Part shown: piece by piece, positions 1 through 64,000 of the stretch
How the letters are laid out: each line of letters begins with the position of its first letter
How positions within the stretch are numbered: the first letter of the stretch is position 1
Origin: Candidatus Accumulibacter cognatus
GTDB taxonomy: Bacteria; Pseudomonadota; Gammaproteobacteria; Burkholderiales; Rhodocyclaceae
Direction of reading: 5' to 3'
NCBI GenBank assembly: GCA_013414765.1
Contig: CP058708.1
Coordinates: 3,839,553 to 3,903,552 of the forward strand
Length of the DNA: 64,000 bases
Notes under the pieces: model-generated
Told to the model about the DNA's origin: nothing
The model's input: the letters and a program-made list of their open reading frames with translations, nothing else
Databases searched by the model: none
Made by a program: the position numbers and the translations under genes

Positions 1-875
1 GCATCACTGTAGGTGCCGTCGACCGGGGTCACGTTGGTGATCAGGGCATCGCAGACATCCTTCAGTTTTCCCGACAGAATGTTCATCAGGGAAATGTAAC
101 CGCCCTGGCAGGTCCCATTGAGCGTGACTTTCTTGCCGCTATTGAGCTCCATGACCTTGGCGCAGAGCTGGCGCGTCTGCTCGCAGTCCTGTTCCGGGGT
201 CATCTTCTGGACATTCTCATTGGTCATGATGTCCTTGACGACACGGACGTAGGTCGGGATGCCTTCATTGGCGAAGGAGTGGCTGTAGCTCTTGTTCTCG
301 AAGGGCAGGAACGACAGGATATGTACGCCGAGCATGTACGGCGGGACGAGAATCACCGGCTTGAGATCCTTGCGCACCTCGACGCCCTGCTTCAGCGGCA
401 GGACCTGATAGAGTTCGAAGGCGTCTGTTTCATGCACCAGCTTGTAATTGGAGGTGTTGAAATGGAAACCGAATTCATCGGCGATGGCTTCGATCTGCTC
501 GTTGAAATTGGAGACCGCCTCCATGATTTCGGCCTCGCGGCGCATGTAGCCGCCGAGTTTCTCTCCTTCCGAATTGAGAATGCTGTTCAGGAAGGCGCGC
601 GTTCCTTCCTCGATCTGGTCGAACGAGTAGTCGACCAGTTTTGCCTGCATCCCGGACAGGCCCTTACGCCCCATGGCGACGTTGTGTTCGAGGATCTCGA
701 AGGTCTCCATCATGCTCAAGGGGTTGTCACGGGCCGCTGTCATGGCGATGTGAGCGGCAATGAAGAGATTGTCGTTAAACTCGCTGACTTCGCGATTCGT
801 GGCGCGCATCATGGCCAGTGTATATCTCCACCAGCTCGTGGTGAAATCAGGCATTTCCCTTAGCAGAGTATTCAT
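1..875 (-). CDS. PHA synthase-like alpha/beta hydrolase (5' part, runs off window)
   Basis: Reading leftward from the ATG at 875-873, 291 codons stay open to the window edge, so the 3' end is missing. A GGAGGT ribosome site lies 6 nt upstream. Residues 1-150 are helical and polar. The hydrolase core begins near residue 172 (KPVILVPPY), and a nucleophile elbow GTCQGGY places a Cys at residue 256. The G-x-C-x-G-G form, with Cys in place of the Ser of lipases, is characteristic of the PhaC family. The protein is clearly different from the two other PhaC proteins in the window (class I at 2969-5053, class III at 9752-10858). It could be a synthase, or a PhaC-like hydrolase of unknown substrate; the catalytic Asp and His would lie outside the window. 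Confidence 0.8.
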   Translation of the reverse strand, partial: MNTLLREMPDFTTSWWRYTLAMMRATNREVSEFNDNLFIAAHIAMTAARDNPLSMMETFEILEHNVAMGRKGLSGMQAKLVDYSFDQIEEGTRAFLNSILNSEGEKLGGYMRREAEIMEAVSNFNEQIEAIADEFGFHFNTSNYKLVHETDAFELYQVLPLKQGVEVRKDLKPVILVPPYMLGVHILSFLPFENKSYSHSFANEGIPTYVRVVKDIMTNENVQKMTPEQDCEQTRQLCAKVMELNSGKKVTLNGTCQGGYISLMNILSGKLKDVCDALITNVTPVDGTYSD

Positions 876-1414
876 TGTACAACCTCCAAATTTAACGTCG
901 TAACGTCAGTCAAAACAGGCCAGCCCGCGGTGAGCGACCCGCAATTACCCTGGCTCCGCCAGAAGGACGGAGACCGGTGATTTCTTCTCAATAAACGATG
1001 CCAGCAGCCATCGCGTGCGGACATGCTGGATGCTGGCCAAGCCGGACCCGACAGCATGCACGCTGGCCCTCTCGCGACAACTGTAGCCCAGCATTTTTCT
1101 GCAGCGCACAATGCATTCTACTCCTCTGTGCAGGAATTGTTCACCCCACCTTGCCGTTCGCAAGGATTATTTTTGAGGCTTCTGCAAGCCCTCTATAATC
1201 AATGGTTAAATGGTTTTCCGGAGGACTTGTCGCGGCCTTTCGTCGAGCCCGCGCCAGAGTTTGAGCAAGGGCTTGCACGAGCGGGTGAAATTGCACGGTA
1301 TAGTAACGTTTTGTTGCGCTGCGACAGCATGCCGGCGATGAACGCTCTGGACCGATTCGGGAAGGACGACACAATTGGCCTGGCGTGGCGCGGATATTTT
1401 GGAGGGTAAGGAAA
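876..1414. other. Divergent intergenic region, no gene recognised
   Basis: About 540 bases separate the PhaC-like gene (minus) from the acyl-CoA ligase (plus). Open frames here give arginine- and cysteine-rich translations without a plausible start context or recognisable motif, so I treat them as chance. One promoter-like string is visible: TATAAT at 1194-1199 with TTGAGG at 1173-1178. Its spacing of 15 is short, so it is only a weak candidate for the plus-strand gene. Confidence 0.5.
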
Positions 1415-2962
1415 ATGCTGCAACTTGCGACACTGATCAAACATCACTCGACTTTCCGGCCGGCACAGGTGGCCGTCGTGGTCGAGCAGGAACGTCTGAG
1501 CTGGCGTGAGTTCGAGGCGCGTGTTGACCGTTGCGCCTGCTTGCTGTCGTCGCTTGGGGTGCGCAAAGGTGATCGGGTCGCAACGGTCTTGAGCAACTGC
1601 CGGGAACTCCTCGAAGTTTACTGGGCGGTGCCGTCGATCGGTGCGGTACTGGTTCCCCTGAGCCCGCTGTTGATGGCTTCCGGTCTGGCCAGCCTGCTGC
1701 GTGATGCAGGTGCCGTTTGTCTGATCACGGATCGCTCGATGGCGCCGGTTGTCGATCAGATACGTGGCGAGTTGCCGGGGCTGACGGCTGAACACGTGCT
1801 GATGATTGACGGCCCGACGGGGGATTATGCGGATTACGCTGCGGCCCCGTTTGGGAATGCTTCCGAGGGAGGGTTCGAATCCGTGCCGGTTGGACAGGAC
1901 GAATTGTTCAATGTGATGTACACCAGCGGCACGACGGGTCTTCCGAAGGGGATCATGCATACTCATTTCGTGCGCTCGATGTATTGCACCCTGTTCGCCT
2001 CGGCATGGCGGATGAGCCCTGAATCGGTGGTGTTGCACACCGGCGCGATCGTCTTCAACGGTGCTTTCGTGACCATGATGCCCTGCTTCTATCTGGGCGC
2101 GCGTTACGTCCTGCAGCGCCAGTTCGATCCGGAAGAGGCGATCGAGATCATCGCCCGCGAGCGCGTCACGCATACCATGATGGTACCCGCACAGATCATC
2201 GCTGTGCTCAACTCGCCGAATTTCTCCGCTGAACGGCTTTCTTCACTGCAAATGATCCTTTCGCTGGGGGCGCCGCTCTATCAGGAACAGAAGGACCTGC
2301 TCAATCGCCTCTTGCCTGATCGCTTTTACGAACTCTATGGACTGACCGAAGGTTTCTGGACCATTCTCGATAAGACGCAGTCACTTCGCAAGGCCGGTTC
2401 GGTCGGATCACCACCCTGTTTTTTCGAGATGCGCATCGTCCGGGACGACGGCAGCGACGCCCCGCCTGGAGAGGTCGGCGAGATCGTCGGGCGTGGGCCG
2501 TCGCTGATGACCGGCTATTACGGCCGCCCCGATCTGACTGCGCAGGCGATCCGCAACGGCTGGTTGTTTACTGGCGATCTGGGCTATACCGATGACGAGG
2601 GTTATCTCTATCTGGTTGACCGCAAGAAGGACATGATCGACAGCGGTGGCGTCAAGATCTACCCGAGGGACATCGAAGAGGTCGCCGCACGTCACCCTGC
2701 GGTCAGGGAAGTGGCCGTATTCGGCGTGGCGCATGAAAAATGGGGCGAAACGCCGGTCGCTGCGGTGCTGCTCCGCGACGGGGCAGCAACCAGTGCCAGC
2801 GAACTGCGTTCCTGGATCAACGAGCGCGTCGACGCTCGCTACCAGCGCCTGCACGCGCTGCAGATCATGGACGACTTTCCACGCAACGCAGCCGGCAAGA
2901 CGCTAAAGCGGGCGATGCGGGATGCCTATCAGGCAGGTAATGGCGCAAGTCCAGGATCATGA
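1415..2962 (+). CDS. AMP-dependent acyl-CoA synthetase/ligase
   Basis: This 515-residue member of the adenylate-forming superfamily would activate a carboxylic acid to acyl-AMP and then acyl-CoA in the cytoplasm. The phosphate-binding loop is YTSGTTGLPKGIMHTH, the aromatic adenine motif is YGLTEG, and the hinge region reads GWLFTGDLG followed by LVDRKKDMIDSGG. The C-terminal catalytic Lys lies in NAAGKTLKR. The start at 1415 is chosen because GGAGG (1401-1405) sits 9 nt upstream; an in-frame extension to 1385 lacks such a site. The gene is convergent with the class I phaC, with only 6 bp between the stops. Substrate cannot be read from sequence; the PHA context suggests a short- or medium-chain fatty or hydroxy acid. 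Confidence 0.9.
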   Translation: MLQLATLIKHHSTFRPAQVAVVVEQERLSWREFEARVDRCACLLSSLGVRKGDRVATVLSNCRELLEVYWAVPSIGAVLVPLSPLLMASGLASLLRDAGAVCLITDRSMAPVVDQIRGELPGLTAEHVLMIDGPTGDYADYAAAPFGNASEGGFESVPVGQDELFNVMYTSGTTGLPKGIMHTHFVRSMYCTLFASAWRMSPESVVLHTGAIVFNGAFVTMMPCFYLGARYVLQRQFDPEEAIEIIARERVTHTMMVPAQIIAVLNSPNFSAERLSSLQMILSLGAPLYQEQKDLLNRLLPDRFYELYGLTEGFWTILDKTQSLRKAGSVGSPPCFFEMRIVRDDGSDAPPGEVGEIVGRGPSLMTGYYGRPDLTAQAIRNGWLFTGDLGYTDDEGYLYLVDRKKDMIDSGGVKIYPRDIEEVAARHPAVREVAVFGVAHEKWGETPVAAVLLRDGAATSASELRSWINERVDARYQRLHALQIMDDFPRNAAGKTLKRAMRDAYQAGNGASPGS

Positions 2963-2968
2963 TGACCC

Positions 2969-5053
2969 TCAAACCTGATAGATATAGGTTCCCGGTGCGT
3001 CGCAGAGCGGAACAAGGCCCTTGTCCGGCGCGCCCATCGGCGGCGGTGCTTCACTGCCGGAGGAGTGCCGCTGCAGCCATTGTTGCCACGCAGGCCACCA
3101 CGACCCTTGATACGATGGCGTTTTCTCCTTCCAGGTTTCAGCATCCAGGAAACGTTCGCCCTCCCGGCATACACTGAGCTGGTAGGATCGGCGCGGGCGA
3201 CCCGGCTCATTGACGATGCCCACGTTATGGCCACCACTGGTGAGGACGAAAGTCAGCTCGGTCGCGTCGCTTTGCAGGTGCAGCTTGTATACCGAGTGCC
3301 ACGGAGCCACGTGGTCGGCCCCGGCGGCGACGGCAAACATTGGCACATGGATGTTGCTGATCGAGATGGCGCGCCCGTCGACCAGGTACTTGCCCTGAAA
3401 CAGTTCGTTGTCCACGTAGAGGCGACGCAGAACCTCGGAGTGCTGGCGATAGGGCATGCGCGTACCATCGGCGTTCCAGGCCATCAGATCGAACATCGGT
3501 TCGCGTTGCCCAAGATAGTACTCCCGTACCATCTTCGACCAGATCAGGTCGGCGGATTTGAGCAGCTGGAAGCCGCCGGAAACCTGCTTGTGCCCCAGGT
3601 AACCTTTCTGCCACATCATGTCTTCAAGCAAGGTCACCTCGCTGGCATCCATGAAGACGTTGATTTCTCCAACCTCGGTGAAGTCGGTCATGGTGGTGAA
3701 CAGGGTGACGCTGGCCAGACGGTCATCCCCGTCGCGAGCCATTGCGGCGGCGACAATGGTCAGCAGGATTCCGCCCAGGCAGTAACCCGCCGCGTGGATG
3801 CGGCGACCCGGCAGGATGTCCGAAATGGCGTTGATGGCGGCCAGCGTTCCTTGCTTGCGGTAGTCTTCCATTCCCAGGTTGCGGTGTTCCGCACCCGGAT
3901 TGAGCCAGGAAATCATGAATACCGTATGACCCTGATCGACGAGGTACTTGACCAGTGAATTGTGCGGCGACAGGTCGAGTATGTAGTACTTCATCATCCA
4001 GGCCGACTGCAGCAGAACCGGCTCGCGCTGCACGGTATCTGTGGTCGGTGAGTATTGGATCAGCTCGATCAGCAGGTTACGAAAGACGACCTTGCCTGGG
4101 GTGATGGCGAGATTTTCTCCTACCTTGAACGCATCGATTCCGGCCGGCTTCTCGTCGCGCAGGGCGCGACGCACGTCCTCGCCATAGAACTGGGCACCTC
4201 GTGCCAGATTCGCACCCCGCTCGTTGATCGTGGTTTCAACGATTTCCGGGTTCAGGTAAGGGACGTTGCACGGTGCGGTCATGTCGAGGATCTGTTTGGC
4301 GGTGAACCATACGGCGGCTTCGCCATGCTTGGAAACGCCACGAATGCCGGTGGTCGCGTTGTGCCACCACTGTTGATTGAGCAGGAAGCCCTGGTAGATC
4401 ACGTTGTATGGAAAACGCTGCCAGCCCGGATGATCGAAGCGATGGTCGCCGGGGAGTGGTTTGATGGTCGGCTCGGCGTTACCCGTGATTGCCGACGATA
4501 GGGCATAGCTGCCCAGGCGCAGCGCCTTGCGGGTTGCCTTGGCCGCCAGTTGAAACTGCTTGCCGGGTGAGGCCGCCAGGTGCACCGTCCAGTCGAGATA
4601 GGCCATCGCCAGGGACGCCGGCGAAACCCCTCCGCTCAGCTGACCAAGCGCCACATTGGTCATCCGGTCAATGTTTTCCAGAGCGTCGGAATCCAGCAAA
4701 TGGCGATCTCCCAGGCGGCGAGAGAAGCCCGTTCGCGGCTGCGGCTCGGCGGCTGCAGGTGTGGCCGTTGCTGTCGCTGGCGTTGCCGCTGCTGCCGCGG
4801 GCGTGGCTATTGCTGTCGCGGGCGTCGCCACTGCTGCCGGAGTGGTGGCCGGAAGCATGGCCGTGGTAGAGCCCGGCGCGGTGGCCGTGGCGGCTTCAGC
4901 AACCACTGGCAGAGTGGTCCGGTTTGCTATGGGTTTTTTCCGACGAGCGACGCGGGGTTTGGCGGGAGGTTTGACGGTACCAATCTCTTCGGGAGGAGGG
5001 GGAGCCGTTGTCGCCACGGCAGCTTCCTGGGATGGATTAAACGTTTCGACCAT
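2969..5053 (-). CDS. phaC: Class I poly(3-hydroxyalkanoate) synthase with long N-terminal extension
   Basis: PhaC polymerises (R)-3-hydroxyacyl-CoA into PHA on the granule surface. The 694-residue product has the PhaC N-terminal domain (DHRFDHPGW, near residue 202) and the nucleophile box AGYCLGG with Cys about 425. Family Asp (AAGADHVAPW) and His (TSGGHNVGIV) residues follow, and the class I tail GSWWPAWQQWL is present. Class I enzymes usually have about 560-600 residues. Here roughly 105 extra residues precede the conserved part, mostly Ala, Pro and Thr with repeated ATPATA-like units, and a basic VARRKKP patch lies near residue 34. The start at 5053 follows a GGAG site 7 nt upstream; the longer frame to 5110 has none. 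The gene lies convergent to the ligase and divergent to the SDR operon. Confidence 0.95.
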   Translation of the reverse strand: MVETFNPSQEAAVATTAPPPPEEIGTVKPPAKPRVARRKKPIANRTTLPVVAEAATATAPGSTTAMLPATTPAAVATPATAIATPAAAAATPATATATPAAAEPQPRTGFSRRLGDRHLLDSDALENIDRMTNVALGQLSGGVSPASLAMAYLDWTVHLAASPGKQFQLAAKATRKALRLGSYALSSAITGNAEPTIKPLPGDHRFDHPGWQRFPYNVIYQGFLLNQQWWHNATTGIRGVSKHGEAAVWFTAKQILDMTAPCNVPYLNPEIVETTINERGANLARGAQFYGEDVRRALRDEKPAGIDAFKVGENLAITPGKVVFRNLLIELIQYSPTTDTVQREPVLLQSAWMMKYYILDLSPHNSLVKYLVDQGHTVFMISWLNPGAEHRNLGMEDYRKQGTLAAINAISDILPGRRIHAAGYCLGGILLTIVAAAMARDGDDRLASVTLFTTMTDFTEVGEINVFMDASEVTLLEDMMWQKGYLGHKQVSGGFQLLKSADLIWSKMVREYYLGQREPMFDLMAWNADGTRMPYRQHSEVLRRLYVDNELFQGKYLVDGRAISISNIHVPMFAVAAGADHVAPWHSVYKLHLQSDATELTFVLTSGGHNVGIVNEPGRPRRSYQLSVCREGERFLDAETWKEKTPSYQGSWWPAWQQWLQRHSSGSEAPPPMGAPDKGLVPLCDAPGTYIYQV

Positions 5054-5523
5054 GTGAATTCTCCGTTGAATGCTGAGACTATCATCAGCATAGGGCGGCA
5101 CAGCGCCCAAGCGAGCAATATCCTAAAGCATTACGCGGACGCGGCCCTGATCCAGGTCAACAGAAGCGGTGACAGCGGGTCCTTGATCCCTGGCAAGGAT
5201 CGTTTGCCGCGCGGGCATCGTGTGGCCCTTGCTGCTGCACTGCGTCGAAGGCTTGACTCGGCAGCAGTCTGCATTCGACAATGGCGAGATTGCTCGCCTG
5301 CGGCCAAGCGTCATGCGCCAAGCACCAGGGAACTGGTAAGTGCAACGGTTGGCTGTGCGGGTGGTTGCCGGGCAGCCTTCTGAAGTCAGGCCCTCGTCTC
5401 TTCAAAAGGGTTTCCGAAGAGCCTGAGGTTCTGTTTTACTGTGACGACGCATGGATAAGCGCCGTCGGCACAGTCCAGGAGCGTGGCATTACGTGATGTC
5501 GCGATATTTTTTTGGGGGTTAAA
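5054..5523. other. Divergent intergenic region between phaC and the PHA operon
   Basis: These 470 bases separate the class I phaC (leftward) from the SDR-thiolase-MaoC-phaEC run (rightward) and must hold both promoters. No open frame here has a credible product. No convincing sigma-70 or sigma-54 pair was found. The only clear signal is the purine-rich GGGGG at 5514-5518, which serves as ribosome site for the SDR gene. Confidence 0.45.
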
Positions 5524-6291
5524 ATGCAAATCAGTGGCAGTGTTTTTGTGGTAACGGGTGCTGGCTCCGGACTCGGAGCAGAAACGGCGAGTGGCCTGAT
5601 CAACGCGGGTGCAAAGGTGGTGATCGTTGATGTGGACGCGGCCGCGGGTGAGGCGCAGGCAGCGCAGCTGGGTGCGAACGCGCGCTTTGCCAAGACCGAT
5701 GTGACCGATGAGGCCAGTGCACGTGCCGCCATCGATCTGGCCGTGAACGAATTCGGAGCATTGCACGGACTGGTGAACTGCGCCGGTGTCGCACCACCGA
5801 AGAAGGTGCTGGGCCGCGATGGCCCACATGACCTGGCAACCTTCGCGCGCGTGGTCAACATCAATCTGGTCGGCACCTTCAACATGATTCGTCTGGCCGC
5901 CGAGGCGATGAGCAAGAACGATCCGAACGAGGGGGGCGAGCGCGGTGTAATCGTCAATACCGCTTCCGTCGCGGGTTACGATGGTCAGATTGGCCAGGCA
6001 GCCTATGCTTCGTCCAAGGCAGGGGTGATTGGCCTGACCCTGCCCGTGGCACGCGAACTGGCGGCTCACGGTATCCGGGTGGTGACGATCGCTCCGGGCA
6101 TTTTCGAAACGCCGATGCTCAAGGGTCTGCCGCAGGCCGCTCAGGATTCTCTGGGTAAGATGGTCCCGTTCCCGTCGCGCCTCGGCAAACCTGCTGAATA
6201 CGCCGGGCTGGTCAGACATATCTGTGAGAATGGCTATCTGAACGGTGAAGTGATCCGCCTTGACGGCGCCATCCGGATGGCGCCCAAGTAA
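5524..6291 (+). CDS. SDR-family 3-hydroxyacyl-CoA dehydrogenase, HSD10-like
   Basis: This 255-residue short-chain dehydrogenase has the cofactor loop TGAGSGLG, the NCAGV motif, a catalytic Ser in NTASVAG and the Y-x3-K pair in YASSKAG. An Asp at the end of beta-2 (VIVDVDA) suggests NAD(H) preference. The C-terminal half ([37 protein letters not shown]) closely resembles human HSD17B10 and its bacterial relatives, which oxidise or reduce 3-hydroxy- and 2-methyl-3-hydroxyacyl-CoA. It is therefore not the usual PhaB. It heads the plus-strand PHA run, 58 bp before the thiolase. Start at ATG 5524, four codons inside a longer frame that begins with TTG. Which stereoisomer it makes cannot be told from sequence; HSD10-type enzymes act on (S)-3-hydroxyacyl-CoA. 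Confidence 0.88.
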
Positions 6292-6349
6292 TTCCTGGTC
6301 AGCAGCAAACTTCAATCTGGCAACATCCGTTGCAATCAAGGAGTGTCGT

Positions 6350-7531
6350 ATGAGTGAATCCGTTGTCATCGTAGGTGCAAAGCGTACCCCCGTGGGCGCT
6401 TTTCAGGGTCAGTTTGCGGGTATGACCGCGCCGCAACTCGGCGCTGTCGCGATCAAGGCCGCTGTCGAGCAGGCCGGTGTCAAGGTCGAGGAGATCGACG
6501 AGGCGCTGATGGGCTGCTGCCTGATGGCAGGGGTGCGGCAGGCACCTGCGCGCCAGGCAGTCCTGGGCGCCGGTCTGCCGAAGTCGGTGCCTTGCACCAC
6601 CCTGACCAAGATGTGCAGTTCTGCCCAGAAATCGGTCATGATCGCTCATGACGAGCTGCTGGCTGGTTCGGTCAACATCGCAGTGGCGGGCGGCATGGAA
6701 TCGATGACCAATGCTCCGCATGTGCTGACCACCGCACGCTCGGGTTACCGGCTGGGAAATGGGGTGCTGCATGACCACATGTTCCTCGACGGCCTTGAGG
6801 ATGCGTACGAACAAGGCAAGCCGATGGGAGTGTTCGCCGAACTGTGCGTCGACAAGTACGCCTTCTCGCGTGAAGAGATGGATGCCTTCGCCGTTGAATC
6901 CGTGACCCGCGCACAGAACGCAGTCACCTCGGGTGTCTTCAAGGACGAGATCGCACCGGTGACCATCACCAGCCGCAAGGGTGAAGAAGTGGTCGCCCTC
7001 GACGAGACGCCGATGAAGTGCGACGTTTCAAAGATCGCCAAACTCAAGCCGGTATTCAAGCGGGACGGTGCGGTCACGCCGGCCAACTCGTCGTCGATTT
7101 CCGATGGTGCTGCGGCATTTGTCCTGATGCGCGAATCGGACGCCAGGAGTGCCGGCATCCAACCCCTGGCGCGGATTGTCGGCCACTCGACCTTTGCGCA
7201 TGATCCTTCCTGGTTTACCACGGCGCCGGTATTTGCTTTCGAGAAGCTGTTGAAGAAGCTTGGCTGGCAGGCCGAGGACGTCGATCTCTGGGAAATCAAC
7301 GAGGCATTTGCAGCGGTGACCATGGCTTCGATGCGTGACCTCAAACTGCCGCGCGACAAGGTCAATGTCAATGGTGGTGCCTGTGCGCTAGGCCATCCGA
7401 TCGGTGCGACGGGTTCACGGATTCTGGTGACGCTGCTCTACGCGCTCAAGGCGCGTGGTCTCAAGCGCGGCATCGCGGGCCTCTGCGCCGGCGGCGGCGA
7501 AGCCACTGCGATCGCTCTGGAAATCATCTGA
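6350..7531 (+). CDS. Acetyl-CoA C-acyltransferase (thiolase)
   Basis: This 393-residue biosynthetic-type thiolase would condense two acyl-CoA units to 3-ketoacyl-CoA, the first step toward PHA monomers. The nucleophilic Cys lies in CTTLTKMCSSAQKS (the usual second position reads CGSG or CASG). The active-site His is in GGACALGHPIGATG and the base Cys in AGLCAGGGEA. The AGGMESMTN loop is intact. AAGGAG (6338-6343) sits 6 nt before the ATG; the longer frame from 6260 overlaps the SDR gene and lacks support. The overall pattern (QAPARQAVLGAGLP, PVFA after WFTTA) recalls the ACAT1 branch that accepts 2-methyl-branched substrates, but that substrate range is only inferred. It follows the SDR gene and precedes the MaoC pair. 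Confidence 0.92.
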   Translation: MSESVVIVGAKRTPVGAFQGQFAGMTAPQLGAVAIKAAVEQAGVKVEEIDEALMGCCLMAGVRQAPARQAVLGAGLPKSVPCTTLTKMCSSAQKSVMIAHDELLAGSVNIAVAGGMESMTNAPHVLTTARSGYRLGNGVLHDHMFLDGLEDAYEQGKPMGVFAELCVDKYAFSREEMDAFAVESVTRAQNAVTSGVFKDEIAPVTITSRKGEEVVALDETPMKCDVSKIAKLKPVFKRDGAVTPANSSSISDGAAAFVLMRESDARSAGIQPLARIVGHSTFAHDPSWFTTAPVFAFEKLLKKLGWQAEDVDLWEINEAFAAVTMASMRDLKLPRDKVNVNGGACALGHPIGATGSRILVTLLYALKARGLKRGIAGLCAGGGEATAIALEII

Positions 7532-7552
7532 ACGAGTCGTCAAACAGCGTTT

Positions 7553-7573
7553 CCACCCCGGTTGCCGGGGTGG
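7553..7573 (+). other. Intercistronic hairpin before the MaoC pair
   Basis: A perfect 9-bp stem (CCACCCCGG / CCGGGGTGG) with a TTG loop lies between the thiolase stop and the next gene. It is followed directly by the AGGAG ribosome site rather than a T-run. It is therefore more likely an mRNA-stabilising or attenuating element than a terminator. Confidence 0.6.
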
Positions 7574-7589
7574 TCCAGGAGTGAAACAG

Positions 7590-8030
7590 ATGTTGATCGA
7601 CAAGAAACACATCGGCATGAAAGTGCCTCAGCATTCCGTCAACCTGACGGCGTGGCAATTGAAATGGTTCGCCAAGGCGACAGGTGAAACGAACCCGATC
7701 TATTTCGACGAGGAGGCCGCGAAAAAGGCCGGTCTTCCGGGTGTGCTGGCGCCACCGACCTTCTTCTTCTGCATGGACATGGACAAGGAGCACCCCTTCG
7801 ATTACCTCGAGACCATGGGCTGTGACCTCGGCAAGATGCTGCATGGCGAGCAATCGTTCGTTTATCACAAGCCGGTCTATTCTGGCGATACACTGACCTT
7901 CGATGGCGAGATCACCGACATTTACGACAAGAAGAATGGCGCTTTGCAGTTCGTCGTCAAGGATGTCAAGGTGCGCCGGCTGGGCGAACTGGTGTGCGAT
8001 GTGCACTCTGTGATGGTTATTCGGGGATAG
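7590..8030 (+). CDS. MaoC/FAS1-like dehydratase domain protein (hydratase subunit A)
   Basis: This 146-residue hot-dog-fold protein resembles the N-terminal FAS1-like half of MaoC dehydratases (AKATGETNPIYFDEE, GVLAPPTFFF, LHGEQSFVYHKPVYSGDTL). It lacks the complete hydratase motif, which is in the next gene, so the two probably form a heteromer, as in HadAB- or ChsH-type hydratases. The reaction would be reversible hydration of trans-2-enoyl-CoA, typically giving (R)-3-hydroxyacyl-CoA, the PHA synthase substrate. Start at ATG 7590 after AGGAG (7577-7581). It is 10 bp from its partner and lies in the middle of the PHA operon. Confidence 0.85.
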   Translation: MLIDKKHIGMKVPQHSVNLTAWQLKWFAKATGETNPIYFDEEAAKKAGLPGVLAPPTFFFCMDMDKEHPFDYLETMGCDLGKMLHGEQSFVYHKPVYSGDTLTFDGEITDIYDKKNGALQFVVKDVKVRRLGELVCDVHSVMVIRG

Positions 8031-8040
8031 GGGGAAGTCC

Positions 8041-8460
8041 ATGACAACAGCGAATTTTGATGCGCTCCAGGTTGGCGACGAGATTCCTTCTTTGACCACC
8101 GAGCCGGTGTCCCGTCTGACTCTTGCCCTGTATGCCACGGGTTCCGGCGACCACCATCCCCTGCATCTTGACCAGGATTATGTGCGCTCGAAAGGAATCC
8201 CCGACGTTTTTGCGCACGGCATGCTGGGCATGGCTTACCTGGGTCGCATGCTGACCCAATGGGTGCCGCAGGAAGCGATCCGCAGTTTCGGGGTGCGCTT
8301 TACGGCCATCACCCAGGTTGGCGAGCGCTTGGTGTGCACCGGCAAGGTGGTTGAGAAGCTGGAGCAGGGGGGCGAAAAATGTGTTCGCCTTGAATTGACC
8401 TGCGCCAACGAGCAGGGTGAAGCAAAGCATAAGGCAGATGCAGTAGTGGCACTGGCCTGA
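8041..8460 (+). CDS. MaoC-type (R)-enoyl-CoA hydratase (hydratase subunit B)
   Basis: This 139-residue MaoC-domain protein carries the hydratase signature YATGSGDHHPLHLD (catalytic Asp and His), followed by GIPDVFAHGMLGMAYLG. It ends in a hot-dog strand set (FGVRFTAITQVGERL). A GGGGGA ribosome site precedes the ATG. Together with the preceding FAS1-like gene it would supply (R)-3-hydroxyacyl-CoA, as PhaJ does, though the split two-gene form is unlike single-chain PhaJ. A rho-independent terminator follows 32 bp downstream, so part of the transcripts probably end before phaE. Confidence 0.87.
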   Translation: MTTANFDALQVGDEIPSLTTEPVSRLTLALYATGSGDHHPLHLDQDYVRSKGIPDVFAHGMLGMAYLGRMLTQWVPQEAIRSFGVRFTAITQVGERLVCTGKVVEKLEQGGEKCVRLELTCANEQGEAKHKADAVVALA

Positions 8461-8492
8461 TACCTTTACCAGGCCAGTCAAGCTGCATGATC

Positions 8493-8523
8493 GCGGCCGT
8501 CGCCAGACGGCCGCAGTTTTGTT
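8493..8523 (+). terminator. Rho-independent terminator after the MaoC pair
   Basis: A perfect 9-bp GC-rich stem (GCGGCCGTC / GACGGCCGC) with loop GCCA is followed by AGTTTTGTTG. The T-run is interrupted by one G, so termination may be partial and allow read-through into phaE-phaC. Confidence 0.75.
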
Positions 8524-8554
8524 GTAGAGTGCACCCCGCTTACCGCAGGGCATC

Positions 8555-8575
8555 CGCCTACCGTGGCGGTAGGCG
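8555..8575 (+). other. Hairpin upstream of phaE
   Basis: A perfect 9-bp stem (CGCCTACCG / CGGTAGGCG) with loop TGG ends 15 nt before the phaE ribosome site. No T-run follows. With the hairpin at 7553-7573 and the terminator at 8493, it makes three strong structures in about 1 kb of this operon. Confidence 0.55.
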
Positions 8576-8605
8576 TGTCCGACACACTGAAAGGAGATCA
8601 CAGGA

Positions 8606-9685
8606 GTGGAAAACAAGGATCCGAATGAGCAAATGAGCAGCGTCGTGAACGCTTGGGCCGAGTCGCAGAAGCGCATGTGGGGCGACTGGTCCGCGCTGCT
8701 GCAGAATCTCCCTGGCGGCAACGAAGGCCCCGTCGAAGCGGTGAAGAAAGGTGTTGAAACCGCCAACAAGAGTACCAACGAAGCTGCACGCCTGCTGATG
8801 GACCGTATATCGAGCAGCCAGGGCGCAATGAACCGCGTCATGGATTTCTTTTTCAAGTCCATGAAGGTCGTGGCGCCCAATCTCGAAGCCAACAAGGATT
8901 GGCGTCCCGACCTCAAGGGTTTTGCCGAACAGTGGGCCAAGGAATCGACAGCCATGCTGGAGCGCAGTTTCGGCATGGGTTCGCACATCGGTAATCTGAG
9001 CGGAACCTTCAGCAAAGACTTGCCCGATGCCATGGGCCCCTGGTTGTCCTTTTTGATGCAGGCCGCTTCATCCGGGCACTTTGGCGAAGCAGTACTCGGC
9101 GGCACCGCCGGACTCAACCGTTTGTTGTCGATGGAAGGCGACGCCAGTGCCCTGGCGGGCGTGGGTCAGATTCCCCTGTTTGGCGCTTCCCGTGAGAAGA
9201 ACGCCAAGCTATTGCGGCTGATCGACACCGTTGTTGATCTGCGCAAGAGCAGTCTCAATTTCCACACGTCGTTTGCCGAGGCCTTGTCCAAGGCCGTCGA
9301 GGCAACCGTGGAAGAACTCGGAAAAGTGGCTGCCAAGGGTGAGAAGATTACCGCATTGCGCCAGTTGATGGGCCTCTGGTATCGTACGGCAGACAAATCG
9401 CTGCTGGTGACCTTCAATACGAAGGAGTTCCTCGATACGCAAAACGCGTTCACGAAAGCCCAGCAGCAATTCAAGCTGGCACAACGCGCAGTTGTCGAAG
9501 ACATCTTCCGTAGTCTGGACATGCCCACGCGCAGCGAACTGGACGAAACCTATCAGGTGATCCACGAACTCAAGAAAGAGGTCCGAGCGCTCAAGAAGGC
9601 ACTGCCGCAGGCCGCGCAAGGGGCTGCCAAGGGCAGCGTCGCGCCTCGCAAGGTCGCCGCCGTGGCGCGTGCCAAGAGCGAGTGA
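8606..9685 (+). CDS. phaE: Class III PHA synthase subunit PhaE
   Basis: PhaE is the non-catalytic partner of class III PhaC. The 359-residue product is acidic and helical and carries the family C-terminal signature (DMPTRSELDETYQ, then HELKKEVRALKKAL). A basic Ala/Lys/Arg tail follows. The start is a GTG at 8606, with AAGGAG (8591-8596) 9 nt upstream; an ATG nine codons downstream has no comparable site. phaC follows 66 bp later with its own ribosome site, the usual phaE-phaC order. The conserved PhaE tail stacks on PhaC and is needed for activity in characterised class III enzymes. Confidence 0.92.
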   Translation: MENKDPNEQMSSVVNAWAESQKRMWGDWSALLQNLPGGNEGPVEAVKKGVETANKSTNEAARLLMDRISSSQGAMNRVMDFFFKSMKVVAPNLEANKDWRPDLKGFAEQWAKESTAMLERSFGMGSHIGNLSGTFSKDLPDAMGPWLSFLMQAASSGHFGEAVLGGTAGLNRLLSMEGDASALAGVGQIPLFGASREKNAKLLRLIDTVVDLRKSSLNFHTSFAEALSKAVEATVEELGKVAAKGEKITALRQLMGLWYRTADKSLLVTFNTKEFLDTQNAFTKAQQQFKLAQRAVVEDIFRSLDMPTRSELDETYQVIHELKKEVRALKKALPQAAQGAAKGSVAPRKVAAVARAKSE

Positions 9686-9751
9686 GCCGAAGCCTGAATG
9701 TTGTGCTGATCGGGTTTACAAGCTAATAAGACCTTTAGGAGGGTGCTACCC

Positions 9752-10858
9752 ATGTTTTCTTTCCCAATCCAGATTCTTCCCGCTGACCTCGTGGCTGAAG
9801 CCGCAACTCTGAACGAGAAGCTCACCAAGGGCATCAGCAACCTCACCAATCTGACCGACGACGACATCGATATTGGCAGCACGCCAAAAGACATCATCTT
9901 TGAGCAGGATGGCATCAAGGTCTACCATTATCATCCGCTGGTCGAGCAATCGAAAATCATGAAGACGCCGCTGATGATCATGCCGCCGCTGATCAATGGT
10001 TACGAGGTGGCCGACCTGCAGCCAGACCGCTCGCTGGTCCGTAATTTGTTGAACCAGGGAATCGACGTCTACCTCAACGACTGGGGTTACCCGCGTATGG
10101 TAGACAAGTACCGCACGCTCGACGACTACATCAACGGCTACTTCGACGATACGGTGGAATTCATCCGCAGGTACCATGGTGTCGACAAGATTGCCCTGCT
10201 GGGTATCTGCCAGGGTGGCGCCATGTCAACCACCTACGCGACGCTCAATCCGGACAAGATCAGCCACCTGGTCCTGACCGTGTCTCCAATCGATTTCGAT
10301 GCCTATCGGGCAAATCACAAGCCGCACGAAGGCTTGATGTTCACCATGGGTGCCGATGCCGACGTCGAGAAGATGGTTGCCGTCCATGGCAATGTGCCGG
10401 CTACCGTACTGAACGAGTCGTTCATGATGGCTTCGCCGTTCATCCTGAACTACGGCAAGTACGCCGACGTGGTCGATATTCTCGATGACCGTCTGGCGTT
10501 ACAGAACTTCCTGCGCATGGAAAAGTGGCTTTTTGGAGGCCCCGACGCTGTCGGCCAGATGTTCAAGGAGTTCATCCGTGACTACCTGAAAGGGAACAAA
10601 CTCGTCAAGGGAACCCTTGAGGTCGGTGGTCGCAAGGTGGATCTCAAGGATCTCACGATGCCGATCCTCAACATCTTTGCCGAAAAGGACCACATCGTGC
10701 CACCGCCGTGCACCGTTGCTCTCGGCAAGCATGTCGGCAGCAAGGACTACACCGAGTTTGCCATCGCTACCGGCCACATCGGGATCTACACCGGTGGCCT
10801 GGCGCAAAAGGTCCTCGCTCCGAAGGTGGCGAGCTGGATGCGCGAGCGCGGCGGCTGA
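9752..10858 (+). CDS. phaC: Class III poly(3-hydroxyalkanoate) synthase catalytic subunit
   Basis: The 368-residue length matches class III PhaC (about 355-370). The nucleophile elbow is LLGICQGGA with Cys 153, the catalytic Asp is in IFAEKDHIVPP, and the His is in ATGHIGIYTGG. A family motif DVYLNDWGYP precedes the elbow. AGGAGGG (9737-9743) sits 8 nt before the ATG at 9752; an upstream GTG at 9743 overlaps the ribosome site and is unlikely to be used. With PhaE it polymerises (R)-3-hydroxyacyl-CoA, usually C3-C5. It ends the operon that begins at 5524. Confidence 0.96.
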   Translation: MFSFPIQILPADLVAEAATLNEKLTKGISNLTNLTDDDIDIGSTPKDIIFEQDGIKVYHYHPLVEQSKIMKTPLMIMPPLINGYEVADLQPDRSLVRNLLNQGIDVYLNDWGYPRMVDKYRTLDDYINGYFDDTVEFIRRYHGVDKIALLGICQGGAMSTTYATLNPDKISHLVLTVSPIDFDAYRANHKPHEGLMFTMGADADVEKMVAVHGNVPATVLNESFMMASPFILNYGKYADVVDILDDRLALQNFLRMEKWLFGGPDAVGQMFKEFIRDYLKGNKLVKGTLEVGGRKVDLKDLTMPILNIFAEKDHIVPPPCTVALGKHVGSKDYTEFAIATGHIGIYTGGLAQKVLAPKVASWMRERGG

Positions 10859-10883
10859 AGAAGTCTGTAGCCATTCTGTAACC

Positions 10884-10914
10884 ACTCGCGGCCGTGCCCA
10901 TCGGTCGCGAGTTT
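10884..10914 (+). terminator. Probable terminator hairpin after phaC
   Basis: ACTCGCGGCCG and CGGTCGCGAGT form an 11-bp stem with one G-T wobble and a 7-nt loop, 25 bp past the phaC stop. Only a short TTT follows, so it is a modest terminator. Confidence 0.55.
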
Positions 10915-10917
10915 CCT

Positions 10918-10977
10918 GAAACGCCCTTGCCGTATCGTCGTCACTGACTTGCCAGAAATCGGCGAAAAGGGCGTTTC
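10918..10977. repeat. 11-bp inverted repeat with nested inner stem
   Basis: GAAACGCCCTT (10918-10928) and AAGGGCGTTTC (10967-10977) are exact inverted copies around a 38-nt spacer. GCCG and CGGC inside the spacer can extend the stem. It lies downstream of the phaC terminator and 131 bp before the next gene. It may be a larger termination or processing structure, or a dispersed repeat. Confidence 0.5.
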
Positions 10978-11108
10978 CGGGGCGATCAGGTCAAGAATCT
11001 TCCGGGCACGCCATCCAATCCGATACTCTGGCCTGTGACAACCCGCCTGATGACCGTTGACTGGAACGTTTGCCAGCTTTGCCGGCACGTGAACCGCAGG
11101 GAGTGCGG

Positions 11109-12131
11109 ATGGGAATTCTTGACTGGCTTTTCGGCGGTAACGACGAGGCGACCGGTTCCACGGTCCCCCCTGCGGTCATCGAGCAGCGTATCGAACAGAT
11201 CGTACGCATCATCAATCCGCGCTTGAAGCTCGTTCCCGGCTACCGCCGCAAGCTCGTGCCAGCGGTCGAGCAGGCGGTGCTCTACTGCCGCGAGATCGAA
11301 GCACAAATTCCTCCCGCCATCGAAGCCAGTGCGACGGTCTGGGCGGAGAATCCGACATTGCGCGCCCTGTTCGCCACCGCGCGGGACATCCCCGAGGTCT
11401 TCAGCCGCAGCCGGGCGGTGCAGGAGTTCTTCGAGGCCACTCCAGGGGCCGGGCAGGTGTGGGCAACGCTGCGCTTCCACTGTCACGAGGCGACAGGTTT
11501 TGGAGTGGCAGCTGAAGGGGGAGCGATCAAGCACGAAGTGGTGCGGACCTGCGTTTCGTTTACCGACAAGAAAGCGGTATTGCCGAGTGGCTGCGAGCAC
11601 GATGCACGCCTCGAAATCCGGCGCCGTGCCTTCAAGTTCCTGCTTGCCGAAGTGCTGCAACAGATCACATCGGTGGATATGCAGCGCCAGGATCTCAAGG
11701 CGCAGCGATCGATGTTGCAGGCGCGGCTGATGATCCTGAAGGGCCAGCGTGTCGGGCTTGAAGAAATGCTGGAAGAGGGCGCCGGCGGGCGCCAGAAGAT
11801 CGAAGACGTGGAGCGGAAACTCTCCGAGAACGAGCGCGCGCTCGCGACATTTCCGGGTACTGGCGAGACTCTCGAAGAGGTCATCGGGCGTGTGCGGGAG
11901 GTGCTGACGCACGGCCCCGATTACATCAGGATCGACAGGACGAAGTTGCGGCTCGACCAGATGAACGTGCTCATGCCCGAAGGATCCGGCGAGGCCGCGG
12001 CCGAGATCGTGCTTCCGAAAGTGGTGGTGAGGAGTGCCCCGGTGGTCAGCCTGCTTGCTTGCCGTTTTCCCCGTAGCGAACTCATTCGCAGCAAGCGCCT
12101 GCTTCACCAGGCGGGGCAACTGCTTGGCTGA
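11109..12131 (+). CDS. Hypothetical coiled-coil protein
   Basis: I do not recognise this 340-residue protein. It has no signal peptide or membrane segment and begins MGILDWLFGG, an amphipathic start that could touch a membrane or a granule. Residues about 175-265 are charged and heptad-rich (LLAEVLQQITSVD, then KAQRSMLQARLMILKGQRVG, then VERKLSENERALATF), a predicted coiled coil. The C-terminal part contains HGPDYIRIDRTKLRLDQMN. Start at ATG 11109 after AGGGAG. It follows the PHA operon by 250 bp and is convergent with senB (5 bp between stops). A granule- or cytoskeleton-associated role is possible but unsupported. Confidence 0.75.
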   Translation: MGILDWLFGGNDEATGSTVPPAVIEQRIEQIVRIINPRLKLVPGYRRKLVPAVEQAVLYCREIEAQIPPAIEASATVWAENPTLRALFATARDIPEVFSRSRAVQEFFEATPGAGQVWATLRFHCHEATGFGVAAEGGAIKHEVVRTCVSFTDKKAVLPSGCEHDARLEIRRRAFKFLLAEVLQQITSVDMQRQDLKAQRSMLQARLMILKGQRVGLEEMLEEGAGGRQKIEDVERKLSENERALATFPGTGETLEEVIGRVREVLTHGPDYIRIDRTKLRLDQMNVLMPEGSGEAAAEIVLPKVVVRSAPVVSLLACRFPRSELIRSKRLLHQAGQLLG

Positions 12132-12136
12132 TCCGA

Positions 12137-13150
12137 TCAGTGGGTTCCACCAGGATCGCCGGCCAGCAATTCATCGACCAGCCGGCGCAGCTCGGCGCGT
12201 TCGCGAGTCGGCGTGAACAGCCGTGCTCGCTCCCGGCACTGCGCTCCCAATTGCTGCAGGAAATTCCCGCCGGGTGCCTGATCGGTGCCCGCTGCGCCGA
12301 CGGCTTCGTGGCAGCGCAGCAGCAGTGCCGCCAGCGCCTCCGCATCATCGCACGGAAAGTAGCCGGCGTAATCGGTGCCGAGCATGCCAATGTTGCCGGC
12401 GACGGCTGATGCCAGCACCGGTGTGCCGCTTGCCGCTGCTTCCATGATCACGTGCGCGCCGCCTTCCATGCGGCTGGCGTGGATCAGCAGGTGCGCGCGC
12501 TGGATATGCCGGCGCACTGTCTCGTGTGGCAGGCCGCCGAACCAGTGATAGCTGGCAACGCTCGTCATCGTCGCCCGCGCTTCCTCTCCGAGTGCCGGGT
12601 CGAGCGGCTCGCCGATGTGATCGATGAAGATGCCGGGACGGTCGGCGAGCAGGCGGGCGGCGGCGAACAGCGTCCGGGGAGACTTCTCGTCGCGTAGGTG
12701 TCCGACCATGACCGCGCGCAGATACTGCCGCGATTTGGCCAGCGTCCGGCGTTCGGTGGTCGATTGAAAGATCACCCGCGCCTTGTCCCGTACCGCTTCC
12801 GGCAGCGCCTGCGGCGCACGTTCCTGCAGCACGATCAGCGCCTGCGCCAGTGCCAGCGAGCGCCGTGCCTGTGAATCGGTCAGAATGTCATGATAAAGGT
12901 CGGTGCCGGTAAGGACCACCGCCAGCCCGTGCTGCGGATGCACGGAGCTCCAGAGTGCGATCGCCGCCGCCGAGCGGCGTGCATGCAGCGCGATCATCAC
13001 CGCGTCATCGGCAGCCAGCGCATCCGGCCAGTCCCGGACGATGCGCACGCGGTACGTGCCGGTCAGATGCCGCTGCCAGCGGTGGGCCGTCTGCCAGTTG
13101 CCGTTGTTGGCGTCGCGCAGCGCCGGGCTGACGATGACCAGTTGCGGCAT
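12137..13150 (-). CDS. senB: SenB-like selenosugar synthase (TIGR04348-type glycosyltransferase)
   Basis: The 337-residue glycosyltransferase opens with VIVSPALRDANNGNWQTAHRW, the hallmark of the TIGR04348 family. That family was shown to be SenB, which joins selenophosphate and a UDP-sugar to form a selenosugar for selenoneine synthesis. A GT-B C-terminal half is visible (VMVGHLRDEKSPRT, ASRMEGGAHVIMEAAASGTP). The neighbouring divergent senA supports the assignment. Start: ATG 13150 fits the family N-terminus; in-frame ATGs at 13162 and 13177 would place the start inside or next to the inverted repeat at 13154-13203. No SelD-like senC is present in the window, so selenophosphate must come from elsewhere. 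Confidence 0.87.
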   Translation of the reverse strand: MPQLVIVSPALRDANNGNWQTAHRWQRHLTGTYRVRIVRDWPDALAADDAVMIALHARRSAAAIALWSSVHPQHGLAVVLTGTDLYHDILTDSQARRSLALAQALIVLQERAPQALPEAVRDKARVIFQSTTERRTLAKSRQYLRAVMVGHLRDEKSPRTLFAAARLLADRPGIFIDHIGEPLDPALGEEARATMTSVASYHWFGGLPHETVRRHIQRAHLLIHASRMEGGAHVIMEAAASGTPVLASAVAGNIGMLGTDYAGYFPCDDAEALAALLLRCHEAVGAAGTDQAPGGNFLQQLGAQCRERARLFTPTRERAELRRLVDELLAGDPGGTH

Positions 13151-13153
13151 GCT

Positions 13154-13203
13154 AACGGTCATGACTTTTCCAGGCACCTACGATCATGAAAGTCATGACC
13201 GTT
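13154..13203. promoter_or_regulatory. Perfect 15-bp inverted repeat between senB and senA
   Basis: AACGGTCATGACTTT (13154-13168) and AAAGTCATGACCGTT (13189-13203) are exact inverted copies. Each contains the self-complementary octamer GTCATGAC, and the octamer centres lie 33 bp apart, about three helical turns. The element sits in the 120-bp divergent sen intergenic region, so it is a good candidate for a shared operator or divergent promoter control site. It could also form a hairpin in either 5' leader. Confidence 0.65.
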
Positions 13204-13270
13204 TCCCGCCATTGCAAGGCGCATTCCGTCCACAACGGTTACAATTTTGGTCATTGCCTGCACCCCGCCG

Positions 13271-14431
13271 ATGAACACCGATATGACCACCGGCATTGCC
13301 GAAACCGCCCGCCGGGGTGGTCGCGAATTTCTCGCCATGGCGCTGCCTGCCAGCCGTGCACGCACGCTGGCGCTGCTCGACGCCTATGCTGCCACGCTCG
13401 GCGATTCGCTGACCGTGCCCTGTTCGCCGCAGATCAATCCACCGCGCTGGGAAGCAGGGCACGTCGGCTGGTTCCAGGACTACTGGATTGCCCGTAACCA
13501 GCAGCGCGCGAACGGAACCGCCTGCAACCCGGAGCATGAACGTCCCGTCGGGCGCTTGCCGCAAGCCGATGCGCTGTACAACTCGAGCAGCGTCGCGCAC
13601 TCGACGCGCTGGCAACTCCACTTGCCCGACCTCGCTGCGACGCGTGCCTATCTCGCCGAGGGCCTGGAGGAAACACTGTCGCTGCTTGCGACCACGCCGG
13701 AAACCGACGCGGCGCTGTACTTCTTCCGTCTGGCGCTGTTCCACGAGGACATGCACGGCGAAGCCGGCATCTACATGGCGCAGGCGCTGGACATTCCGCT
13801 GTCCGACGTGCTGCTGGCAGCGGCTGTCCCTTTGCCGGAAACCCGTCTGCTCGTCGTTCCCGCCGGGCAGTGGACGCTCGGCTGGAGCGGCAACGGATTC
13901 GCCTTCGACAACGAACTCGCTCCGCATGCGGTGGCCATGCCGACGTTCGCCATCGACAGCGAAGTCGTCAGTTGGCGGCGTTACCTTCCCTTCGTCGAGG
14001 AAACCGGCGCCGCAACGCCGCGTTACCTGCGCCGGCACGCCGGCCATTGGCAGCAGCGCGTCTTCGGACAGTGGCAGGATCTGGCGATCGATACGGCAGC
14101 AACGCATCTTTCCTGGAAAGAAGCCGAAGCGTGGTGCCGCTGGGCGGGCCGCCGCCTGCCGAGCGAAGCGGAGTGGGAAATGGCCGCCCGGAGCCGGCCG
14201 GATTTCCGCTGGGGTCAGGTCTGGGAATGGACGGCCAGCCGCTTTCTGGCCTACCCCGGCTTCGCCGCCCACCCCTATCGTGACTATTCTGCGCCCTGGT
14301 TTGGCGACCGCTACGTGCTGCGCGGTGCCAGCCGGGCGACCTCGCCGCGCCTGGCGCATCCTTGCTATCGCAACTATTTCACGCCCGAGCGCAACGACCT
14401 GCACAACGGCTTTCGCAGTTGCGCCATCTGA
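13271..14431 (+). CDS. senA: SenA-like selenoneine synthase (EgtB family)
   Basis: This is an EgtB-type nonhaem iron enzyme of about 386 residues with an N-terminal DinB-like helical domain and a C-terminal formylglycine-generating-enzyme fold. Iron ligands are visible in WEAGHVGWFQDYW (His) and LFHEDMHGEAG (H-x3-H). The C-terminal part has SWKEAEAWCRWAGRRLPSEA, WEWTAS and YRNYFTPERNDLHNGFRSC. SenA couples hercynine to a selenosugar through a C-Se bond; EgtB does the sulfur reaction with gamma-Glu-Cys. The assignment to SenA rather than EgtB rests on the adjacent senB. Start chosen at ATG 13271; a TTG at 13247 and an ATG at 13283 are alternatives, and no clear ribosome site decides. Convergent with egtD, 34 bp apart. 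Confidence 0.87.
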   Translation: MNTDMTTGIAETARRGGREFLAMALPASRARTLALLDAYAATLGDSLTVPCSPQINPPRWEAGHVGWFQDYWIARNQQRANGTACNPEHERPVGRLPQADALYNSSSVAHSTRWQLHLPDLAATRAYLAEGLEETLSLLATTPETDAALYFFRLALFHEDMHGEAGIYMAQALDIPLSDVLLAAAVPLPETRLLVVPAGQWTLGWSGNGFAFDNELAPHAVAMPTFAIDSEVVSWRRYLPFVEETGAATPRYLRRHAGHWQQRVFGQWQDLAIDTAATHLSWKEAEAWCRWAGRRLPSEAEWEMAARSRPDFRWGQVWEWTASRFLAYPGFAAHPYRDYSAPWFGDRYVLRGASRATSPRLAHPCYRNYFTPERNDLHNGFRSCAI

Positions 14432-14465
14432 CCGTCCAGCCGCCTGCTGTAGCCTGGCCATCGGC

Positions 14466-15416
14466 TCACGCCTGTGCGGCGAAAACCGCGAACCAGCCGC
14501 GCGCATCGCACCAATGGCGAGGCCGTGAAAAGCCGGCGGTTTCGAGCAGCGCCGCGAAATCCTCGCTACGCCACTTGTACGAATGTTCGGTGTGGATACG
14601 TTCGGCGGCCGCGAAGCGCCGTTCACCGGCTGCCCAGCTCACCGTCGTGTCGCGCAGTGCCTGCAGATGCATTTCGATGCGCGATTCGCCACCGTTGAAG
14701 AAGGCGACATGGCGCCAGTCGGCGATGTCGAAATCGGTGCCGGCGAGCCGGTTCAGGTGCCGGAGCAGGTTGCGGTTGAACGCCGCGGTGATGCCCAGAG
14801 GGTCGTCGTAGGCCGCTTCGAGGACATTGACCGGTTTGACGAGATCGACGCCAATCAGCAGCGAGCCACCGCAACATTCGGCGTTTGCCTGGCGCAGGAA
14901 AGCCAGCGCCTCATCGGGCGTGAAATTGCCGATGCTCGAACCGGGATAGAACAAGGTGCGAGGTTCCGTTCCGACCTCGGCTGGCAGGTGCAGCGACCGT
15001 GAAAAATCGAGACCGACTCCCAGCATTTCGATGGCCGGATGCTTCTGCTGCAGGTTTTCAAGCGACTCGCGAAGATAGTGCAGCGAGATGTCGACTGCCA
15101 CGTAGCGGCGCACGTGCAGCACCGAAAAGAGGCGGGCAGCCTTCTCACAGTTGCCTGCGCCGAGGTCGACCAGCGTTGCCGCCAGGCCGAGCGCGGCTGC
15201 CATGGCGTTCTGGTGTTCTGCGAAGATCTCGGCTTCGGTGCGCGTCAAGTAGTATTCGGGCAGTTCGGTGATCGCCGCAAAAAGCCGCGAGCCGAGTGCG
15301 TCGTAGAAGTACTTCGGCGCGATCGTTGCTGGCGATGTACTCAGGCCGGAGAGCAGCTCGGCGCGGATCGACACTGCGTTTTCCGGTGCTTCCGGCGCGG
15401 CCTGCAGGAGTCTCAT
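14466..15416 (-). CDS. egtD: L-histidine N(alpha)-methyltransferase EgtD
   Basis: EgtD trimethylates histidine with SAM to give hercynine, the substrate of EgtB or SenA. The 316-residue product begins its family signature at IAPKYFYDALGSRLFAAITE, followed by LPEYYLTRTE. The SAM loop is LVDLGAGNCEKA. Later landmarks are FYPGSSIGNFTPDEA, DLVKPVNVLEAAYDD, FNRNLLRHLNRL and the His-betaine tail HTEHSYKWRSEDF. Length matches the family (about 320). The start at 15416 is the only plausible ATG; longer frames read into low-complexity Arg-rich sequence. It completes a histidine to hercynine to selenoneine route with senA and senB. Confidence 0.95.
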   Translation of the reverse strand: MRLLQAAPEAPENAVSIRAELLSGLSTSPATIAPKYFYDALGSRLFAAITELPEYYLTRTEAEIFAEHQNAMAAALGLAATLVDLGAGNCEKAARLFSVLHVRRYVAVDISLHYLRESLENLQQKHPAIEMLGVGLDFSRSLHLPAEVGTEPRTLFYPGSSIGNFTPDEALAFLRQANAECCGGSLLIGVDLVKPVNVLEAAYDDPLGITAAFNRNLLRHLNRLAGTDFDIADWRHVAFFNGGESRIEMHLQALRDTTVSWAAGERRFAAAERIHTEHSYKWRSEDFAALLETAGFSRPRHWCDARGWFAVFAAQA

Positions 15417-15426
15417 CGGCTGTTCT

Positions 15427-15895
15427 TTAGCGACAGCACGGGCAAGCGCCGCGCTGGCTGGCCGGTTCGGCGTGCGTATCCGCGTAGGGAACCAGCCAGT
15501 CGAGCAAGCGGCTGTCCTTCTCGCAGCGAACGCACAGGTGATGCGGGTCGACCCCATCGACGCGCAGATATTGCTTTCCGCGGATCGGCGCTTCGAGCAT
15601 CGGCCGATGCGCACTGCCGGCTTGCGGCATACGCTTGGCGGCCATCCGTGCAAAGGGTTTGACCAGATGGCGGATCACCTACCGTTCCCAGGCGCCGAAG
15701 CGCGTCATCATCCTCGGCTCGCCGGGACTGTCCACCTGGCGCGCGAGGATCGATGAGGCGGCACTCACCGGCTTGACGAACACCGGGTAATCGATGCCGT
15801 CGGGTATCGGTTCGCCGTAGCGCGCCGGCAGCAGCCCGCTGTGCGTGTTTGCTTCCGGCGCCACCGCCTGCAGCACCTGCCGAGCGTGCAACTTG
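15427..15895 (-). pseudogene. ATP-grasp-like fragment and Cys-rich tail interrupted by a stop
   Basis: Reading leftward from about 15895, the frame gives HARQVLQAVAPEA, then IDYPVFVKPVSAASSILARQVDS, which resembles the lysine-containing lobe of ATP-grasp enzymes. A TAG at 15681-15679 interrupts it. The same frame continues as RHLVKPFARMAAKRMP and ends with a Cys-rich segment (HHLCVRCEKD, GACPCC) that looks like a zinc ribbon. The piece is fused upstream to an unrelated membrane-protein remnant, so it has lost its own N-terminus. The ATP-grasp assignment is tentative. Confidence 0.45.
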
Positions 15896-16319
15896 TGCTG
15901 GCAGGCGAGCATGATCCAGAAGAACGTCCAGGTCGTCATGCAGGACAGGCCGGTGGCGGCGTTGACCAGCGCGAAAGGGACGGTCGGCAACAGGCACAGG
16001 CTGAACAGGCAGGCAGGACCTTCGCAGGAGAAACGTGCCTCGATATCGGCCAGGCGACAAGCCATTTGCGCGTCACCCACGGTCGTAGCAGATGGCGAAC
16101 CGCCAACATCGTCAGCGTCGCACCGATGGTGCACGCCGTCAGGCAGCTCAGCGTGCCGGCGAGCGGCCCCAAGGCGGAGCCGGCCGCCAGCATCAGCAGC
16201 GAGGCGCCCGGCAAGGTCAAAGCCGCCAGCAGCACATGTTGGGCATCAGAACACTCGCCGGGTTTCGGTGAAGATCCCTTTGCGCCACTCTTGCTCGTCG
16301 GGTTCGCCGGTCCCGTCAT
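15895..16319 (-). pseudogene. Frameshifted TVP38/TMEM64 (VTT-domain) membrane protein remnant
   Basis: Two reading frames together recall the VTT/DedA-like family. One frame gives LLAALTLPGASLLMLAAGSA, then IGATLTMLAVRHLLRPWV. The next gives LCLLPTVPFALVNAATGLSC, then MTTWTFFWIMLA. The family pattern is LxLPGA...AAG...IGATLAF...RLVPxxPFxxVN...TWTFY. The break lies near 16040-16080. After the last motif the frame runs straight into the ATP-grasp-like piece, so the gene is both frameshifted and truncated. Confidence 0.6.
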
Positions 16320-16356
16320 GCTGGGGCCGAAACGCGCGCAAATTTTTCACAGCCTC

Positions 16357-17544
16357 TTAGTCGGCGCGCTGATAGAGCGTGACGACGCAGGCCCCGCCCA
16401 GGCCGAGGTTGTGTTGCAAGGCGAGCCTGGCACCCGCTACCTGACGCGCGCCGGCCTCGCCGCGCAACTGCTCGACGAGCTCGGCACACTGGGCGAGGCC
16501 CGTGGCACCGAGCGGGTGACCCTTGGACAGCAGGCCGCCCGACGGATTGGTGACGATACGGCCACCGTAGGTGTTGTCGCTCTCGGCGGTGAACTTGTCG
16601 GCACCCCCTTCCGGGCACAGTCCTAAGGCCTCGTAGGTGAGAATTTCGTTCTGTGCGAAGCAGTCGTGCAATTCGACCACGTCGAGATCCTCGGGACCGA
16701 TGCCGGCCTGTTGGTAGACCAGATCGGCGGCGGCGCGGGTCATGTCCGCGCCGACGAGTGCCATCATGCTTCGTTTCTCAAACGTTCCGGGGCGATCCGT
16801 GGTCATTGCCTGCGCGACGATGACGACGCGGCGATCCAGGTTCATCCTCTCGGCGAAGCGCTGCGAGACGAGGATCGCGGCCGCCGCGCCACAGGTTGGC
16901 GGACAAGCCATCAGCCGCGTCATGCCGGCTTCGGGAAAGACCAGCGGTGCCGCCATCACATCGTCCTCGCTGAGCACCTTGCGCAGCAGCGCGCCCGGGT
17001 TGTTGGCACCGTGCCGACTGGCCTTGGCCCGCACCCTGGCGAACAGCCTCGGCGTGACGTGGTAGCGCTCCATGTATTCCTTGCCGGCGCCACCGAAATA
17101 GCGGAGCGCGAGCGGCACCTGCCAGGGGTTGATCTCCTCGCAGAGGTGGTCGAAGCGCGCGAACGGCGACGGACGGTCGGTCCAGTGCTCGCTCAGCGCG
17201 CCCGGCAGCATCTGCTCGAAGCCGACGGCCAGCACGCAGTCGAGCACTCCGGCCTCGATCAGCTGGCGAGCCAGGAAGAGCGCCGTCGACCCGGTCGAGC
17301 AGTTGTTGTTGACATTGACGATCGGGATGCCGGTCATGCCGACGCCGTAGAGGGCGCGCTGTCCGGACGTCGAATCGCCATAGACATAGCCCGCGAACGC
17401 CTGCTGGACGGCTTCATAGCTCAGCCCCGCGTCATCGAGCGCGTGGCGCACGGCTGCGGCCGCCATCTGGTCGTAGGGCTCGGTCGTACCCGGTTTGCCG
17501 AACGGCACCAAGCCGACACCGGCGACATAAGCTTTTCCCTGCAT
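16357..17544 (-). CDS. Thiolase-like acetyl-CoA acetyltransferase (SCP-x / lipid-transfer type)
   Basis: This 395-residue member of the SCP-x branch of the thiolase superfamily has the nucleophilic Cys in NVNNNCSTGSTALFLARQ. A His occurs in VVELHDCFAQNE and another in SKGHPLGATGLAQ. A Cys follows in GLGGACVVTLY. The branch acts on larger or branched acyl-CoA, and some members are retro-aldol rather than Claisen enzymes. GGGAGA sits just before the ATG at 17544; a 66-residue in-frame extension to 17742 is basic and low-complexity and lacks support. No functional partner is adjacent, and both neighbours are damaged genes. Confidence 0.87.
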   Translation of the reverse strand: MQGKAYVAGVGLVPFGKPGTTEPYDQMAAAAVRHALDDAGLSYEAVQQAFAGYVYGDSTSGQRALYGVGMTGIPIVNVNNNCSTGSTALFLARQLIEAGVLDCVLAVGFEQMLPGALSEHWTDRPSPFARFDHLCEEINPWQVPLALRYFGGAGKEYMERYHVTPRLFARVRAKASRHGANNPGALLRKVLSEDDVMAAPLVFPEAGMTRLMACPPTCGAAAAILVSQRFAERMNLDRRVVIVAQAMTTDRPGTFEKRSMMALVGADMTRAAADLVYQQAGIGPEDLDVVELHDCFAQNEILTYEALGLCPEGGADKFTAESDNTYGGRIVTNPSGGLLSKGHPLGATGLAQCAELVEQLRGEAGARQVAGARLALQHNLGLGGACVVTLYQRAD

Positions 17545-17798
17545 GATCGATCTCTCCCTGTTTGCTGGGGACGGTTGGCACGGACCGGGCGTCACGATCT
17601 TGCGCCGACGACGATCGGTTTTCCGCTTCCGGCGGTCGTTCCCGGCGTCGCCGGAATGCTTGCGCCGAATCGGGATTCCCCAGGAGTATTGTATTGGATC
17701 AGTCTGTTCGTCTGAATCCCGGCTGTCCGGCAACGCCCGCAATACGCAGCAACTACTCAGTCGCTACCACGTCTGGTGAACATTCCGACAATACAATT

Positions 17799-17842
17799 GT
17801 ATCGAGTTCAAGCACCTCAAGTATCGAGTTCAAGCTCCTCAA
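17799..17842. repeat. 22-bp tandem duplication
   Basis: Two head-to-tail copies of a 22-bp unit (17799-17820 and 17821-17842) differ at one base (AGCACC versus AGCTCC). They lie in the 513-bp interval between the thiolase-like gene and the RTX protein. I see no credible gene in that interval; the small frames on both strands have no recognisable motif. Confidence 0.75.
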
Positions 17843-18057
17843 TGATCCTGCTGGTTCTTCCGCTTGGAAAGACCGGACGCATCAGTACGGTCATGTCGGC
17901 GGCAATCACCTGTCCATTGTCTTTGCAGACGATCCGGCATGCCCCCACGCTTGCGCGCAGGGTTGGGCGGGTACCGCTGCAGAAGTTGCAGAAACCGTTC
18001 AAGGGTGAGATCCGCGTCACGAACAATGCCATTCCGTACTGTTGGTCCGTCCTGATT

Positions 18058-19370
18058 TCAAGTGAATGGCAAGTAGCTTAGCCCGGTCTGCATCAGGCCA
18101 ACAAGGTCGATGTTGACAGCATTGATGTCGAGATTGGCGGCAGCCTTGGCAAGGGAAACCTGGGAGAATTGGCCTGTATTGATGGCAGTCGACCAGAAAG
18201 TCACTTCGGCGGTGGTCGGTGCATGGCCAAAGAGGTTCTGATAAAGGGCTTCCACTTCTGCCGCATTGGAATAATGTTCGCCAAGCTTCACCCGCAGCGC
18301 CAGCGCGATGAGATCGTCGGAGCTCATGCCGCCGTCGAGCAAGGAGAGCGCAATGCCTGCGTAGGTCTTGTTGGTGACGAATGACGGTCCGAAGACCACG
18401 CCCAGGATTCTGGCGGTGGTGCCGGCGTTGCCGGCGGCCACATCGAACGCGAGGCTCTGGTCGGCAAAGCCGAGCCGCTCGATCCCGCTGAGGGTGTCCA
18501 TGCCATCGCTACCGGCATTCGCCTGGACCCGGAGGACGTCACCGGTTGTGGTCCAGCTATACTGGGCGATCTTGCCGCTGAACATTGCGCTGTCGACACC
18601 ACTGCCGCCGTCGAGCGTATCATTGCCCGCGCCACCGGTGAGAGTGTCATGACCATCGCCACCAAGCAAGACATCGTTGCCGGCATAGCCGCTGAACCCG
18701 TCGTTGCGCTCACTTGCGGTAAGGGTGTCGTTGCCGTCGAGGAAACTCTCCGAGAGAAAGAATCCCATGCCCTTGCCCGTGCTCTGGATGCCGTTGAGAA
18801 TCGGGGCTGTGAGTTTGGCCGAGTTGCTCACCGAAAACCGATCCCCCTGGGGGGAAGTGACGGTCAGATAGTCAAGTGTTCCGCTCGCCTGAAACCCCTG
18901 ACGTTGCCAGCCGACTCGAATGTCCAGCCGGATTGCCTGTACATGATGCGGTTATAGCTGCCGGAACCCTTGCCGCTGGTATCGAAGCCGAGGCTTCCCG
19001 CAGCCGACATTTCAAGGTCAAAGAACCTGAAGCTCAGGTTCGAGAGGGTTCCAAAAATGCTTTCACCGTCGTTCTCGAAGTGCAGATTGCCGGCAAAGGT
19101 GAACGTGTTGCCAGAGGGGTCCGGCTCCGAGTATCTGATCTCGTCGATGACCCAGACGTCAGTGTCGAACCCTTGGCCACTCATGTTGAGCGTTCCCTGG
19201 TTGTCAAACTGCGCCGCATAGGTGGTTGGAGTCAGGCTCTCGGAATTGATTTCTAAATCCTCAAGGAGGACGATTGCCCGCGTCATCGACTGCGAGAGCT
19301 GCTGTGCAAGTTGGTTGGGTGTTGCAAACCACGCCGCCCAGTTGGTCGTTGAGAAGCTCAAGTTCGCCAT
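18058..19370 (-). pseudogene. RTX calcium-binding secreted protein, split by a frameshift
   Basis: The first frame (19370 to 18864, 168 residues) reads as an aromatic beta-rich domain (NLSFSTTNWAAWFATPNQLA). The second frame, which ends at 18058, carries RTX nonapeptides (GNDVLLGGDGHDTLTGG, AGNDTLDGG) and a DUF4214-like tail (VEALYQNLFGHAPTTAEVTF). Translating across the junction in the second frame gives GFQASGTLDYLTVTSPQGD, which joins the two smoothly. A one-base indel at the four-C run 18895-18898 therefore restores a single protein of about 435 residues. Such proteins leave through type I secretion and fold on binding calcium. It may be a pseudogene or a sequencing error. Confidence 0.75.
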
Positions 19371-19801
19371 TTGATGAGTCCTTATCGAGATTTTGTTTGA
19401 AAGTCGCGTCAGCGACTCACGAGTCTCCCCTTTCCACTGGCGGGCGAGGGGTCGGGCGAGGGGTCGGGGGCAGGGACATGGCCCTCGAACTCTGATGGCA
19501 TATTGCCGAATTCCCCGTAACCATATAATTGTAGTAAAATTTTTGGCGGTTTAAGGCGCCCCTGAAGGCGCCCCTGAAGCCACCCCTTTTCTGCCCCGGA
19601 TTCACCACTATCATCGGCAGAGCGGGCGCACGGAGCACCGCTGCGGCAGGGGGCTCAAATCCGCCCGTGGCCAGGAACAGTCAACAACATACACCACCCG
19701 CGAGGCCTCTTCGCCAAGCCCATCATGCCCTCACCCCTTGATCTGCCTACGATCCTGGGTGGCCAGAGAACAAGGCGTCAGGTTGGTCGCGCACTCAGCG
19801 A
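19371..19801. repeat. Intergenic region with short tandem repeats
   Basis: No gene is visible in these 431 bases. They contain GGCGAGGGGTCG-type direct repeats near 19441-19470 and an exact 12-bp tandem duplication GGCGCCCCTGAA (19555-19566 and 19567-19578). An AT-rich stretch lies just upstream at 19522-19542. They separate the RTX gene from the end of folK. Confidence 0.6.
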
Positions 19802-20368
19802 TCATTCAAGCCTCTCGATGGTCTGTCTGCTGACTGCCGGCAGCCAGGCGGCGGCGGTACCGCGGCCGGGAATGCGGCAGAGCGGCGCAATCTCCAGCAA
19901 AGGGGCCAGCACGAAAGCGCGCAGGTGCATGCGCGGGTGCGGCACGCTGAGTCGTGGGCTATCGACCACCCGTTGATCGTAGAGCAGCAGGTCGAGGTCG
20001 AGGGTGCGCGGGGCATGGTGGAACTCGCGGCGGCGACCGAAGCGGCGCTCGACGACGAACAGCGCGTCGAGCAACTGCTGCGGGTCAAGGTCGGTCCTGA
20101 TGGCCGCTACGGCGTTGATGAAATCGGGCTGGCCACGGATACCCACCGGTGCCGTGCGATAGAGCGAAGAGACCTGCAACAGTCGCGATTCGGGCAGGTC
20201 GGCCAGCGCCGCTGCGGCTGCACGCAACTGGGCTTGTGGATCGGCGAGATTGGCGCCGAGCGCGACGAAGGCCAGGTGCGAGACGCCAGGTACATTTGGC
20301 GGCCGCCTGCCTCCCTCCGGCGATCCCGGATCAGCGTACGGGCTGTCCGTGAAGAACTCTTCTCCCAT
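19802..20368 (-). CDS. folK: 2-amino-4-hydroxy-6-hydroxymethyldihydropteridine pyrophosphokinase
   Basis: HPPK transfers pyrophosphate from ATP to the pterin in folate synthesis. Visible motifs are FVALGANLADPQAQL, SSLYRTAPVG, GQPDFINAVAAIRT, the ATP/Mg segment RTLDLDLLLYD and VPHPRMHLRAFVLAPL. The core starts near residue 30, so about 25 N-terminal residues are extra. The start at 20368 avoids overlap with pcnB; an ATG at 20431 would overlap it by 20 bp. Neither has a strong ribosome site. pcnB-folK is a common betaproteobacterial pair. Confidence 0.9.
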   Translation of the reverse strand: MGEEFFTDSPYADPGSPEGGRRPPNVPGVSHLAFVALGANLADPQAQLRAAAAALADLPESRLLQVSSLYRTAPVGIRGQPDFINAVAAIRTDLDPQQLLDALFVVERRFGRRREFHHAPRTLDLDLLLYDQRVVDSPRLSVPHPRMHLRAFVLAPLLEIAPLCRIPGRGTAAAWLPAVSRQTIERLE

Positions 20369-20411
20369 TGTGGTGGCGTCGGCCAGGGAGACTTCGCCGG
20401 TGCGCGGCGCT

Positions 20412-21767
20412 TTATTCCGGGAGCGTGGCATCCTGCCCGTTGTCGGCCGGCGGGCGACGCCGCCGGCGACGTTTTCTGGTTTCTCCAGACGCTGCTGGCA
20501 GCAGCATGGCGGCGCGTCCCTCGTCGCTGGCAGCGAGAAAAGCTGTCCACCATTCGCCGACGGCTTGATCGACTTCGCCCGACTCGACCCGCAGCAGCAG
20601 GAAATCGTAGCCTGCCTTGAAGCGCGGCTGCTGCAGGACGCCGTAGGGGCGTTTGCCGGAGCGTTGCTCGAAGCGGGGCTGCAAAGCCCAGATCTCCTTG
20701 ATGTCGCCGGCAATCCGGCGGGTGATCGCGAGCTTTTCGGCCTGCACATCGAGGACTTCGTCCATCGTTAGAAAGAGGGACGGGATGGCCGGTTCACCGC
20801 GTGCCTTGAGCGGTTCCCACTTGGCCAGCACCTCGTGCCAGAGCAGGGTGGCAAAAAGGAAGCCGGGTGAGATCGGTTTGCCTTCGCGAACGCGACGGTC
20901 GGTGCTTTCCAGTGCCAGCATGACGAATCGTTCGCCGAGCGACTGGTCTAGAATCACGTCGAGCAGCGGCAGCAGCCCGTGGTGCAGTCCCTCTTCGCGG
21001 AGTTCCCTGACGCAGCGGACGGCGTGCCCCGAGGTGAGCAGCTTGAGCATCTCGTCGAACAGGCGTGAGGGCGGAACGTTCTCGATCAGGCTGCCCATCT
21101 CGCGGATCGGCCGGCGCGCTTCGGGATCGATCGACAGGCTCAGCTTTGCCGCCAGGCGGACGGCGCGCAGCATGCGCACCGGATCTTCGCGGTAGCGGGT
21201 TTTCGGGTCGCCAATCATGCGCAGGGTTTTCTGGCGCAGGTCGGCAACGCCGTGGTGGTAATCGACGATGGTTTCGGAGGTCGGGTCGTAATACAGCGCG
21301 TTGACCGTGAAATCCCGGCGCGCGGCGTCTTCCAGCTGGCTACCGAAGACATTGTCGCGCAGCACTCGACCCTGTTCATCGGTCAGCGCCTTGTTGCCGC
21401 TCTCTTCCCCGTGGTGGCCGCGGAAAGTGGTTACCTCGATGATTTCCGTGCCCATGCTGACATGCACGATCTGGAAACGGCGGCCGATGATGCGCGAACG
21501 GCGAAAGCAGTGGCGAACCTGTTCCGGCGTCGCATTGGTGGCGACATCGAAGTCCTTCGGCGTCAGGCCGGCCAGCAGATCGCGCACGGCGCCACCGACG
21601 ATGTACGCCTGGTAGCCATTTTCCTGCAGGGTTTCGATGGTGCGCCGGCAGCCACGACTGATGTCCTCACGCTGCAGCCCATGCTGGGCGGCGGCGAGGA
21701 TGGCCGGTTCGCTGTGCTTGCCGGGGTGATGGCGTCCGAAGACGCGGGAGATGAACTTGCGGATCAT
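20412..21767 (-). CDS. pcnB: Poly(A) polymerase I
   Basis: PcnB adds poly(A) tails that target RNA for decay. This 451-residue class II nucleotidyltransferase has the motif AYIVGGAVRDLLAG and the catalytic carboxylates in PKDFDVATNATPEQV. A third conserved Asp lies in RRDFTVNALYYD and the neck motif in REDPVRMLRAVRLAAKL. The C-terminus is strongly basic (KRRRRRRPP), as in E. coli PcnB, and distinguishes it from CCA-adding enzyme. folK lies 43 bp downstream on the same strand. Confidence 0.95.
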   Translation of the reverse strand: MIRKFISRVFGRHHPGKHSEPAILAAAQHGLQREDISRGCRRTIETLQENGYQAYIVGGAVRDLLAGLTPKDFDVATNATPEQVRHCFRRSRIIGRRFQIVHVSMGTEIIEVTTFRGHHGEESGNKALTDEQGRVLRDNVFGSQLEDAARRDFTVNALYYDPTSETIVDYHHGVADLRQKTLRMIGDPKTRYREDPVRMLRAVRLAAKLSLSIDPEARRPIREMGSLIENVPPSRLFDEMLKLLTSGHAVRCVRELREEGLHHGLLPLLDVILDQSLGERFVMLALESTDRRVREGKPISPGFLFATLLWHEVLAKWEPLKARGEPAIPSLFLTMDEVLDVQAEKLAITRRIAGDIKEIWALQPRFEQRSGKRPYGVLQQPRFKAGYDFLLLRVESGEVDQAVGEWWTAFLAASDEGRAAMLLPAASGETRKRRRRRRPPADNGQDATLPE

Positions 21768-21852
21768 TGAGGATGGTTTCTGCTCGCTGCTATGGCGCAG
21801 CGCATGATAACGGATATGGCCACGGTCGGCGGCCGGCGTTTTCCCGATGTGC

Positions 21853-22518
21853 TCACCCGAGAAGGCTCATGATCGGCCAGGCCGCAGCTTCGGCGTGTGC
21901 GCGTAGCGTCGCATCGGGGTCGACCACCACCGGGTTGCTGACCTTGGAAAGCAAGGGCAGATCGTTTTGCGAGTCGCTGTAGAACCAGCTCCGGTCGAAG
22001 CTGCTCCACCACAGTCCGAGCGCTTCGAGCCAGGCCTCGACGCGGACGATCTTGCCTTCCCGGAACGATGGCAGGCCGCGCGGCCGACCGGTGAACTGGC
22101 CGTTCTCCTGTGCCGGAATGGTGGCGATCAGATGCGCGATTCCGAACTCGCGGACGATCGGACCGGTGACGAAGCTGTTGGTAGCAGTGACGATGGCGCA
22201 CAGGGCGCCACTGTCGAGATGCCCGCGAACCAGCCGCCGCGCCTGTTCGCTGACCAATGGCAGGATCTGTCGGGAAAGGAACTCGCGCTGCCAGGATTCG
22301 AGCAAGGCGCGGGGATGGGCCGCCAACGGCCGGAGCTGGAAATCGAGAAAAATGTCGATGTCGAGGGTCCCGGCCTTGTACTGCTCGTAGAATTCGATGT
22401 TCTTGGCTTCATACAAGGCACGGTCGAGAATCCCCTTGCCGATCAGGAACTGCGCCCATTCAAAGTCGCTGTCACCGGCAATCAGGGTATTGTCGAGGTC
22501 GAAGAGGGCAAGATCCAT
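21853..22518 (-). CDS. HAD-superfamily phosphatase (SerB-like, HAD-IB)
   Basis: The 221-residue protein has HAD motif I FDLDNTLIAGDSD at the N-terminus, motif II in CAIVTATNSFV, a conserved Lys near GKIVRVEAW, and motif III in WFYSDSQNDLPLL. The insertion between motifs I and II is helical (YKAGTLDIDIFLDFQ), as in HAD-IB phosphatases such as SerB. Substrate is not evident; phosphoserine or another small phosphomonoester is possible. It lies 18 bp downstream of hda on the same strand. Confidence 0.87.
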   Translation of the reverse strand: MDLALFDLDNTLIAGDSDFEWAQFLIGKGILDRALYEAKNIEFYEQYKAGTLDIDIFLDFQLRPLAAHPRALLESWQREFLSRQILPLVSEQARRLVRGHLDSGALCAIVTATNSFVTGPIVREFGIAHLIATIPAQENGQFTGRPRGLPSFREGKIVRVEAWLEALGLWWSSFDRSWFYSDSQNDLPLLSKVSNPVVVDPDATLRAHAEAAAWPIMSLLG

Positions 22519-22536
22519 GCTTTGCTTTCGGGCGGG

Positions 22537-23193
22537 TCAGCCAGTTACCAAGGTCTGCATGACCTCACGCAACAATGGCAGGGTGATGGGGCGCTTCTGT
22601 TCGAGCGAATAACGGTCGATTGCCACCAGCAAGGCTGCCAGGCTGCGCATGTCGCGCGGCGCCCGCGCAAACAGGTAGCTGAACGCCTCGGGCGGCAGCA
22701 CCAGCCCCCGCATTCTGGCCTGTTCGGCAAGCGCCGCCAGTTTCTCGGCGTCGCTCAACGGCCTCAGGCGATAGAGCAGGCCGCTACCGAGCCGTGTACG
22801 CAGGTCTTCGCGCAGGGTCAGGCGCAGCGGTGGCACATCGGCGGCGGCAAGCAGACGGCCGCCGCTGGCGCGCAGGCGATTGATCAGGTTGAAGAGGACG
22901 ATCTGGCCAGTCTCGCCGAGCGCCTCGACGTGGTCGACGGCGTAGAACTCGCCGGTGGGGGCAATTCGGGACAGATCCGGGTCCACGCGCGCGTCGCTGT
23001 ACGCAGCCTGGCAGGCCTGCAGCAGATGTGATTTGCCGGCGCCGGCTTCTCCCCAGAAAAGGAAAACCGATTCGCGGTTGGCCGGCGCCAGCCAGGCGGC
23101 CAGGCCGGTCAACGCTTCGGCATTGCTGCCGGCGACAAAATTGTCGAAGCTGGGGGGGGCGTCAGGCAGCAGTTCAAGAATCAACTGGCGCAT
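22537..23193 (-). CDS. hda: DnaA regulatory inactivator Hda
   Basis: Hda is a DnaA-like AAA+ protein that, with the DNA-loaded sliding clamp, promotes hydrolysis of DnaA-bound ATP after initiation. The 218-residue product starts [11 protein letters not shown], a QL-x-L-type clamp-binding motif. It continues with [12 protein letters not shown], the Walker A loop [14 protein letters not shown], the DVPP sensor segment and an arginine-finger region ([17 protein letters not shown]). It lacks the DnaA DNA-binding domain, as expected. Start at 23193; the in-frame extension to 23307 is low-complexity. It is divergent from purM, the common beta/gammaproteobacterial arrangement. Confidence 0.93.
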
Positions 23194-23337
23194 CGGACGG
23201 GGTTCAAGCGGAGGCGGAGGCACTGCGATCGGCACGCGGAAGGGCCATTTCGGATAAGATTGGGTTTCAGACGTTCGAAAATGGCACATTCTACCACTGC
23301 ACTGCACCTGCCAGCCTTGCTCGGGATCCTCTCATTC

Positions 23338-24381
23338 ATGACTATAGAATCTCTCTCCTATCGCGATGCCGGTGTCGACATCGACGCCGGCGATCAACTC
23401 GTCGAACGGATCAAACCCCTCGCCGGAAAAACCCTGCGCGAGGGCGTACTCGGCGGCATCGGCGGTTTTGGTGCGCTTTTCGAAGTTCCCAGACGCTACC
23501 GCGAGCCGGTACTGGTGTCCGGCACCGATGGCGTCGGTACCAAGCTCAAGCTCGCCTTCGAACTGCAGCGGCACGACACCATCGGCATCGATCTGGTGGC
23601 GATGAGCGTCAACGACATCCTCGTCCAGGGCGCCGAGCCGCTTTTTTTTCTCGATTATTTCGCTTGTGGCAAGCTCGACGTCGAGACCGCTACCGATGTC
23701 GTCAAGGGCATCGCCAAAGGCTGCGAACTTGCCGGCTGCGCGCTGATCGGCGGTGAAACAGCCGAAATGCCGGGCATGTACCCGGCAGGCGAATATGATC
23801 TCGCCGGTTTCGCCGTCGGCGTCGTCGAGAAAGCGGCGATCATCGACGGCTCGACGATCATTCCGGGGGACGTGCTGCTCGGTCTGCCGTCATCGGGTGC
23901 GCATTCCAACGGCTATTCGCTGCTGAGGAAAATCATCAGTCGCGCGCAGCCCGACCTGACACAGGCCTTCGACGGCGAAACGACGTTCGCCGAGGCCATC
24001 CTGGCGCCCACGAGGATTTACGTGCAAGCCTTGCGGGCGCTGATGCAGGCGCTGCCGGTCAAGGGCCTGGCGCACATCACCGGCGGTGGCCTTACTGGCA
24101 ACGTGCCGCGCATCCTGCCGCCCGCAGTCAAGGCCGAGATCGCGCAGGCGGCGTGGTCTCGCCCGAAGCTCTTTGACTGGCTGCAGCGAGAAGGCGGCGT
24201 TGCCGACAGCGAAATGCATCGCGTCTTCAACTGCGGGATCGGCATGGTCGTCGTCGTCGCTCGCGAGGACGTGCAACAGGCCTTGCAGATCCTGCATGCG
24301 GCCGGTGAAGCGGCGGTGGTCATCGGGGCGATCAAACCCAGGGCGGCCGGTGAAGCGGCGACGGTCGTGTATTCCGGTTAG
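23338..24381 (+). CDS. purM: Phosphoribosylformylglycinamidine cyclo-ligase
   Basis: PurM (AIR synthetase) closes the imidazole ring with ATP in purine biosynthesis. The 347-residue product has all landmarks: [34 protein letters not shown], the ATP-site [45 protein letters not shown] and [17 protein letters not shown]. The start at 23338 ([10 protein letters not shown]) matches the family; the upstream in-frame extension overlaps the promoter zone shared with hda. No strong ribosome site is visible. Confidence 0.96.
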
Positions 24382-24534
24382 GGGTGGGCATGTGGATGGG
24401 CAATGAATAGTGGTATAGTCATCAAGGCCCTAGCGGATCCTGATTGGCGGCGGCAACGCCGAGTTTGTTCAATGATTATTCACCGGGTAGCCGATCAGAT
24501 CCCCCTGGCCTGATCGTCGCCTGAAGGAGAGAAA

Positions 24535-24843
24535 ATGCCTAACCGTCTGATACGGGTCGTGACTTTGGTCGTCGGCACCGTCCTTCTCAATACCGGGTGC
24601 ATCCTGTCGCAAACCGTGGACCGCAACTACCTGGGCGTGAATGTTCCGGCAGAGACCCAGGATCGGAAACTGACCGGCCTTTTTCTGCTGCCCTTTGCCA
24701 CCGTACTCGATGTGCTGACCTTGCCGGTGCAGGCCGGGGCAGTGTTGACCTACGGCGACGACTTCCCTTTCAGGTATCAGGGCAAGGACGACGGTGTCCA
24801 CCACACCTGGAACGGGGGCAACGTCGGGCAACCTGCCCAATAA
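24535..24843 (+). CDS. YceK/YidQ-like small lipoprotein
   Basis: The 102-residue product has a signal peptide with lipobox LLNTGC (Cys 22), so it should be lipidated. The mature part has a hydrophobic patch (FLLPFATVLDVLTLPVQAGA) typical of YceK/YidQ-type lipoproteins, whose function is unknown. AAGGAGAG sits 4-5 nt before the ATG. A 7-bp inverted repeat CGATCAG / CTGATCG near 24492-24516 lies in its leader. Convergent with the large VIT/vWA gene, 8 bp between stops. Confidence 0.8.
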   Translation: MPNRLIRVVTLVVGTVLLNTGCILSQTVDRNYLGVNVPAETQDRKLTGLFLLPFATVLDVLTLPVQAGAVLTYGDDFPFRYQGKDDGVHHTWNGGNVGQPAQ

Positions 24844-24851
24844 CATCGGCA

Positions 24852-27755
24852 TTATTGGCCGACCACGAATTCACCTACCGTCACCACCTCGCGCTGCCCC
24901 TTGAGCCGCAGGGTCAGCCACTCTTCCTTCTGGGCGGCGCTGCCGAAAGCAGTATACAGGCGCAGGCTGAGTGTCGTCGCGCCCGCGACCACTTGCTGGC
25001 GGTGTCCGTAGAACTGCGCCTGCACGAGGTAGCGGCCGGGTTTGGCCTTTTTCAGGGAAAACTCCTCGGGTCCGTAACCCCCGGTGAAATCGCGTGACAT
25101 GGCGCCACCCTGATAGGTCAGGCGGTTGCCATAGTAGGCCTTTTCCCCGTTGGGGTCGGTGACCCAGAGGTCGATGTCGGTATTGTCGGCATCCCAGGCC
25201 AGGAGCACGCGCAAATCGAGCGGCAGATTGCGCAGAAAACGTGGGTCGATCGCCGAGGTGTCGATTCCTGATGGCGAGGTGGCGATCAGCGCGTTCATTT
25301 CCGCCAGGGCCACCAGTTCGATATCCGGGAAGCGATTGTGCCAGGGGCGGGTCACCACCTGGTAGAGCGACGCCACGGCCTGCTGCCGGTCGCCGGTTTC
25401 TGCCTGTGCCAGTCCGAGGTCACGCCAGGACTGCGGTTCGTTGGGCGCCAGATCGAGGACGCGTTGCAGCACCGGCACGGCAAGGTCGGCCCGTTTCGCC
25501 TGCAGCAGGCGGTAGCCCAGAATGCGCAGGATGTGACGGTTTTCGAGATCCATCTCGGCCAGGTTGGAGAGGATGCGCAGCGCCAGTTCCGGGCGGCCAC
25601 GCTCGAAGAAAATGTCGGCCACGTCGAGAAAGAAGGCCGTACTGTTCAGGTAGGCGGGTCGCTCGTCGAGATAGACGCGATAAAGCTGGTCGGCTTCTGT
25701 CTTGCGCAGGCGTTCCGCATAAGGCGCGTCGGGAAGCCATTTCTTGAGCTGGATCCGGGCGACGGGTGCTTCGGCATCGGCAAGCTTCGCCTTGCTCGCC
25801 GGGGCGGCTGCGTCCATCCTCGGCATCGGTGCAGCGGTGGCCGGGGCAGGCGCCGGTGGTGCTGCCGAAGCGCGCTGGCTTCGTTCCATCATCATGCCGG
25901 GTGCGGCTCCTGCGGCCGCTGCCACTTTGGCTTCCTGCCTCACTGGCGGGCGATCTCCCTTGGGGAAGTCGCGTTCCCACCAGGCCTGTTTTTCCTTGAA
26001 GCGACGCGCGATGTCTTCGATGTGACTGGCGCGGTCCCGTTCGGCCTGTTGCCGACGGCTTGCCGCAAGCCGCTCGTAGTCGTCACGCAGCTCGTCGGGG
26101 GGCGGGATTTCATGGCGCACATAGTCTTCGACGCGATCCAGAACGATCAGCGAGGTGCCCGGTGTGACCAGGCCAAAGGACTTGCCGAGACGGGCAATGG
26201 CCGTCCGATGGAGGCTCCGCTCCGGCAACAACTGCTGCAGCCGCAGGCGTGCCCAGGCCTGCGCCGCAAAACTGGCCGGCAGCCCGTTCGTGCTGCCGAC
26301 CCGGACTTGCTGACGTTGGATCCCGCCGCCGGGTTTGCGCCATTCCAGATCGAGCACCGCAGTCGGCTCGGTCAGGATGCCGGTCACCGCCAGGCGCCCC
26401 GATTCCGGATCGAGCGGCGCTGCCACCAGTTCTTGCGCACCGTTGGAACGTAGGCTGGCCAGGCCTGGGCCGACGCTGCGCAGTGCCGCTGCCGCCGCCG
26501 TCGGCGAAGTCGCGAGCAGATCGATATAGACGCCACCGCTTTTTGTCGCGGCCTGGCGCAAGCGTTCGCCATCGGCCGCCGCTGCGGCGCTGACGGCAAA
26601 CAGCGGCAGGTCGAAATCGGGCATGGTCTGGGCAGAAAAATTGCCCAGACCATCGGAGAAGAGCAGCACGGCGTCCGCCGCGGCGGGTGGGCGAAAAGCC
26701 GCCATGTTGGTGGCACCGTCATAGATCACCTGTTCCAGGCGCGCGCGCAGGGCCGACCAGTCGCCTCCCTTGACGACAAAATTGCCGCCGTCCTCGGCGC
26801 TGTCGCGGGCCAGTGTCAGCCGCACCTGGCCATTGCCGAGGGCCTTGAAATAGGCGTCGAGCAGGGCAAATTCGCGCCCGTGCTGGCGCTGCGCACCGGA
26901 ACCCGAAGCGTCCCAGACCAGGGCCAACTGCCCTGGTTTCGGTCGTGCGGCAGGGGGTATCCCCGGCCCCGGCAGTTCGGCGTAGAAGTACCGTTTGCCG
27001 CCGAACTCCTCCACGGTCATCAGCGGGCCGGTCGGTGGCGAGAGGCTCACTTCGGCGAGAGGTTCCGGCTGATCATCGCGGCGATGCCATGTCAGCGTCG
27101 CGCCGCCTTCGCGGTTCTCCCAGCGGGCACCGCTCAGGCCGCGCACTACCCTGGCCGCATCGGCCTTGAGGCCGGGTGCCTGAATCCGCAGATCGAAATT
27201 CCCCAGCCGTTCGCCGAATGCCAAAGGCAGGCGCAGCAGCGCCGTCCCATCACGTCTTGCCGGCAGATGTTCGCTGATCGTCACCGATACCTTGCGGTCG
27301 CCTTGCGCCGGAATCGGGTAGATGCGCAACTTGTAGTTGTTGCCCTGGGTGGCTTCCAGCAGGGCCGGGTCGACCCGGGTCCGCGTCACCTCCTCGAAGA
27401 CCTCCTGACCGCGAGCCTTGTCAACAGGTACTGCCGGCCGCCACTTGCCGTCGAAATCGAGCGCTAAACCACTGACCTCCTGACCGTCGAGCAGGGGGAA
27501 TTGCAGTTCTCCTTCGAGTACGCGGGCATTGGGATTGTGGAAGGTCATTTCGACCGTGCTCTTCGCCAGGCGGCCAAGCACCAGCACATCGACGTTGACG
27601 CGGGTCAGCCGGATCGGCTGTACCGCTTCCGGCGTGCGCAGGAGGATGGGCGGGACCCCCCTCGGCGGCGGCTCGTTGATCAGCAGAGCCTGGGCAGCAG
27701 CGACCTGTCCAGCGCAGAACAGGGCCAGCAAAACCAGCGCTTTGACGACTTTCAT
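24852..27755 (-). CDS. Secreted VIT / von Willebrand factor A protein with DUF2135 tail
   Basis: The 967-residue protein has a signal peptide (LVLLALFCAGQVAA). A VIT domain spans about residues 30-170 (TVEMTFHNPNARVLEGELQF, GQEVFEEVTRTRVDPALLE). A vWA domain spans about 280-450 with a MIDAS motif VWDASGSGAQ. An Ala/Pro/Met linker follows, then TPR-like helices (ALRILSNLAEMDLENRHILR) and a C-terminal DUF2135 domain (WDADNTDIDLWVTDPNG). AAAGGAG precedes ATG 27755; the 61-residue in-frame extension lacks a signal. Such proteins resemble inter-alpha-trypsin-inhibitor heavy chains and are thought to bind proteins at the surface or periplasm, but their bacterial role is unknown. selO is immediately upstream, 28 bp away. 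Confidence 0.88.
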   Translation of the reverse strand: MKVVKALVLLALFCAGQVAAAQALLINEPPPRGVPPILLRTPEAVQPIRLTRVNVDVLVLGRLAKSTVEMTFHNPNARVLEGELQFPLLDGQEVSGLALDFDGKWRPAVPVDKARGQEVFEEVTRTRVDPALLEATQGNNYKLRIYPIPAQGDRKVSVTISEHLPARRDGTALLRLPLAFGERLGNFDLRIQAPGLKADAARVVRGLSGARWENREGGATLTWHRRDDQPEPLAEVSLSPPTGPLMTVEEFGGKRYFYAELPGPGIPPAARPKPGQLALVWDASGSGAQRQHGREFALLDAYFKALGNGQVRLTLARDSAEDGGNFVVKGGDWSALRARLEQVIYDGATNMAAFRPPAAADAVLLFSDGLGNFSAQTMPDFDLPLFAVSAAAAADGERLRQAATKSGGVYIDLLATSPTAAAAALRSVGPGLASLRSNGAQELVAAPLDPESGRLAVTGILTEPTAVLDLEWRKPGGGIQRQQVRVGSTNGLPASFAAQAWARLRLQQLLPERSLHRTAIARLGKSFGLVTPGTSLIVLDRVEDYVRHEIPPPDELRDDYERLAASRRQQAERDRASHIEDIARRFKEKQAWWERDFPKGDRPPVRQEAKVAAAAGAAPGMMMERSQRASAAPPAPAPATAAPMPRMDAAAPASKAKLADAEAPVARIQLKKWLPDAPYAERLRKTEADQLYRVYLDERPAYLNSTAFFLDVADIFFERGRPELALRILSNLAEMDLENRHILRILGYRLLQAKRADLAVPVLQRVLDLAPNEPQSWRDLGLAQAETGDRQQAVASLYQVVTRPWHNRFPDIELVALAEMNALIATSPSGIDTSAIDPRFLRNLPLDLRVLLAWDADNTDIDLWVTDPNGEKAYYGNRLTYQGGAMSRDFTGGYGPEEFSLKKAKPGRYLVQAQFYGHRQQVVAGATTLSLRLYTAFGSAAQKEEWLTLRLKGQREVVTVGEFVVGQ

Positions 27756-27783
27756 GATTTGGCTCCTTTTTTTGCGACCTTTC

Positions 27784-29340
27784 TCACGAACTGCAGGAGA
27801 GCATCGAACACCCCGCCCGATGTCTCGCCCAATCGGGTCGCTTGGTACTGAACGCTTCCCGTCCCGGCTGCTCATCATAAGGCCGGCGCAAGATCTCGAG
27901 CAGGTCATCGACCCGCCGCAGGTCACCCTGTTCGGCAAGGTCGATCGCCTGCTGCGCGAGGTAGTTGCGCAGCACGTAGCGCGGGTTGGCGGCGTTCATC
28001 CGCGCCGCCCGTCGATCTGCCGGTAGCCCTTCCTGTCGCAGGCGGGCAGCGTAGCGCTGCAGCCACTGCAGCAGATCGCCGGCAAAGCGCTGTCGGAGAT
28101 CCGGACGGTAGAACGATTCCTGCACGACCTCGACGCTCGGCTGCCCGATGTCCAGGCTGGCCAGGCTGCGGAAAAACTCGGTCATGTCGATTTCCGCCCG
28201 ATGCATCAGCCCGTAGAGGTCCTCGAGCAGATCGACATCGTCGTCCTGCCAGCGTTCGAGGCCCAATTTGGCGGCGTAGGCAGCGCGGAATTCGTGGGCA
28301 TACACTTCCCCGTAATGTTCGAGGGCGTCGGCCAGTTCGCCGGGTTCGGGCATCAGCATCGCCAGCGCTTCGGCCAGCCTTTCGAGATTCCAGAGCGCGA
28401 TCGCCGGTTGCCGGGCAAAGCAGTAGCGCCGGGTCGATGCGTCGGTGGTGTTCGGCGTCCAGCCGGGGTCGAAATTGTCGACCCAGCCGTAGGGGCCGTA
28501 ATCGATGGTCAGACCGAGAATCGACATGTTGTCGGTATTCATGACCCCATGTACGAAGCCGACGCGCATCCAGTGCACCATCAGGCGCGCGGTGCGTTCG
28601 CAGATTTCCCTGAACCAGGCAGCCAGGTCGTTCGCAGGGCCAGCGGCGACCCGTTCGGGAAAGTCGCGTGCCAGGGTGAACTCGACCAGGCGCTGCAGCA
28701 AAGCACGATCGCCGCGCGCTGCCAGCAGCTCGAAATGGCCGAAACGGGTGAACGATGGCGCAACCCGACAGACCACCGCGCCCGGCTCGGCAACCGGATG
28801 ACCATCGTAGAACATGTCGCGAATGACCGTTTCACCGGTTCCGACGAGACTCAGTGCGCGTGTCGTCGGCACGCCGAGGTGGTGCATCGCCTCGCTGCAC
28901 AGGAACTCGCGAATCGACGAGCGCAGCACCGCGCGGCCGTCGGCGCGGCGCGAGTAGGGCGTCGGGCCGGCCCCCTTGAGCTGCAGTTCAAAGCGCTGCC
29001 CCTGATGGTTGATCACTTCGCCGAGCAGGATCGCACGGCCGTCGCCGAGCTGGCCGGCCCACTGCCCGAACTGGTGGCCACCGTAGCAACTGGCATAGGT
29101 CGCCATGCCGGGCAGCCGTCCATTACCGGCCAGCGCGGCGAGCAATTCCGGTGCAGCCATCGCCTGTTCGTCGAGATCGAGCGCCGCCGCCACCTCGCGC
29201 GAATGTGCGAGCAGTCTCGGCGCGGTGACGGGCGTCGGATCGACCGGCGACCAGCAGGCGCCGAAGACCTGCCGCGACACATTGCTTCGCTCGGGGTCAC
29301 CCGGCAGTTCGCGCAGAAAACGATTATCGAAGGTGAGCAT
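27784..29340 (-). CDS. selO: Protein adenylyltransferase SelO (YdiU/UPF0061)
   Basis: SelO is a pseudokinase that AMPylates proteins on Ser/Thr/Tyr, linked to oxidative stress. The 518-residue product has the family opening [66 protein letters not shown], and the metal segment [20 protein letters not shown]. The C-terminus is CSMLSCSS: Cys occupies the place where eukaryotic SelO carries selenocysteine, and no in-frame TGA/SECIS is needed. It shares a strand and short spacing with the VIT/vWA gene. Confidence 0.95.
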
Positions 29341-29418
29341 GGGGGGTTCGTTTCAGAAGATCGGTGACGAGCCGGCGGCATCGCTGCGCCGTGCGAAGCG
29401 CGTGAACGTATCAGGAAA

Positions 29419-30396
29419 TCAGCCCTGCCTGACCAGTTCGATGATCTGGGCAGTATCGAGCGTCCGTGCCTTGGCCTGCATCTCGGGCAGGTAACGACCT
29501 TGCAGCCCTTTGGCTTCGCCGAGCATGTCGTCGAAAGCGGTGCGCAGCATCGGCGCCGAGAAGCTGCGACCACCGGCATAGTAGCGTTTGGCGACGTGCC
29601 CGAGCGCATAGGTGCTGGCGAAACTCATTCCTGAACTGACCGCCTGTTTGCCAAGACCGCGCAACAGGCCGCCGCCAACCTTGCCGAGCAGACCGCCGAG
29701 CAGTTTGCGGCCGGCCTGTTCGAGATATTGCGAGGTCAGCCCGACACCGAGCGTGGCGAGAAAATCCTTGATATGGCCGCGATCGAGTTCGAAACCATGG
29801 GATTTGCCGATGCGATAGACCAGTTTCATCTGCAGCGGGATGATCGCCATCGTCGACAGCGATTCCGGCAACAGTTCGAGTGCGCCATTGAGGATCGCCG
29901 CATTGAGAATCATCTTGTCCATTTCCGCCTCGCTCAGTGTCGATGCATGCTCGACAGCACCAAGAGGCGCGGGGGCCGGCGGCGGCAGTGGCGTGCTGCC
30001 GCTGGCGCCTGCGCCGAGCGGCAATGCCGCGATGGTTTCCGCCTGCCGGCTGTAGGCTGCCGACTGCTGCAGGTCGATCGCAAGCGCGCTCTGCAGGTCG
30101 GCGAGAAAAGCCTGTTCGGCAGCGCTTTGCACGCCGTCGGCGTCACAGACGCAGACCGCCATTTCGAAGGCGAGCTGCCGCGCGTTCGGGGTCGTCAGCG
30201 CGGCCACTGTCGATGCCATCGAGACCCGCTTGAGCAGCACGTCCTGATAGAGCGCGGCGAGGTTGATCGATCCCTCGCCAGCCAGGGCGTCGGCGATGCG
30301 CTTGAGTTCGGCGCGCTCGGATTCATTCTTGTGACCGTCGGCAAAGGCGGCCATCAGGCAGAGGGTGAGAATGGCTTGCTGTTCCTGCTCGTTCAT
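29419..30396 (-). CDS. TerB-like / DUF697-like protein
   Basis: Of the 325 residues, about 1-120 form a TerB-type helical domain (QAILTLCLMAAFADGHKNES, CDADGVQSAAEQAFL) with two acidic loops like the metal-binding loops of TerB. A Pro/Ala linker follows. The C-terminal half has hydrophobic glycine-rich segments (KLLGGLLGKVGGGLLRGLGK) and a STYALGHVAKRYYAGG motif seen in DUF697 proteins. Probably membrane-associated; role unknown. Lies 78 bp upstream of selO on the same strand. Confidence 0.78.
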   Translation of the reverse strand: MNEQEQQAILTLCLMAAFADGHKNESERAELKRIADALAGEGSINLAALYQDVLLKRVSMASTVAALTTPNARQLAFEMAVCVCDADGVQSAAEQAFLADLQSALAIDLQQSAAYSRQAETIAALPLGAGASGSTPLPPPAPAPLGAVEHASTLSEAEMDKMILNAAILNGALELLPESLSTMAIIPLQMKLVYRIGKSHGFELDRGHIKDFLATLGVGLTSQYLEQAGRKLLGGLLGKVGGGLLRGLGKQAVSSGMSFASTYALGHVAKRYYAGGRSFSAPMLRTAFDDMLGEAKGLQGRYLPEMQAKARTLDTAQIIELVRQG

Positions 30397-30499
30397 GTGA
30401 AGAATCTCCGGTAAAGTGGTGATTGGGCCTGGTGAGTATCCGGAAGTTCCGCACCACGATCAAGGTGCATGCCCTACCGATGGCCGCACTCAGGCCTGT

Positions 30500-31825
30500 T
30501 CAGCGGGCCGGCAGGCGAACGAGAACTTCCAGGCCGCCGCCGGGCGCGTCGGCCAACAGTAGCTCACCCCCACAGCCGGTGACGATACGCCGCACGATCG
30601 CCAGACCGAGTCCGCAACTGCCGTCGGTGGCGCGCGCCGGTTCGAGCTGGGCGAAGGGTTCGAGGGCGCGGCCGCGATCCGCGCCGGCAATTCCCGGCCC
30701 GTGGTCACGCACACGCAGCGCTACGACGCCGGCACTGTCCCGTACCAACTGTACTTCGACCGGTGGCGCACCATGCTGCAGGGCGTTGTCGATCAGGTTG
30801 TCGAGCAGCCGCTGCAGATTGCCGGGGGTCATTGCCACCCGGCATTGCACCGCAGCGGCGCTGACCGTCAATTCGACGGCGCGGCCGAGTTCGCGCTGGC
30901 GCGAGACCGCCTCCTGCAGCAGTGTCGCGATCAAGAGCGGCGCCATCGCCGCCCCCTCGGGGTGTTCGCTACGCAGGAAAGCCAGGCATTGGCCGACGAT
31001 CCGTTCCATGTCGTCGACGTCGCGCACCAGACCGGCACAATCACCGCTCCCCTGCTGGTCGCCGGTGAGCAGCGCCAGACGCAGGCGCAAGCGTGTCAGC
31101 GGTGCGCGCAGATCGTGCGTCAGGCCGGCGAGCATCTCGCGGCGCTCGGCTGCCGCTGCCGCCAACTGGCCCAGCATGGTGTTGTGACGCTCGGCCAGAC
31201 GCCGCACCTCACGCGGACCTTCCGGCGTTGCCGTGCATGCCGCGCCGTCGCCGGTTGCCGCGACGGCATCGCCGAGGCGGGCCAGCGGTCCGACGATGCC
31301 GTGTAAGAAGAGGCCAGCGATCAACAGCACGGCGGCCAGCGTCAGCGCCAGAAACCACCACAGATCGGAGGGCAGCGCCTGCGGCTCGAAGCGTGGTGGC
31401 GGCAGCAGCAGCCACCAGCGCTCGTTGCCGGCCATGAAACCGATCCACAGGCCACTGCGCTGTCCCGGACCGCCATGCCGGAGCAATACCGGCTCTCCGA
31501 GACGTTCGGTGAGGTCATTGGCGAGGCGGCGCGCGAAAGGAAAGAGCGGCTGGTGAGTCGGTACCCCGCTGCCGTCCGGACGCAACTGCAGCCCTTGCTC
31601 GCCGGCATCAGCCGCACTCAGGGCCTGGCGAGCGTCATCGCCGAGTCCTGGCAGCACTACCTGCAACAGACGCACCTGGCCGGCGATCAGTTGCACCGTC
31701 TGATTGACGTGCGAGCTGCGGCGGAAATGCCCGAGCAACGAGAAGGTGGCAATCTCGGCGACAGCGATCACGGCAATCACCAGCAGTACCGTCCGTCCAG
31801 CCAGCGAAGCGGGAAAGAGTCTCAT
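30500..31825 (-). CDS. Sensor histidine kinase (EnvZ/CpxA-like)
   Basis: The 441-residue kinase has two membrane segments (TVLLVIAVIAVAEIATFSLL; LWWFLALTLAAVLLIAGLFL) flanking a periplasmic domain of about 130 residues, then HAMP. The phospho-acceptor H-box is LAGLTHDLRAPLTRLRLRL and the N-box is NLIDNALQHG. A G1 box is RVRDHGPGI and a G2 box is GSCGLGLAIVRRI. Its ATG at 31825 overlaps the response-regulator stop as ATGA, so the pair is translationally coupled. The context with a Spy/CpxP-like gene suggests envelope-stress sensing, which is inference. Confidence 0.92.
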   Translation of the reverse strand: MRLFPASLAGRTVLLVIAVIAVAEIATFSLLGHFRRSSHVNQTVQLIAGQVRLLQVVLPGLGDDARQALSAADAGEQGLQLRPDGSGVPTHQPLFPFARRLANDLTERLGEPVLLRHGGPGQRSGLWIGFMAGNERWWLLLPPPRFEPQALPSDLWWFLALTLAAVLLIAGLFLHGIVGPLARLGDAVAATGDGAACTATPEGPREVRRLAERHNTMLGQLAAAAAERREMLAGLTHDLRAPLTRLRLRLALLTGDQQGSGDCAGLVRDVDDMERIVGQCLAFLRSEHPEGAAMAPLLIATLLQEAVSRQRELGRAVELTVSAAAVQCRVAMTPGNLQRLLDNLIDNALQHGAPPVEVQLVRDSAGVVALRVRDHGPGIAGADRGRALEPFAQLEPARATDGSCGLGLAIVRRIVTGCGGELLLADAPGGGLEVLVRLPAR

Positions 31826-32544
31826 CCTGCGTCGGTATCGCCGACGGTATCCGGAACGAACACGTAGCCGACTCCCCACACCGTCTGCAGGTAGCGTGGG
31901 TGGGCGGGATCGGCTTCGATCAGACGCCGCAGGCGGTGGATCTGAACGTCGATGGCGCGGTCGAAGGACTCGCTGGCGTCGCCGCGCGTCAACTCCAGCA
32001 GACGCTCGCGCTTCATCGCCTGGTTGGCGTGATTGATCAGGGTGTTCAGCAGCGCAAATTCGCCGCTGGTCAGTGCCACCGCCTGACCCTGTCTCGACAA
32101 CTGACGCGCAGCCCGGTCGAAAAGCCATTCGCCGAAGCGTGTGACGCCGCCTGCGGAATCGGGCACTGCCGCCGGCGAGCGTGTGCCACGCCTCAACACC
32201 GCCTCGATGCGAGCGACCAGCTCGCGCGGGTCGAAAGGTTTTCCGAGATAATCGTCGGCACCCATCTCCAGGCCGATTACCCGGTCGGCCGGCTCGTCGC
32301 GCGCGGTCAGCATGATCACCGGCCGCGTCTCGCCACGCGAGCGCAGCCGCCGGCACGCCGCCAGGCCGTCTTCCCCGGGCAGCATCAGGTCGAGGATCAG
32401 CAGTTGCGGCTGGTAGCGTTCGAGAAAGGCATCGAGTTGGCGCGTATCGGGCAACAGCAGGGTGTCGAAACCGTGCCGGCCAAGATAGGTGGCGAGCAAC
32501 TGGCGCAACTCGGCGTCGTCGTCAATGAGGAGAATTTTTTTCAT
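31822..32544 (-). CDS. OmpR-family response regulator
   Basis: The 240-residue product has a receiver domain with acidic pocket LLIDDDAEL, phospho-acceptor LLILDLMLPGEDGL, switch Thr in IMLTARDE and Lys in GKPFDPRELVARI. A winged-helix DNA-binding domain follows (LTSGEFALLNTLI, AIDVQIHRLRRLIEADP, YLQTVWGVGYVFVPD). Start at 32544 (MKKILLIDDD); the 60-residue in-frame extension crosses the promoter region. It pairs with the kinase at 30500-31825 and is divergent from the Spy/CpxP-like gene. Confidence 0.93.
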   Translation of the reverse strand: MKKILLIDDDAELRQLLATYLGRHGFDTLLLPDTRQLDAFLERYQPQLLILDLMLPGEDGLAACRRLRSRGETRPVIMLTARDEPADRVIGLEMGADDYLGKPFDPRELVARIEAVLRRGTRSPAAVPDSAGGVTRFGEWLFDRAARQLSRQGQAVALTSGEFALLNTLINHANQAMKRERLLELTRGDASESFDRAIDVQIHRLRRLIEADPAHPRYLQTVWGVGYVFVPDTVGDTDAG

Positions 32545-32607
32545 GGTCGTGGCGGCTGTGGCGATTGTCCGCATTCTATGCTGTCGACGTCCGTGCTCCG
32601 GGTGAAA

Positions 32608-32653
32608 GAAACAATTTGCAACGCAACGCCACAGTGATGAAATCGTTTGCAAT
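32608..32653. promoter_or_regulatory. Direct repeats in the regulator / Spy-like divergent region
   Basis: GAAACAATTTGCAAC (32608-32622) and GAAATCGTTTGCAAT (32639-32653) match at 11 of 15 positions, with TTTGCAA identical, and start 31 bp apart (about three helical turns). OmpR-type regulators bind direct repeats, so this is a candidate operator for the neighbouring regulator. Confidence 0.5.
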
Positions 32654-32740
32654 GCCGGCCAGGGCACAATGGCGGCATCGCGAAAAAGCAGAGAACAGCG
32701 CCGATCGCGATCGTTCAACCCCACTGACAGGAGTCACTCC

Positions 32741-33265
32741 ATGAAATCAAAATTCTCACCGCGTATTCTCGTCACTGCACTGGTCCTGGCGCTTGGCGTC
32801 GGCGGTGCGGCTTTCGCCATGAGCCCAGAACGCTGCGGCCCGCCCGGTGGACGGATGGAACAACGGATGCAATACCATCAGAAGGAGATGTCGCGCCTGC
32901 ACGACGACCTCAAGCTGGACGCCAAACAGGAAGCGCTCTGGCAGGACGCAGAGCAGTTCAGCAAGTCCGGCATGCGCGAGATGCGCGAGCAGATGCGCAA
33001 GCACCATGAGGAAATCCTGGCCAGCGTCAGCAAACCGGGCGCCGACCTGCGCGCCATCATCAAGCAGATGGATGAACTGAGGGATGCCGCTCGCAAGCAG
33101 CGCGAGGCCGGCCGCGACCGCTGGCTGGCTGTCTACGACACTCTCGACGCCGCGCAGAAGGAAAAAGCGCGCCTGTTCTTCAAGAGCAAGATCGAACGGA
33201 TGGGGCCGGGCGGCCATTTCGGACCGGGTGGTCCACGTCCTCCCCGTGGCCCGGCTGGCGACTGA
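32741..33265 (+). CDS. Spy/CpxP-like periplasmic protein
   Basis: The 174-residue product has a signal peptide (ILVTALVLALGVGGAAFA) and a mature, highly charged helical region (MEQRMQYHQKEMSRLHDDLK, LDAKQEALWQDAEQF, LYDTLD-type LTxxQ motif near the end). This is the fold of Spy and CpxP, chaperones and stress modulators of the periplasm. The C-terminus is Gly/Pro-rich (GPGGHFGPGGPRPPRG). An AGGAG site precedes ATG 32741. Divergence from an OmpR/EnvZ-type pair matches the cpxP-cpxRA arrangement. Confidence 0.83.
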   Translation: MKSKFSPRILVTALVLALGVGGAAFAMSPERCGPPGGRMEQRMQYHQKEMSRLHDDLKLDAKQEALWQDAEQFSKSGMREMREQMRKHHEEILASVSKPGADLRAIIKQMDELRDAARKQREAGRDRWLAVYDTLDAAQKEKARLFFKSKIERMGPGGHFGPGGPRPPRGPAGD

Positions 33266-33297
33266 GCGACAACCGTTTCCTCTGCCAGCGATGATCT

Positions 33298-33329
33298 CCC
33301 CCGCTCCCTCTCGCGAGGAGGAGCGGGGG
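33298..33329 (+). terminator. Strong GC hairpin after the Spy-like gene
   Basis: CCCCCGCTCC (33298-33307) and GGAGCGGGGG (33320-33329) form a perfect 10-bp stem, with TCGCGA inside the loop. No T-run follows on either strand, so it may be a rho-dependent pause, an mRNA 3' stabiliser or a dispersed repeat. Confidence 0.5.
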
Positions 33330-33481
33330 AAGATGGCGATGTTCCAGCACAGCTACTCCGGCATCGATGATCGTTATGGGGCGATTGAAGCGCTGAAATC
33401 ATCCCGATCTCCAGCTTGACTTTGAGCTCATGATGGGTAGCATGGCGACTCCTTTCATGCAGCCTACTTTGGGAGAATCAG

Positions 33482-33745
33482 ATGAAATTGAATATCAGCG
33501 CAACGTGCCTCTTGCTGTCCATGCTGGTCAGCGGAGCCGCTTTTGCCGATGCCGATGACAGGAAGTGGATTTCTCAGTGTATCAAGGACAACAAGGGCGA
33601 GGGCGCCACCGCTGAAGTGGTCCGCAAGTACTGCGTATGCATGAATGACAAGATGGACGAAAACGAAACTCGCTCCATCTCCGTATGGGAAAAGGCCAAT
33701 CCCAAGGCGATGAAGGATTGCGAGAAGCAGTCCGGCTGGAAGTAA
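33482..33745 (+). CDS. Small periplasmic cysteine-containing protein
   Basis: The 87-residue product has a signal peptide cleaved after AAFA. The mature part of about 64 residues has four Cys (SQCIKDNKGEG, KYCVCMNDKMDE, KDCEKQSGWK), enough for two disulfides. I do not recognise a named family; small proteins of this pattern are common in betaproteobacteria. A GGGAGAATCAG stretch supplies the ribosome site. A terminator follows at 33771. Confidence 0.75.
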   Translation: MKLNISATCLLLSMLVSGAAFADADDRKWISQCIKDNKGEGATAEVVRKYCVCMNDKMDENETRSISVWEKANPKAMKDCEKQSGWK

Positions 33746-33770
33746 CAGACCCAGCGATCGGGTGATTTCA

Positions 33771-33798
33771 GGGCCGGGGAAACCCGGCCCTTGCATTT
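33771..33798 (+). terminator. Rho-independent-type terminator
   Basis: GGGCCGGG and CCCGGCCC form a perfect 8-bp stem with GAAA tetraloop (33771-33790), followed by TTGCATTT. It ends the small periplasmic gene's transcript. Confidence 0.75.
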
Positions 33799-34044
33799 CG
33801 TGGTCGCGAAAATGAATTGGCGAACCGACGTATTGTAAAACAGCATGTTACGGAGATGGCAAGGTCGAGATTTTGATTTCCTTACGAGCACTCAGGGGGC
33901 GTCCTCAAGACCGCCGTCTGAATAGCCAAGTGTGATGCATCAGGCCGGGCGGCCAGCAAGATCGCTGAAACCGGGATCGATTCTGTAACCGAATCGAACG
34001 TCGAGCGTTATTCGATTCCGTGTGGCCCAACAGAAAGGTTAACC

Positions 34045-34428
34045 ATGTACTTGAAACGTCGTATCGCGGTAGCGGCACTATCCATGATCGTGCTGTCAAC
34101 GCTGTCCGTTGCCGCGCCCGCAAGCGGACTGATCTCAAGCAAGGTCGAACTGACCACGAGCGATGACAATGTACAGGTCACCGATTTGCGTGCCGTACAA
34201 TCCGATCGCCTGCTCCGTGTTCAGGCCGAACTCACCAATTTCTCCCCGTATAACCAACAGGTCTATTACCGGTTCAGATGGCTTGACAAGAACGGTTTCA
34301 CGGTATGGGATGACGAGCCGTGGAAACCGATGATTGTCTACGGAAGTCAAAGGCAGATCATCAACGTCAGCCCGCCATCACTGTTCGCCACCGACTTCCG
34401 CCTGGTTCTGCACTCTTCGCGGCGCTAA
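34045..34428 (+). CDS. YcfL-like (DUF1425) periplasmic protein
   Basis: The 127-residue product has an N-terminal signal (ALSMIVLSTLSVAAPASG) without a lipobox. The mature beta-rich domain (LLRVQAELTNFSPYNQQVYY, FRWLDKNGFTVWDDEPWKPM) matches the YcfL/DUF1425 fold, linked in enterobacteria to LpoB and cell-wall synthesis. Here no such partner is adjacent. The fit to the family is by pattern only. Confidence 0.72.
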   Translation: MYLKRRIAVAALSMIVLSTLSVAAPASGLISSKVELTTSDDNVQVTDLRAVQSDRLLRVQAELTNFSPYNQQVYYRFRWLDKNGFTVWDDEPWKPMIVYGSQRQIINVSPPSLFATDFRLVLHSSRR

Positions 34429-34466
34429 GTTCTCCTTCGTCACACCATTTTCCAAGGAGATCAGCC

Positions 34467-34614
34467 GTAGGTTGGGCTGTGCCTGCGAATCCCGACAGCC
34501 CCCGCGATAGCGCGGGCTGCGGCCAGGTTTCGCACCGCAGGAGACAGGCTGGAGGGAATGGGTCGGTGGGGGGGCCGGGTGCTTGTTGGGCTTCGCAAGC
34601 TCAGCCCAACCTAC
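34467..34614. repeat. REP-like inverted repeat cluster
   Basis: GTAGGTTGGGCTG (34467-34479) and CAGCCCAACCTAC (34602-34614) are exact inverted 13-mers bounding a 148-bp unit. Inside are a second hairpin of the same core (GTTGGGCT, TCGCAAGC loop, AGCCCAAC) and CCCGCG-ATAG-CGCGGG near 34502-34517. This is the architecture of a dispersed REP/MITE-type repeat; the TTGGGCT core is common in proteobacterial genomes. Confidence 0.6.
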
Positions 34615-34639
34615 CGTTCCAGCACGCCATCGGTCGCCT

Positions 34640-34860
34640 GCCGGATGTCCTCCATCATCATGCCTGGTCGCCTGACGGCTGGCGGCTGGCGGCGAGCCTT
34701 GGTGCCGGCGGCGTGCGCGTTTTCGACGCGGCGAGCGGCAAGGAAAGCGGCAGCGACGCCGAATGCGCGAGCCATTCCCAGAGCGCGCATTTTCGTTCCG
34801 ACGACCGCTGGCTGCTGACATTGCTCGAGTTTCATCGTCTGCGCCGGTGGCAAAGGAGGC
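34640..34860 (+). pseudogene. WD40-repeat gene remnant
   Basis: One plus-strand frame reads HAWSPDGWRLAASLGAGG, then VRVFDAASGKESGSDAECAS, then AHFRSDDRWLLT. This is the SPDGxxLA...VRVWDAxTG...DDRWLLT rhythm of WD40 repeats. It has neither a start nor a plausible continuation: downstream the frame turns Arg-rich. It is the leftover of a WD40 protein next to the REP-like repeat. Confidence 0.5.
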
Positions 34861-35015
34861 ACGCGTCCGGCGCGCGCGCCGGACGTTGCGCGACGGGCGC
34901 CTTCCCGCCTCGGCCGACGATGGCCGTATTTGTCCCGTGATTGTCCCGGAGCGGCATCGTTTATTTCCTCGTCTGGCCTTACGATGGCGGCACGTCAAAC
35001 AAAGGAGGTCTGGAA

Positions 35016-35600
35016 ATGTCCGAAAATGATGTCGTCAGGGGTCGTCGTGCAGCGCTGGTGGTGATCGACGTGCAGGAGTCGTTCCGGCACATGCCCTTCT
35101 GGTCCGAAACCGATCTGCCGGCGTTCAGGGAGGCCTTGCTGCGCCTCGACGCCGGATGCCGGCAACGCGGGGTGCCGGTGGTGCATATTTTTCACGTCGG
35201 TCAGGCCGGACCATTTACCGAGGCATCGGGATATGTGCGCGCGCTCGACTGGCTGCCCGGTTCGCCGGACGTGTGCTTCTTCAAGCACACGCACAATGCC
35301 TTTTCGGACACCGGCCTCGACCTGTGGCTGCGCCGACACGGCATAGAGCGCCTGATCATCGCCGGCATCCGCACCGAACAATGCTGCGAAACGACGACGC
35401 GGGTCGGCTCCGACATCGGCTACGAGATCGATTTCGTCAGCGAAGCGACGCTGACCTTCCCGATGACGCATCCGGTCAGCGGCCGCAGCTACTCGCCGGC
35501 AAAGATCAAGGAACATGCCGAACTCGTGCTGGCCGGGCGCTTTGCGCGCATCGTCAGCGTCGACGATTGCCTCGCCGCGCTGGGAGAAGGACATGCTTGA
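35016..35600 (+). CDS. Isochorismatase-family cysteine hydrolase
   Basis: The 194-residue enzyme has the family catalytic triad: Asp in ALVVIDVQESF, Lys in CFFKHTHNAFSDTGL and Cys in IRTEQCCETTTR, with the preceding cis-peptide region IAGIRTEQ. Members hydrolyse amides or vinyl ethers (isochorismatase, nicotinamidase, ureidoacrylate hydrolase); the substrate here is unknown. AAAGGAGG sits 8 nt before ATG 35016. It overlaps the next gene by 8 bp. Confidence 0.88.
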   Translation: MSENDVVRGRRAALVVIDVQESFRHMPFWSETDLPAFREALLRLDAGCRQRGVPVVHIFHVGQAGPFTEASGYVRALDWLPGSPDVCFFKHTHNAFSDTGLDLWLRRHGIERLIIAGIRTEQCCETTTRVGSDIGYEIDFVSEATLTFPMTHPVSGRSYSPAKIKEHAELVLAGRFARIVSVDDCLAALGEGHA

Positions 35601-35856
35601 ACTGCGCCCGAACTGCGAGTGCTGCGATCGCGATCTGCCGCCCGACTCGCCGGCGGCGATGATCTGTTCCTTCGAATGCACCTTCTGCGCCGATTGTGCC
35701 GACACCCGGCTTGCCGGGCGTTGTCCCAACTGCGGCGGCGAGTTGCTGCGCCGGCCGATTCGCCCGGCGGACAAGCTGGCACGCTACCCGGCGTCGGCGC
35801 AACGGGTCCGCAAGCCCTGCGCCGGCAGCGACCTGCCTGCCACTGCAACGGCCTGA
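35593..35856 (+). CDS. DUF1272 zinc-ribbon-like small protein
   Basis: The 87-residue protein is Cys-rich in a DUF1272 pattern (LRPNCECCDRDLPPDSP, ICSFECTFCADCAD, RCPNCGGELLRRP) with four Cys pairs that would bind zinc. Function unknown. Its ATG lies inside the end of the isochorismatase gene, and eamA follows 4 bp after its stop, so the three are one transcription unit. Confidence 0.85.
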   Translation: MLELRPNCECCDRDLPPDSPAAMICSFECTFCADCADTRLAGRCPNCGGELLRRPIRPADKLARYPASAQRVRKPCAGSDLPATATA

Positions 35857-35860
35857 GCGC

Positions 35861-36751
35861 ATGCGTCCGCGCGATCTCGTTCTCGCCCTGCTGGTGGTCG
35901 TCGTCTGGGGTGTCAACTTCGCGGTCATCAAGACCGGTGTCGCCGAAGTGCCGCCGCTGCTGCTCGGCGCCCTGCGCTTCCTGCTCGCGGCCTGCCCGGC
36001 GGTGTTCTTCCTGCGCGCGCCGAAAGTGCCCTGGCAGCTCTACCTCGCTTACGGGATGACCATTTCGGTCGGGCAGTTCGCGTTCCTGTTCTCGGCCATC
36101 CATGTCGGCATGCCTTCCGGGCTCGCTTCGCTGGTGCTCCAGTCGCAAGCCTTTTTCACGATGCTCTTCGCCGCGCTGTGGCTCAAGGAGGGCTGGCGCC
36201 GCAGCCAGCTCGTCGGGCTGCTGCTGGCGGCCTGCGGCCTGGCGCTGATCGGCTCGGCGCACGGCCTGTCGATGCCGCTGCTCGGCTTTCTGCTGACCGT
36301 CGCCGCGGCGTCGCTGTGGGCGGCCGGCAACATCGTCACGCGGGCGGTTGCCGCTTGCGGGCCGATCAACCAGCTCGCCTTCGTCGTCTGGGCGAGTCTC
36401 GTGCCGCCGCTGCCCTTTCTCGCGCTGTCGCTGCTGATCGAGGGCCCGCCGGCGATGGCTGCCGCGTTGAGCGACTTCAGCCTGCGTGCCTTCGCCGCCG
36501 TCGCCTACCTCGCCTGGGCGGCGACGCTGCTCGGCTACGGCTTGTGGACGCGCCTGCTGTCACGCTACCCGGCCAACCAGGTGGCGCCGTTCAGCCTGCT
36601 GGTGCCGGTGGTCGGGCTGACGACCGGCTGGCTGGTGTTCGACGAAGTGCTGCGGCCGGTGCATCTCGCCGGTGGCGCGCTGCTGATGCTCGGTCTGGCG
36701 GTCAATCTGTTCACCACCCGCCTGCTTGGCTGGGCGAGGGCGCGGCCATGA
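35861..36751 (+). CDS. eamA: EamA-type metabolite exporter
   Basis: The 296-residue protein has ten hydrophobic segments in two EamA repeats. It matches E. coli EamA (YdeD), the cysteine/O-acetylserine exporter, along its length: LALLVVVVWGVNFAVIKTGV, AFLFSAIHVGMPSGLASLVL, then ANQVAPFSLLVPVVGLTTGW. Start ATG 35861. Its last base overlaps the next gene (ATGA), so the two are coupled. Confidence 0.87.
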   Translation: MRPRDLVLALLVVVVWGVNFAVIKTGVAEVPPLLLGALRFLLAACPAVFFLRAPKVPWQLYLAYGMTISVGQFAFLFSAIHVGMPSGLASLVLQSQAFFTMLFAALWLKEGWRRSQLVGLLLAACGLALIGSAHGLSMPLLGFLLTVAAASLWAAGNIVTRAVAACGPINQLAFVVWASLVPPLPFLALSLLIEGPPAMAAALSDFSLRAFAAVAYLAWAATLLGYGLWTRLLSRYPANQVAPFSLLVPVVGLTTGWLVFDEVLRPVHLAGGALLMLGLAVNLFTTRLLGWARARP

Positions 36752-37734
36752 CGCTGTCGGTCTGGTTCGTCCTCACGCCGAACGTGCTGATGCTCGACTA
36801 CGCCGGGCCGGCCGAAGCGCTGCGCATGGCCGCCGAGATGGGGGCGGACATGGCGGTCCACAGCTGTGCGCCGGTGGCGCAATTGCGCACTTCGCTGGGC
36901 GTCGAACTCGCCGGTCTCGCCGCGCTGCCGGCGTGTCTGCCGCCCGACAGCCTGGTGATCGTCACCGGCAACGCCTGCGAGGCCGAGGATTACGCGCGTC
37001 CCGAGGCGCAGGCCGTCGTCGCCTGGCTGCGCACGGCCGTGCCGCCGGATGCGCAGCTCGCCAGCATCTGTTCCGGCGCGCTGCTGCTCGCCGCCGCCGG
37101 GCGGCTCGACGGCCGGCGGTGCACGACGCACCACAGCCTGATCGACGCCCTGCGCGTTGCCGCACCGGCGGCGAAGGTCGAGGAGAACCGCGTCTTCGTC
37201 GACGACGGGCCGCTGCTGAGCAGCGCCGGCATCACGACCGGCATCGACCTCGCGCTGTATCTGATCGAGCGGCATGCCGGCGCCGAACTGGCGGCACGCG
37301 TCGCGCGTCGCCTGGTCGTCTACCAGCGCCGTGCCGGCAACGATCCGCAGCTCTCGCCGTGGCTCGCCCACCGCAACCATCTGCACCCCGCCGTCCATCG
37401 TGCGCAGGACGCGATCGCGCAGGACCCCGCGCGATCGTGGTCGGTCGACGAGCTGGCCGCGCAGGCGCATGTCAGCGCCCGCCATCTGACGCGCCTGTTT
37501 GCCGAGCACGCGGGCATCAGCGTCGTCGGCTATCAGCAGCGGCTGCGCGTCGCGCGGGCGCGCGAACTGCTCGCCGAGCGGCAACTGTCGGTCGAGCGCG
37601 TCGCCGAGCTGGCCGGCTTCGCTTCGGCGCGCGATTTCCGGCGGGTCTGGCAACGCCATGAAGGCGGCACGCCGAGCACGCTTCGCGCTACGGGCGGGCG
37701 AGGCAGCACCCTCGGCGATCGCCAGCCGTCCTGA
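36748..37734 (+). CDS. GlxA-family AraC-type transcriptional regulator
   Basis: The 328-residue product has a DJ-1/PfpI-like N-terminal domain (VLTPNVLMLDYAGPAEALRM, ICSGALLLAAAGRLDGRRCT, HHSLIDALR) and an AraC C-terminal domain with two helix-turn-helix units (SVDELAAQAHVSARHLTRLF, VERVAELAGFASARDFRRVW). GlxA-type regulators usually control neighbouring catabolic or transport genes. Here the isochorismatase-DUF1272-eamA set, which it ends, is the likely target. Confidence 0.9.
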   Translation: MTLSVWFVLTPNVLMLDYAGPAEALRMAAEMGADMAVHSCAPVAQLRTSLGVELAGLAALPACLPPDSLVIVTGNACEAEDYARPEAQAVVAWLRTAVPPDAQLASICSGALLLAAAGRLDGRRCTTHHSLIDALRVAAPAAKVEENRVFVDDGPLLSSAGITTGIDLALYLIERHAGAELAARVARRLVVYQRRAGNDPQLSPWLAHRNHLHPAVHRAQDAIAQDPARSWSVDELAAQAHVSARHLTRLFAEHAGISVVGYQQRLRVARARELLAERQLSVERVAELAGFASARDFRRVWQRHEGGTPSTLRATGGRGSTLGDRQPS

Positions 37735-37991
37735 ACCGCGGAGCGGCGGCCAGCACCCGGCTTCCCGCAATCAACGGCATCCCGGCGACGGCTTCCGGGT
37801 GCGCCGGTGTCTGATGTGTCATTCGGAGTGGCTCATGTTGCTGCTGATCCCCTCGTAAGAAGGGGGCCGCCGGGATACGCTTCTGCCTGTTTCCGGCCAT
37901 TCTTTCCCTCTGCTCGCCTGCAGGATATCGCCCGTGGCTCACTGCCCGCCGCCGACGGCTCGTGCGAAATATACTGTACACGGTCACAACG

Positions 37992-38367
37992 TTAGCCTTC
38001 GGGAGGGTTTGGAAGTTCAGGCTCAATAAGGACTTCAGTGAGGACTTCAGTGCCTTGGCGTGAATGGTGTGGGTATCTTGCAAGCGGCTTTCGATGGCCA
38101 TGGTGAAAGAACTCGAGCGCCCCCAACACGTTGAAGCGCTGCCTGCCCGAGGGCGCCCTGATCCAGACCCGAGTCAAGCACCACACCATCGTAATGACGA
38201 AGCGTATATCTGCTCATGCCCGCGAGCCGTGCGATCTCTTAATGCGCAAGTCTCTGGCTTCTCAGCCACAGCGCTTCCATCTTGCGTCGCACGCGCGGAA
38301 GCGGAGGGTGAAAGCGTTCGTGTGCAAAGGCTCGCGCTTCCGCTTGCGTAAATGTCAGTCTCAACAT
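37992..38367 (-). mobile_element. IS630-family transposase remnant
   Basis: From ATG 38367 leftward the frame gives LTFTQAEARAFAHERFHPPL, then RRKMEALWLRSQRLAH. TAA at 38241-38239 interrupts it, then EIARLAGMSRYTLRHYD continues: the N-terminal helix-turn-helix of IS630/Tc1-type transposases. After a deletion the C-terminal motif RVWIRAPSGRQRFNVLGAL appears (about 38125-38185). The DDE core between them is missing. The element is dead; its ends were not found. Confidence 0.68.
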
Positions 38368-38617
38368 GGCTGAACGCCCAAATGCTGCAATTCTCACGCA
38401 CATTGGCACGGCAGTTAAGTTAACGCAGATTGTGGGCGGGTTTGGTATCTCGTAGAATCAGGCAACTGAAGAGTCCCCGGACAAGAACGGTAAGGTATCG
38501 GGCGACGGCGATTACAGCGTGCGTCGGGATTCGGAGCATCACGCAGGTGCTCTACGATGGGTACTCGAACAGGATGCAAAGCAGTCTTCATGAGCTTGGG
38601 AAAACCCGCCATGGCAA

Positions 38618-38640
38618 GGCACGGCACGGCACGGCACGGC
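38618..38640. repeat. GGCAC pentanucleotide microsatellite
   Basis: Four tandem GGCAC units plus GGC. Lies in non-coding DNA 400 bp upstream of the PAS kinase; prone to slippage. Confidence 0.85.
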
Positions 38641-39040
38641 GACGATCACTACACACCGTGCCGCCTCACCCCGCCGGTCGGCGCGCGGTGCGTGTGTACG
38701 GTCACACCCGGCACAAGGTCGACCGCAATCGTTCGTGCGCGATTTCCCGAAGGCCATGGCTTTCCGGGCGATTCCCGAATGAGGAACACCGAGGCCATAA
38801 ACCCCCTTCCAGCGCGCATTCCGCCGAGGCGGCTGGAATCGTTGGCGCGGTGCGGAGCATTCTCCGCGAATTTCGACGTTCCCAGGCCGAACCCTCTCGC
38901 AGCGGAGGACGGGAGGTTGGTGCGTCGCCGCATCGACGGTCGCGGCAATGCGACTGCCGGTGCAGGGTTCGCTCGCAGTACGAGCAAATGGCAGGCAGGC
39001 GCAACGCGGGCCGGGCGCCTGGCGGTCACCTGCTAGCGAG

Positions 39041-42000
39041 ATGCGTTCGGGCCACCCTCTCTGGTCCTGGCTGGCGCTGCGCATTGTCCTCGCCAGTGTG
39101 CTGCCGCTGACCGTCGTCGCCGCCCTGTCCATTACCGTCTTCCTGCCACAACTGCGCGCGGAGCGCGAAGCACGCGCGCAGTTGTCCGCTCTCGCGACCG
39201 CAGCGTCGGTTGGGGCGCATCTGCAAGAAGCGGAACGGCTCCTGCGCAGCGTCGCAGACGAAGTCCGCCAGTACGATCTCCGCCCGGAGTCATTGCCTTC
39301 GGCCCGCCTCGACGCGCTCGTCGGCAACGGAGATCCGTATGCGGCGATCGTCCTCGCCAATGGCGACGGGTCGGTCGCCGCTGCGGGCCTGCCGCCAGCT
39401 CAGCTCGGCGCTCGCGATGCCCTGTTGCATGGCAATGTTTCCGCGCGGGTCGCCGCGCGCGAGGCACGCTGGTCGCTGGCGAGCAGCGCGATCAGTGCTG
39501 GTCAGCCAGCAGTCGCACTGGCGATCCCGGCCGGCGACGGGTTTCTCGTCGGCGAACTTACCGCCGATCGCTTCACGGAATTCCTCGCTCGCCTGGTGAC
39601 CGGGAGCACAACGCTGGTGCTGATCGTCGACCGGCAAGGTCGTGTCGTTGCCTGCTCCGCCCTTGCCGTGCCCGCTGCCAGCATTCGCCAGATCGCTCCG
39701 CTCCGGCTCGAGGCAGTCGGCAAACCAGCAAAGCTGGCAAGCGCCAGCTTCGAATTCGACGGCCGGACCTTTGCCGGCTTTTCCGTCGCGCTGCCGCAGG
39801 CCGCAGAGTGGAACGTACTCGTCGCCGAACCGAAAGATCTGCTCGCGCCGGCACCCGCAGCGACTTCATGGGTGCTCGAAGCGGGTGGCTTCGCCGCCTT
39901 GTTGCTGACGATCGTCGTCGCGCTGGCGCTGGCGCGCAGCCTCGCGCGAATGATCGCGCACTGCGCGGCACGGGCCGGCGCGAATGGCGACGAACGCAGA
40001 GAAGCGAAGAAACTGGGTATCCGGGAACTCGACGAACTGGCCCAGCATCTCGAGCAGATGTCGCTCGCCGCGCGCCGGCGTGAGCGCGATCTGGCAGCGA
40101 GCGAAGCGCGCTTTCGTTCGGTGATCAGCAACGTACCGCTGGTTCTCTTCCAGTTCGACGAGAACGGAATCTTTACCTTCAGCGAAGGAAAGGCTCTTGC
40201 GCGCGTTGGGCGCCAGCCCGGAGAAGCGGTTGGCCAGTCGATCTTCGATCTCTACGGCGACCATCCCGACGTCGTCGGTTACGCCCGTCGCGCGATGCGC
40301 GGAGAGGCGGTGCAATTCTCCACGCAAATCGGTGAAGCCCGCTTCGATGTGCATTTCACGCCGGTGCGCGGCGGCGATGGCCGCCTGCAGGTGCTCGGCG
40401 TCTCGGTAGACGTTACCGAGCGCTGGCGGGCCGAAGAAGCGCTGCGCGAGAGCGAAGCCCAACTGCGCACGGCGATCGAAAGCGTCCCGTTCGACTTTTT
40501 CCTGATTGGTACCAGTGGCCGGTATGTCCTGCAGAATTCGGTTTCGCGCAAGGCGTGGGGAAACGTCGTCGGAAAACTCCCCGAAGAGGTGACCGACGAT
40601 GCCGCGACGCTGGCGTGCTGGCTCGACAACAACCGCCGTGCTCTGGCCGGCGAAGTCGTCGAAGCAGAGGTGGGCTTCTTCGTCGGCAACGAGGAGCGAT
40701 GTATCCGCAACATCATCGCGCCGGTCCGCGACGGTGAGCAGATTCGCGGCATCGTCGGACTCAACATCGACATCACCGAGTACAAGCGTGCCGAGCGCGC
40801 GCTGCTGCAGAGCGAGACGAAATATCGGCGGCTGCACGAATCGATGCGCGACGCGACCGTGCTGGTCGATATGAGCGGCGTGATCCAGGAGTTCAACCAC
40901 GCGTATCTGGAGATGCTCGGCTATTCCGAAGACGAACTGCGCCGCCTGACGTACGTCGATCTCACTCCGGCAAGGTGGCACTCCTACGAAGCGGCGATCG
41001 TCGACGAACAGATCGTCGTCAGCGGATACTCCGAAGTGTATGAGAAGGAATACCGGCGCAAGGACGGGAGCGTCTTTCCGGTCGAACTGCGGACGTTCCT
41101 GATCCGCGACGACGCCGGCCAGCCGGCCGCAATGTGGGCCATCGTTCGCGACATCACCGAGCGCAAGCACGCCGAGGAAGCGCTGCGTCGCGCCAACCGT
41201 CAATTGCGGATGGTCAGCGAGTCGAACCAGGCACTGATCCACCTTGCTTCGGAGAGCGAGCTGCTGGCCGCTGTGTGCGCTGTTGCCATAGAGATCGGTG
41301 GTTACCGCATGGCCTGGGTGGGCTACGCCGAGGACGATGACGCCAGGTCGGTCACGCCGATGGCGCATGCCGGCTGCGACGAAGGATATCTGCAGAAGCT
41401 GCGCGCCTTCTGGGCAGAGGCCGACAACGGACGTGGTCCAGTCGGCCGCGCGATCCGCAGCGGTCGCGCCTGCACCGCACAGGACATCGAAAGCGATCCG
41501 ACGATGGCGCCATGGCATGTGGCGGCAAGGGAGCACGGTTACGCCGCGGTCTGCGCGCTGCCACTACGCGCCGGCGGTCGGACGTTCGGTGCATTCACCG
41601 TGTATTCGGCAGATGCAGGCGCGTTCGACAGCGACGAGATCGGTCTCTTGAGCGCCTTGGCCAGCGATCTGGCGTTCGGGATCAGCGCGTTGCGCACGCG
41701 CAGCGAAAAGGAACGCGCCGCGCAGGCGCTCAAGGAGAGTGAATTCTTCCTCAGGAGATCGCAGGAAGTCGGTGACCTCGGTTCGTATTATCTCGACGCA
41801 CGCACTGGCGTCTGGATCCGCTCGGAGAGGCTCGACCACATTCTCGGTATCGACGACTCTTTCCCGAAAACCGTCGATGGCTGGCGAGCGCTGATTCACC
41901 CCGACGACCGGCAGGAGACTCTCGCGTACCTGACCGAACACGTGCTGGCACGGAGCAACCGCTTCGACCGCCAATACCGCATCGTGCGGCACAACGACGG

Positions 42001-43726
42001 CGAGGAGCGTTGGGTGCATGGCCTTGGCGAACTCGAGTTTGCCGACGATGGCGTCCCGATCAAGATGATTGGAACCATTCAGGACATCACGCAGAGCAAA
42101 CGCGCCGACCAGGCACTGGCCGAGAGCGAGGCGCGCTACCGCCTGCTGTTCGACGCCAATCCGCACCCGATGTGGGTCTATGACGTGGAAACGCTGGCGT
42201 TCCTGACGGTCAACGACGCGGCGATCGCCAAGTACGGTTACTCGCGCGAGCAATTCCTGCAGATGACGATCCGCGACATCCGTCCGGGTGAAGACGTTCC
42301 TCTCATGCTCGAGAAGATCTCCACGCAGGAATCCGGAATGAATTACGCCGGCTTCTGGAGACATCGCAAGAAGGACGGGCAGATCATCGAGGTCGAAATC
42401 ATCTCGCACCTGCTCTCTCTGCAGGGACGACCGGCCAAGCTCGTGCTGGCCAACGACATCACCGAGCGCCGGCGCGCCGAGCGCGCGCTGCACGAGAGTG
42501 AAGAACGCCTGCAGCAGGCCATCCGGGTAGCGCATCTGGGTATTTTCGATCACGATCATCTTGCTGATGTCATCTACTGGTCACCCGAACAGCGTCGCAT
42601 CCACGACTGGGAGGCTGAAGAACCCGTGACGCTGGCAAACTTTGTCGCCAGTGTGCATCCCGAAGACCGCGCGAGGATCACTACCGCCATCGAACGCGCG
42701 CACGACCCGGCGGGCGACGGGATCTACGACGTGGAACATCGCATCGTGCACCGAAATGGCGACGTGCGCTGGATCGTCACCCGTTCGCAGACGACCTTTG
42801 TCGGACAAGGAGAGGCGCGCCGGAAATTGCGCACGGTGGGCGCCGACATCGACGTCACCGATCGCAAGCGCCAGGAAGCCGAGTTGCAGCGCTACCGCGA
42901 ACAGCTCGAGGAACTCGTCGCCGAACGGACGGACGAATTGCGCCAGGCGATGAGCCAGCTCGTGCAGGCCGAAAAGCTGGCCGCGCTCGGGCACCTCGTC
43001 GCCGGTATTGCGCACGAACTCAACACACCGCTCGGCAACGCCCGTGTCGTCGCCAGCGCGCTCGGCGAGGACCTGCGCGCATTCGCCACGGAGCTCACTG
43101 CCGGTACGCTGCGCCGCTCGCAGGTGGACGTCTTCGTCGGCCGCGGTCGCGAGGCCGTCGACCTGCTCGAACGGAACGCCGCGCGCGCCGCCGACCTGAT
43201 TGGCCACTTCAAGCAGGTCGCCGTGGACCAGACGAGCATCCGCCGTCGACGCTTCGCGCTGTACCAGACGATCGAGGAGCTTTTGGCGACGCTGCGACCG
43301 CAGTTCAAGCACACCGCGCACCGCGTCGAGCTCGACGTCTCCGTCGAAATCGAGCTCGACAGCTACCCTGGCCCGCTCGAGCAGGTCATCGCCAACTTGG
43401 TGGGCAATTCGCTGACGCACGGCTTTGCCGACCGGGATTCCGGCTGCATTCGCCTGCAGGCGCGGGCGATCGAACCGGCACACGTCATCCTGCGCTATTC
43501 CGACGACGGAATCGGCATTCCCGCGGCGGCGATCAAGCGCATCTTCGAACCCTTCTTCACCACGCGCCTGGGACAAGGTAGCAGCGGCCTCGGACTGTAC
43601 ATCGTCTACAACCTCGTCACCGGCGTACTGGGTGGATCGATCGAGGTCGCCAGCTCTCCTGGCGAGGGAGCGGCTTTCACGCTGACGCTGCCGCGCTGTG
43701 CTCCCGAGCGTTCCTCGCCGACCTGA
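39041..43726 (+). CDS. Multi-PAS/GAF hybrid-free sensor histidine kinase
   Basis: The 1561-residue kinase begins with a membrane segment (IVLASVLPLTVVAALSITVF) and a periplasmic sensor of about 210 residues. A second membrane segment (FAALLLTIVVALALARSLAR, about 285-305) follows. Then come three PAS domains, one GAF domain (LIHLASESELLAAVCAVAIE to AFGISALRTR) and three more PAS domains. Several end with the PAC signature DITERKxAEEAL. After a coiled coil the kinase core shows H-box LAALGHLVAGIAHELNTPLG, N-box NLVGNSLTHG, G1 YSDDGIGIP and G2 GSSGLGLYIVYNL. There is no receiver domain and no adjacent response regulator, so it is an orphan. The start at 39041 has only a weak ribosome site. Confidence 0.93.
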   Translation: MRSGHPLWSWLALRIVLASVLPLTVVAALSITVFLPQLRAEREARAQLSALATAASVGAHLQEAERLLRSVADEVRQYDLRPESLPSARLDALVGNGDPYAAIVLANGDGSVAAAGLPPAQLGARDALLHGNVSARVAAREARWSLASSAISAGQPAVALAIPAGDGFLVGELTADRFTEFLARLVTGSTTLVLIVDRQGRVVACSALAVPAASIRQIAPLRLEAVGKPAKLASASFEFDGRTFAGFSVALPQAAEWNVLVAEPKDLLAPAPAATSWVLEAGGFAALLLTIVVALALARSLARMIAHCAARAGANGDERREAKKLGIRELDELAQHLEQMSLAARRRERDLAASEARFRSVISNVPLVLFQFDENGIFTFSEGKALARVGRQPGEAVGQSIFDLYGDHPDVVGYARRAMRGEAVQFSTQIGEARFDVHFTPVRGGDGRLQVLGVSVDVTERWRAEEALRESEAQLRTAIESVPFDFFLIGTSGRYVLQNSVSRKAWGNVVGKLPEEVTDDAATLACWLDNNRRALAGEVVEAEVGFFVGNEERCIRNIIAPVRDGEQIRGIVGLNIDITEYKRAERALLQSETKYRRLHESMRDATVLVDMSGVIQEFNHAYLEMLGYSEDELRRLTYVDLTPARWHSYEAAIVDEQIVVSGYSEVYEKEYRRKDGSVFPVELRTFLIRDDAGQPAAMWAIVRDITERKHAEEALRRANRQLRMVSESNQALIHLASESELLAAVCAVAIEIGGYRMAWVGYAEDDDARSVTPMAHAGCDEGYLQKLRAFWAEADNGRGPVGRAIRSGRACTAQDIESDPTMAPWHVAAREHGYAAVCALPLRAGGRTFGAFTVYSADAGAFDSDEIGLLSALASDLAFGISALRTRSEKERAAQALKESEFFLRRSQEVGDLGSYYLDARTGVWIRSERLDHILGIDDSFPKTVDGWRALIHPDDRQETLAYLTEHVLARSNRFDRQYRIVRHNDGEERWVHGLGELEFADDGVPIKMIGTIQDITQSKRADQALAESEARYRLLFDANPHPMWVYDVETLAFLTVNDAAIAKYGYSREQFLQMTIRDIRPGEDVPLMLEKISTQESGMNYAGFWRHRKKDGQIIEVEIISHLLSLQGRPAKLVLANDITERRRAERALHESEERLQQAIRVAHLGIFDHDHLADVIYWSPEQRRIHDWEAEEPVTLANFVASVHPEDRARITTAIERAHDPAGDGIYDVEHRIVHRNGDVRWIVTRSQTTFVGQGEARRKLRTVGADIDVTDRKRQEAELQRYREQLEELVAERTDELRQAMSQLVQAEKLAALGHLVAGIAHELNTPLGNARVVASALGEDLRAFATELTAGTLRRSQVDVFVGRGREAVDLLERNAARAADLIGHFKQVAVDQTSIRRRRFALYQTIEELLATLRPQFKHTAHRVELDVSVEIELDSYPGPLEQVIANLVGNSLTHGFADRDSGCIRLQARAIEPAHVILRYSDDGIGIPAAAIKRIFEPFFTTRLGQGSSGLGLYIVYNLVTGVLGGSIEVASSPGEGAAFTLTLPRCAPERSSPT

Positions 43727-43865
43727 TCGGCGCCCGCCGAGCTGGTCACCTGCGCGCAACCGCGGAAACGAGGTCCTGCGGGAAGTCGAGGTCGCGCGGT
43801 ACGCCGGCATCATCGATGTCGAGCAGCGTCAAGGTCTGCGCGCGCGTCGCGCTCTTTGATCAGTT

Positions 43866-44415
43866 GTGGCAGCGGCGCGAAGTGCCACGCCGCATCCGGC
43901 CGACCTGCTGCGCTCGACCTGGGAACGGCAGAGGCCGGCGCTCGCTGCGCTGCTCGCGCTGGCCCCGCACCTGTGCGCCACGCGCGACCCCGACTTCGCC
44001 GACAGCGGCATCGACGCCTGGCGCGCGCTTGCCGGCCAGCTCGACGAACCGCTGGTCAGCTTCCTCGATGCCGAGCCACTGCGCCTGCTCGCCGAGCTGG
44101 AATCCGACACCACACCGCGGACCATCGACGCGAAGAAATCGGTCTTTGCCTCAACCAGATGGGCGACCCGCGGCGCGGCGTCGGCGTGAACGACGATGGC
44201 CTGCCCGACATCGCCTGGGTCGACGTTCCGGCCGGCGAAGTCACGCTTGCGGAGAATGCCGGTCACTTTACCGGCGCCGCTTTTTGCATTGCGCGCCATC
44301 CGGTCACCTGGAGGCAGTACCGCGCCTTCGTCGAAGCCCCCGATGGTTACCGCCCGAAGCGCTGGTGGCACGGGCTGCGGCATGAAGCCGAGCCAGGTGA
44401 GACGCGCTGGGACGC
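43866..44415 (+). pseudogene. FGE-sulfatase/SUMF1-domain gene fragment, frameshifted
   Basis: Frame one gives LLRSTWERQRPALAALLALA and DSGIDAWRALAGQLDEPL up to about 44130. The adjoining frame then gives EIGLCLNQMGDPRRGVGVND, LPDIAWVDVPAGEVTLAENA and FCIARHPVTWRQYRAFVEA. The second part is the N-terminal half of a formylglycine-generating-enzyme-like domain. A one-base shift near the AAGAAA at about 44131-44136 splits it. The rest of the domain is lost where it meets an oppositely oriented FGE fragment near 44415. Confidence 0.65.
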
Positions 44416-45096
44416 CGAGCGCGAAGGGCTGCGCGATGCGCACTTCGTGCGGCGGACCTTCGTCGTCAGCCCGTAGCGGCTCGTCGGCCGGCGAGCCCAT
44501 GACGAAGCGGCCGTCGGGGACGACGACCATCCGCGGGCCTTCGCCGCCGTTGCGCAGGCGATCGCGGAAGGTGTCTCCCGGCGCCAGGGGCTGCGCGGCG
44601 GGCGAGCGCGCGGCGGCGGATGGACTGGCTATCGTAGTCGGTGTTCGCGGGCGGGCGTGTGCCTCGGGCTGGGCAGGCTGGACTGGCGTCGCCGGCGGGG
44701 TGTCGCCCCGGTCAGGTGCTTGTGTAGCGAACTGACGAGCTGCCGTGCGCCGTCGCAATCCTCGCCGCCATCCCAGCCGATCAGGTCGGGGGTCTGGAAC
44801 TGGCGGAAGCCGTAAGGGATGCGCAGGTTTTCGAGGCGGACCGGAAAGATGATTTCCCGGTCGGCCGCTTCGTGCGCCTCGTTCATGACGAAGCGGCTGG
44901 TGACCGAACGGACCGACCAGAGCGTCACGACGGCGCGTGCGGCGGCGAGTTGCGCCTGGATCTCGTCCGCCCAGCGATGCCCGGCGTCGATATGCAGGTC
45001 CATCCATACCGACCAGCCCTCGCGCTGCAGGCGATCCCTGAGGCGAGTGGCGATGGTCTTGTCGCTGTGCGAGTAGCAGATGAAGATGTCGCTCAC
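44415..45096 (-). pseudogene. TIR-domain protein fused to a truncated, frameshifted FGE domain
   Basis: From ATG 45096 leftward the protein starts MSDIFICYSHSDKTIATRLRD and continues GWSVWMDLHIDAGHRWADEI, a TIR/SEFIR-type domain of about 140 residues. The frame ends at 44629 after Arg-rich noise. The adjacent frame supplies a Pro/Ala linker and then DTFRDRLRNGGEGPRMVVVP, GRFVMGSPADEPLRADDEGP and HEVRIAQPFALG, the start of an FGE-like domain. The shift lies at the GGGG/CCCC runs 44697-44709. The domain stops near 44415. TIR plus FGE is a known bacterial domain combination; the intact gene may have been a signalling or defence protein. Confidence 0.68.
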
Positions 45097-45422
45097 CGGG
45101 TGGCTTTCGTGTCGGCCGGTAAAGGCGGCACGCCCGCTGCACGTTCGAGCGGCTTCCCGATCCCCGGCGAATTATCGCCGAAGCAGTGCGCTTGCGGAAG
45201 TCGACGGCGGGGCGAAAGGGGGGCGTTTTATGCGCCCGAACGTTTCATGTCGAGGAGCTTTCGATCTGGCATGTCGCCGACGGAAACGGTGCGTTCGCCG
45301 GTGGCCAATGTTTTCGCCTGCTCCCTTGAGAAACGTGTCTTGACGGGGTGCCGCCGCGGTGCCGTTGGCGACGCCTGATCCGGCGGTTTCAAACGTACGC
45401 TGGTGATCGCACTTTTTCTCCC
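45097..45422. other. Intergenic region, nothing recognised
   Basis: Between the TIR fragment and the cytochrome gene there is no frame with a plausible start or motif on either strand. No repeat or terminator was noted. Confidence 0.5.
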
Positions 45423-46079
45423 TCAGTGCCGATGATGAGCGTGATCATGCCCGGCCGTCTTCTGGCGAGGCTTCGCCGGGTTCGCGGGCGCGGCAGTTGC
45501 AGGCCGTTCGTCGTGCTCATCGGCATGGTTTGCCTGCCCGCCGTGCGAATGGCCGTCGCTCGACGCCACCAGCCGCGCGTACTCGTCTTTCGTCAGCGAC
45601 GGCATCGTTTGCAGGAAAGCGGCGAGATCCCAGATCGCTTCATCTTCCATTCCGCCCTTCGACCAGGCCGGCATCGCCGAAGCCTTGATGCTATGCTTGA
45701 TGATCCAGAAGTCGCGCGCCGGATTTCGCGCCGGAATTGAAGCATCCGGTTTTTCGGCCAGCTTGGGCGGCGTTGGATCGAGACCCTGGCGCAGTTCCGA
45801 ATCGGTGCCTGCAGGCGAGAGGTGGCAGGTGGCACACATGGCTTCGTAGTTCCCGGAACCGCGCCGAATCCGTTCAGGTTCGGCCAGGTCTTGCGGCACC
45901 TGGATGTCGGCGATACGGCTGGCAATCGAGCGTTCGCGGGCGAAGGCGAGAAACTGGTGAACGAGAGGACTGTGCGGTTCGCTGGCGGCGACATTGATCA
46001 GCCCGGAAACCACGACGAGCGCACCCATGACGCTGCCGCTGGCGATCGTCGCCACGACTCCGAGTAAACATCGGTTCAT
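45423..46079 (-). CDS. Periplasmic c-type cytochrome with His-rich tail
   Basis: The 218-residue product has an N-terminal hydrophobic segment (CLLGVVATIASGSVMGALVV) serving as signal or anchor. One haem site is in YEAMCATCHLSPAG, and a likely axial Met lies in SAMPAWSKGGMEDEAIWDL, the class I cytochrome c pattern. The C-terminal 50 residues are His-rich (SDGHSHGGQANHADEHDE, GHDHAHHRH), which suggests metal binding. The start at M3 (46079) gives a 6-nt spacing to GGGAGG. Its ATG overlaps the stop of the upstream small frame. Electron partner unknown. Confidence 0.85.
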   Translation of the reverse strand: MNRCLLGVVATIASGSVMGALVVVSGLINVAASEPHSPLVHQFLAFARERSIASRIADIQVPQDLAEPERIRRGSGNYEAMCATCHLSPAGTDSELRQGLDPTPPKLAEKPDASIPARNPARDFWIIKHSIKASAMPAWSKGGMEDEAIWDLAAFLQTMPSLTKDEYARLVASSDGHSHGGQANHADEHDERPATAAPANPAKPRQKTAGHDHAHHRH

Positions 46080-46297
46080 TTCCATCCTCCCGCCAAATCA
46101 TCGAGCCGGTACTTGCGCGGCATTTTGCGTCGGGATAACCCACAATAGACTGACCTGCCGATTACATTTCTGTAATCTGGCTGCACGCAGGACGGCAAGA
46201 TAGGCTGTTGAGGAGCTGAAGGAAGTTGATTTGGAGAACCGAAATACGGAGCCATCACCTCGACGGCGTTCAGCTTGGGGAAAAAGTATTCGCTCAT
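46076..46297 (-). pseudogene. DUF2442-like small protein, truncated
   Basis: It begins MSEYFFPKLNAVEVMAPYF, a typical DUF2442 opening, but the remaining 54 residues do not fit the domain. Its ATG overlaps the stop of the DUF4160 gene (ATGA), as in intact DUF4160-DUF2442 pairs, so it is the broken second partner. The frame ends overlapping the cytochrome start. Confidence 0.5.
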
Positions 46298-46488
46298 GGG
46301 TTGTACCTCCGCCATTCACCGTGCAGAAGCGCCCGGTTTTCTGCAATCCACGCCAGTTCATCCCGGATCTCGCGTGCGGCAATCCGCCCTTTGATTTCCA
46401 GCGTGTCGATATCGACGGTACACTCACGACCGTCGTTCAACTTGACGTGAACATGCGGCAGCAAGTGATCGTCGGCAGACATCAGCAC
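46294..46488 (-). CDS. DUF4160 domain protein, N-terminus probably lost
   Basis: The 64-residue frame reads MSADDHLLPHVHVKLNDGRE, then IDTLEIKGRIAAREIRDELAW, matching DUF4160. These proteins usually start about 15-20 residues earlier; an in-frame TGA six codons before GTG 46488 rules that out here. DUF4160 and DUF2442 proteins form toxin-antitoxin-like pairs of unproven function. Confidence 0.6.
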   Translation of the reverse strand: MLMSADDHLLPHVHVKLNDGRECTVDIDTLEIKGRIAAREIRDELAWIAENRALLHGEWRRYNP

Positions 46489-46625
46489 TCGAGAGGCGGG
46501 AAATCACTGCAGGGTCGGCATCGAGCCAAGTGTGGTGCAACTGTTGCTTTATACTTTGAGGACGGCTTCATGCGCCTTTTCGGCTTGCCGGATTTCATTG
46601 GTCTGGCGCATCAAGTACTGGCCTG

Positions 46626-47073
46626 TTGAGCGGACAGGACGGGCTGGCGAAGCTGGTGGAGGCGGTGCTGAACCAGATACTGGAGGCACAGGTGACGGAG
46701 GCATTGGGCGCGGAACGGCACGAACGGACGGAAGAGCGGGCGGGGTCCCGCAATGGGACGCGTGCGCGCACACTCTACACGCGCGTTGGGCGGGTGACGC
46801 TGCGGGTGCCGCCAACGCGGGATGGCCGCTTCTCGACGGAGATTTTAAACGCTATCAGAGAAGTGAGCAGGCGTTCGTGCTGGCGCTGATGGAAATGGTC
46901 GTGCAGGGCGTGTCGACACGCCAGGTCACGGCGATCACCGAGGAACTGTGCGGGGCGAGCTTTTCCAAATCGATGGTGAGCGCGCTGTGCGCTGGGCTGG
47001 ATGCGCGCGTCAGGTCGTTCAATGAGCGACGACTGGAGGCGGAGTATCCCTTCATCCTGGTCGCCGCGTGCCA
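46626..47073 (+). mobile_element. IS256-family transposase remnant
   Basis: The first frame gives VTEALGAERHERTEERAGSR, then RVGRVTLRVPPTRDGRFSTE. A shift at TTTTAAA (46845-46851) moves to the frame KRYQRSEQAFVLALMEMVVQ, then TRQVTAITEELCGASFSKS and LDARVRSFNERRLEAEYPF. This is the N-terminal third of a Transposase_mut (IS256) protein. It ends abruptly near 47073, so the catalytic DDE region is absent. It lies 96 bp from the end of the zinc operon, on the opposite strand. Confidence 0.8.
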
Positions 47074-47168
47074 TGAGGTGAGCCAGACTGACTTTCCAGG
47101 GCCAGCCTCCTCAGCCTCGTTTGGCTTGAACTGCACAGCCATTGGTCGAGGCTCCCGAGTAGTTACGA

Positions 47169-47729
47169 TCAAAATTCGTTTTGCAGGCGTTTATAGCCCT
47201 GCACCAGCTCGTGATTGGTGCGCACCACGTCCTCGGAAAACTCCGTGGCCTGTGCCGTGACGCGGGGCATGGCGGCGAGGTCGGTGCGCGGGCCGATACG
47301 CTCGGTAGATGGCACATGGAAGCCGGCCGGCAGATGTGCGCCGTCGACGACCGCATTGTGGCGAACGACGCTGCCCTCGCCAACGGTGCAGTTGAACAGC
47401 ACACTGTTGAAACCGATGAAGACGTTGTTGCCGACGACGCAGGGGCCATGGACGATGGAACGATGGGCTATGGAGGTGTGTTCGCCGATATCGACCAGGG
47501 CGCCGGACTTGGAATGGATGACTACACCGTCCTGGATGTTGGAGTGGGCGCGGATGCGGATCGGTTCAAGGTTGCCTGCGGCATTGACCTCGTCGGCGCG
47601 GATCACCGCGTAGGGACCGACGAAGACGTTTTCCTCGATGATGACCTTGCCGCAGATGATGGCGGTCTGGTCGACGTAGGCGGACTCATGGATGTGCGGC
47701 AGATCGCCGCGTGGGTTCTTGCGGATCAT
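47169..47729 (-). CDS. Gamma-class carbonic anhydrase-like hexapeptide protein
   Basis: The 186-residue left-handed beta-helix protein has hexapeptide turns (IIEENVFVGPYAVIRADEV, CVVGNNVFIGFNSVLFNC). Three His are placed as in gamma-carbonic anhydrases (IRAHSNIQDG, IAHRSIVHG). It is the last gene of the Zur-linked operon, 3 bp after queD. Gamma-type anhydrases can use iron or cobalt instead of zinc, which would make sense as a zinc-sparing substitute; that role is inferred from context. Confidence 0.87.
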   Translation of the reverse strand: MIRKNPRGDLPHIHESAYVDQTAIICGKVIIEENVFVGPYAVIRADEVNAAGNLEPIRIRAHSNIQDGVVIHSKSGALVDIGEHTSIAHRSIVHGPCVVGNNVFIGFNSVLFNCTVGEGSVVRHNAVVDGAHLPAGFHVPSTERIGPRTDLAAMPRVTAQATEFSEDVVRTNHELVQGYKRLQNEF

Positions 47730-47732
47730 GGT

Positions 47733-48314
47733 TCAGACTCCGTTGGGATGGGCGGTTCGTTCACCGCGCTTGAGCTTGTCGAACAGCTTGGGATCGGGCC
47801 ATTCGTTGCGGATGGCTTGGGAGAATTCGATGTTGTCTAGCGTGATCAGTCCCATGCGCGGGTTGATCGCGTCTTCCCTGAAACACTGGGCGTAGCCGGT
47901 TTCGGTTTCATGGACGATGATCGAATGCAGGCGTACGTCGGCTTCGCCGTTACACATTTCTGTGAGGTTGAGTAGCCGGTCGATGAGCACGAAAAACAGC
48001 CGTGCGAACTGCTCGGCGCTGGGCGAGACGGGAATCAGAATCCAGCGCTCGGAAAAGCGCTGGCAGGCTGCGATGTAGTCCGGATCATCACCCGACCAGA
48101 TGGCCACGGCATGGTCGAAAGCATCGATCAGTGTGCGCGGGCCATCTTTCAACAGGCCGAAGTCGTAAACCATCTGGCCGTGATCCAGGGCATGCGCTTC
48201 GAGCAGCAGTTCGACCTTGTAGGAATGGCCGTGAATCGAGTGCGAGCAGCGCCGCGTGCTGCAGCCGCGCACGAGGTGGGCATTCTCGAATTTGAACAGC
48301 TTGCGGATCAGCAT
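47733..48314 (-). CDS. queD: QueD-like 6-carboxytetrahydropterin synthase paralogue
   Basis: The 193-residue PTPS/QueD fold has the metal His pattern ENAHLVRGC and [12 protein letters not shown], with an upstream Cys (RRCSHSIHG) and the acidic dyad region [20 protein letters not shown]. It is longer than housekeeping QueD (about 120-140 residues). Its ATG lies inside the end of thrS (7-bp overlap). It sits in the Zur operon, where extra copies of zinc enzymes of queuosine and other pathways are typical. Confidence 0.87.
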
Positions 48315-50233
48315 GATCCCTCGCTACCAGGGGGCTGCGCTTCCTGGCGCAGGCGGGCAATGACCTCGGCTAGCGGCAGGCTGCCGAGGTCTTCACCGGC
48401 GCGCGAGCGCACCGCGATGCAGCCTTTGGCTTTTTCCTCGTCGCCGACGACGAGCAGGTAAGGCACTTTTTGCAGCGTGTATTCGCGGATCTTGTAGCCG
48501 ATTTTTTCATTGCGCAGATCGATGGCGGCGCGCACCCTGGCTTTCTTCAAGGCTTTCAACACGCTTTGCGCATAGTCGGCCTGACCTTCGCTGATATTGA
48601 GCACGACCGCTTGCTGCGGCGCCAGCCAGAGTGGGAAGAGGCCGCCGTAGTGTTCGATCAGGATGCCGGTGAAGCGCTCCAGCGAGCCGAACAGCGCCCG
48701 GTGCAGCATGACCGGCCGTTCGCATTCGCCCTGTTCGTTGATATAGCTGATGTCGAAGCGCTCGGGCAGGTTGAGGTCGACCTGCAGCGTGCCGCATTGC
48801 CAGTCGCGGCCGATGGCGTCGCGCAGCACGAATTCCAGCTTCGGGCCGTAGAAGGCACCTTCACTGGGGTTGATCCGGTAATCGATGCTCATCCGGTCGA
48901 GCGCGCCGGACAGCGCGCCTTCGAGCTGATCCCAGGTTTCGTCGCTGCCGATGCGGTTGGCCGGCCGCGTCGACAGCCTGACGGCGACATTGTCGAAGCC
49001 GAAATCGCGGTAGATGGCGAAGACCAGTCCGATGGTGCCGGCGCATTCGTCCTGCATCTGAGTCGGCGTACAGAAGATGTGTGCGTCGTCCTGGGTGAAA
49101 TGGCGCACGCGCAGCAGGCCGTGCAATGCGCCGGAAGGCTCGTCGCGGTGCACCTTGCCAAATTCGGCCATGCGCAGCGGCAGGTCACGGTAGCTTTTCA
49201 ATCCCTGGGCAAACAGCGAGACGGCGCCAGGGCAGTTCATCGGCTTGAGGGCAAAGACGCGCTCGTCCTCGGTGGTCGTCGTGAACATCGCCTCGCGGTA
49301 GTTGAACCAGTGGCCGGAGGTTTCCCACAGGCCACGATCCATCACGTCCGGGGTATTGACCTCGACATAATCGGCGCGCTCCTGCTGCGTGCGCATGTAG
49401 CCAATCAGTTGCTGGAACAAGATCCAGCCTTTCGGATGCCAGAACACCGAACCGGGCGCGCAGTCGTCGAAATGGAACAGGTCGAGCTGGGCGCCGAGCT
49501 TGCGGTGGTCGCGCTTGCCGGCTTCTTCGAGGCGGGTCAGGTAGGCCTTGAGCGCCTTGGCATCCGGCCAGCAGGTGCCGTAGATGCGCTGCAGCATGGC
49601 GTTCTTGGCATCACCCCGCCAATAGGCGCCGGCCACCTTGGTCAGCTTGAAAGCCTGGAGTTTGCCGGTGCTCGGCACGTGCGGGCCGCGACAGAGGTCT
49701 TCGAAATCGCCCTGGCGGTAAAGCGACAAGGATTCACCTGCCGGGATGGCGCGGATCAGTTCGGCCTTGTAGGACTCGCCGAGTTGCTCGAAATAGGCGA
49801 CCGCCTCGTCACTCGGCAGCTCGCGTCGGCTGAGCGGCAGGTCGGCGGCGGCGAGTTCCTGCATGCGGGCTTCGATCTGCGCCAGATCGTCGGGCGTGAA
49901 CGGGCGCTCGAAAGCGAAGTCGTAGAAGAAGCCATCCTCGATGACCGGGCCAATGGTGACCTGTGCGCCCGGATAGAGCTGCTTGACGGCCATGGCCAGC
50001 AAGTGGGCGCAGGAATGGCGCAGGATTTCCAGCCCTTCCGGGTCGCAGACAGTGATCAGGCTGACGTTGGCATCTTGCTCCAGAATGAACGTAGTATCGA
50101 CCAGTTGGCCATCTATCCGGCCGGCCAGGGTGGCCTTGGCCAGACCGGGGCCGATGTCGGCAGCCAAGTCGGCGATGCTGACCGGTTGCGGGAAAGTGCG
50201 TTGGCTGCCTTCGGGCAGCGTGATGATGGGCAT
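48308..50233 (-). CDS. thrS: Threonyl-tRNA synthetase
   Basis: The 641-residue enzyme has the TGS domain, editing domain ([20 protein letters not shown]), class II motif 2 and 3 regions and the anticodon domain. Zinc ligands are recognisable: Cys in PMNCPGAV, His in DDAHIFC and His in [10 protein letters not shown]. The usual MNCPGH reads MNCPGA, a departure from most ThrS. It is not followed by infC-rpmI-rplT, the normal thrS context, but lies in the Zur operon, so it is probably a second, zinc-starvation copy. Start at ATG 50233; the longer frame overlaps yidD. Confidence 0.93.
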
Positions 50234-50255
50234 GTTTGAGCTTCTCGTAGCGTTG

Positions 50256-50507
50256 TCAGGGGCAATGGGTGTGATCGGCACAGGCGGGAGGAACGGGATC
50301 GACCTCGCCGGGATGCCAGGGGTGGCAACGGCCGATGCGGCGCAGGGCCAGCCAGCCACCACGACGCAGGCCATGGATTTGCAAGGCCTCCTGGGCATAG
50401 TGGGAACAACTCGGATAAAAGCGGCAGCGCGGACCGAGCATGGGGCTGATAACCAACTGGTAGCCGCGAATGATCAGCTGGATGGCACGGGTCAGCAGGT
50501 GCTTCAT
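50256..50507 (-). CDS. yidD: YidD-type membrane protein insertion factor
   Basis: The 83-residue protein has the full YidD signature: an amphipathic N-terminus ([20 protein letters not shown]), then [18 protein letters not shown] and [17 protein letters not shown]. YidD normally lies between rnpA and yidC; here it sits between cysS and thrS. Its ATG overlaps the cysS stop (ATGA). It carries conserved Cys and His residues. A link to zinc is only suggested by position. Confidence 0.92.
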
Positions 50508-51165
50508 GGCATGTGCTCCGTGTGCAGGCGATGCCAGGTAGTGCCCGTAGGACTATCTTCGATGCCGATGCCCTGGGCAGCGAGTGTCTGACGCAGAGCA
50601 TCGGCGCGGGCAAAATCACGCGCCGCGCGGGCAGCCTGGCGGGCGGCAATCATGGACTCGATGCTTTCGGGCGTTGGGCCAGCAGCTTGCTTGTCCGCCG
50701 GCATTCCACCTTGTTGGCGCCAACGGGCCGGTGGCTGTTGCAACAGCCCGAGCAAATCGGCGCCGTCACGCACATAAGCATGACCACGCTCGATCAACGC
50801 AATCATCTGCGGAACGTGCTCGGTCGCCCAGAGTTCAAGGGTTGGGGGCAACGCATTCAAGCGCGCCATGTCCTGGCGGGAGGCGTCGGCAAAGCGCTCG
50901 GTCAGCATCCGGATCGGCTCGCCGTTGGCGGCAGCGGCGGCGTTGACCTTGTCGTCCACGTCGGTGATGTTGCGGGCGTAGACCACCTGCGGGAAATGCC
51001 GCGACAACAGCCGGGACAGTACATCGAACACAACGACCGGGCGGGCGTTGCCGATATGCACGTAGTTGTAAACAGTGGGGCCGCAGACGTACATGGTGAC
51101 GCGCTGCGGATCGGCCGGCACGAAGACTTCCTTTTGCCGGCTCAGCGTGTTGTGCAGGCGGATGT

Positions 51166-51169
<4 letters not shown>
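50504..51169 (-). pseudogene. cysS: CysS with a large in-frame internal deletion
   Basis: Residues 1-133 match the N-terminal half of cysteinyl-tRNA synthetase ([34 protein letters not shown] with HIGN for [22 protein letters not shown]). The frame then passes straight to the C-terminal end ([51 protein letters not shown]). Against a 461-residue CysS, about 245 residues are gone. These include KMSKS and three of the four zinc ligands (equivalents of E. coli C209, H234, E238; C28 remains). The 221-residue frame is otherwise clean and overlaps both neighbours, so it is translated. It cannot be a normal CysS. Confidence 0.85.
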
Positions 51170-52272
<1,103 letters not shown>

Positions 52273-52275
52273 GAT

Positions 52276-53504
<1,229 letters not shown>

Positions 53505-53508
<4 letters not shown>

Positions 53509-53933
53509 GTTTGGTTCTGATGAATGGGCAGTGGAATCGGGGCGCAGATGACTTCGATGCGGTCGCCCTTGACCGCGTTGTAGAAGCAGCTGCTCCGCCC
53601 GGTATGGCAGGCACCGCCGAGTTGGTCGACGAGCAGCAGGATGGCGTCGCCATCACAATCAAAGCGTGTTTCGACCACGCGTTGCCGGCAACCGGATGTT
53701 TCGCCTTTGCGCCACAAGGTCTGGCGCGAACGCGACCAGTAGCAGGCAAAACCTGAAGCCAGTGTTTCATCGATGGCGGTGCGATTCATCCAGGCCAGCA
53801 TCAACAACTCCCGTGTATCGAACTGCTGGGCAACGGCGGCAATCAGACCTTGCCGATCGAATGGCAATTCGGCCAGCACTTCGGAAAGCGGCAAGCCTGC
53901 GCCGATGGGCGCGTCTTCAAGTCGGGTTAACAT
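53505..53933 (-). CDS. hisI: Phosphoribosyl-AMP cyclohydrolase (HisI), Zur-linked copy
   Basis: HisI opens the purine ring of PR-AMP in histidine synthesis and is a zinc enzyme. The 142-residue product has [27 protein letters not shown], and the Cys ligands in [20 protein letters not shown]. All zinc Cys are kept, so it is not an obvious zinc-free variant. No other his gene is nearby, so this is probably a second copy for zinc shortage. It is the first gene of the operon; the Zur box is just upstream. Start at 53933. Confidence 0.92.
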
Positions 53934-53951
53934 AGGGTCTTTTGAATACAA

Positions 53952-53979
53952 CAAATGCAATGTTATAACATTACATTTG
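53952..53979. promoter_or_regulatory. Putative Zur operator between hisI and zur
   Basis: The arms CAAATGCAATGTTA and TAACATTACATTTG form a 28-bp inverted repeat with a single mismatched pair, centred on ATGTTATAACAT. The AT-rich TGTTATAACA core resembles proteobacterial Zur boxes. It fills most of the 65 bp between the divergent hisI and zur starts, so it could repress both the operon and zur. Confidence 0.8.
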
Positions 53980-53998
53980 TCCCACCAAGAGCAAACGA

Positions 53999-54499
53999 AT
54001 GAAAACCTCAATTTCCGACGTTCAATGTCCGCCACCTCAAGGCGATAATACCGACGCCCTCGATCGGGCCGAAGCCGCTTGCCGGGCGCGGGGCGCCAGT
54101 CTGACGGCGATCCGTCGCGATGTGCTGGCACTGCTTTACCGCAGCCCTACCGGCGTCAAGGCTTATGATCTTCTGGCCCAGATCAAGGAAGCCCGGCCCG
54201 GCGCTTCACCGCCGACGGTCTATCGCGCGCTAGATTTTCTGATTGAGCAGGGCCTGGCACACAAAATCGGGCGCATGAATCTTTTCGTTGCCTGCCGGCA
54301 TGCTTCCCATCAAACCCCCAGTCTGTTTCTGGTCTGTCCGAAATGCAGCGGAGTTACGGAATTGCAGGAGCAATCGGTGATGAGTGCCCTGTCGAACAGT
54401 CTGGCCGCTACCGGACATCGCCTGGAAAGTCCTGAGGTGGAAATCAGCGCGCTTTGCCCGAAATGTGTCGGCGTGCGACAGGAATACAGCTCCACCTGA
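53999..54499 (+). CDS. zur: Zinc uptake regulator Zur (Fur family)
   Basis: The 166-residue Fur-family protein has a winged helix (GASLTAIRRDVLALLYRSP, SPPTVYRALDFLIEQGLAHK) and metal sites in VACRHASHQ, LVCPKCSGVTE and ALCPKCVGV. The two CxxC pairs form the structural zinc site. The long N-terminus and the LNRIESLNAFV-like segment (KIGRMNLFVACRH) fit Zur rather than Fur. Divergence from COG0523 and zinc-enzyme paralogues supports zinc as the signal. Confidence 0.92.
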   Translation: MKTSISDVQCPPPQGDNTDALDRAEAACRARGASLTAIRRDVLALLYRSPTGVKAYDLLAQIKEARPGASPPTVYRALDFLIEQGLAHKIGRMNLFVACRHASHQTPSLFLVCPKCSGVTELQEQSVMSALSNSLAATGHRLESPEVEISALCPKCVGVRQEYSST

Positions 54500-54559
54500 A
54501 ATCTGACTGAATTAAACTACCCGCTTCCTCACTCTTCACCGCGCCCGGCGCGGATCGCC

Positions 54560-55717
54560 ATGCGCCAGTCATCCGTGGTCATCGACTCGAAGCTGCCCCA
54601 GGTGGGGACCACCATCTTTACCGTCATGTCGAAACTCGCCGCCGACTGCGGCGCGATCAATCTCTCGCAGGGCTTTCCCGATTTCCAGGCCGATTCCTCG
54701 TTGTTCGACGCGACCGCGCGCGCGATGCGCGAAGGTCGCAATCAATATCCGCCGATGGCCGGGGTTCCCGAGTTGCGCTCGGCGATCGCCGACAAGGTGG
54801 CCGCGCTGTATGGGGCGAGCTACGATGCCGATAGCGAAATCACCGTCACCGCCGGCGCGACACAGGCAATCTTCACCGCGATCGCGGCCTTTGTGCGTGC
54901 GGGTGACGAGGTCATCATCTTCGAGCCGGTCTATGACAGCTATGTGCCGGCGATCGAAACGGTTGGTGGCAAGGCGGTGTATGCTGCGCTCGGCTTCCCC
55001 GATTACCGGCCGGACTGGCAGCAGGTGCGTTCGCTGATCGGTCCGCAGACGCGCATGATCCTCATCAATTCGCCGCACAATCCGACTGGCAGCCTGCTGG
55101 CCGCCGATGACCTCGATCAGTTGGCGGCGCTGACCCGCGATACCGACATCGTGGTGCTTTCCGACGAGGTCTACGAACACATCGTTTTCGATGGCGTGCA
55201 GCATCAAAGCGTTGCTGCGCATCCGGAACTGGCGGCGCGAGGGATCGTCGTTTCGTCGTTCGGCAAGACCTATCACATCACCGGCTGGAAGGTCGGTTAC
55301 GTTCTTGGGGCTGCTGCGCTGATGGCCGAATTCCGAAAGGTGCATCAGTTCAACGTGTTTACGGTGAATACGCCCTGCCAGCTCGGAATCGCCGAATACA
55401 TGTGCGATGCTTCGCGCCATCTCGGTCTGGCGGCGTTCTACGCAGGTAAACGCGAGTACTTTCGCAGCCAGTTGCAGGGCTCGCGCTTCGAACTGCTGCC
55501 TTGCCGCGGCAGCTATTTTCAACTGGCGCGTTATGGCGCGATCAGCGACCTGCCGGACCGCGAGTTTGCCCGCTGGCTGACCTGCGAGGCGGGAGTGGCT
55601 GCGATCCCGGTATCGGCTTTTCATCACGACGGTCGCGACGAGCGCGTCGTGCGTTTCTGCTTCGCCAAGCAGGAAGCCACCCTGGCTGCCGCCGGAGAAA
55701 GGCTGCGCGCGCTGTAA
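54560..55717 (+). CDS. PLP-dependent aminotransferase (methionine/YbdL-like)
   Basis: The 385-residue class I aminotransferase has INLSQGFPDFQAD, AGATQAIFTAIAA, INSPHNPTGSLL and the Schiff-base Lys in SSFGKTYHITGWKVGY. A substrate-carboxylate Arg lies in ERVVRFCFAK. The opening SKLPQVGTTIFTVMSKLA is that of the YbdL/methionine aminotransferase group; the kynurenine aminotransferase group is close. It lies downstream of zur by 60 bp on the same strand. Confidence 0.9.
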   Translation: MRQSSVVIDSKLPQVGTTIFTVMSKLAADCGAINLSQGFPDFQADSSLFDATARAMREGRNQYPPMAGVPELRSAIADKVAALYGASYDADSEITVTAGATQAIFTAIAAFVRAGDEVIIFEPVYDSYVPAIETVGGKAVYAALGFPDYRPDWQQVRSLIGPQTRMILINSPHNPTGSLLAADDLDQLAALTRDTDIVVLSDEVYEHIVFDGVQHQSVAAHPELAARGIVVSSFGKTYHITGWKVGYVLGAAALMAEFRKVHQFNVFTVNTPCQLGIAEYMCDASRHLGLAAFYAGKREYFRSQLQGSRFELLPCRGSYFQLARYGAISDLPDREFARWLTCEAGVAAIPVSAFHHDGRDERVVRFCFAKQEATLAAAGERLRAL

Positions 55718-55822
55718 GGGCTGTTCACAGGCGCTGGCCATTCCCCCTATAATCGCCCGCCGAGTCGGGGTAGCGGGCTCGGAATTTCCAGAACCCTCCA
55801 GAACCAACTTGAAGGAGACGCC

Positions 55823-56257
55823 ATGAGCATGGTGCAGGAGTTCAAAGAGTTTGCCATGAAGGGCAACGTCATGGATCTCGCCGTCGGCGTGATCATTGGC
55901 GGGGCTTTTGGCAAGATTGTCGATTCGGTGGTGGCTGATCTGATCATGCCTTTCGTTGCCTGGATCATGGGGGGCAAGCTCGACTTCTCGGGCATGTTCC
56001 TGGTGCTCGGCACCATCCCGGAGGGGACCGCGAGGACCCTGGATGCACTCAAGAAGGCGCAGGTTCCGGTGTTCGCTTACGGCAGCTTCCTCACCATCCT
56101 GGTGAATTTCATCATTTTGGCCTTCATCATCTTCGTGATGATCAAGCAGATGAATCGCCTGAAGCGGAGCGAGCCGCCTGCTGCGGTCGCGCCACCGCCC
56201 GAGCCGGCCGAGGAAGTGCTGTTGTTGCGCGAGATTCGCGACAGCCTCAAGAAGTAG
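55823..56257 (+). CDS. mscL: Large-conductance mechanosensitive channel
   Basis: MscL opens under membrane tension to release solutes. The 144-residue product begins [20 protein letters not shown], has TM1 with the glycine-rich pore lining ([20 protein letters not shown]), a periplasmic loop, TM2 ([20 protein letters not shown]) and a charged C-terminal helix ending [20 protein letters not shown] lies 7 nt before ATG 55823. Confidence 0.96.
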
Positions 56258-56336
56258 GCGGCTGTCGACAGGAGGGATGACGTCGCCTGTCGTGCGCTCA
56301 CCCTTCCTTGTTCACCTCGTCAGCGCGGCGCTGCCT

Positions 56337-59069
56337 TCAGTTGGCAAGGCCTTTGCGGGTATCGCCGGCGATGACCAGCGTCAGTTGCTCGGGGTCGATG
56401 TATTTGCGGAAAGCGGCGTTGACTTCCGCCGGGGTGACGGCCATCAGCCTGGCCTCGAAGTCTTTCGAGAACTGCCAGTTGCGGTCGAGATCGAGAAAGG
56501 ACTGCCAGCGAGAAGCGACCGCATTGTCCTGCGAGCGGGCAACGGCTCGCGCCTGGATGATGCCCTTCCTGGCCGCGGCGACCTCTGCCGTGCTGAAACC
56601 GTCGCGGCGCGCTCGCTGTAGTTCTTCGAGAAAGGCCTGTTCGGCGCGGGCCGCGTTCTGTGGAGCCACCATTACCGCAACCGCCCAGGTCGACAGTGGC
56701 TGGCGGCTGCCCATCGACAGACTCGATCCGACGCTGTAGCTGAGGCCTTCCTTCTGGCGCAGGCGATCGGCGAGGCGGCTCGACAGGCCGGAGTGGCCGC
56801 CAAAGATATCATTGGCCACATAAAGGGCCGCAGCGTCGGGATCATCGTCGCGCAGCCGCATGTCGAGGCGGGCGCGCAGGAAAGCGTTTTCCTTGTCCGG
56901 CGTATCGATTACGATCCGTTGCGGCGGCACACGGCGGTATTCCCGATCCAGGCGCTGATAAGGCGATCTCGAGATATGCCCAGGGAACAGTTGCAGGAGT
57001 TTGTCATGGATCGCCTGTTCATCGAAATCGCCAACGATGGCGATCTCGCCGCGAGCGGTCCCGATGAGATCGCGCTGATAGCGGATGACCTCATCCAGGC
57101 TTACCTGGCGCAACTGTCCGATGCGTTCCTGCAGTGGGCTATGGTAACGGGGATCACCGGGCGGATAGGTATTGAAATGCGCGTTCAGGGCATCGCTCGA
57201 TAGCGTGTCCGGGTTGTCGAGCTGTGATTGCAGTGTGGTCAAGGTTTCCCGGCGGAGTTCCTCGAACTCGTCTGGCGGGAAACTGGGATCCTGGAGTAAT
57301 TGCGCGACCAGTTCCAGCGCTTCGGGCAGCTTGTCGCGGGTCGTTTCAAAGTGCGTCAGGCGGCCCTGGACTTTCAGACGGGTGAGTTGGTCGGCAATCT
57401 GCTGGCGGTTCAGGCGGCTGGTGCCGCGGGCGAGCATGGCAATTGCCAGCGTGCCGGCGATGTTGCGGTCCTGCAGCGAGTTTTCGTCACCCCATCGGAA
57501 ACTCATCGCCACGTTCACGGTCCGTCCCCGGTTCCTTTTTGGCAACAGCGCAAGCTTCAGGTCACCGAAGGTCTGACGCCGGGTGCGTCGATCAAGGTTC
57601 TCGTATGAAGGATCGAAAGCTTCTCCGGCGTCGCCGTTTTTCTGCGGTTTGAAATTGGCCAACAGCATGGCGGCGCTCGGCGCCTGGGGAACCACGGCGC
57701 GCTGCGGCAAATCGTCGGGGATGAAGGTGCCAAGGACGCGGTTGTCACGAACGAAATACTTGGCGGCTGCCGCATCGAGCTGCGTCGTCCTGATCTGGTC
57801 GAGTTGATCGCGGCCGTAAAAGAAAAGCCGCCAATCGCCGAGCGCAATGTATTCGGAAAGCATCACCGCGAAGGCTTCGGGATCGGCCAGCGCCCGTTCG
57901 TAGGCGGTGCGTGACTGCTCGACCGCGCGCCCGAGTTCGGCAGTGGTCACGGCTTCCTTGGCGAAGCCGCCCTCGATTACCTCGATCATTTTGTCGCGCA
58001 CACGATCGATCGCTTCGCTCTTGTTGACCAGTGCGCCGAAGACTACAAAGCCAGGTTCGCGAGCATCGATGCCGTAGGCAAACACCTCTGTTGCCAGTCC
58101 GGTCGGCACCAGAGCCCGGTACAGGCGACCATTTGGGGTATCACCGAGTACTTCGGTGGCCATGCTGACGGCCTCGGATTCAGGATGCAGGCTGGAAGGC
58201 GTGCGGTAGGCGAGGGCCACGAGCTGAACCTCGCCCTTGCGGCGAATCGTGAATTGACGCTCGCCATCGGCCGTCGGTTCGACTGTCCATGGTTTTGGCA
58301 GTACGCGTGTCGGTCTCGGTAGCTTGCCAAAGCTGGCGGCAATCATGCTGAGGGCCTGGCGCTCGTCGAACTTGCCGGCTACCGTCAGAACGGCGTTGTC
58401 GGGCTGGTAATATCTGCGGTAGAAGGCCTGCAGGTTTTCTATTTTGACGTTCTCGATGTCACTGCGCGCACCGATCGTGCTGTTCCCGTAATTGTGCCAG
58501 TCAAAGAGCATTGACTGCATGCGCTTCAACATCACGCTGGACGGATTGTTTTCACCCATCTCGAATTCATTGCGCACGACGCTCATTTCGCTGTCGAGGT
58601 CTTTCCGGGCGATGAACGAGTTGACCATCGCATCGGCACTCCAGGCGAGGGCCCAGTTGAGGTTATCTTCGCTAGCCGGAAAGGTGAGATAGTAATTCGT
58701 CCGATCGAGCCAGGTGCTGCCATTGATCTCGAAGCCACGCGCCTTGAATTGCCGGGCCGGATCGACGAAATTCTTCGATCCCTTGAAGATCAGATGTTCG
58801 AGCAGATGCGCCATGCCGGTCTCGCCATAGTTCTCCTGGTGCGAGCCGACCAGATAGGTCACGTTGACGGTGGTCGTGGGTTTGGTCGCATCTGGAAAGA
58901 GGATGCAGCGCAGGCCATTGACCAGCCGGTACTCGCTGATACCTTCGACAGTGGTCAGTTTCTCGACGCCTGGCGGCAGAGGGATCGAGGCGGATTGCCT
59001 GGCATCAACGGTGGGTGGCAGCATGCTCAGCGACAGCAGGCATACCAGAATTCTCATCCATTGATTCAT
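56337..59069 (-). CDS. Periplasmic M16 (pitrilysin-family) zinc protease
   Basis: The 910-residue protein has a signal peptide (ILVCLLSLSMLPPTVDA) and an active N-terminal M16 domain with inverted zinc motif MAHLLEHLIFKG (H88, E91, H92). The distal Glu lies in SVVRNEFEMGEN. A second, inactive M16 domain follows (residues about 500-900, MSFRWGDENSL, YSVGSSLSMGSRQPLSTWAV). It degrades or processes peptides in the periplasm. GGAG sits 6 nt before ATG 59069. A neighbour operon is not apparent; it is convergent with mscL. Confidence 0.93.
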   Translation of the reverse strand: MNQWMRILVCLLSLSMLPPTVDARQSASIPLPPGVEKLTTVEGISEYRLVNGLRCILFPDATKPTTTVNVTYLVGSHQENYGETGMAHLLEHLIFKGSKNFVDPARQFKARGFEINGSTWLDRTNYYLTFPASEDNLNWALAWSADAMVNSFIARKDLDSEMSVVRNEFEMGENNPSSVMLKRMQSMLFDWHNYGNSTIGARSDIENVKIENLQAFYRRYYQPDNAVLTVAGKFDERQALSMIAASFGKLPRPTRVLPKPWTVEPTADGERQFTIRRKGEVQLVALAYRTPSSLHPESEAVSMATEVLGDTPNGRLYRALVPTGLATEVFAYGIDAREPGFVVFGALVNKSEAIDRVRDKMIEVIEGGFAKEAVTTAELGRAVEQSRTAYERALADPEAFAVMLSEYIALGDWRLFFYGRDQLDQIRTTQLDAAAAKYFVRDNRVLGTFIPDDLPQRAVVPQAPSAAMLLANFKPQKNGDAGEAFDPSYENLDRRTRRQTFGDLKLALLPKRNRGRTVNVAMSFRWGDENSLQDRNIAGTLAIAMLARGTSRLNRQQIADQLTRLKVQGRLTHFETTRDKLPEALELVAQLLQDPSFPPDEFEELRRETLTTLQSQLDNPDTLSSDALNAHFNTYPPGDPRYHSPLQERIGQLRQVSLDEVIRYQRDLIGTARGEIAIVGDFDEQAIHDKLLQLFPGHISRSPYQRLDREYRRVPPQRIVIDTPDKENAFLRARLDMRLRDDDPDAAALYVANDIFGGHSGLSSRLADRLRQKEGLSYSVGSSLSMGSRQPLSTWAVAVMVAPQNAARAEQAFLEELQRARRDGFSTAEVAAARKGIIQARAVARSQDNAVASRWQSFLDLDRNWQFSKDFEARLMAVTPAEVNAAFRKYIDPEQLTLVIAGDTRKGLAN

Positions 59070-59517
59070 CAGTCACTCCAAGAGATGCGCAGATTGCCGC
59101 CTGCGGCCTGGCGGGAAGCGATTATAGCTTGGCTGGCCAGAACGAAAACGGCCCGCTCAGAGGGAGGGCTGGGCGGGCCGGGTACAACGATCACTGTCAC
59201 GCGGGGGGGGGGGAGGGAAGGCATGACAGCGACGAAACGAAGAATAGCGAATGCAAGCCCGCTAATCTGTAGTTCCTCTGTCCCTGTTGTGTAACGGGAT
59301 GTGATCTGCCTGCCAGCGATTGCAGTGGCTGACTCAGGACTCTGTCTCTCGATCGAGTGCGGAAGATCATCGTGTGCTGCTATTACCCGTTGCTCTTGCC
59401 TTTTCCCCACTGAAACTGGCATTATCCTAGCATAAGTCGCGGCGTGATGCCTGCGCGGGTGGTCGCCGGCGAGTCGCACGGCGGTTGAGGTAAAAACAAA
59501 CCAACAAGGAGCGGGCA

Positions 59518-59796
59518 ATGACTCAGGAACAGGATGACATCGGTGTGGTGACAGTGGTGCTGGAGCGCCTGGAGAAAGAGCGTCTGCCCAGAGCACTCGA
59601 TCTGAAGGCCAAGGTGGATGCGGGTGAGCGCCTTGATGACATGGACATCGCTTTCCTGGAGCGTGTATTTGCAGATTCCGAAGAAGCGAAACCTTTTCTC
59701 GATCGGCACCCCGAATATCAGGATCTGGCGGCAAGAATGGCCAGTCTGTACGAAGAGATCACCGCCAAGGCGCTTGAGAACGAGAAGTCGGCCTGA
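59518..59796 (+). CDS. Conserved small acidic protein
   Basis: The 92-residue soluble, helical protein (VVLERLEKERLPRALDLKA, DDMDIAFLERVFADSEEAKP) has no signal or named domain. AAGGAG precedes the ATG by 7 nt. Similar short proteins occur in Rhodocyclales and related groups, but I know no function. Confidence 0.75.
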   Translation: MTQEQDDIGVVTVVLERLEKERLPRALDLKAKVDAGERLDDMDIAFLERVFADSEEAKPFLDRHPEYQDLAARMASLYEEITAKALENEKSA

Positions 59797-59994
59797 TTGT
59801 CGTTGAGGCAGCAAGGGGCGCTTCACCGAACTGCGATAGCGGAGGAGGAAGCAGCAAGGATATCGGGAAAGCGGGGAAATCGGGGAAAGCGGGAAGAACT
59901 CTGCTCGGTGCCCGGAATCGATCTTTGTCACAATTCCTTACAAATCGTCCCGGAGCCTCGTCATCGCCTGGCGCTTCCGGGCGTTATTCGTCCC

Positions 59995-60417
59995 ATGAAG
60001 ACGACAATTACCCCACTCTGCATCGCACTCAGCTTCGCGCTGGGTTGTTCAACTCCTGCTCTGGCCGACCCTGGCGACTACCGCGGTGGCTATCGGGGCG
60101 ATTACCGCGGTGACTATCGCGGCCACTATTCGCCGCCACAGCATGATCATCATCGTGGCCATTCGAGTAGATACGGCTGGGTTGCGCCGGCTGCCGTGCT
60201 GGCCATTGCCGGGATCGCCGCAGGGGTTGCGGCCTCTAGCTATTACGCACCACGTTCGGCGTATGTGGCGCCAGCGGAGCCGGTCTATGTCACCCCAGCA
60301 CAGCCGGTCTATGTCGAGCCGCCGAGTGCTTTCTGGAACTACTGCGGATCACTTGGGCAGTATTACCCGAACGTTCGCCACTGTCCCGAAGGCTGGCAGT
60401 TGGTTCCCGCACGATAG
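59995..60417 (+). CDS. Exported Tyr/Arg/Gly-repeat small protein
   Basis: The 140-residue product has a signal peptide ending PALA, then a YRGGYRGDYRGDYRGHY repeat and a His-rich stretch. A hydrophobic segment follows (VAPAAVLAIAGIAAGVAASS), then PVYV repeats and a C-terminal YCGSLGQYYPNVRHCPEGW with two Cys. This resembles a common family of beta/gammaproteobacterial cell-envelope proteins of unknown function. Start at 59995; the longer frame lacks a signal. Confidence 0.75.
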   Translation: MKTTITPLCIALSFALGCSTPALADPGDYRGGYRGDYRGDYRGHYSPPQHDHHRGHSSRYGWVAPAAVLAIAGIAAGVAASSYYAPRSAYVAPAEPVYVTPAQPVYVEPPSAFWNYCGSLGQYYPNVRHCPEGWQLVPAR

Positions 60418-60527
60418 GCTTCAGGGGTGCATGCACTGATTCGCGTTGCCTGACGGTGACGGAACGTTCGGGGATTCCCGGAAGGTCCGGCACGAAGCCA
60501 GACCCTTCAGTGTCCGGTTGAAGCGGC

Positions 60528-61511
60528 TTATCGGCTGACATCAACGACAACCCGCCCACGTACCTTTCCGTCGAGCAACTCGCGAGCGACGGCGATGGCT
60601 TCGGAAAGACCTATCTCACGCGTGATCGCGTCGAGCCGGGCGATTTCGAGATCCTTGCCAAGACGCGCCCAGGCCTCCTTGCGCACCGCTAGCGGCGCCA
60701 TGACGCTGTCGATGCCGTAGAGGGTGACGCCGCGCAGGATGAAAGGCGCCACCGTTGCCGGAAAGTCCATGCCGCCGGCCAGCCCACAGGCAGCCACTGC
60801 GCCGTGATAACGGGTGGTCGCACAGGCATTGACAAGGGTATGGCTGCCGACCGTGTCGATGACGCCAGCCCAGTGTTCCTTGCCGATCGGTTTGCCCGGC
60901 GTGGCCAGCTCCTGGCGATCGATGACCGCTGCTGCACCGAGTCCTTTCAGATGCGCGGCTTCAGAGCTTCGGCCAGTCGATGCCGTCACCTGGTAGCCGA
61001 GCTTTGCGAGCAGGGCGATGGCCACGCTACCGACGCCGCCGTTGGCCCCTGTGACGAGAATTTCGCCGTCTTCTGGCCGGACGCCGTGCTTTTCCAGCGC
61101 GAGCACACAGAGCATCGCCGTGTAACCGGCGGTGCCAATGGCCATTGCCTGGCGTGCCGTGAAACTACCCGGCAGTGCCACCAGCCATTCGCCCTGGACG
61201 CGTGCCAGCTCGGCCAGTCCGCCACAATGCGTTTCGCCGACTCCCCAGCCATTGAGGAGCACACGCTCACCCACCGGCCAGGCCGGGTTGCTGCTTGTCG
61301 TAACCGTGCCGGCAAAGTCGATTCCCGGAACCATCGGGAAGCGGCGAACGACCGGCGCCTTGCCAGTGATGGCCAGAGCATCCTTGTAATTGAGCGTACT
61401 CCACTCAACACGCACGGTGACATCGCCTGACGGCAATACGGCATCGTCGATCTGCTGGACTTCGGCCTGGTAAGTGGCGTTGTCCCTGGTGATCAGGATT
61501 CCCTTGAACAT
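60528..61511 (-). CDS. acuI: Acrylyl-CoA reductase-like MDR oxidoreductase (AcuI/YhdH)
   Basis: The 327-residue zinc-free medium-chain reductase matches YhdH/AcuI. Landmarks are [41 protein letters not shown], the NADPH loop [20 protein letters not shown] and [14 protein letters not shown]. AcuI reduces acryloyl-CoA to propionyl-CoA, which would feed propionyl-CoA metabolism and odd-chain PHA. AAAGGAG lies 10 nt before ATG 61511; a 52-residue in-frame extension is unsupported. Confidence 0.87.
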
Positions 61512-61808
61512 CGTGATTCTCTCCTTTGTTGTCGAGTTGAATTGGGCCGTGCCACGACAAAGTAGCAAAAAATGGCGGGCCAGGAGTGGCTTGCTGCAAG
61601 AAATATCAAAATTGATTCTCCACTGATGAACGACACGCAATCCACAGACCCCCTCCCGGTTTTCCACGATCCCGCCAGACTACTGTACGCCTGTAGACAG
61701 TCTTTGCAGATAGTGCCTGCATGGGCTGTCAACTCTTCTCCTGTGCATCATTTCTCGGCGCATTTTGCGGGGTGTGATTCAAAGTGATGCGTCGTTGAGA
61801 TGACCCCT

Positions 61809-63112
61809 TTATGCGGCTTCTTTTTCGACACCCCGCCAATAGGCGTCCCATTCCCGGTTGGCCCGGTTAAGCCGTAGGGCTAACATGGTCTCGATATGAT
61901 CTGGTGACCACCAAGCACCGGGAAGCTTGATCCGCTCCTGGATAACGTAGCGGTGGGCGCTCTCGATTTCCCCCGACCCAATGGGTAGCCCCTGCTTGAT
62001 CGCGCCTTGGTAGTCCAGTTGATCCCGGCGGTTACGAATATAGCGGTCACAGGCGGTGGCGGGGTTGTCGCTATTGGTCTCTACGAACGGTGCCAACGCT
62101 TCCAGCACAGCACCGGATTGGTTCGCCTTGAGCCGACTTTTTTGTTCTTCCAACCAGGCTCGGGGATCATTGGCGGCGCAGACCTTGGACGCTTCGCCGA
62201 GGTACTCGCAGAGATGGAAGAAATCCACCAAATAGGCTCCTTGCGCACCGAATTGGATCTTCTCCTGCGTGACAATCCACGACGCGCCATCGCCCACCGC
62301 ATGCAGGTAACTCCCCGGGCCAAACCCCGCTTTGGCCGCACAACGCCACCACTGTCGCCCGCTTTCCTCGACCCCACCGGCAAAATTTCCACCAAATATC
62401 GGGGTGACGCTGCCTTTCGGATGCACGAGACTCAGGCGAACTTCTTTCCAGGCCAAACGCTTCCCTTTGCGTTTGTCTTCGGCATCCGAAGAAATTTCCA
62501 CCACCGGGACCATCGAACCATCCATCTCGCCGATAAAGGTGACTCCGGCCATCGTCCCGGCCACAATCTCCCGCTTGGCCTCTTGCTCGCAAATGATTGG
62601 CGCGTGATGTTCGGTGATCCGTTGAATCGTGCTTACCGGCATCTCGATCCCATAGTGTTCCTTCAGCTTTTCCGGCACCCGCCCAAAAGCCGCATCTGCC
62701 CCAAAATCACTCATCACCCGTTGCAACGGCTGCGAACTGCCCCGGCAACTGATTCCCGCACGGGTGCTGAAACGCCGCTCGATCCGTGGGCCATTCCGCC
62801 ACAGAGGCTCTACCACATCGACTTTACCGAAGGTCGTGTGCCAATAGAGTTTTTTTTACCCGCCGAACGTAACTCAGGCTCCACTCGTGCCACTGCCACA
62901 CTCTTCTCCACTCCACGTTCCGCCCAGGCGGCCAGAGCTTCGTTGCCCATCTGGCGGAGTTCTTCGATCACTCGACGTTCCGCTGCATCCGCCTTCTCCA
63001 AGTCTCCGGCAGCGTCTTCCACCACGCCCAGCAAGCTTTCCATACGGGCACGCAACGTAGGATGACGATTCAGACGCTCCAACAACATCTGGTCGCGGTC
63101 AGTGGCTAGCAT
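61809..63112 (-). CDS. ISKra4-type transposase, two frames joined by -1 frameshift
   Basis: The first frame starts at ATG 63112 (MLATDRDQMLLERLNRHPTL) and would stop at 62810. The second runs to 61809 with transposase motifs VTFIGEMDGSMVPVVEIS, DFFHLCEYLGEASK, PIGSGEIESAHRYVIQERIK and MLALRLNRANREWDAYW. The A8 run at 62857-62850 followed by C gives the heptamer A-AAA-AAC in the zero frame. Slipping back one base yields GKKNLYWHTTFGKVDVVEPLW, continuous with the second frame, about 435 residues in all. Both the heptamer register and the second frame were checked by codon arithmetic. Confidence 0.8.
62849..62855 (-). promoter_or_regulatory. Programmed -1 frameshift heptamer A-AAA-AAC
   Basis: In the transposase zero frame the codons are GGT-AAA-AAA-AAC; the last seven bases A-AAA-AAC form a canonical X-XXY-YYZ slippery site. 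A -1 slip leads to CTC-TAT-TGG in the long second frame. IS elements commonly make transposase this way. Confidence 0.7.
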
Positions 63113-63210
63113 GGCTGTTCCCTCTGGTGGCAAATGCTGAAATTATGGGGCTTGCATCACTTTGAATCACACCCCATTTTGCGCAGAGCGCGGCATTCCT
63201 GTCCTACTCT

Positions 63211-63219
63211 TGGTATAAT
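63211..63219 (+). promoter_or_regulatory. Extended -10 promoter of ndk
   Basis: TGGTATAAT carries a consensus TATAAT (63214-63219) with the TGn extension. No good -35 is visible at the expected distance, which the extended -10 can offset. It lies about 70 bp upstream of the ndk start, just outside the IS. Confidence 0.7.
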
Positions 63220-63290
63220 TTAAGGTTATGTGTCTAGGAACATGATTTGCCGTTGTTTTTGTTGATTTACCCGCCCTTGGAGAATGACGC

Positions 63291-63719
63291 ATGGCCATCG
63301 AACGTACTCTTTCCATCATCAAACCCGACGCAGTTGCCAAGAATGTGATCGGCAAGATTTACTCCCGTTTTGAGACGAATGGCCTGAAGGTCATTGCCGC
63401 CAAACTGGCTTGGTTGTCGCCGCAGGAAGCGGGCGCCTTTTACGCCGTTCATAAGGAGCGCCCCTTCTTCAACGATCTGGTTTCCTTCATGATTTCCGGC
63501 CCGGTGATGATTCAGGTTCTTGAGGGCGAGAACGCCATCGCCAAGAACCGCGAACTGATGGGCGCAACCGATCCGAAAAAGGCCGATCCGGGAACGATTC
63601 GCGCTGATTTCGCCGAGTCGATCGACGCCAACGCAGTGCATGGTTCCGACGGAGAGGAAACAGCGAAGGTGGAAATCGCTTTCTTCTTCCCGGCGATGAA
63701 CGTCTATTCCGGCCGCTAG
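63291..63719 (+). CDS. ndk: Nucleoside diphosphate kinase
   Basis: Ndk transfers the gamma phosphate between nucleoside triphosphates and diphosphates through a phospho-His. The 142-residue product has [20 protein letters not shown], the NDPK loop [14 protein letters not shown], and the active-site His in [13 protein letters not shown]. Length is standard. rlmN follows 19 bp later on the same strand, a frequent betaproteobacterial order (ndk-rlmN). Confidence 0.97.
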
Positions 63720-63738
63720 GTCAGAGCCATTCGCCCAG

Positions 63739-64000
63739 ATGACGGTCAATCTGCTCGACCTCGATGCCGCCAGACTGACGGCCTTTCTGGCCGATAACGG
63801 TGAAAAGCCTTTTCGTGCCAGACAGGTGCTGCGCTGGCTGCATCGTTTTGGGCAGCGTGATTTCGATGCCATGACCGACATTGCCAAGAGTCTGCGCGAG
63901 AAACTCAAGGCCCTGGCGGTGGTGGTGCCGCCAGGGCTCCTCGCCGATCGGGTCTCGGACGACGGAACGCGCAAGTTCCTGTTCGATGTCGGTGGCGGTA
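63739..64000 (+). CDS. rlmN: 23S rRNA (adenine2503-C2)-methyltransferase RlmN, 5' part
   Basis: Only the first 87 residues lie in the window: [64 protein letters not shown]. This is the helical N-terminal domain of RlmN, a radical-SAM enzyme that methylates A2503 of 23S rRNA and A37 of some tRNAs. The radical-SAM cysteines lie beyond the edge. Confidence 0.93.

Follow-up and report, generated by a model that had tools for sequence, protein, structure and literature searches.

A candidate Zur-repressed zinc-starvation operon with an internally deleted cysS paralogue and a second yidD gene in Candidatus Accumulibacter cognatus

We asked what kind of system is encoded where a zur gene diverges from a compact run of zinc-enzyme paralogues, and why a second yidD gene should be among them. 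In the window (the whole 64,000-nucleotide stretch of Candidatus Accumulibacter cognatus DNA analyzed here), eight genes in the order hisI-zigA-COG0523-cysS'-yidD-thrS-queD-gammaCA occupy positions 47169-53933 of the minus strand, and zur diverges from them on the plus strand (Table 1). A sequence-only reading had proposed these nine genes, and all of them lie where it placed them, each matching its family in Pfam and/or NCBIfam. There are overlaps of 4 bp at hisI/zigA, COG0523/cysS' and cysS'/yidD and of 7 bp at thrS/queD, and gaps of 3 bp at zigA/COG0523 and queD/gammaCA; six of the seven junctions, rather than the five counted earlier, are therefore overlaps of 4 to 7 bp or 3-bp gaps, and the 22 bp between yidD and thrS do form the widest gap, as claimed. 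All reading frames other than cysS' are intact. About 100 bp beyond the 3' end of the operon lies a transposase remnant, split over two frames that cover positions 23-97 and 93-167 of the 379 in the PF00872 profile. These observations support an operon linked to Zur and coupled in translation, in which COG0523 GTPases are combined with zinc-enzyme paralogues.

Table 1. Features of the operon and its surroundings, in window positions
Feature	Position	Strand	Basis
zur, Fur-family zinc uptake regulator, transcribed away from the operon	53999..54499	+	Pfam FUR 2.7e-9; PDB matches
Putative Zur operator, perfect palindrome of 14 bp (AATGTTATAACATT), zur/hisI interval	53959..53972		palindrome search
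hisI2, phosphoribosyl-AMP cyclohydrolase paralogue	53505..53933	-	Pfam PRA-CH 4.5e-33
zigA, COG0523 GTPase	52276..53508	-	NCBIfam NF038288
Second COG0523 GTPase	51166..52272	-	Pfam cobW and CobW_C
cysS', CysS2 remnant	50504..51169	-	Pfam/NCBIfam match; comparison with G012
yidD2, second YidD copy	50256..50507	-	Pfam YidD 1.9e-29
thrS2, threonyl-tRNA synthetase paralogue, full length	48308..50233	-	TIGR00418, 705 bits
queD2, 6-carboxytetrahydropterin synthase paralogue	47733..48314	-	PDB 7v0f match
Gamma-class carbonic anhydrase, hexapeptide fold	47169..47729	-	PDB gamma-carbonic anhydrase and CcmM matches
Mutator-type transposase, broken, partial	46635..47068	+	Pfam PF00872

A compact zinc-shortage set beside zur is of a known kind: Haas et al. 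2009 (PMC2770081) described Zur regulons that pair one or more COG0523 genes with zinc-enzyme paralogues, and their clusters include paralogues of HisI, CysRS, ThrRS, QueD and gamma-carbonic anhydrase, as here. The window differs from those clusters in that its CysS paralogue is internally deleted, in that dksA, pyrC, folE2 and amiA were not found within its operon, and in carrying yidD, which has no occurrence in the main text of that paper. Tandem COG0523 genes had been considered distinctive of this locus, but the Pseudomonas fluorescens Zur regulon in the same paper also has two; YidD, singled out along with them, is indeed the distinctive part and recurs elsewhere. Among betaproteobacteria, the cobW1 Zur operon of Cupriavidus metallidurans (PMC11340326) likewise combines a COG0523 gene and a carbonic anhydrase gene with paralogues of CysS and QueD; unlike the window it includes FolE_IB2 and AllB, and HisI, ThrS and YidD do not occur in the text of that paper. 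The cyanobacterium Anabaena also keeps a second ThrRS with its zinc ligands alongside a COG0523 gene, in a Zur-controlled operon (PMC4787780). Cotranscription and a 200-fold induction of thrS2 on zinc loss are results for Anabaena, whose T2 enzyme, according to the same source, is editing defective.

The first COG0523 protein scored 685.5 bits against the ZigA model NF038288, above its cut-off of 600, and the second, which has a histidine-rich stretch ahead of its C-terminal domain, is 91% identical to its counterpart in another genome of the genus (G012). The sequence-only reading had presumed that the enzyme genes duplicate copies elsewhere, and in this one-contig genome (G000) hisI, cysS, yidD, thrS and queD each do have another copy, including hisI at G000:C1:443696, thrS at G000:C1:2828161 and queD at G000:C1:2468239. 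Aligned to 1zps, HisI2 retains the cysteines of its DCD, ACH and SCF motifs. ThrS2, starting at an ATG at 50233, is 59% identical to the product of the other thrS. QueD2 is only 29% identical over 118 residues to the other QueD, and its kinship is with a solved paralogue rather than the housekeeping enzyme: it matches PDB 7v0f, which we take to be the Zur-linked QueD2 of Acinetobacter baumannii, over its full length (E = 3e-78). The histidine-bearing motifs of the gamma-carbonic anhydrase align with those of PDB gamma-carbonic anhydrase and CcmM entries. Because metal-binding motifs are retained, the HisI, ThrS, QueD and carbonic anhydrase copies are more likely to hold zinc better, to use another metal or to serve as extra copies than to be metal free. 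ThrS2 and housekeeping ThrS could not be separated by score across the class, as 289 of 369 genomes passed the threshold, and a marker search found no cluster partners beside the 8 fetched of the 11 best ThrS2-like places outside this genome.

The regulator itself is closest to solved Zur proteins, not to Fur or PerR: it matches 7dh7 with 105.6 bits (presumably a Zur, although its entry lists only a Fur-family regulator) and 4mtd with 92.5 bits, and the next matches, PerR/Fur entries, reach at most 27.2 bits. Its C-x2-C pairs are preserved in the alignments with 7dh7 and 4mtd, and it scored 112 bits against NCBIfam NF008646, below the cut-off of 167. The perfect palindrome AATGTTATAACATT in the zur/hisI interval, which we take to resemble published Zur boxes, is the sole match in the window at up to three mismatches (0.18 expected), and its exact form occurs once genome-wide. 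Although this pattern was derived from the window itself, it was also found upstream of related clusters (L049, no mismatches; L156 and L056, one each; L053, two); among the eight related loci scanned, it was missing at three, and one further locus had only a three-mismatch match. No sigma-70-like promoter was found around the palindrome. A two-mismatch site elsewhere in the genome was rejected as a Zur site, since it sits between genes that we provisionally read as ftsZ and ftsA; a reversed-pattern control gave three genome sites, versus two with the palindrome pattern.

The sequence-only reading had treated cysS' as a working spare CysS. Its 221-aa product, however, covers only positions 2-139 and 417-465 of the 466 in the CysS profile and scores 173 bits against an NCBIfam cut-off of 340, lacking the complete core with zinc site and KMSKS. 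Compared with the full-length CysS of the same operon in G012, it carries an in-frame deletion of 732 bp, a net 244 codons. With the central part of the enzyme gone, cysS' is not a working spare CysS, which also rules out that all eight operon genes are working spare enzymes. Could the remnant instead have become a functional protein of a new kind, an adaptor derived from CysS that joins the HIGH-motif half to the C-terminal domain? An open frame in register, with coupling to yidD, speaks for this, as does a dN/dS of 0.13 relative to G012 in the N-terminal part. Nevertheless, the C-terminal part has a dN/dS of 0.35, the deletion may postdate much of the divergence, and the 221 residues are matched as a single stretch only in this genome among 61 searched, so that we regard such an adaptor as very improbable.

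With one of eight genes broken, the set as a whole may be in decay and no longer used. Its distribution and divergence point to horizontal acquisition. Presence is patchy: CysS2 occurs in one of the 27 genomes of the genus searched besides G000, and ZigA, in an evenly drawn sample of the order, in none of the 12 further genomes from the family. Median silent-site divergence between G000 and G012 is 0.64 (0.51-0.87) for the nine operon genes, compared with 1.24 (0.84-2.28) for 20 gene pairs chosen by rule from the flanks of the housekeeping copies of cysS and yidD (p = 3e-5, Mann-Whitney test). An ORF pair that we read as mnmE has a silent-site divergence of 0.86. An acquired operon that was no longer useful could have lost dksA2, the middle of cysS and pyrC2 in succession and retain little function; the deletion, the transposase remnant and the presence in G012 of both dksA2 and pyrC2, the latter starting directly after carbonic anhydrase, would all fit. 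Such decay is nonetheless unlikely, as the other frames are intact, the couplings are preserved and the eight other genes have dN/dS values of 0.085-0.18 relative to G012; dksA2 and pyrC2 may instead be gains in G012.

YidD is a small, widespread insertion factor for membrane proteins, and we know of no zinc requirement for it. The operon copy passes the Pfam and NCBIfam cut-offs, has the three conserved cysteines that are retained in all 30 distinct YidD-like proteins checked, and has its other copy at G000:C1:1725895. There is an even chance that yidD is a passenger in Zur-type clusters with no tie to zinc. Of 68 further ZigA loci in the order, just one has it; ThrS2 of the window groups with those of G012 and G362 in one clade, so that one event may account for all three clusters; and the papers found in the literature searched include none linking YidD and Zur. 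The cluster YidDs are not grouped in a YidD tree, although this tree is unresolved for them (grouping all four needs three changes, as few as in 138 of 500 shuffles). Most relocated plasmid copies examined show no zinc link either: those of Acaryochloris, Saccharothrix and Enterococcus have no zinc neighbors, the Staphylococcus copy looks like a chromosomal stretch, and four others are ordinary rnpA-yidD-yidC. In Anoxybacillus, a plasmid yidD lies beside a COG0523 gene and a zinc-binding-protein gene, but the Zur-like boxes lie beyond yidD and upstream of the two genes that follow it; dksA/yidD of Xanthomonas sacchari had no box with the patterns tried. No YidD was confirmed in a scan of viral contigs. 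Against a passenger role, few genomes (no more than 9 of 385) have an extra yidD, and yet one such copy besides that of the window lies in a rearranged Zur-type operon, in another family. Separately, a mercury-resistance segment of Pseudomonas plasmids has hisI adjoining yidD, as in the window, downstream of a Zur-like coding remnant (in the one plasmid read, 56 C-terminal codons of zur between merD and hisI), with no COG0523 or synthetase gene annotated alongside. This recurrence predicts metal binding through the conserved cysteines. We tentatively suggest, while holding it somewhat doubtful, that YidD belongs to the zinc or thiol-metal proteins and loses its function when zinc runs short or mercury takes its place, and that some bacteria for this reason maintain a dedicated low-zinc YidD under Zur. 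A sequence search for a solved YidD returned none, all eight matches at E values up to 1 being bacteriophytochromes.

Collectively, judging from sequence, we favor a Zur-repressed zinc-starvation operon, horizontally acquired and partly eroded, with a probability of about 0.88. When zinc is present, Zur would bind the zur/hisI palindrome and keep the operon off; low zinc would derepress it, giving a single transcript for two COG0523 GTPases (ZigA and its histidine-rich partner), which are thought to allocate scarce metal, and for second copies of HisI, ThrS, QueD and YidD as well as the gamma-carbonic anhydrase. Translation through cysS', as a deletion remnant, would still couple to yidD, and YidD may have joined the operon as a thiol-metal protein itself. 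What goes beyond the class of Haas et al. is the deletion in cysS', the signal of horizontal transfer without dksA2 and pyrC2, and the recurrence of yidD. The operon would extend a known strategy, in which spare metal enzymes and metal chaperones are placed under Zur, and its value lies in what its gene company says of YidD: if YidD does bind a metal through its conserved cysteines, membrane-protein insertion would be tied to zinc supply.

Family searches recovered the eight-gene operon and the divergent regulator gene just as the sequence-only reading had laid them out. In gene order from hisI, and with the thrS start taken at 50233, the junctions measure -4, +3, -4, -4, +22, -7 and +3 bp.

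Genes of the operon and its divergent regulator, with the family evidence for each
Gene	Position	Strand or orientation	Evidence
zur	53999-54499	divergent from operon	FUR family match
hisI	within operon 47169-53933	-	PRA-CH family match
zigA	within operon	-	NF038288, above cut-off
second COG0523 gene	within operon	-	CobW-type GTPase match
cysS'	within operon	-	piece of CysS
yidD	within operon	-	YidD family match
thrS	within operon	-	ThrS family match
queD	within operon	-	PTPS/QueD match
gammaCA	within operon	-	hexapeptide gamma-carbonic anhydrase match

The same reading would have been refuted by a lack of second copies elsewhere in the genome; these are present for hisI, cysS, yidD, thrS and queD, and the check leaves it standing. 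The genome, a single contig of 5.17 Mb, carries one other copy each of hisI, yidD, thrS and queD above the family cut-off, and one full-length cysS. Operon and other copies share 50% (HisI), 52% (YidD) and 59% (ThrS) identity, and the two QueD proteins 29% over 118 residues. Aligned to solved relatives, HisI retains its three cysteine motifs, ThrS its MNCPG, LHG and MLHR motifs, QueD (along the full length of 7v0f) its His motifs, and the carbonic anhydrase likewise its His motifs; these motifs include metal-binding residues. The portion consulted of a study in Anabaena describes a Zur-controlled ThrRS paralogue that retains its zinc ligands, is co-transcribed with a COG0523 gene and is induced 200-fold on zinc loss (PMC4787780).

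The divergent regulator looks like Zur by sequence comparison, because its closest solved relatives, 7dh7 (105.6 bits) and 4mtd ("Zinc uptake regulation protein"; 92.5 bits), score far above the PerR and Fur entries (at most 27.2 bits). The 7dh7 entry is labelled merely as a fur-family regulator, and we take it to be a Zur; the window protein falls below the NCBIfam Zur cut-off. A perfect palindrome at 53959-53972, AATGTTATAACATT, is a putative operator, which we believe resembles published Zur boxes. This pattern, derived from the window itself, is matched nowhere else there when up to 3 mismatches are allowed (expected number, 0.18). It occurs exactly once in the whole genome, with one further site at 2 mismatches, compared with three such sites for a reversed-pattern control. 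The element also lies upstream of the clusters of G012, a same-genus genome with the same operon (0 mismatches), G362, a genome of another family (1), an Azospirillaceae MAG (1) and a Dechloromonas MAG (2). Among the eight related loci scanned, it was absent from L057, L058 and L067, and L134 had a 3-mismatch match only; among the plasmid loci scanned, it was absent from L239, L240 and L244, and L242 had a 3-mismatch match. A sigma-70-like promoter was looked for and none was found.

The cysS' protein covers only positions 2-139 and 417-465 of the CysS profile, while the G012 operon encodes a 465-residue CysS at this position. Relative to that gene, cysS' has an in-frame net loss of 732 bp, which takes out GEKMSKS and, presumably, the stretch bearing three of four zinc ligands. 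Against G012, its dN/dS is 0.13 in the N part, 0.35 in the C part and 0.22 for both together, compared with 0.085-0.18 for the other eight genes; by itself this is insufficient as proof of function loss. What fits best is a deletion remnant that retains coupling to yidD.

We compared window positions 40001-60000 with the G012 locus, and homology spans 47169-54473, the operon plus zur. In G012, zigA and the second COG0523 gene are separated by a DksA-type gene, and pyrC2, an amidohydrolase gene (61% to the G362 pyrC2), begins directly downstream of the carbonic anhydrase. The corresponding window positions showed neither. A broken Mutator-type transposase lies in the window about 100 bp beyond the carbonic anhydrase, followed at 46294-46488 (minus strand) by a short ORF for a putative DUF4160-type protein. 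At silent sites the two genomes diverge by a median of 0.64 (0.51-0.87) in the nine operon genes, versus 1.24 (0.84-2.28) in 20 gene pairs around housekeeping cysS and yidD (Mann-Whitney p 3e-5); one of the 20, which reads as dnaK, falls inside the operon range. A CysS2-like gene was found in one of 27 other genomes of the genus, several of them incomplete, and that one is G012. Transfer of the operon most likely postdates the split of the two lineages.

At E up to 1e-100, a ZigA match is present in 68 of the 399 genomes sampled from the order. We surveyed 70 loci, comprising the window, G012 and up to about 9 kb each side of the 68 ZigA matches outside the window's own genome, some on shorter contigs. 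The cluster neighbors counted were thrS in four, hisI in five, cysS and queD in two each, and yidD in three (window, G012 and G362). As G012 was added, the order draw alone therefore gives yidD in G362 and the window only. An extra yidD would be expected by chance at 0.008 of the 68 other loci and one was observed, a rough estimate from a single observation that assumes an extra-copy rate of 9/385, a 3.8 Mb genome and 20 kb per locus. The G362 gene order differs from the window's: zur diverges from COG0523-yidD-pyrC2-thrS-hisI-folE2, with zigA further on. The three clusters may share one origin, because their ThrS proteins form one clade (99/98), separate from the housekeeping ThrS; ThrS of two other clusters is placed elsewhere in the tree. 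A plasmid search at E up to 1e-80 gave ZigA relatives in 935 records, 557 of them Klebsiella.

YidD itself matches in 385 of the 399 genomes, with two or more matches in nine; a Pfam recheck retained at least two in six of eight genomes rechecked. The window's own genome has two. Three cysteines are retained in all 30 distinct YidD-like proteins, with a His after the third in 24. Two divergent YidD-like proteins (G362:C16:13675-13869, locus L222; G416:C64:18633-18818, locus L221) have extra residues inserted between the first and second cysteine and still keep all three. The YidD tree did not group the cluster copies together, and a sequence search found no solved YidD structure.

YidD also matches 54 plasmid records, and we inspected the surroundings of 13 among the matches listed. 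In three, from Pseudomonas, yidD follows hisI in a mercury-resistance segment; these were drawn from eight Pseudomonas matches of equal identity and E-value among those listed. On Pseudomonas putida plasmid p12969-2 (L239, 8322-9294), merD is followed by hisI and yidD, and L250 and L254 have the same gene order. Between merD and hisI in L239, adjoining merD, lies a 56-codon open stretch whose match to the FUR family (1.9e-5) falls in that family's C-terminal part; it is a predicted zur remnant. The mercury-segment HisI is 50% identical to the window HisI2 and 52% to the housekeeping HisI; its best match among the set compared is the G362 HisI (59%). The other ten contexts gave no convincing zinc link. 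One of these, on an Anoxybacillus plasmid (L244, 6944-9742), has yidD in a row with genes for a GTP-binding protein and for the binding protein of a zinc ABC transporter; an exact TCGTAATAATTACGA box separates yidD from the GTPase gene, and the third gene is preceded by a box with 1 mismatch.

Among the papers listed by searches of a collection that omits most subscription papers, titles and abstract openings showed no link between YidD and zinc or Zur, nor any match for YidD with mercury and transposon or with zur and paralog; a whole-word "zur" in one YidD paper was part of an author's name. The portion consulted of a Zur review lists hisI2 and thrS2 and mentions YidD zero times. Collectively, the operon is a reduced and horizontally moved version of a known kind of system; its distinctive part is YidD, an unexpected passenger that lends itself to testing.
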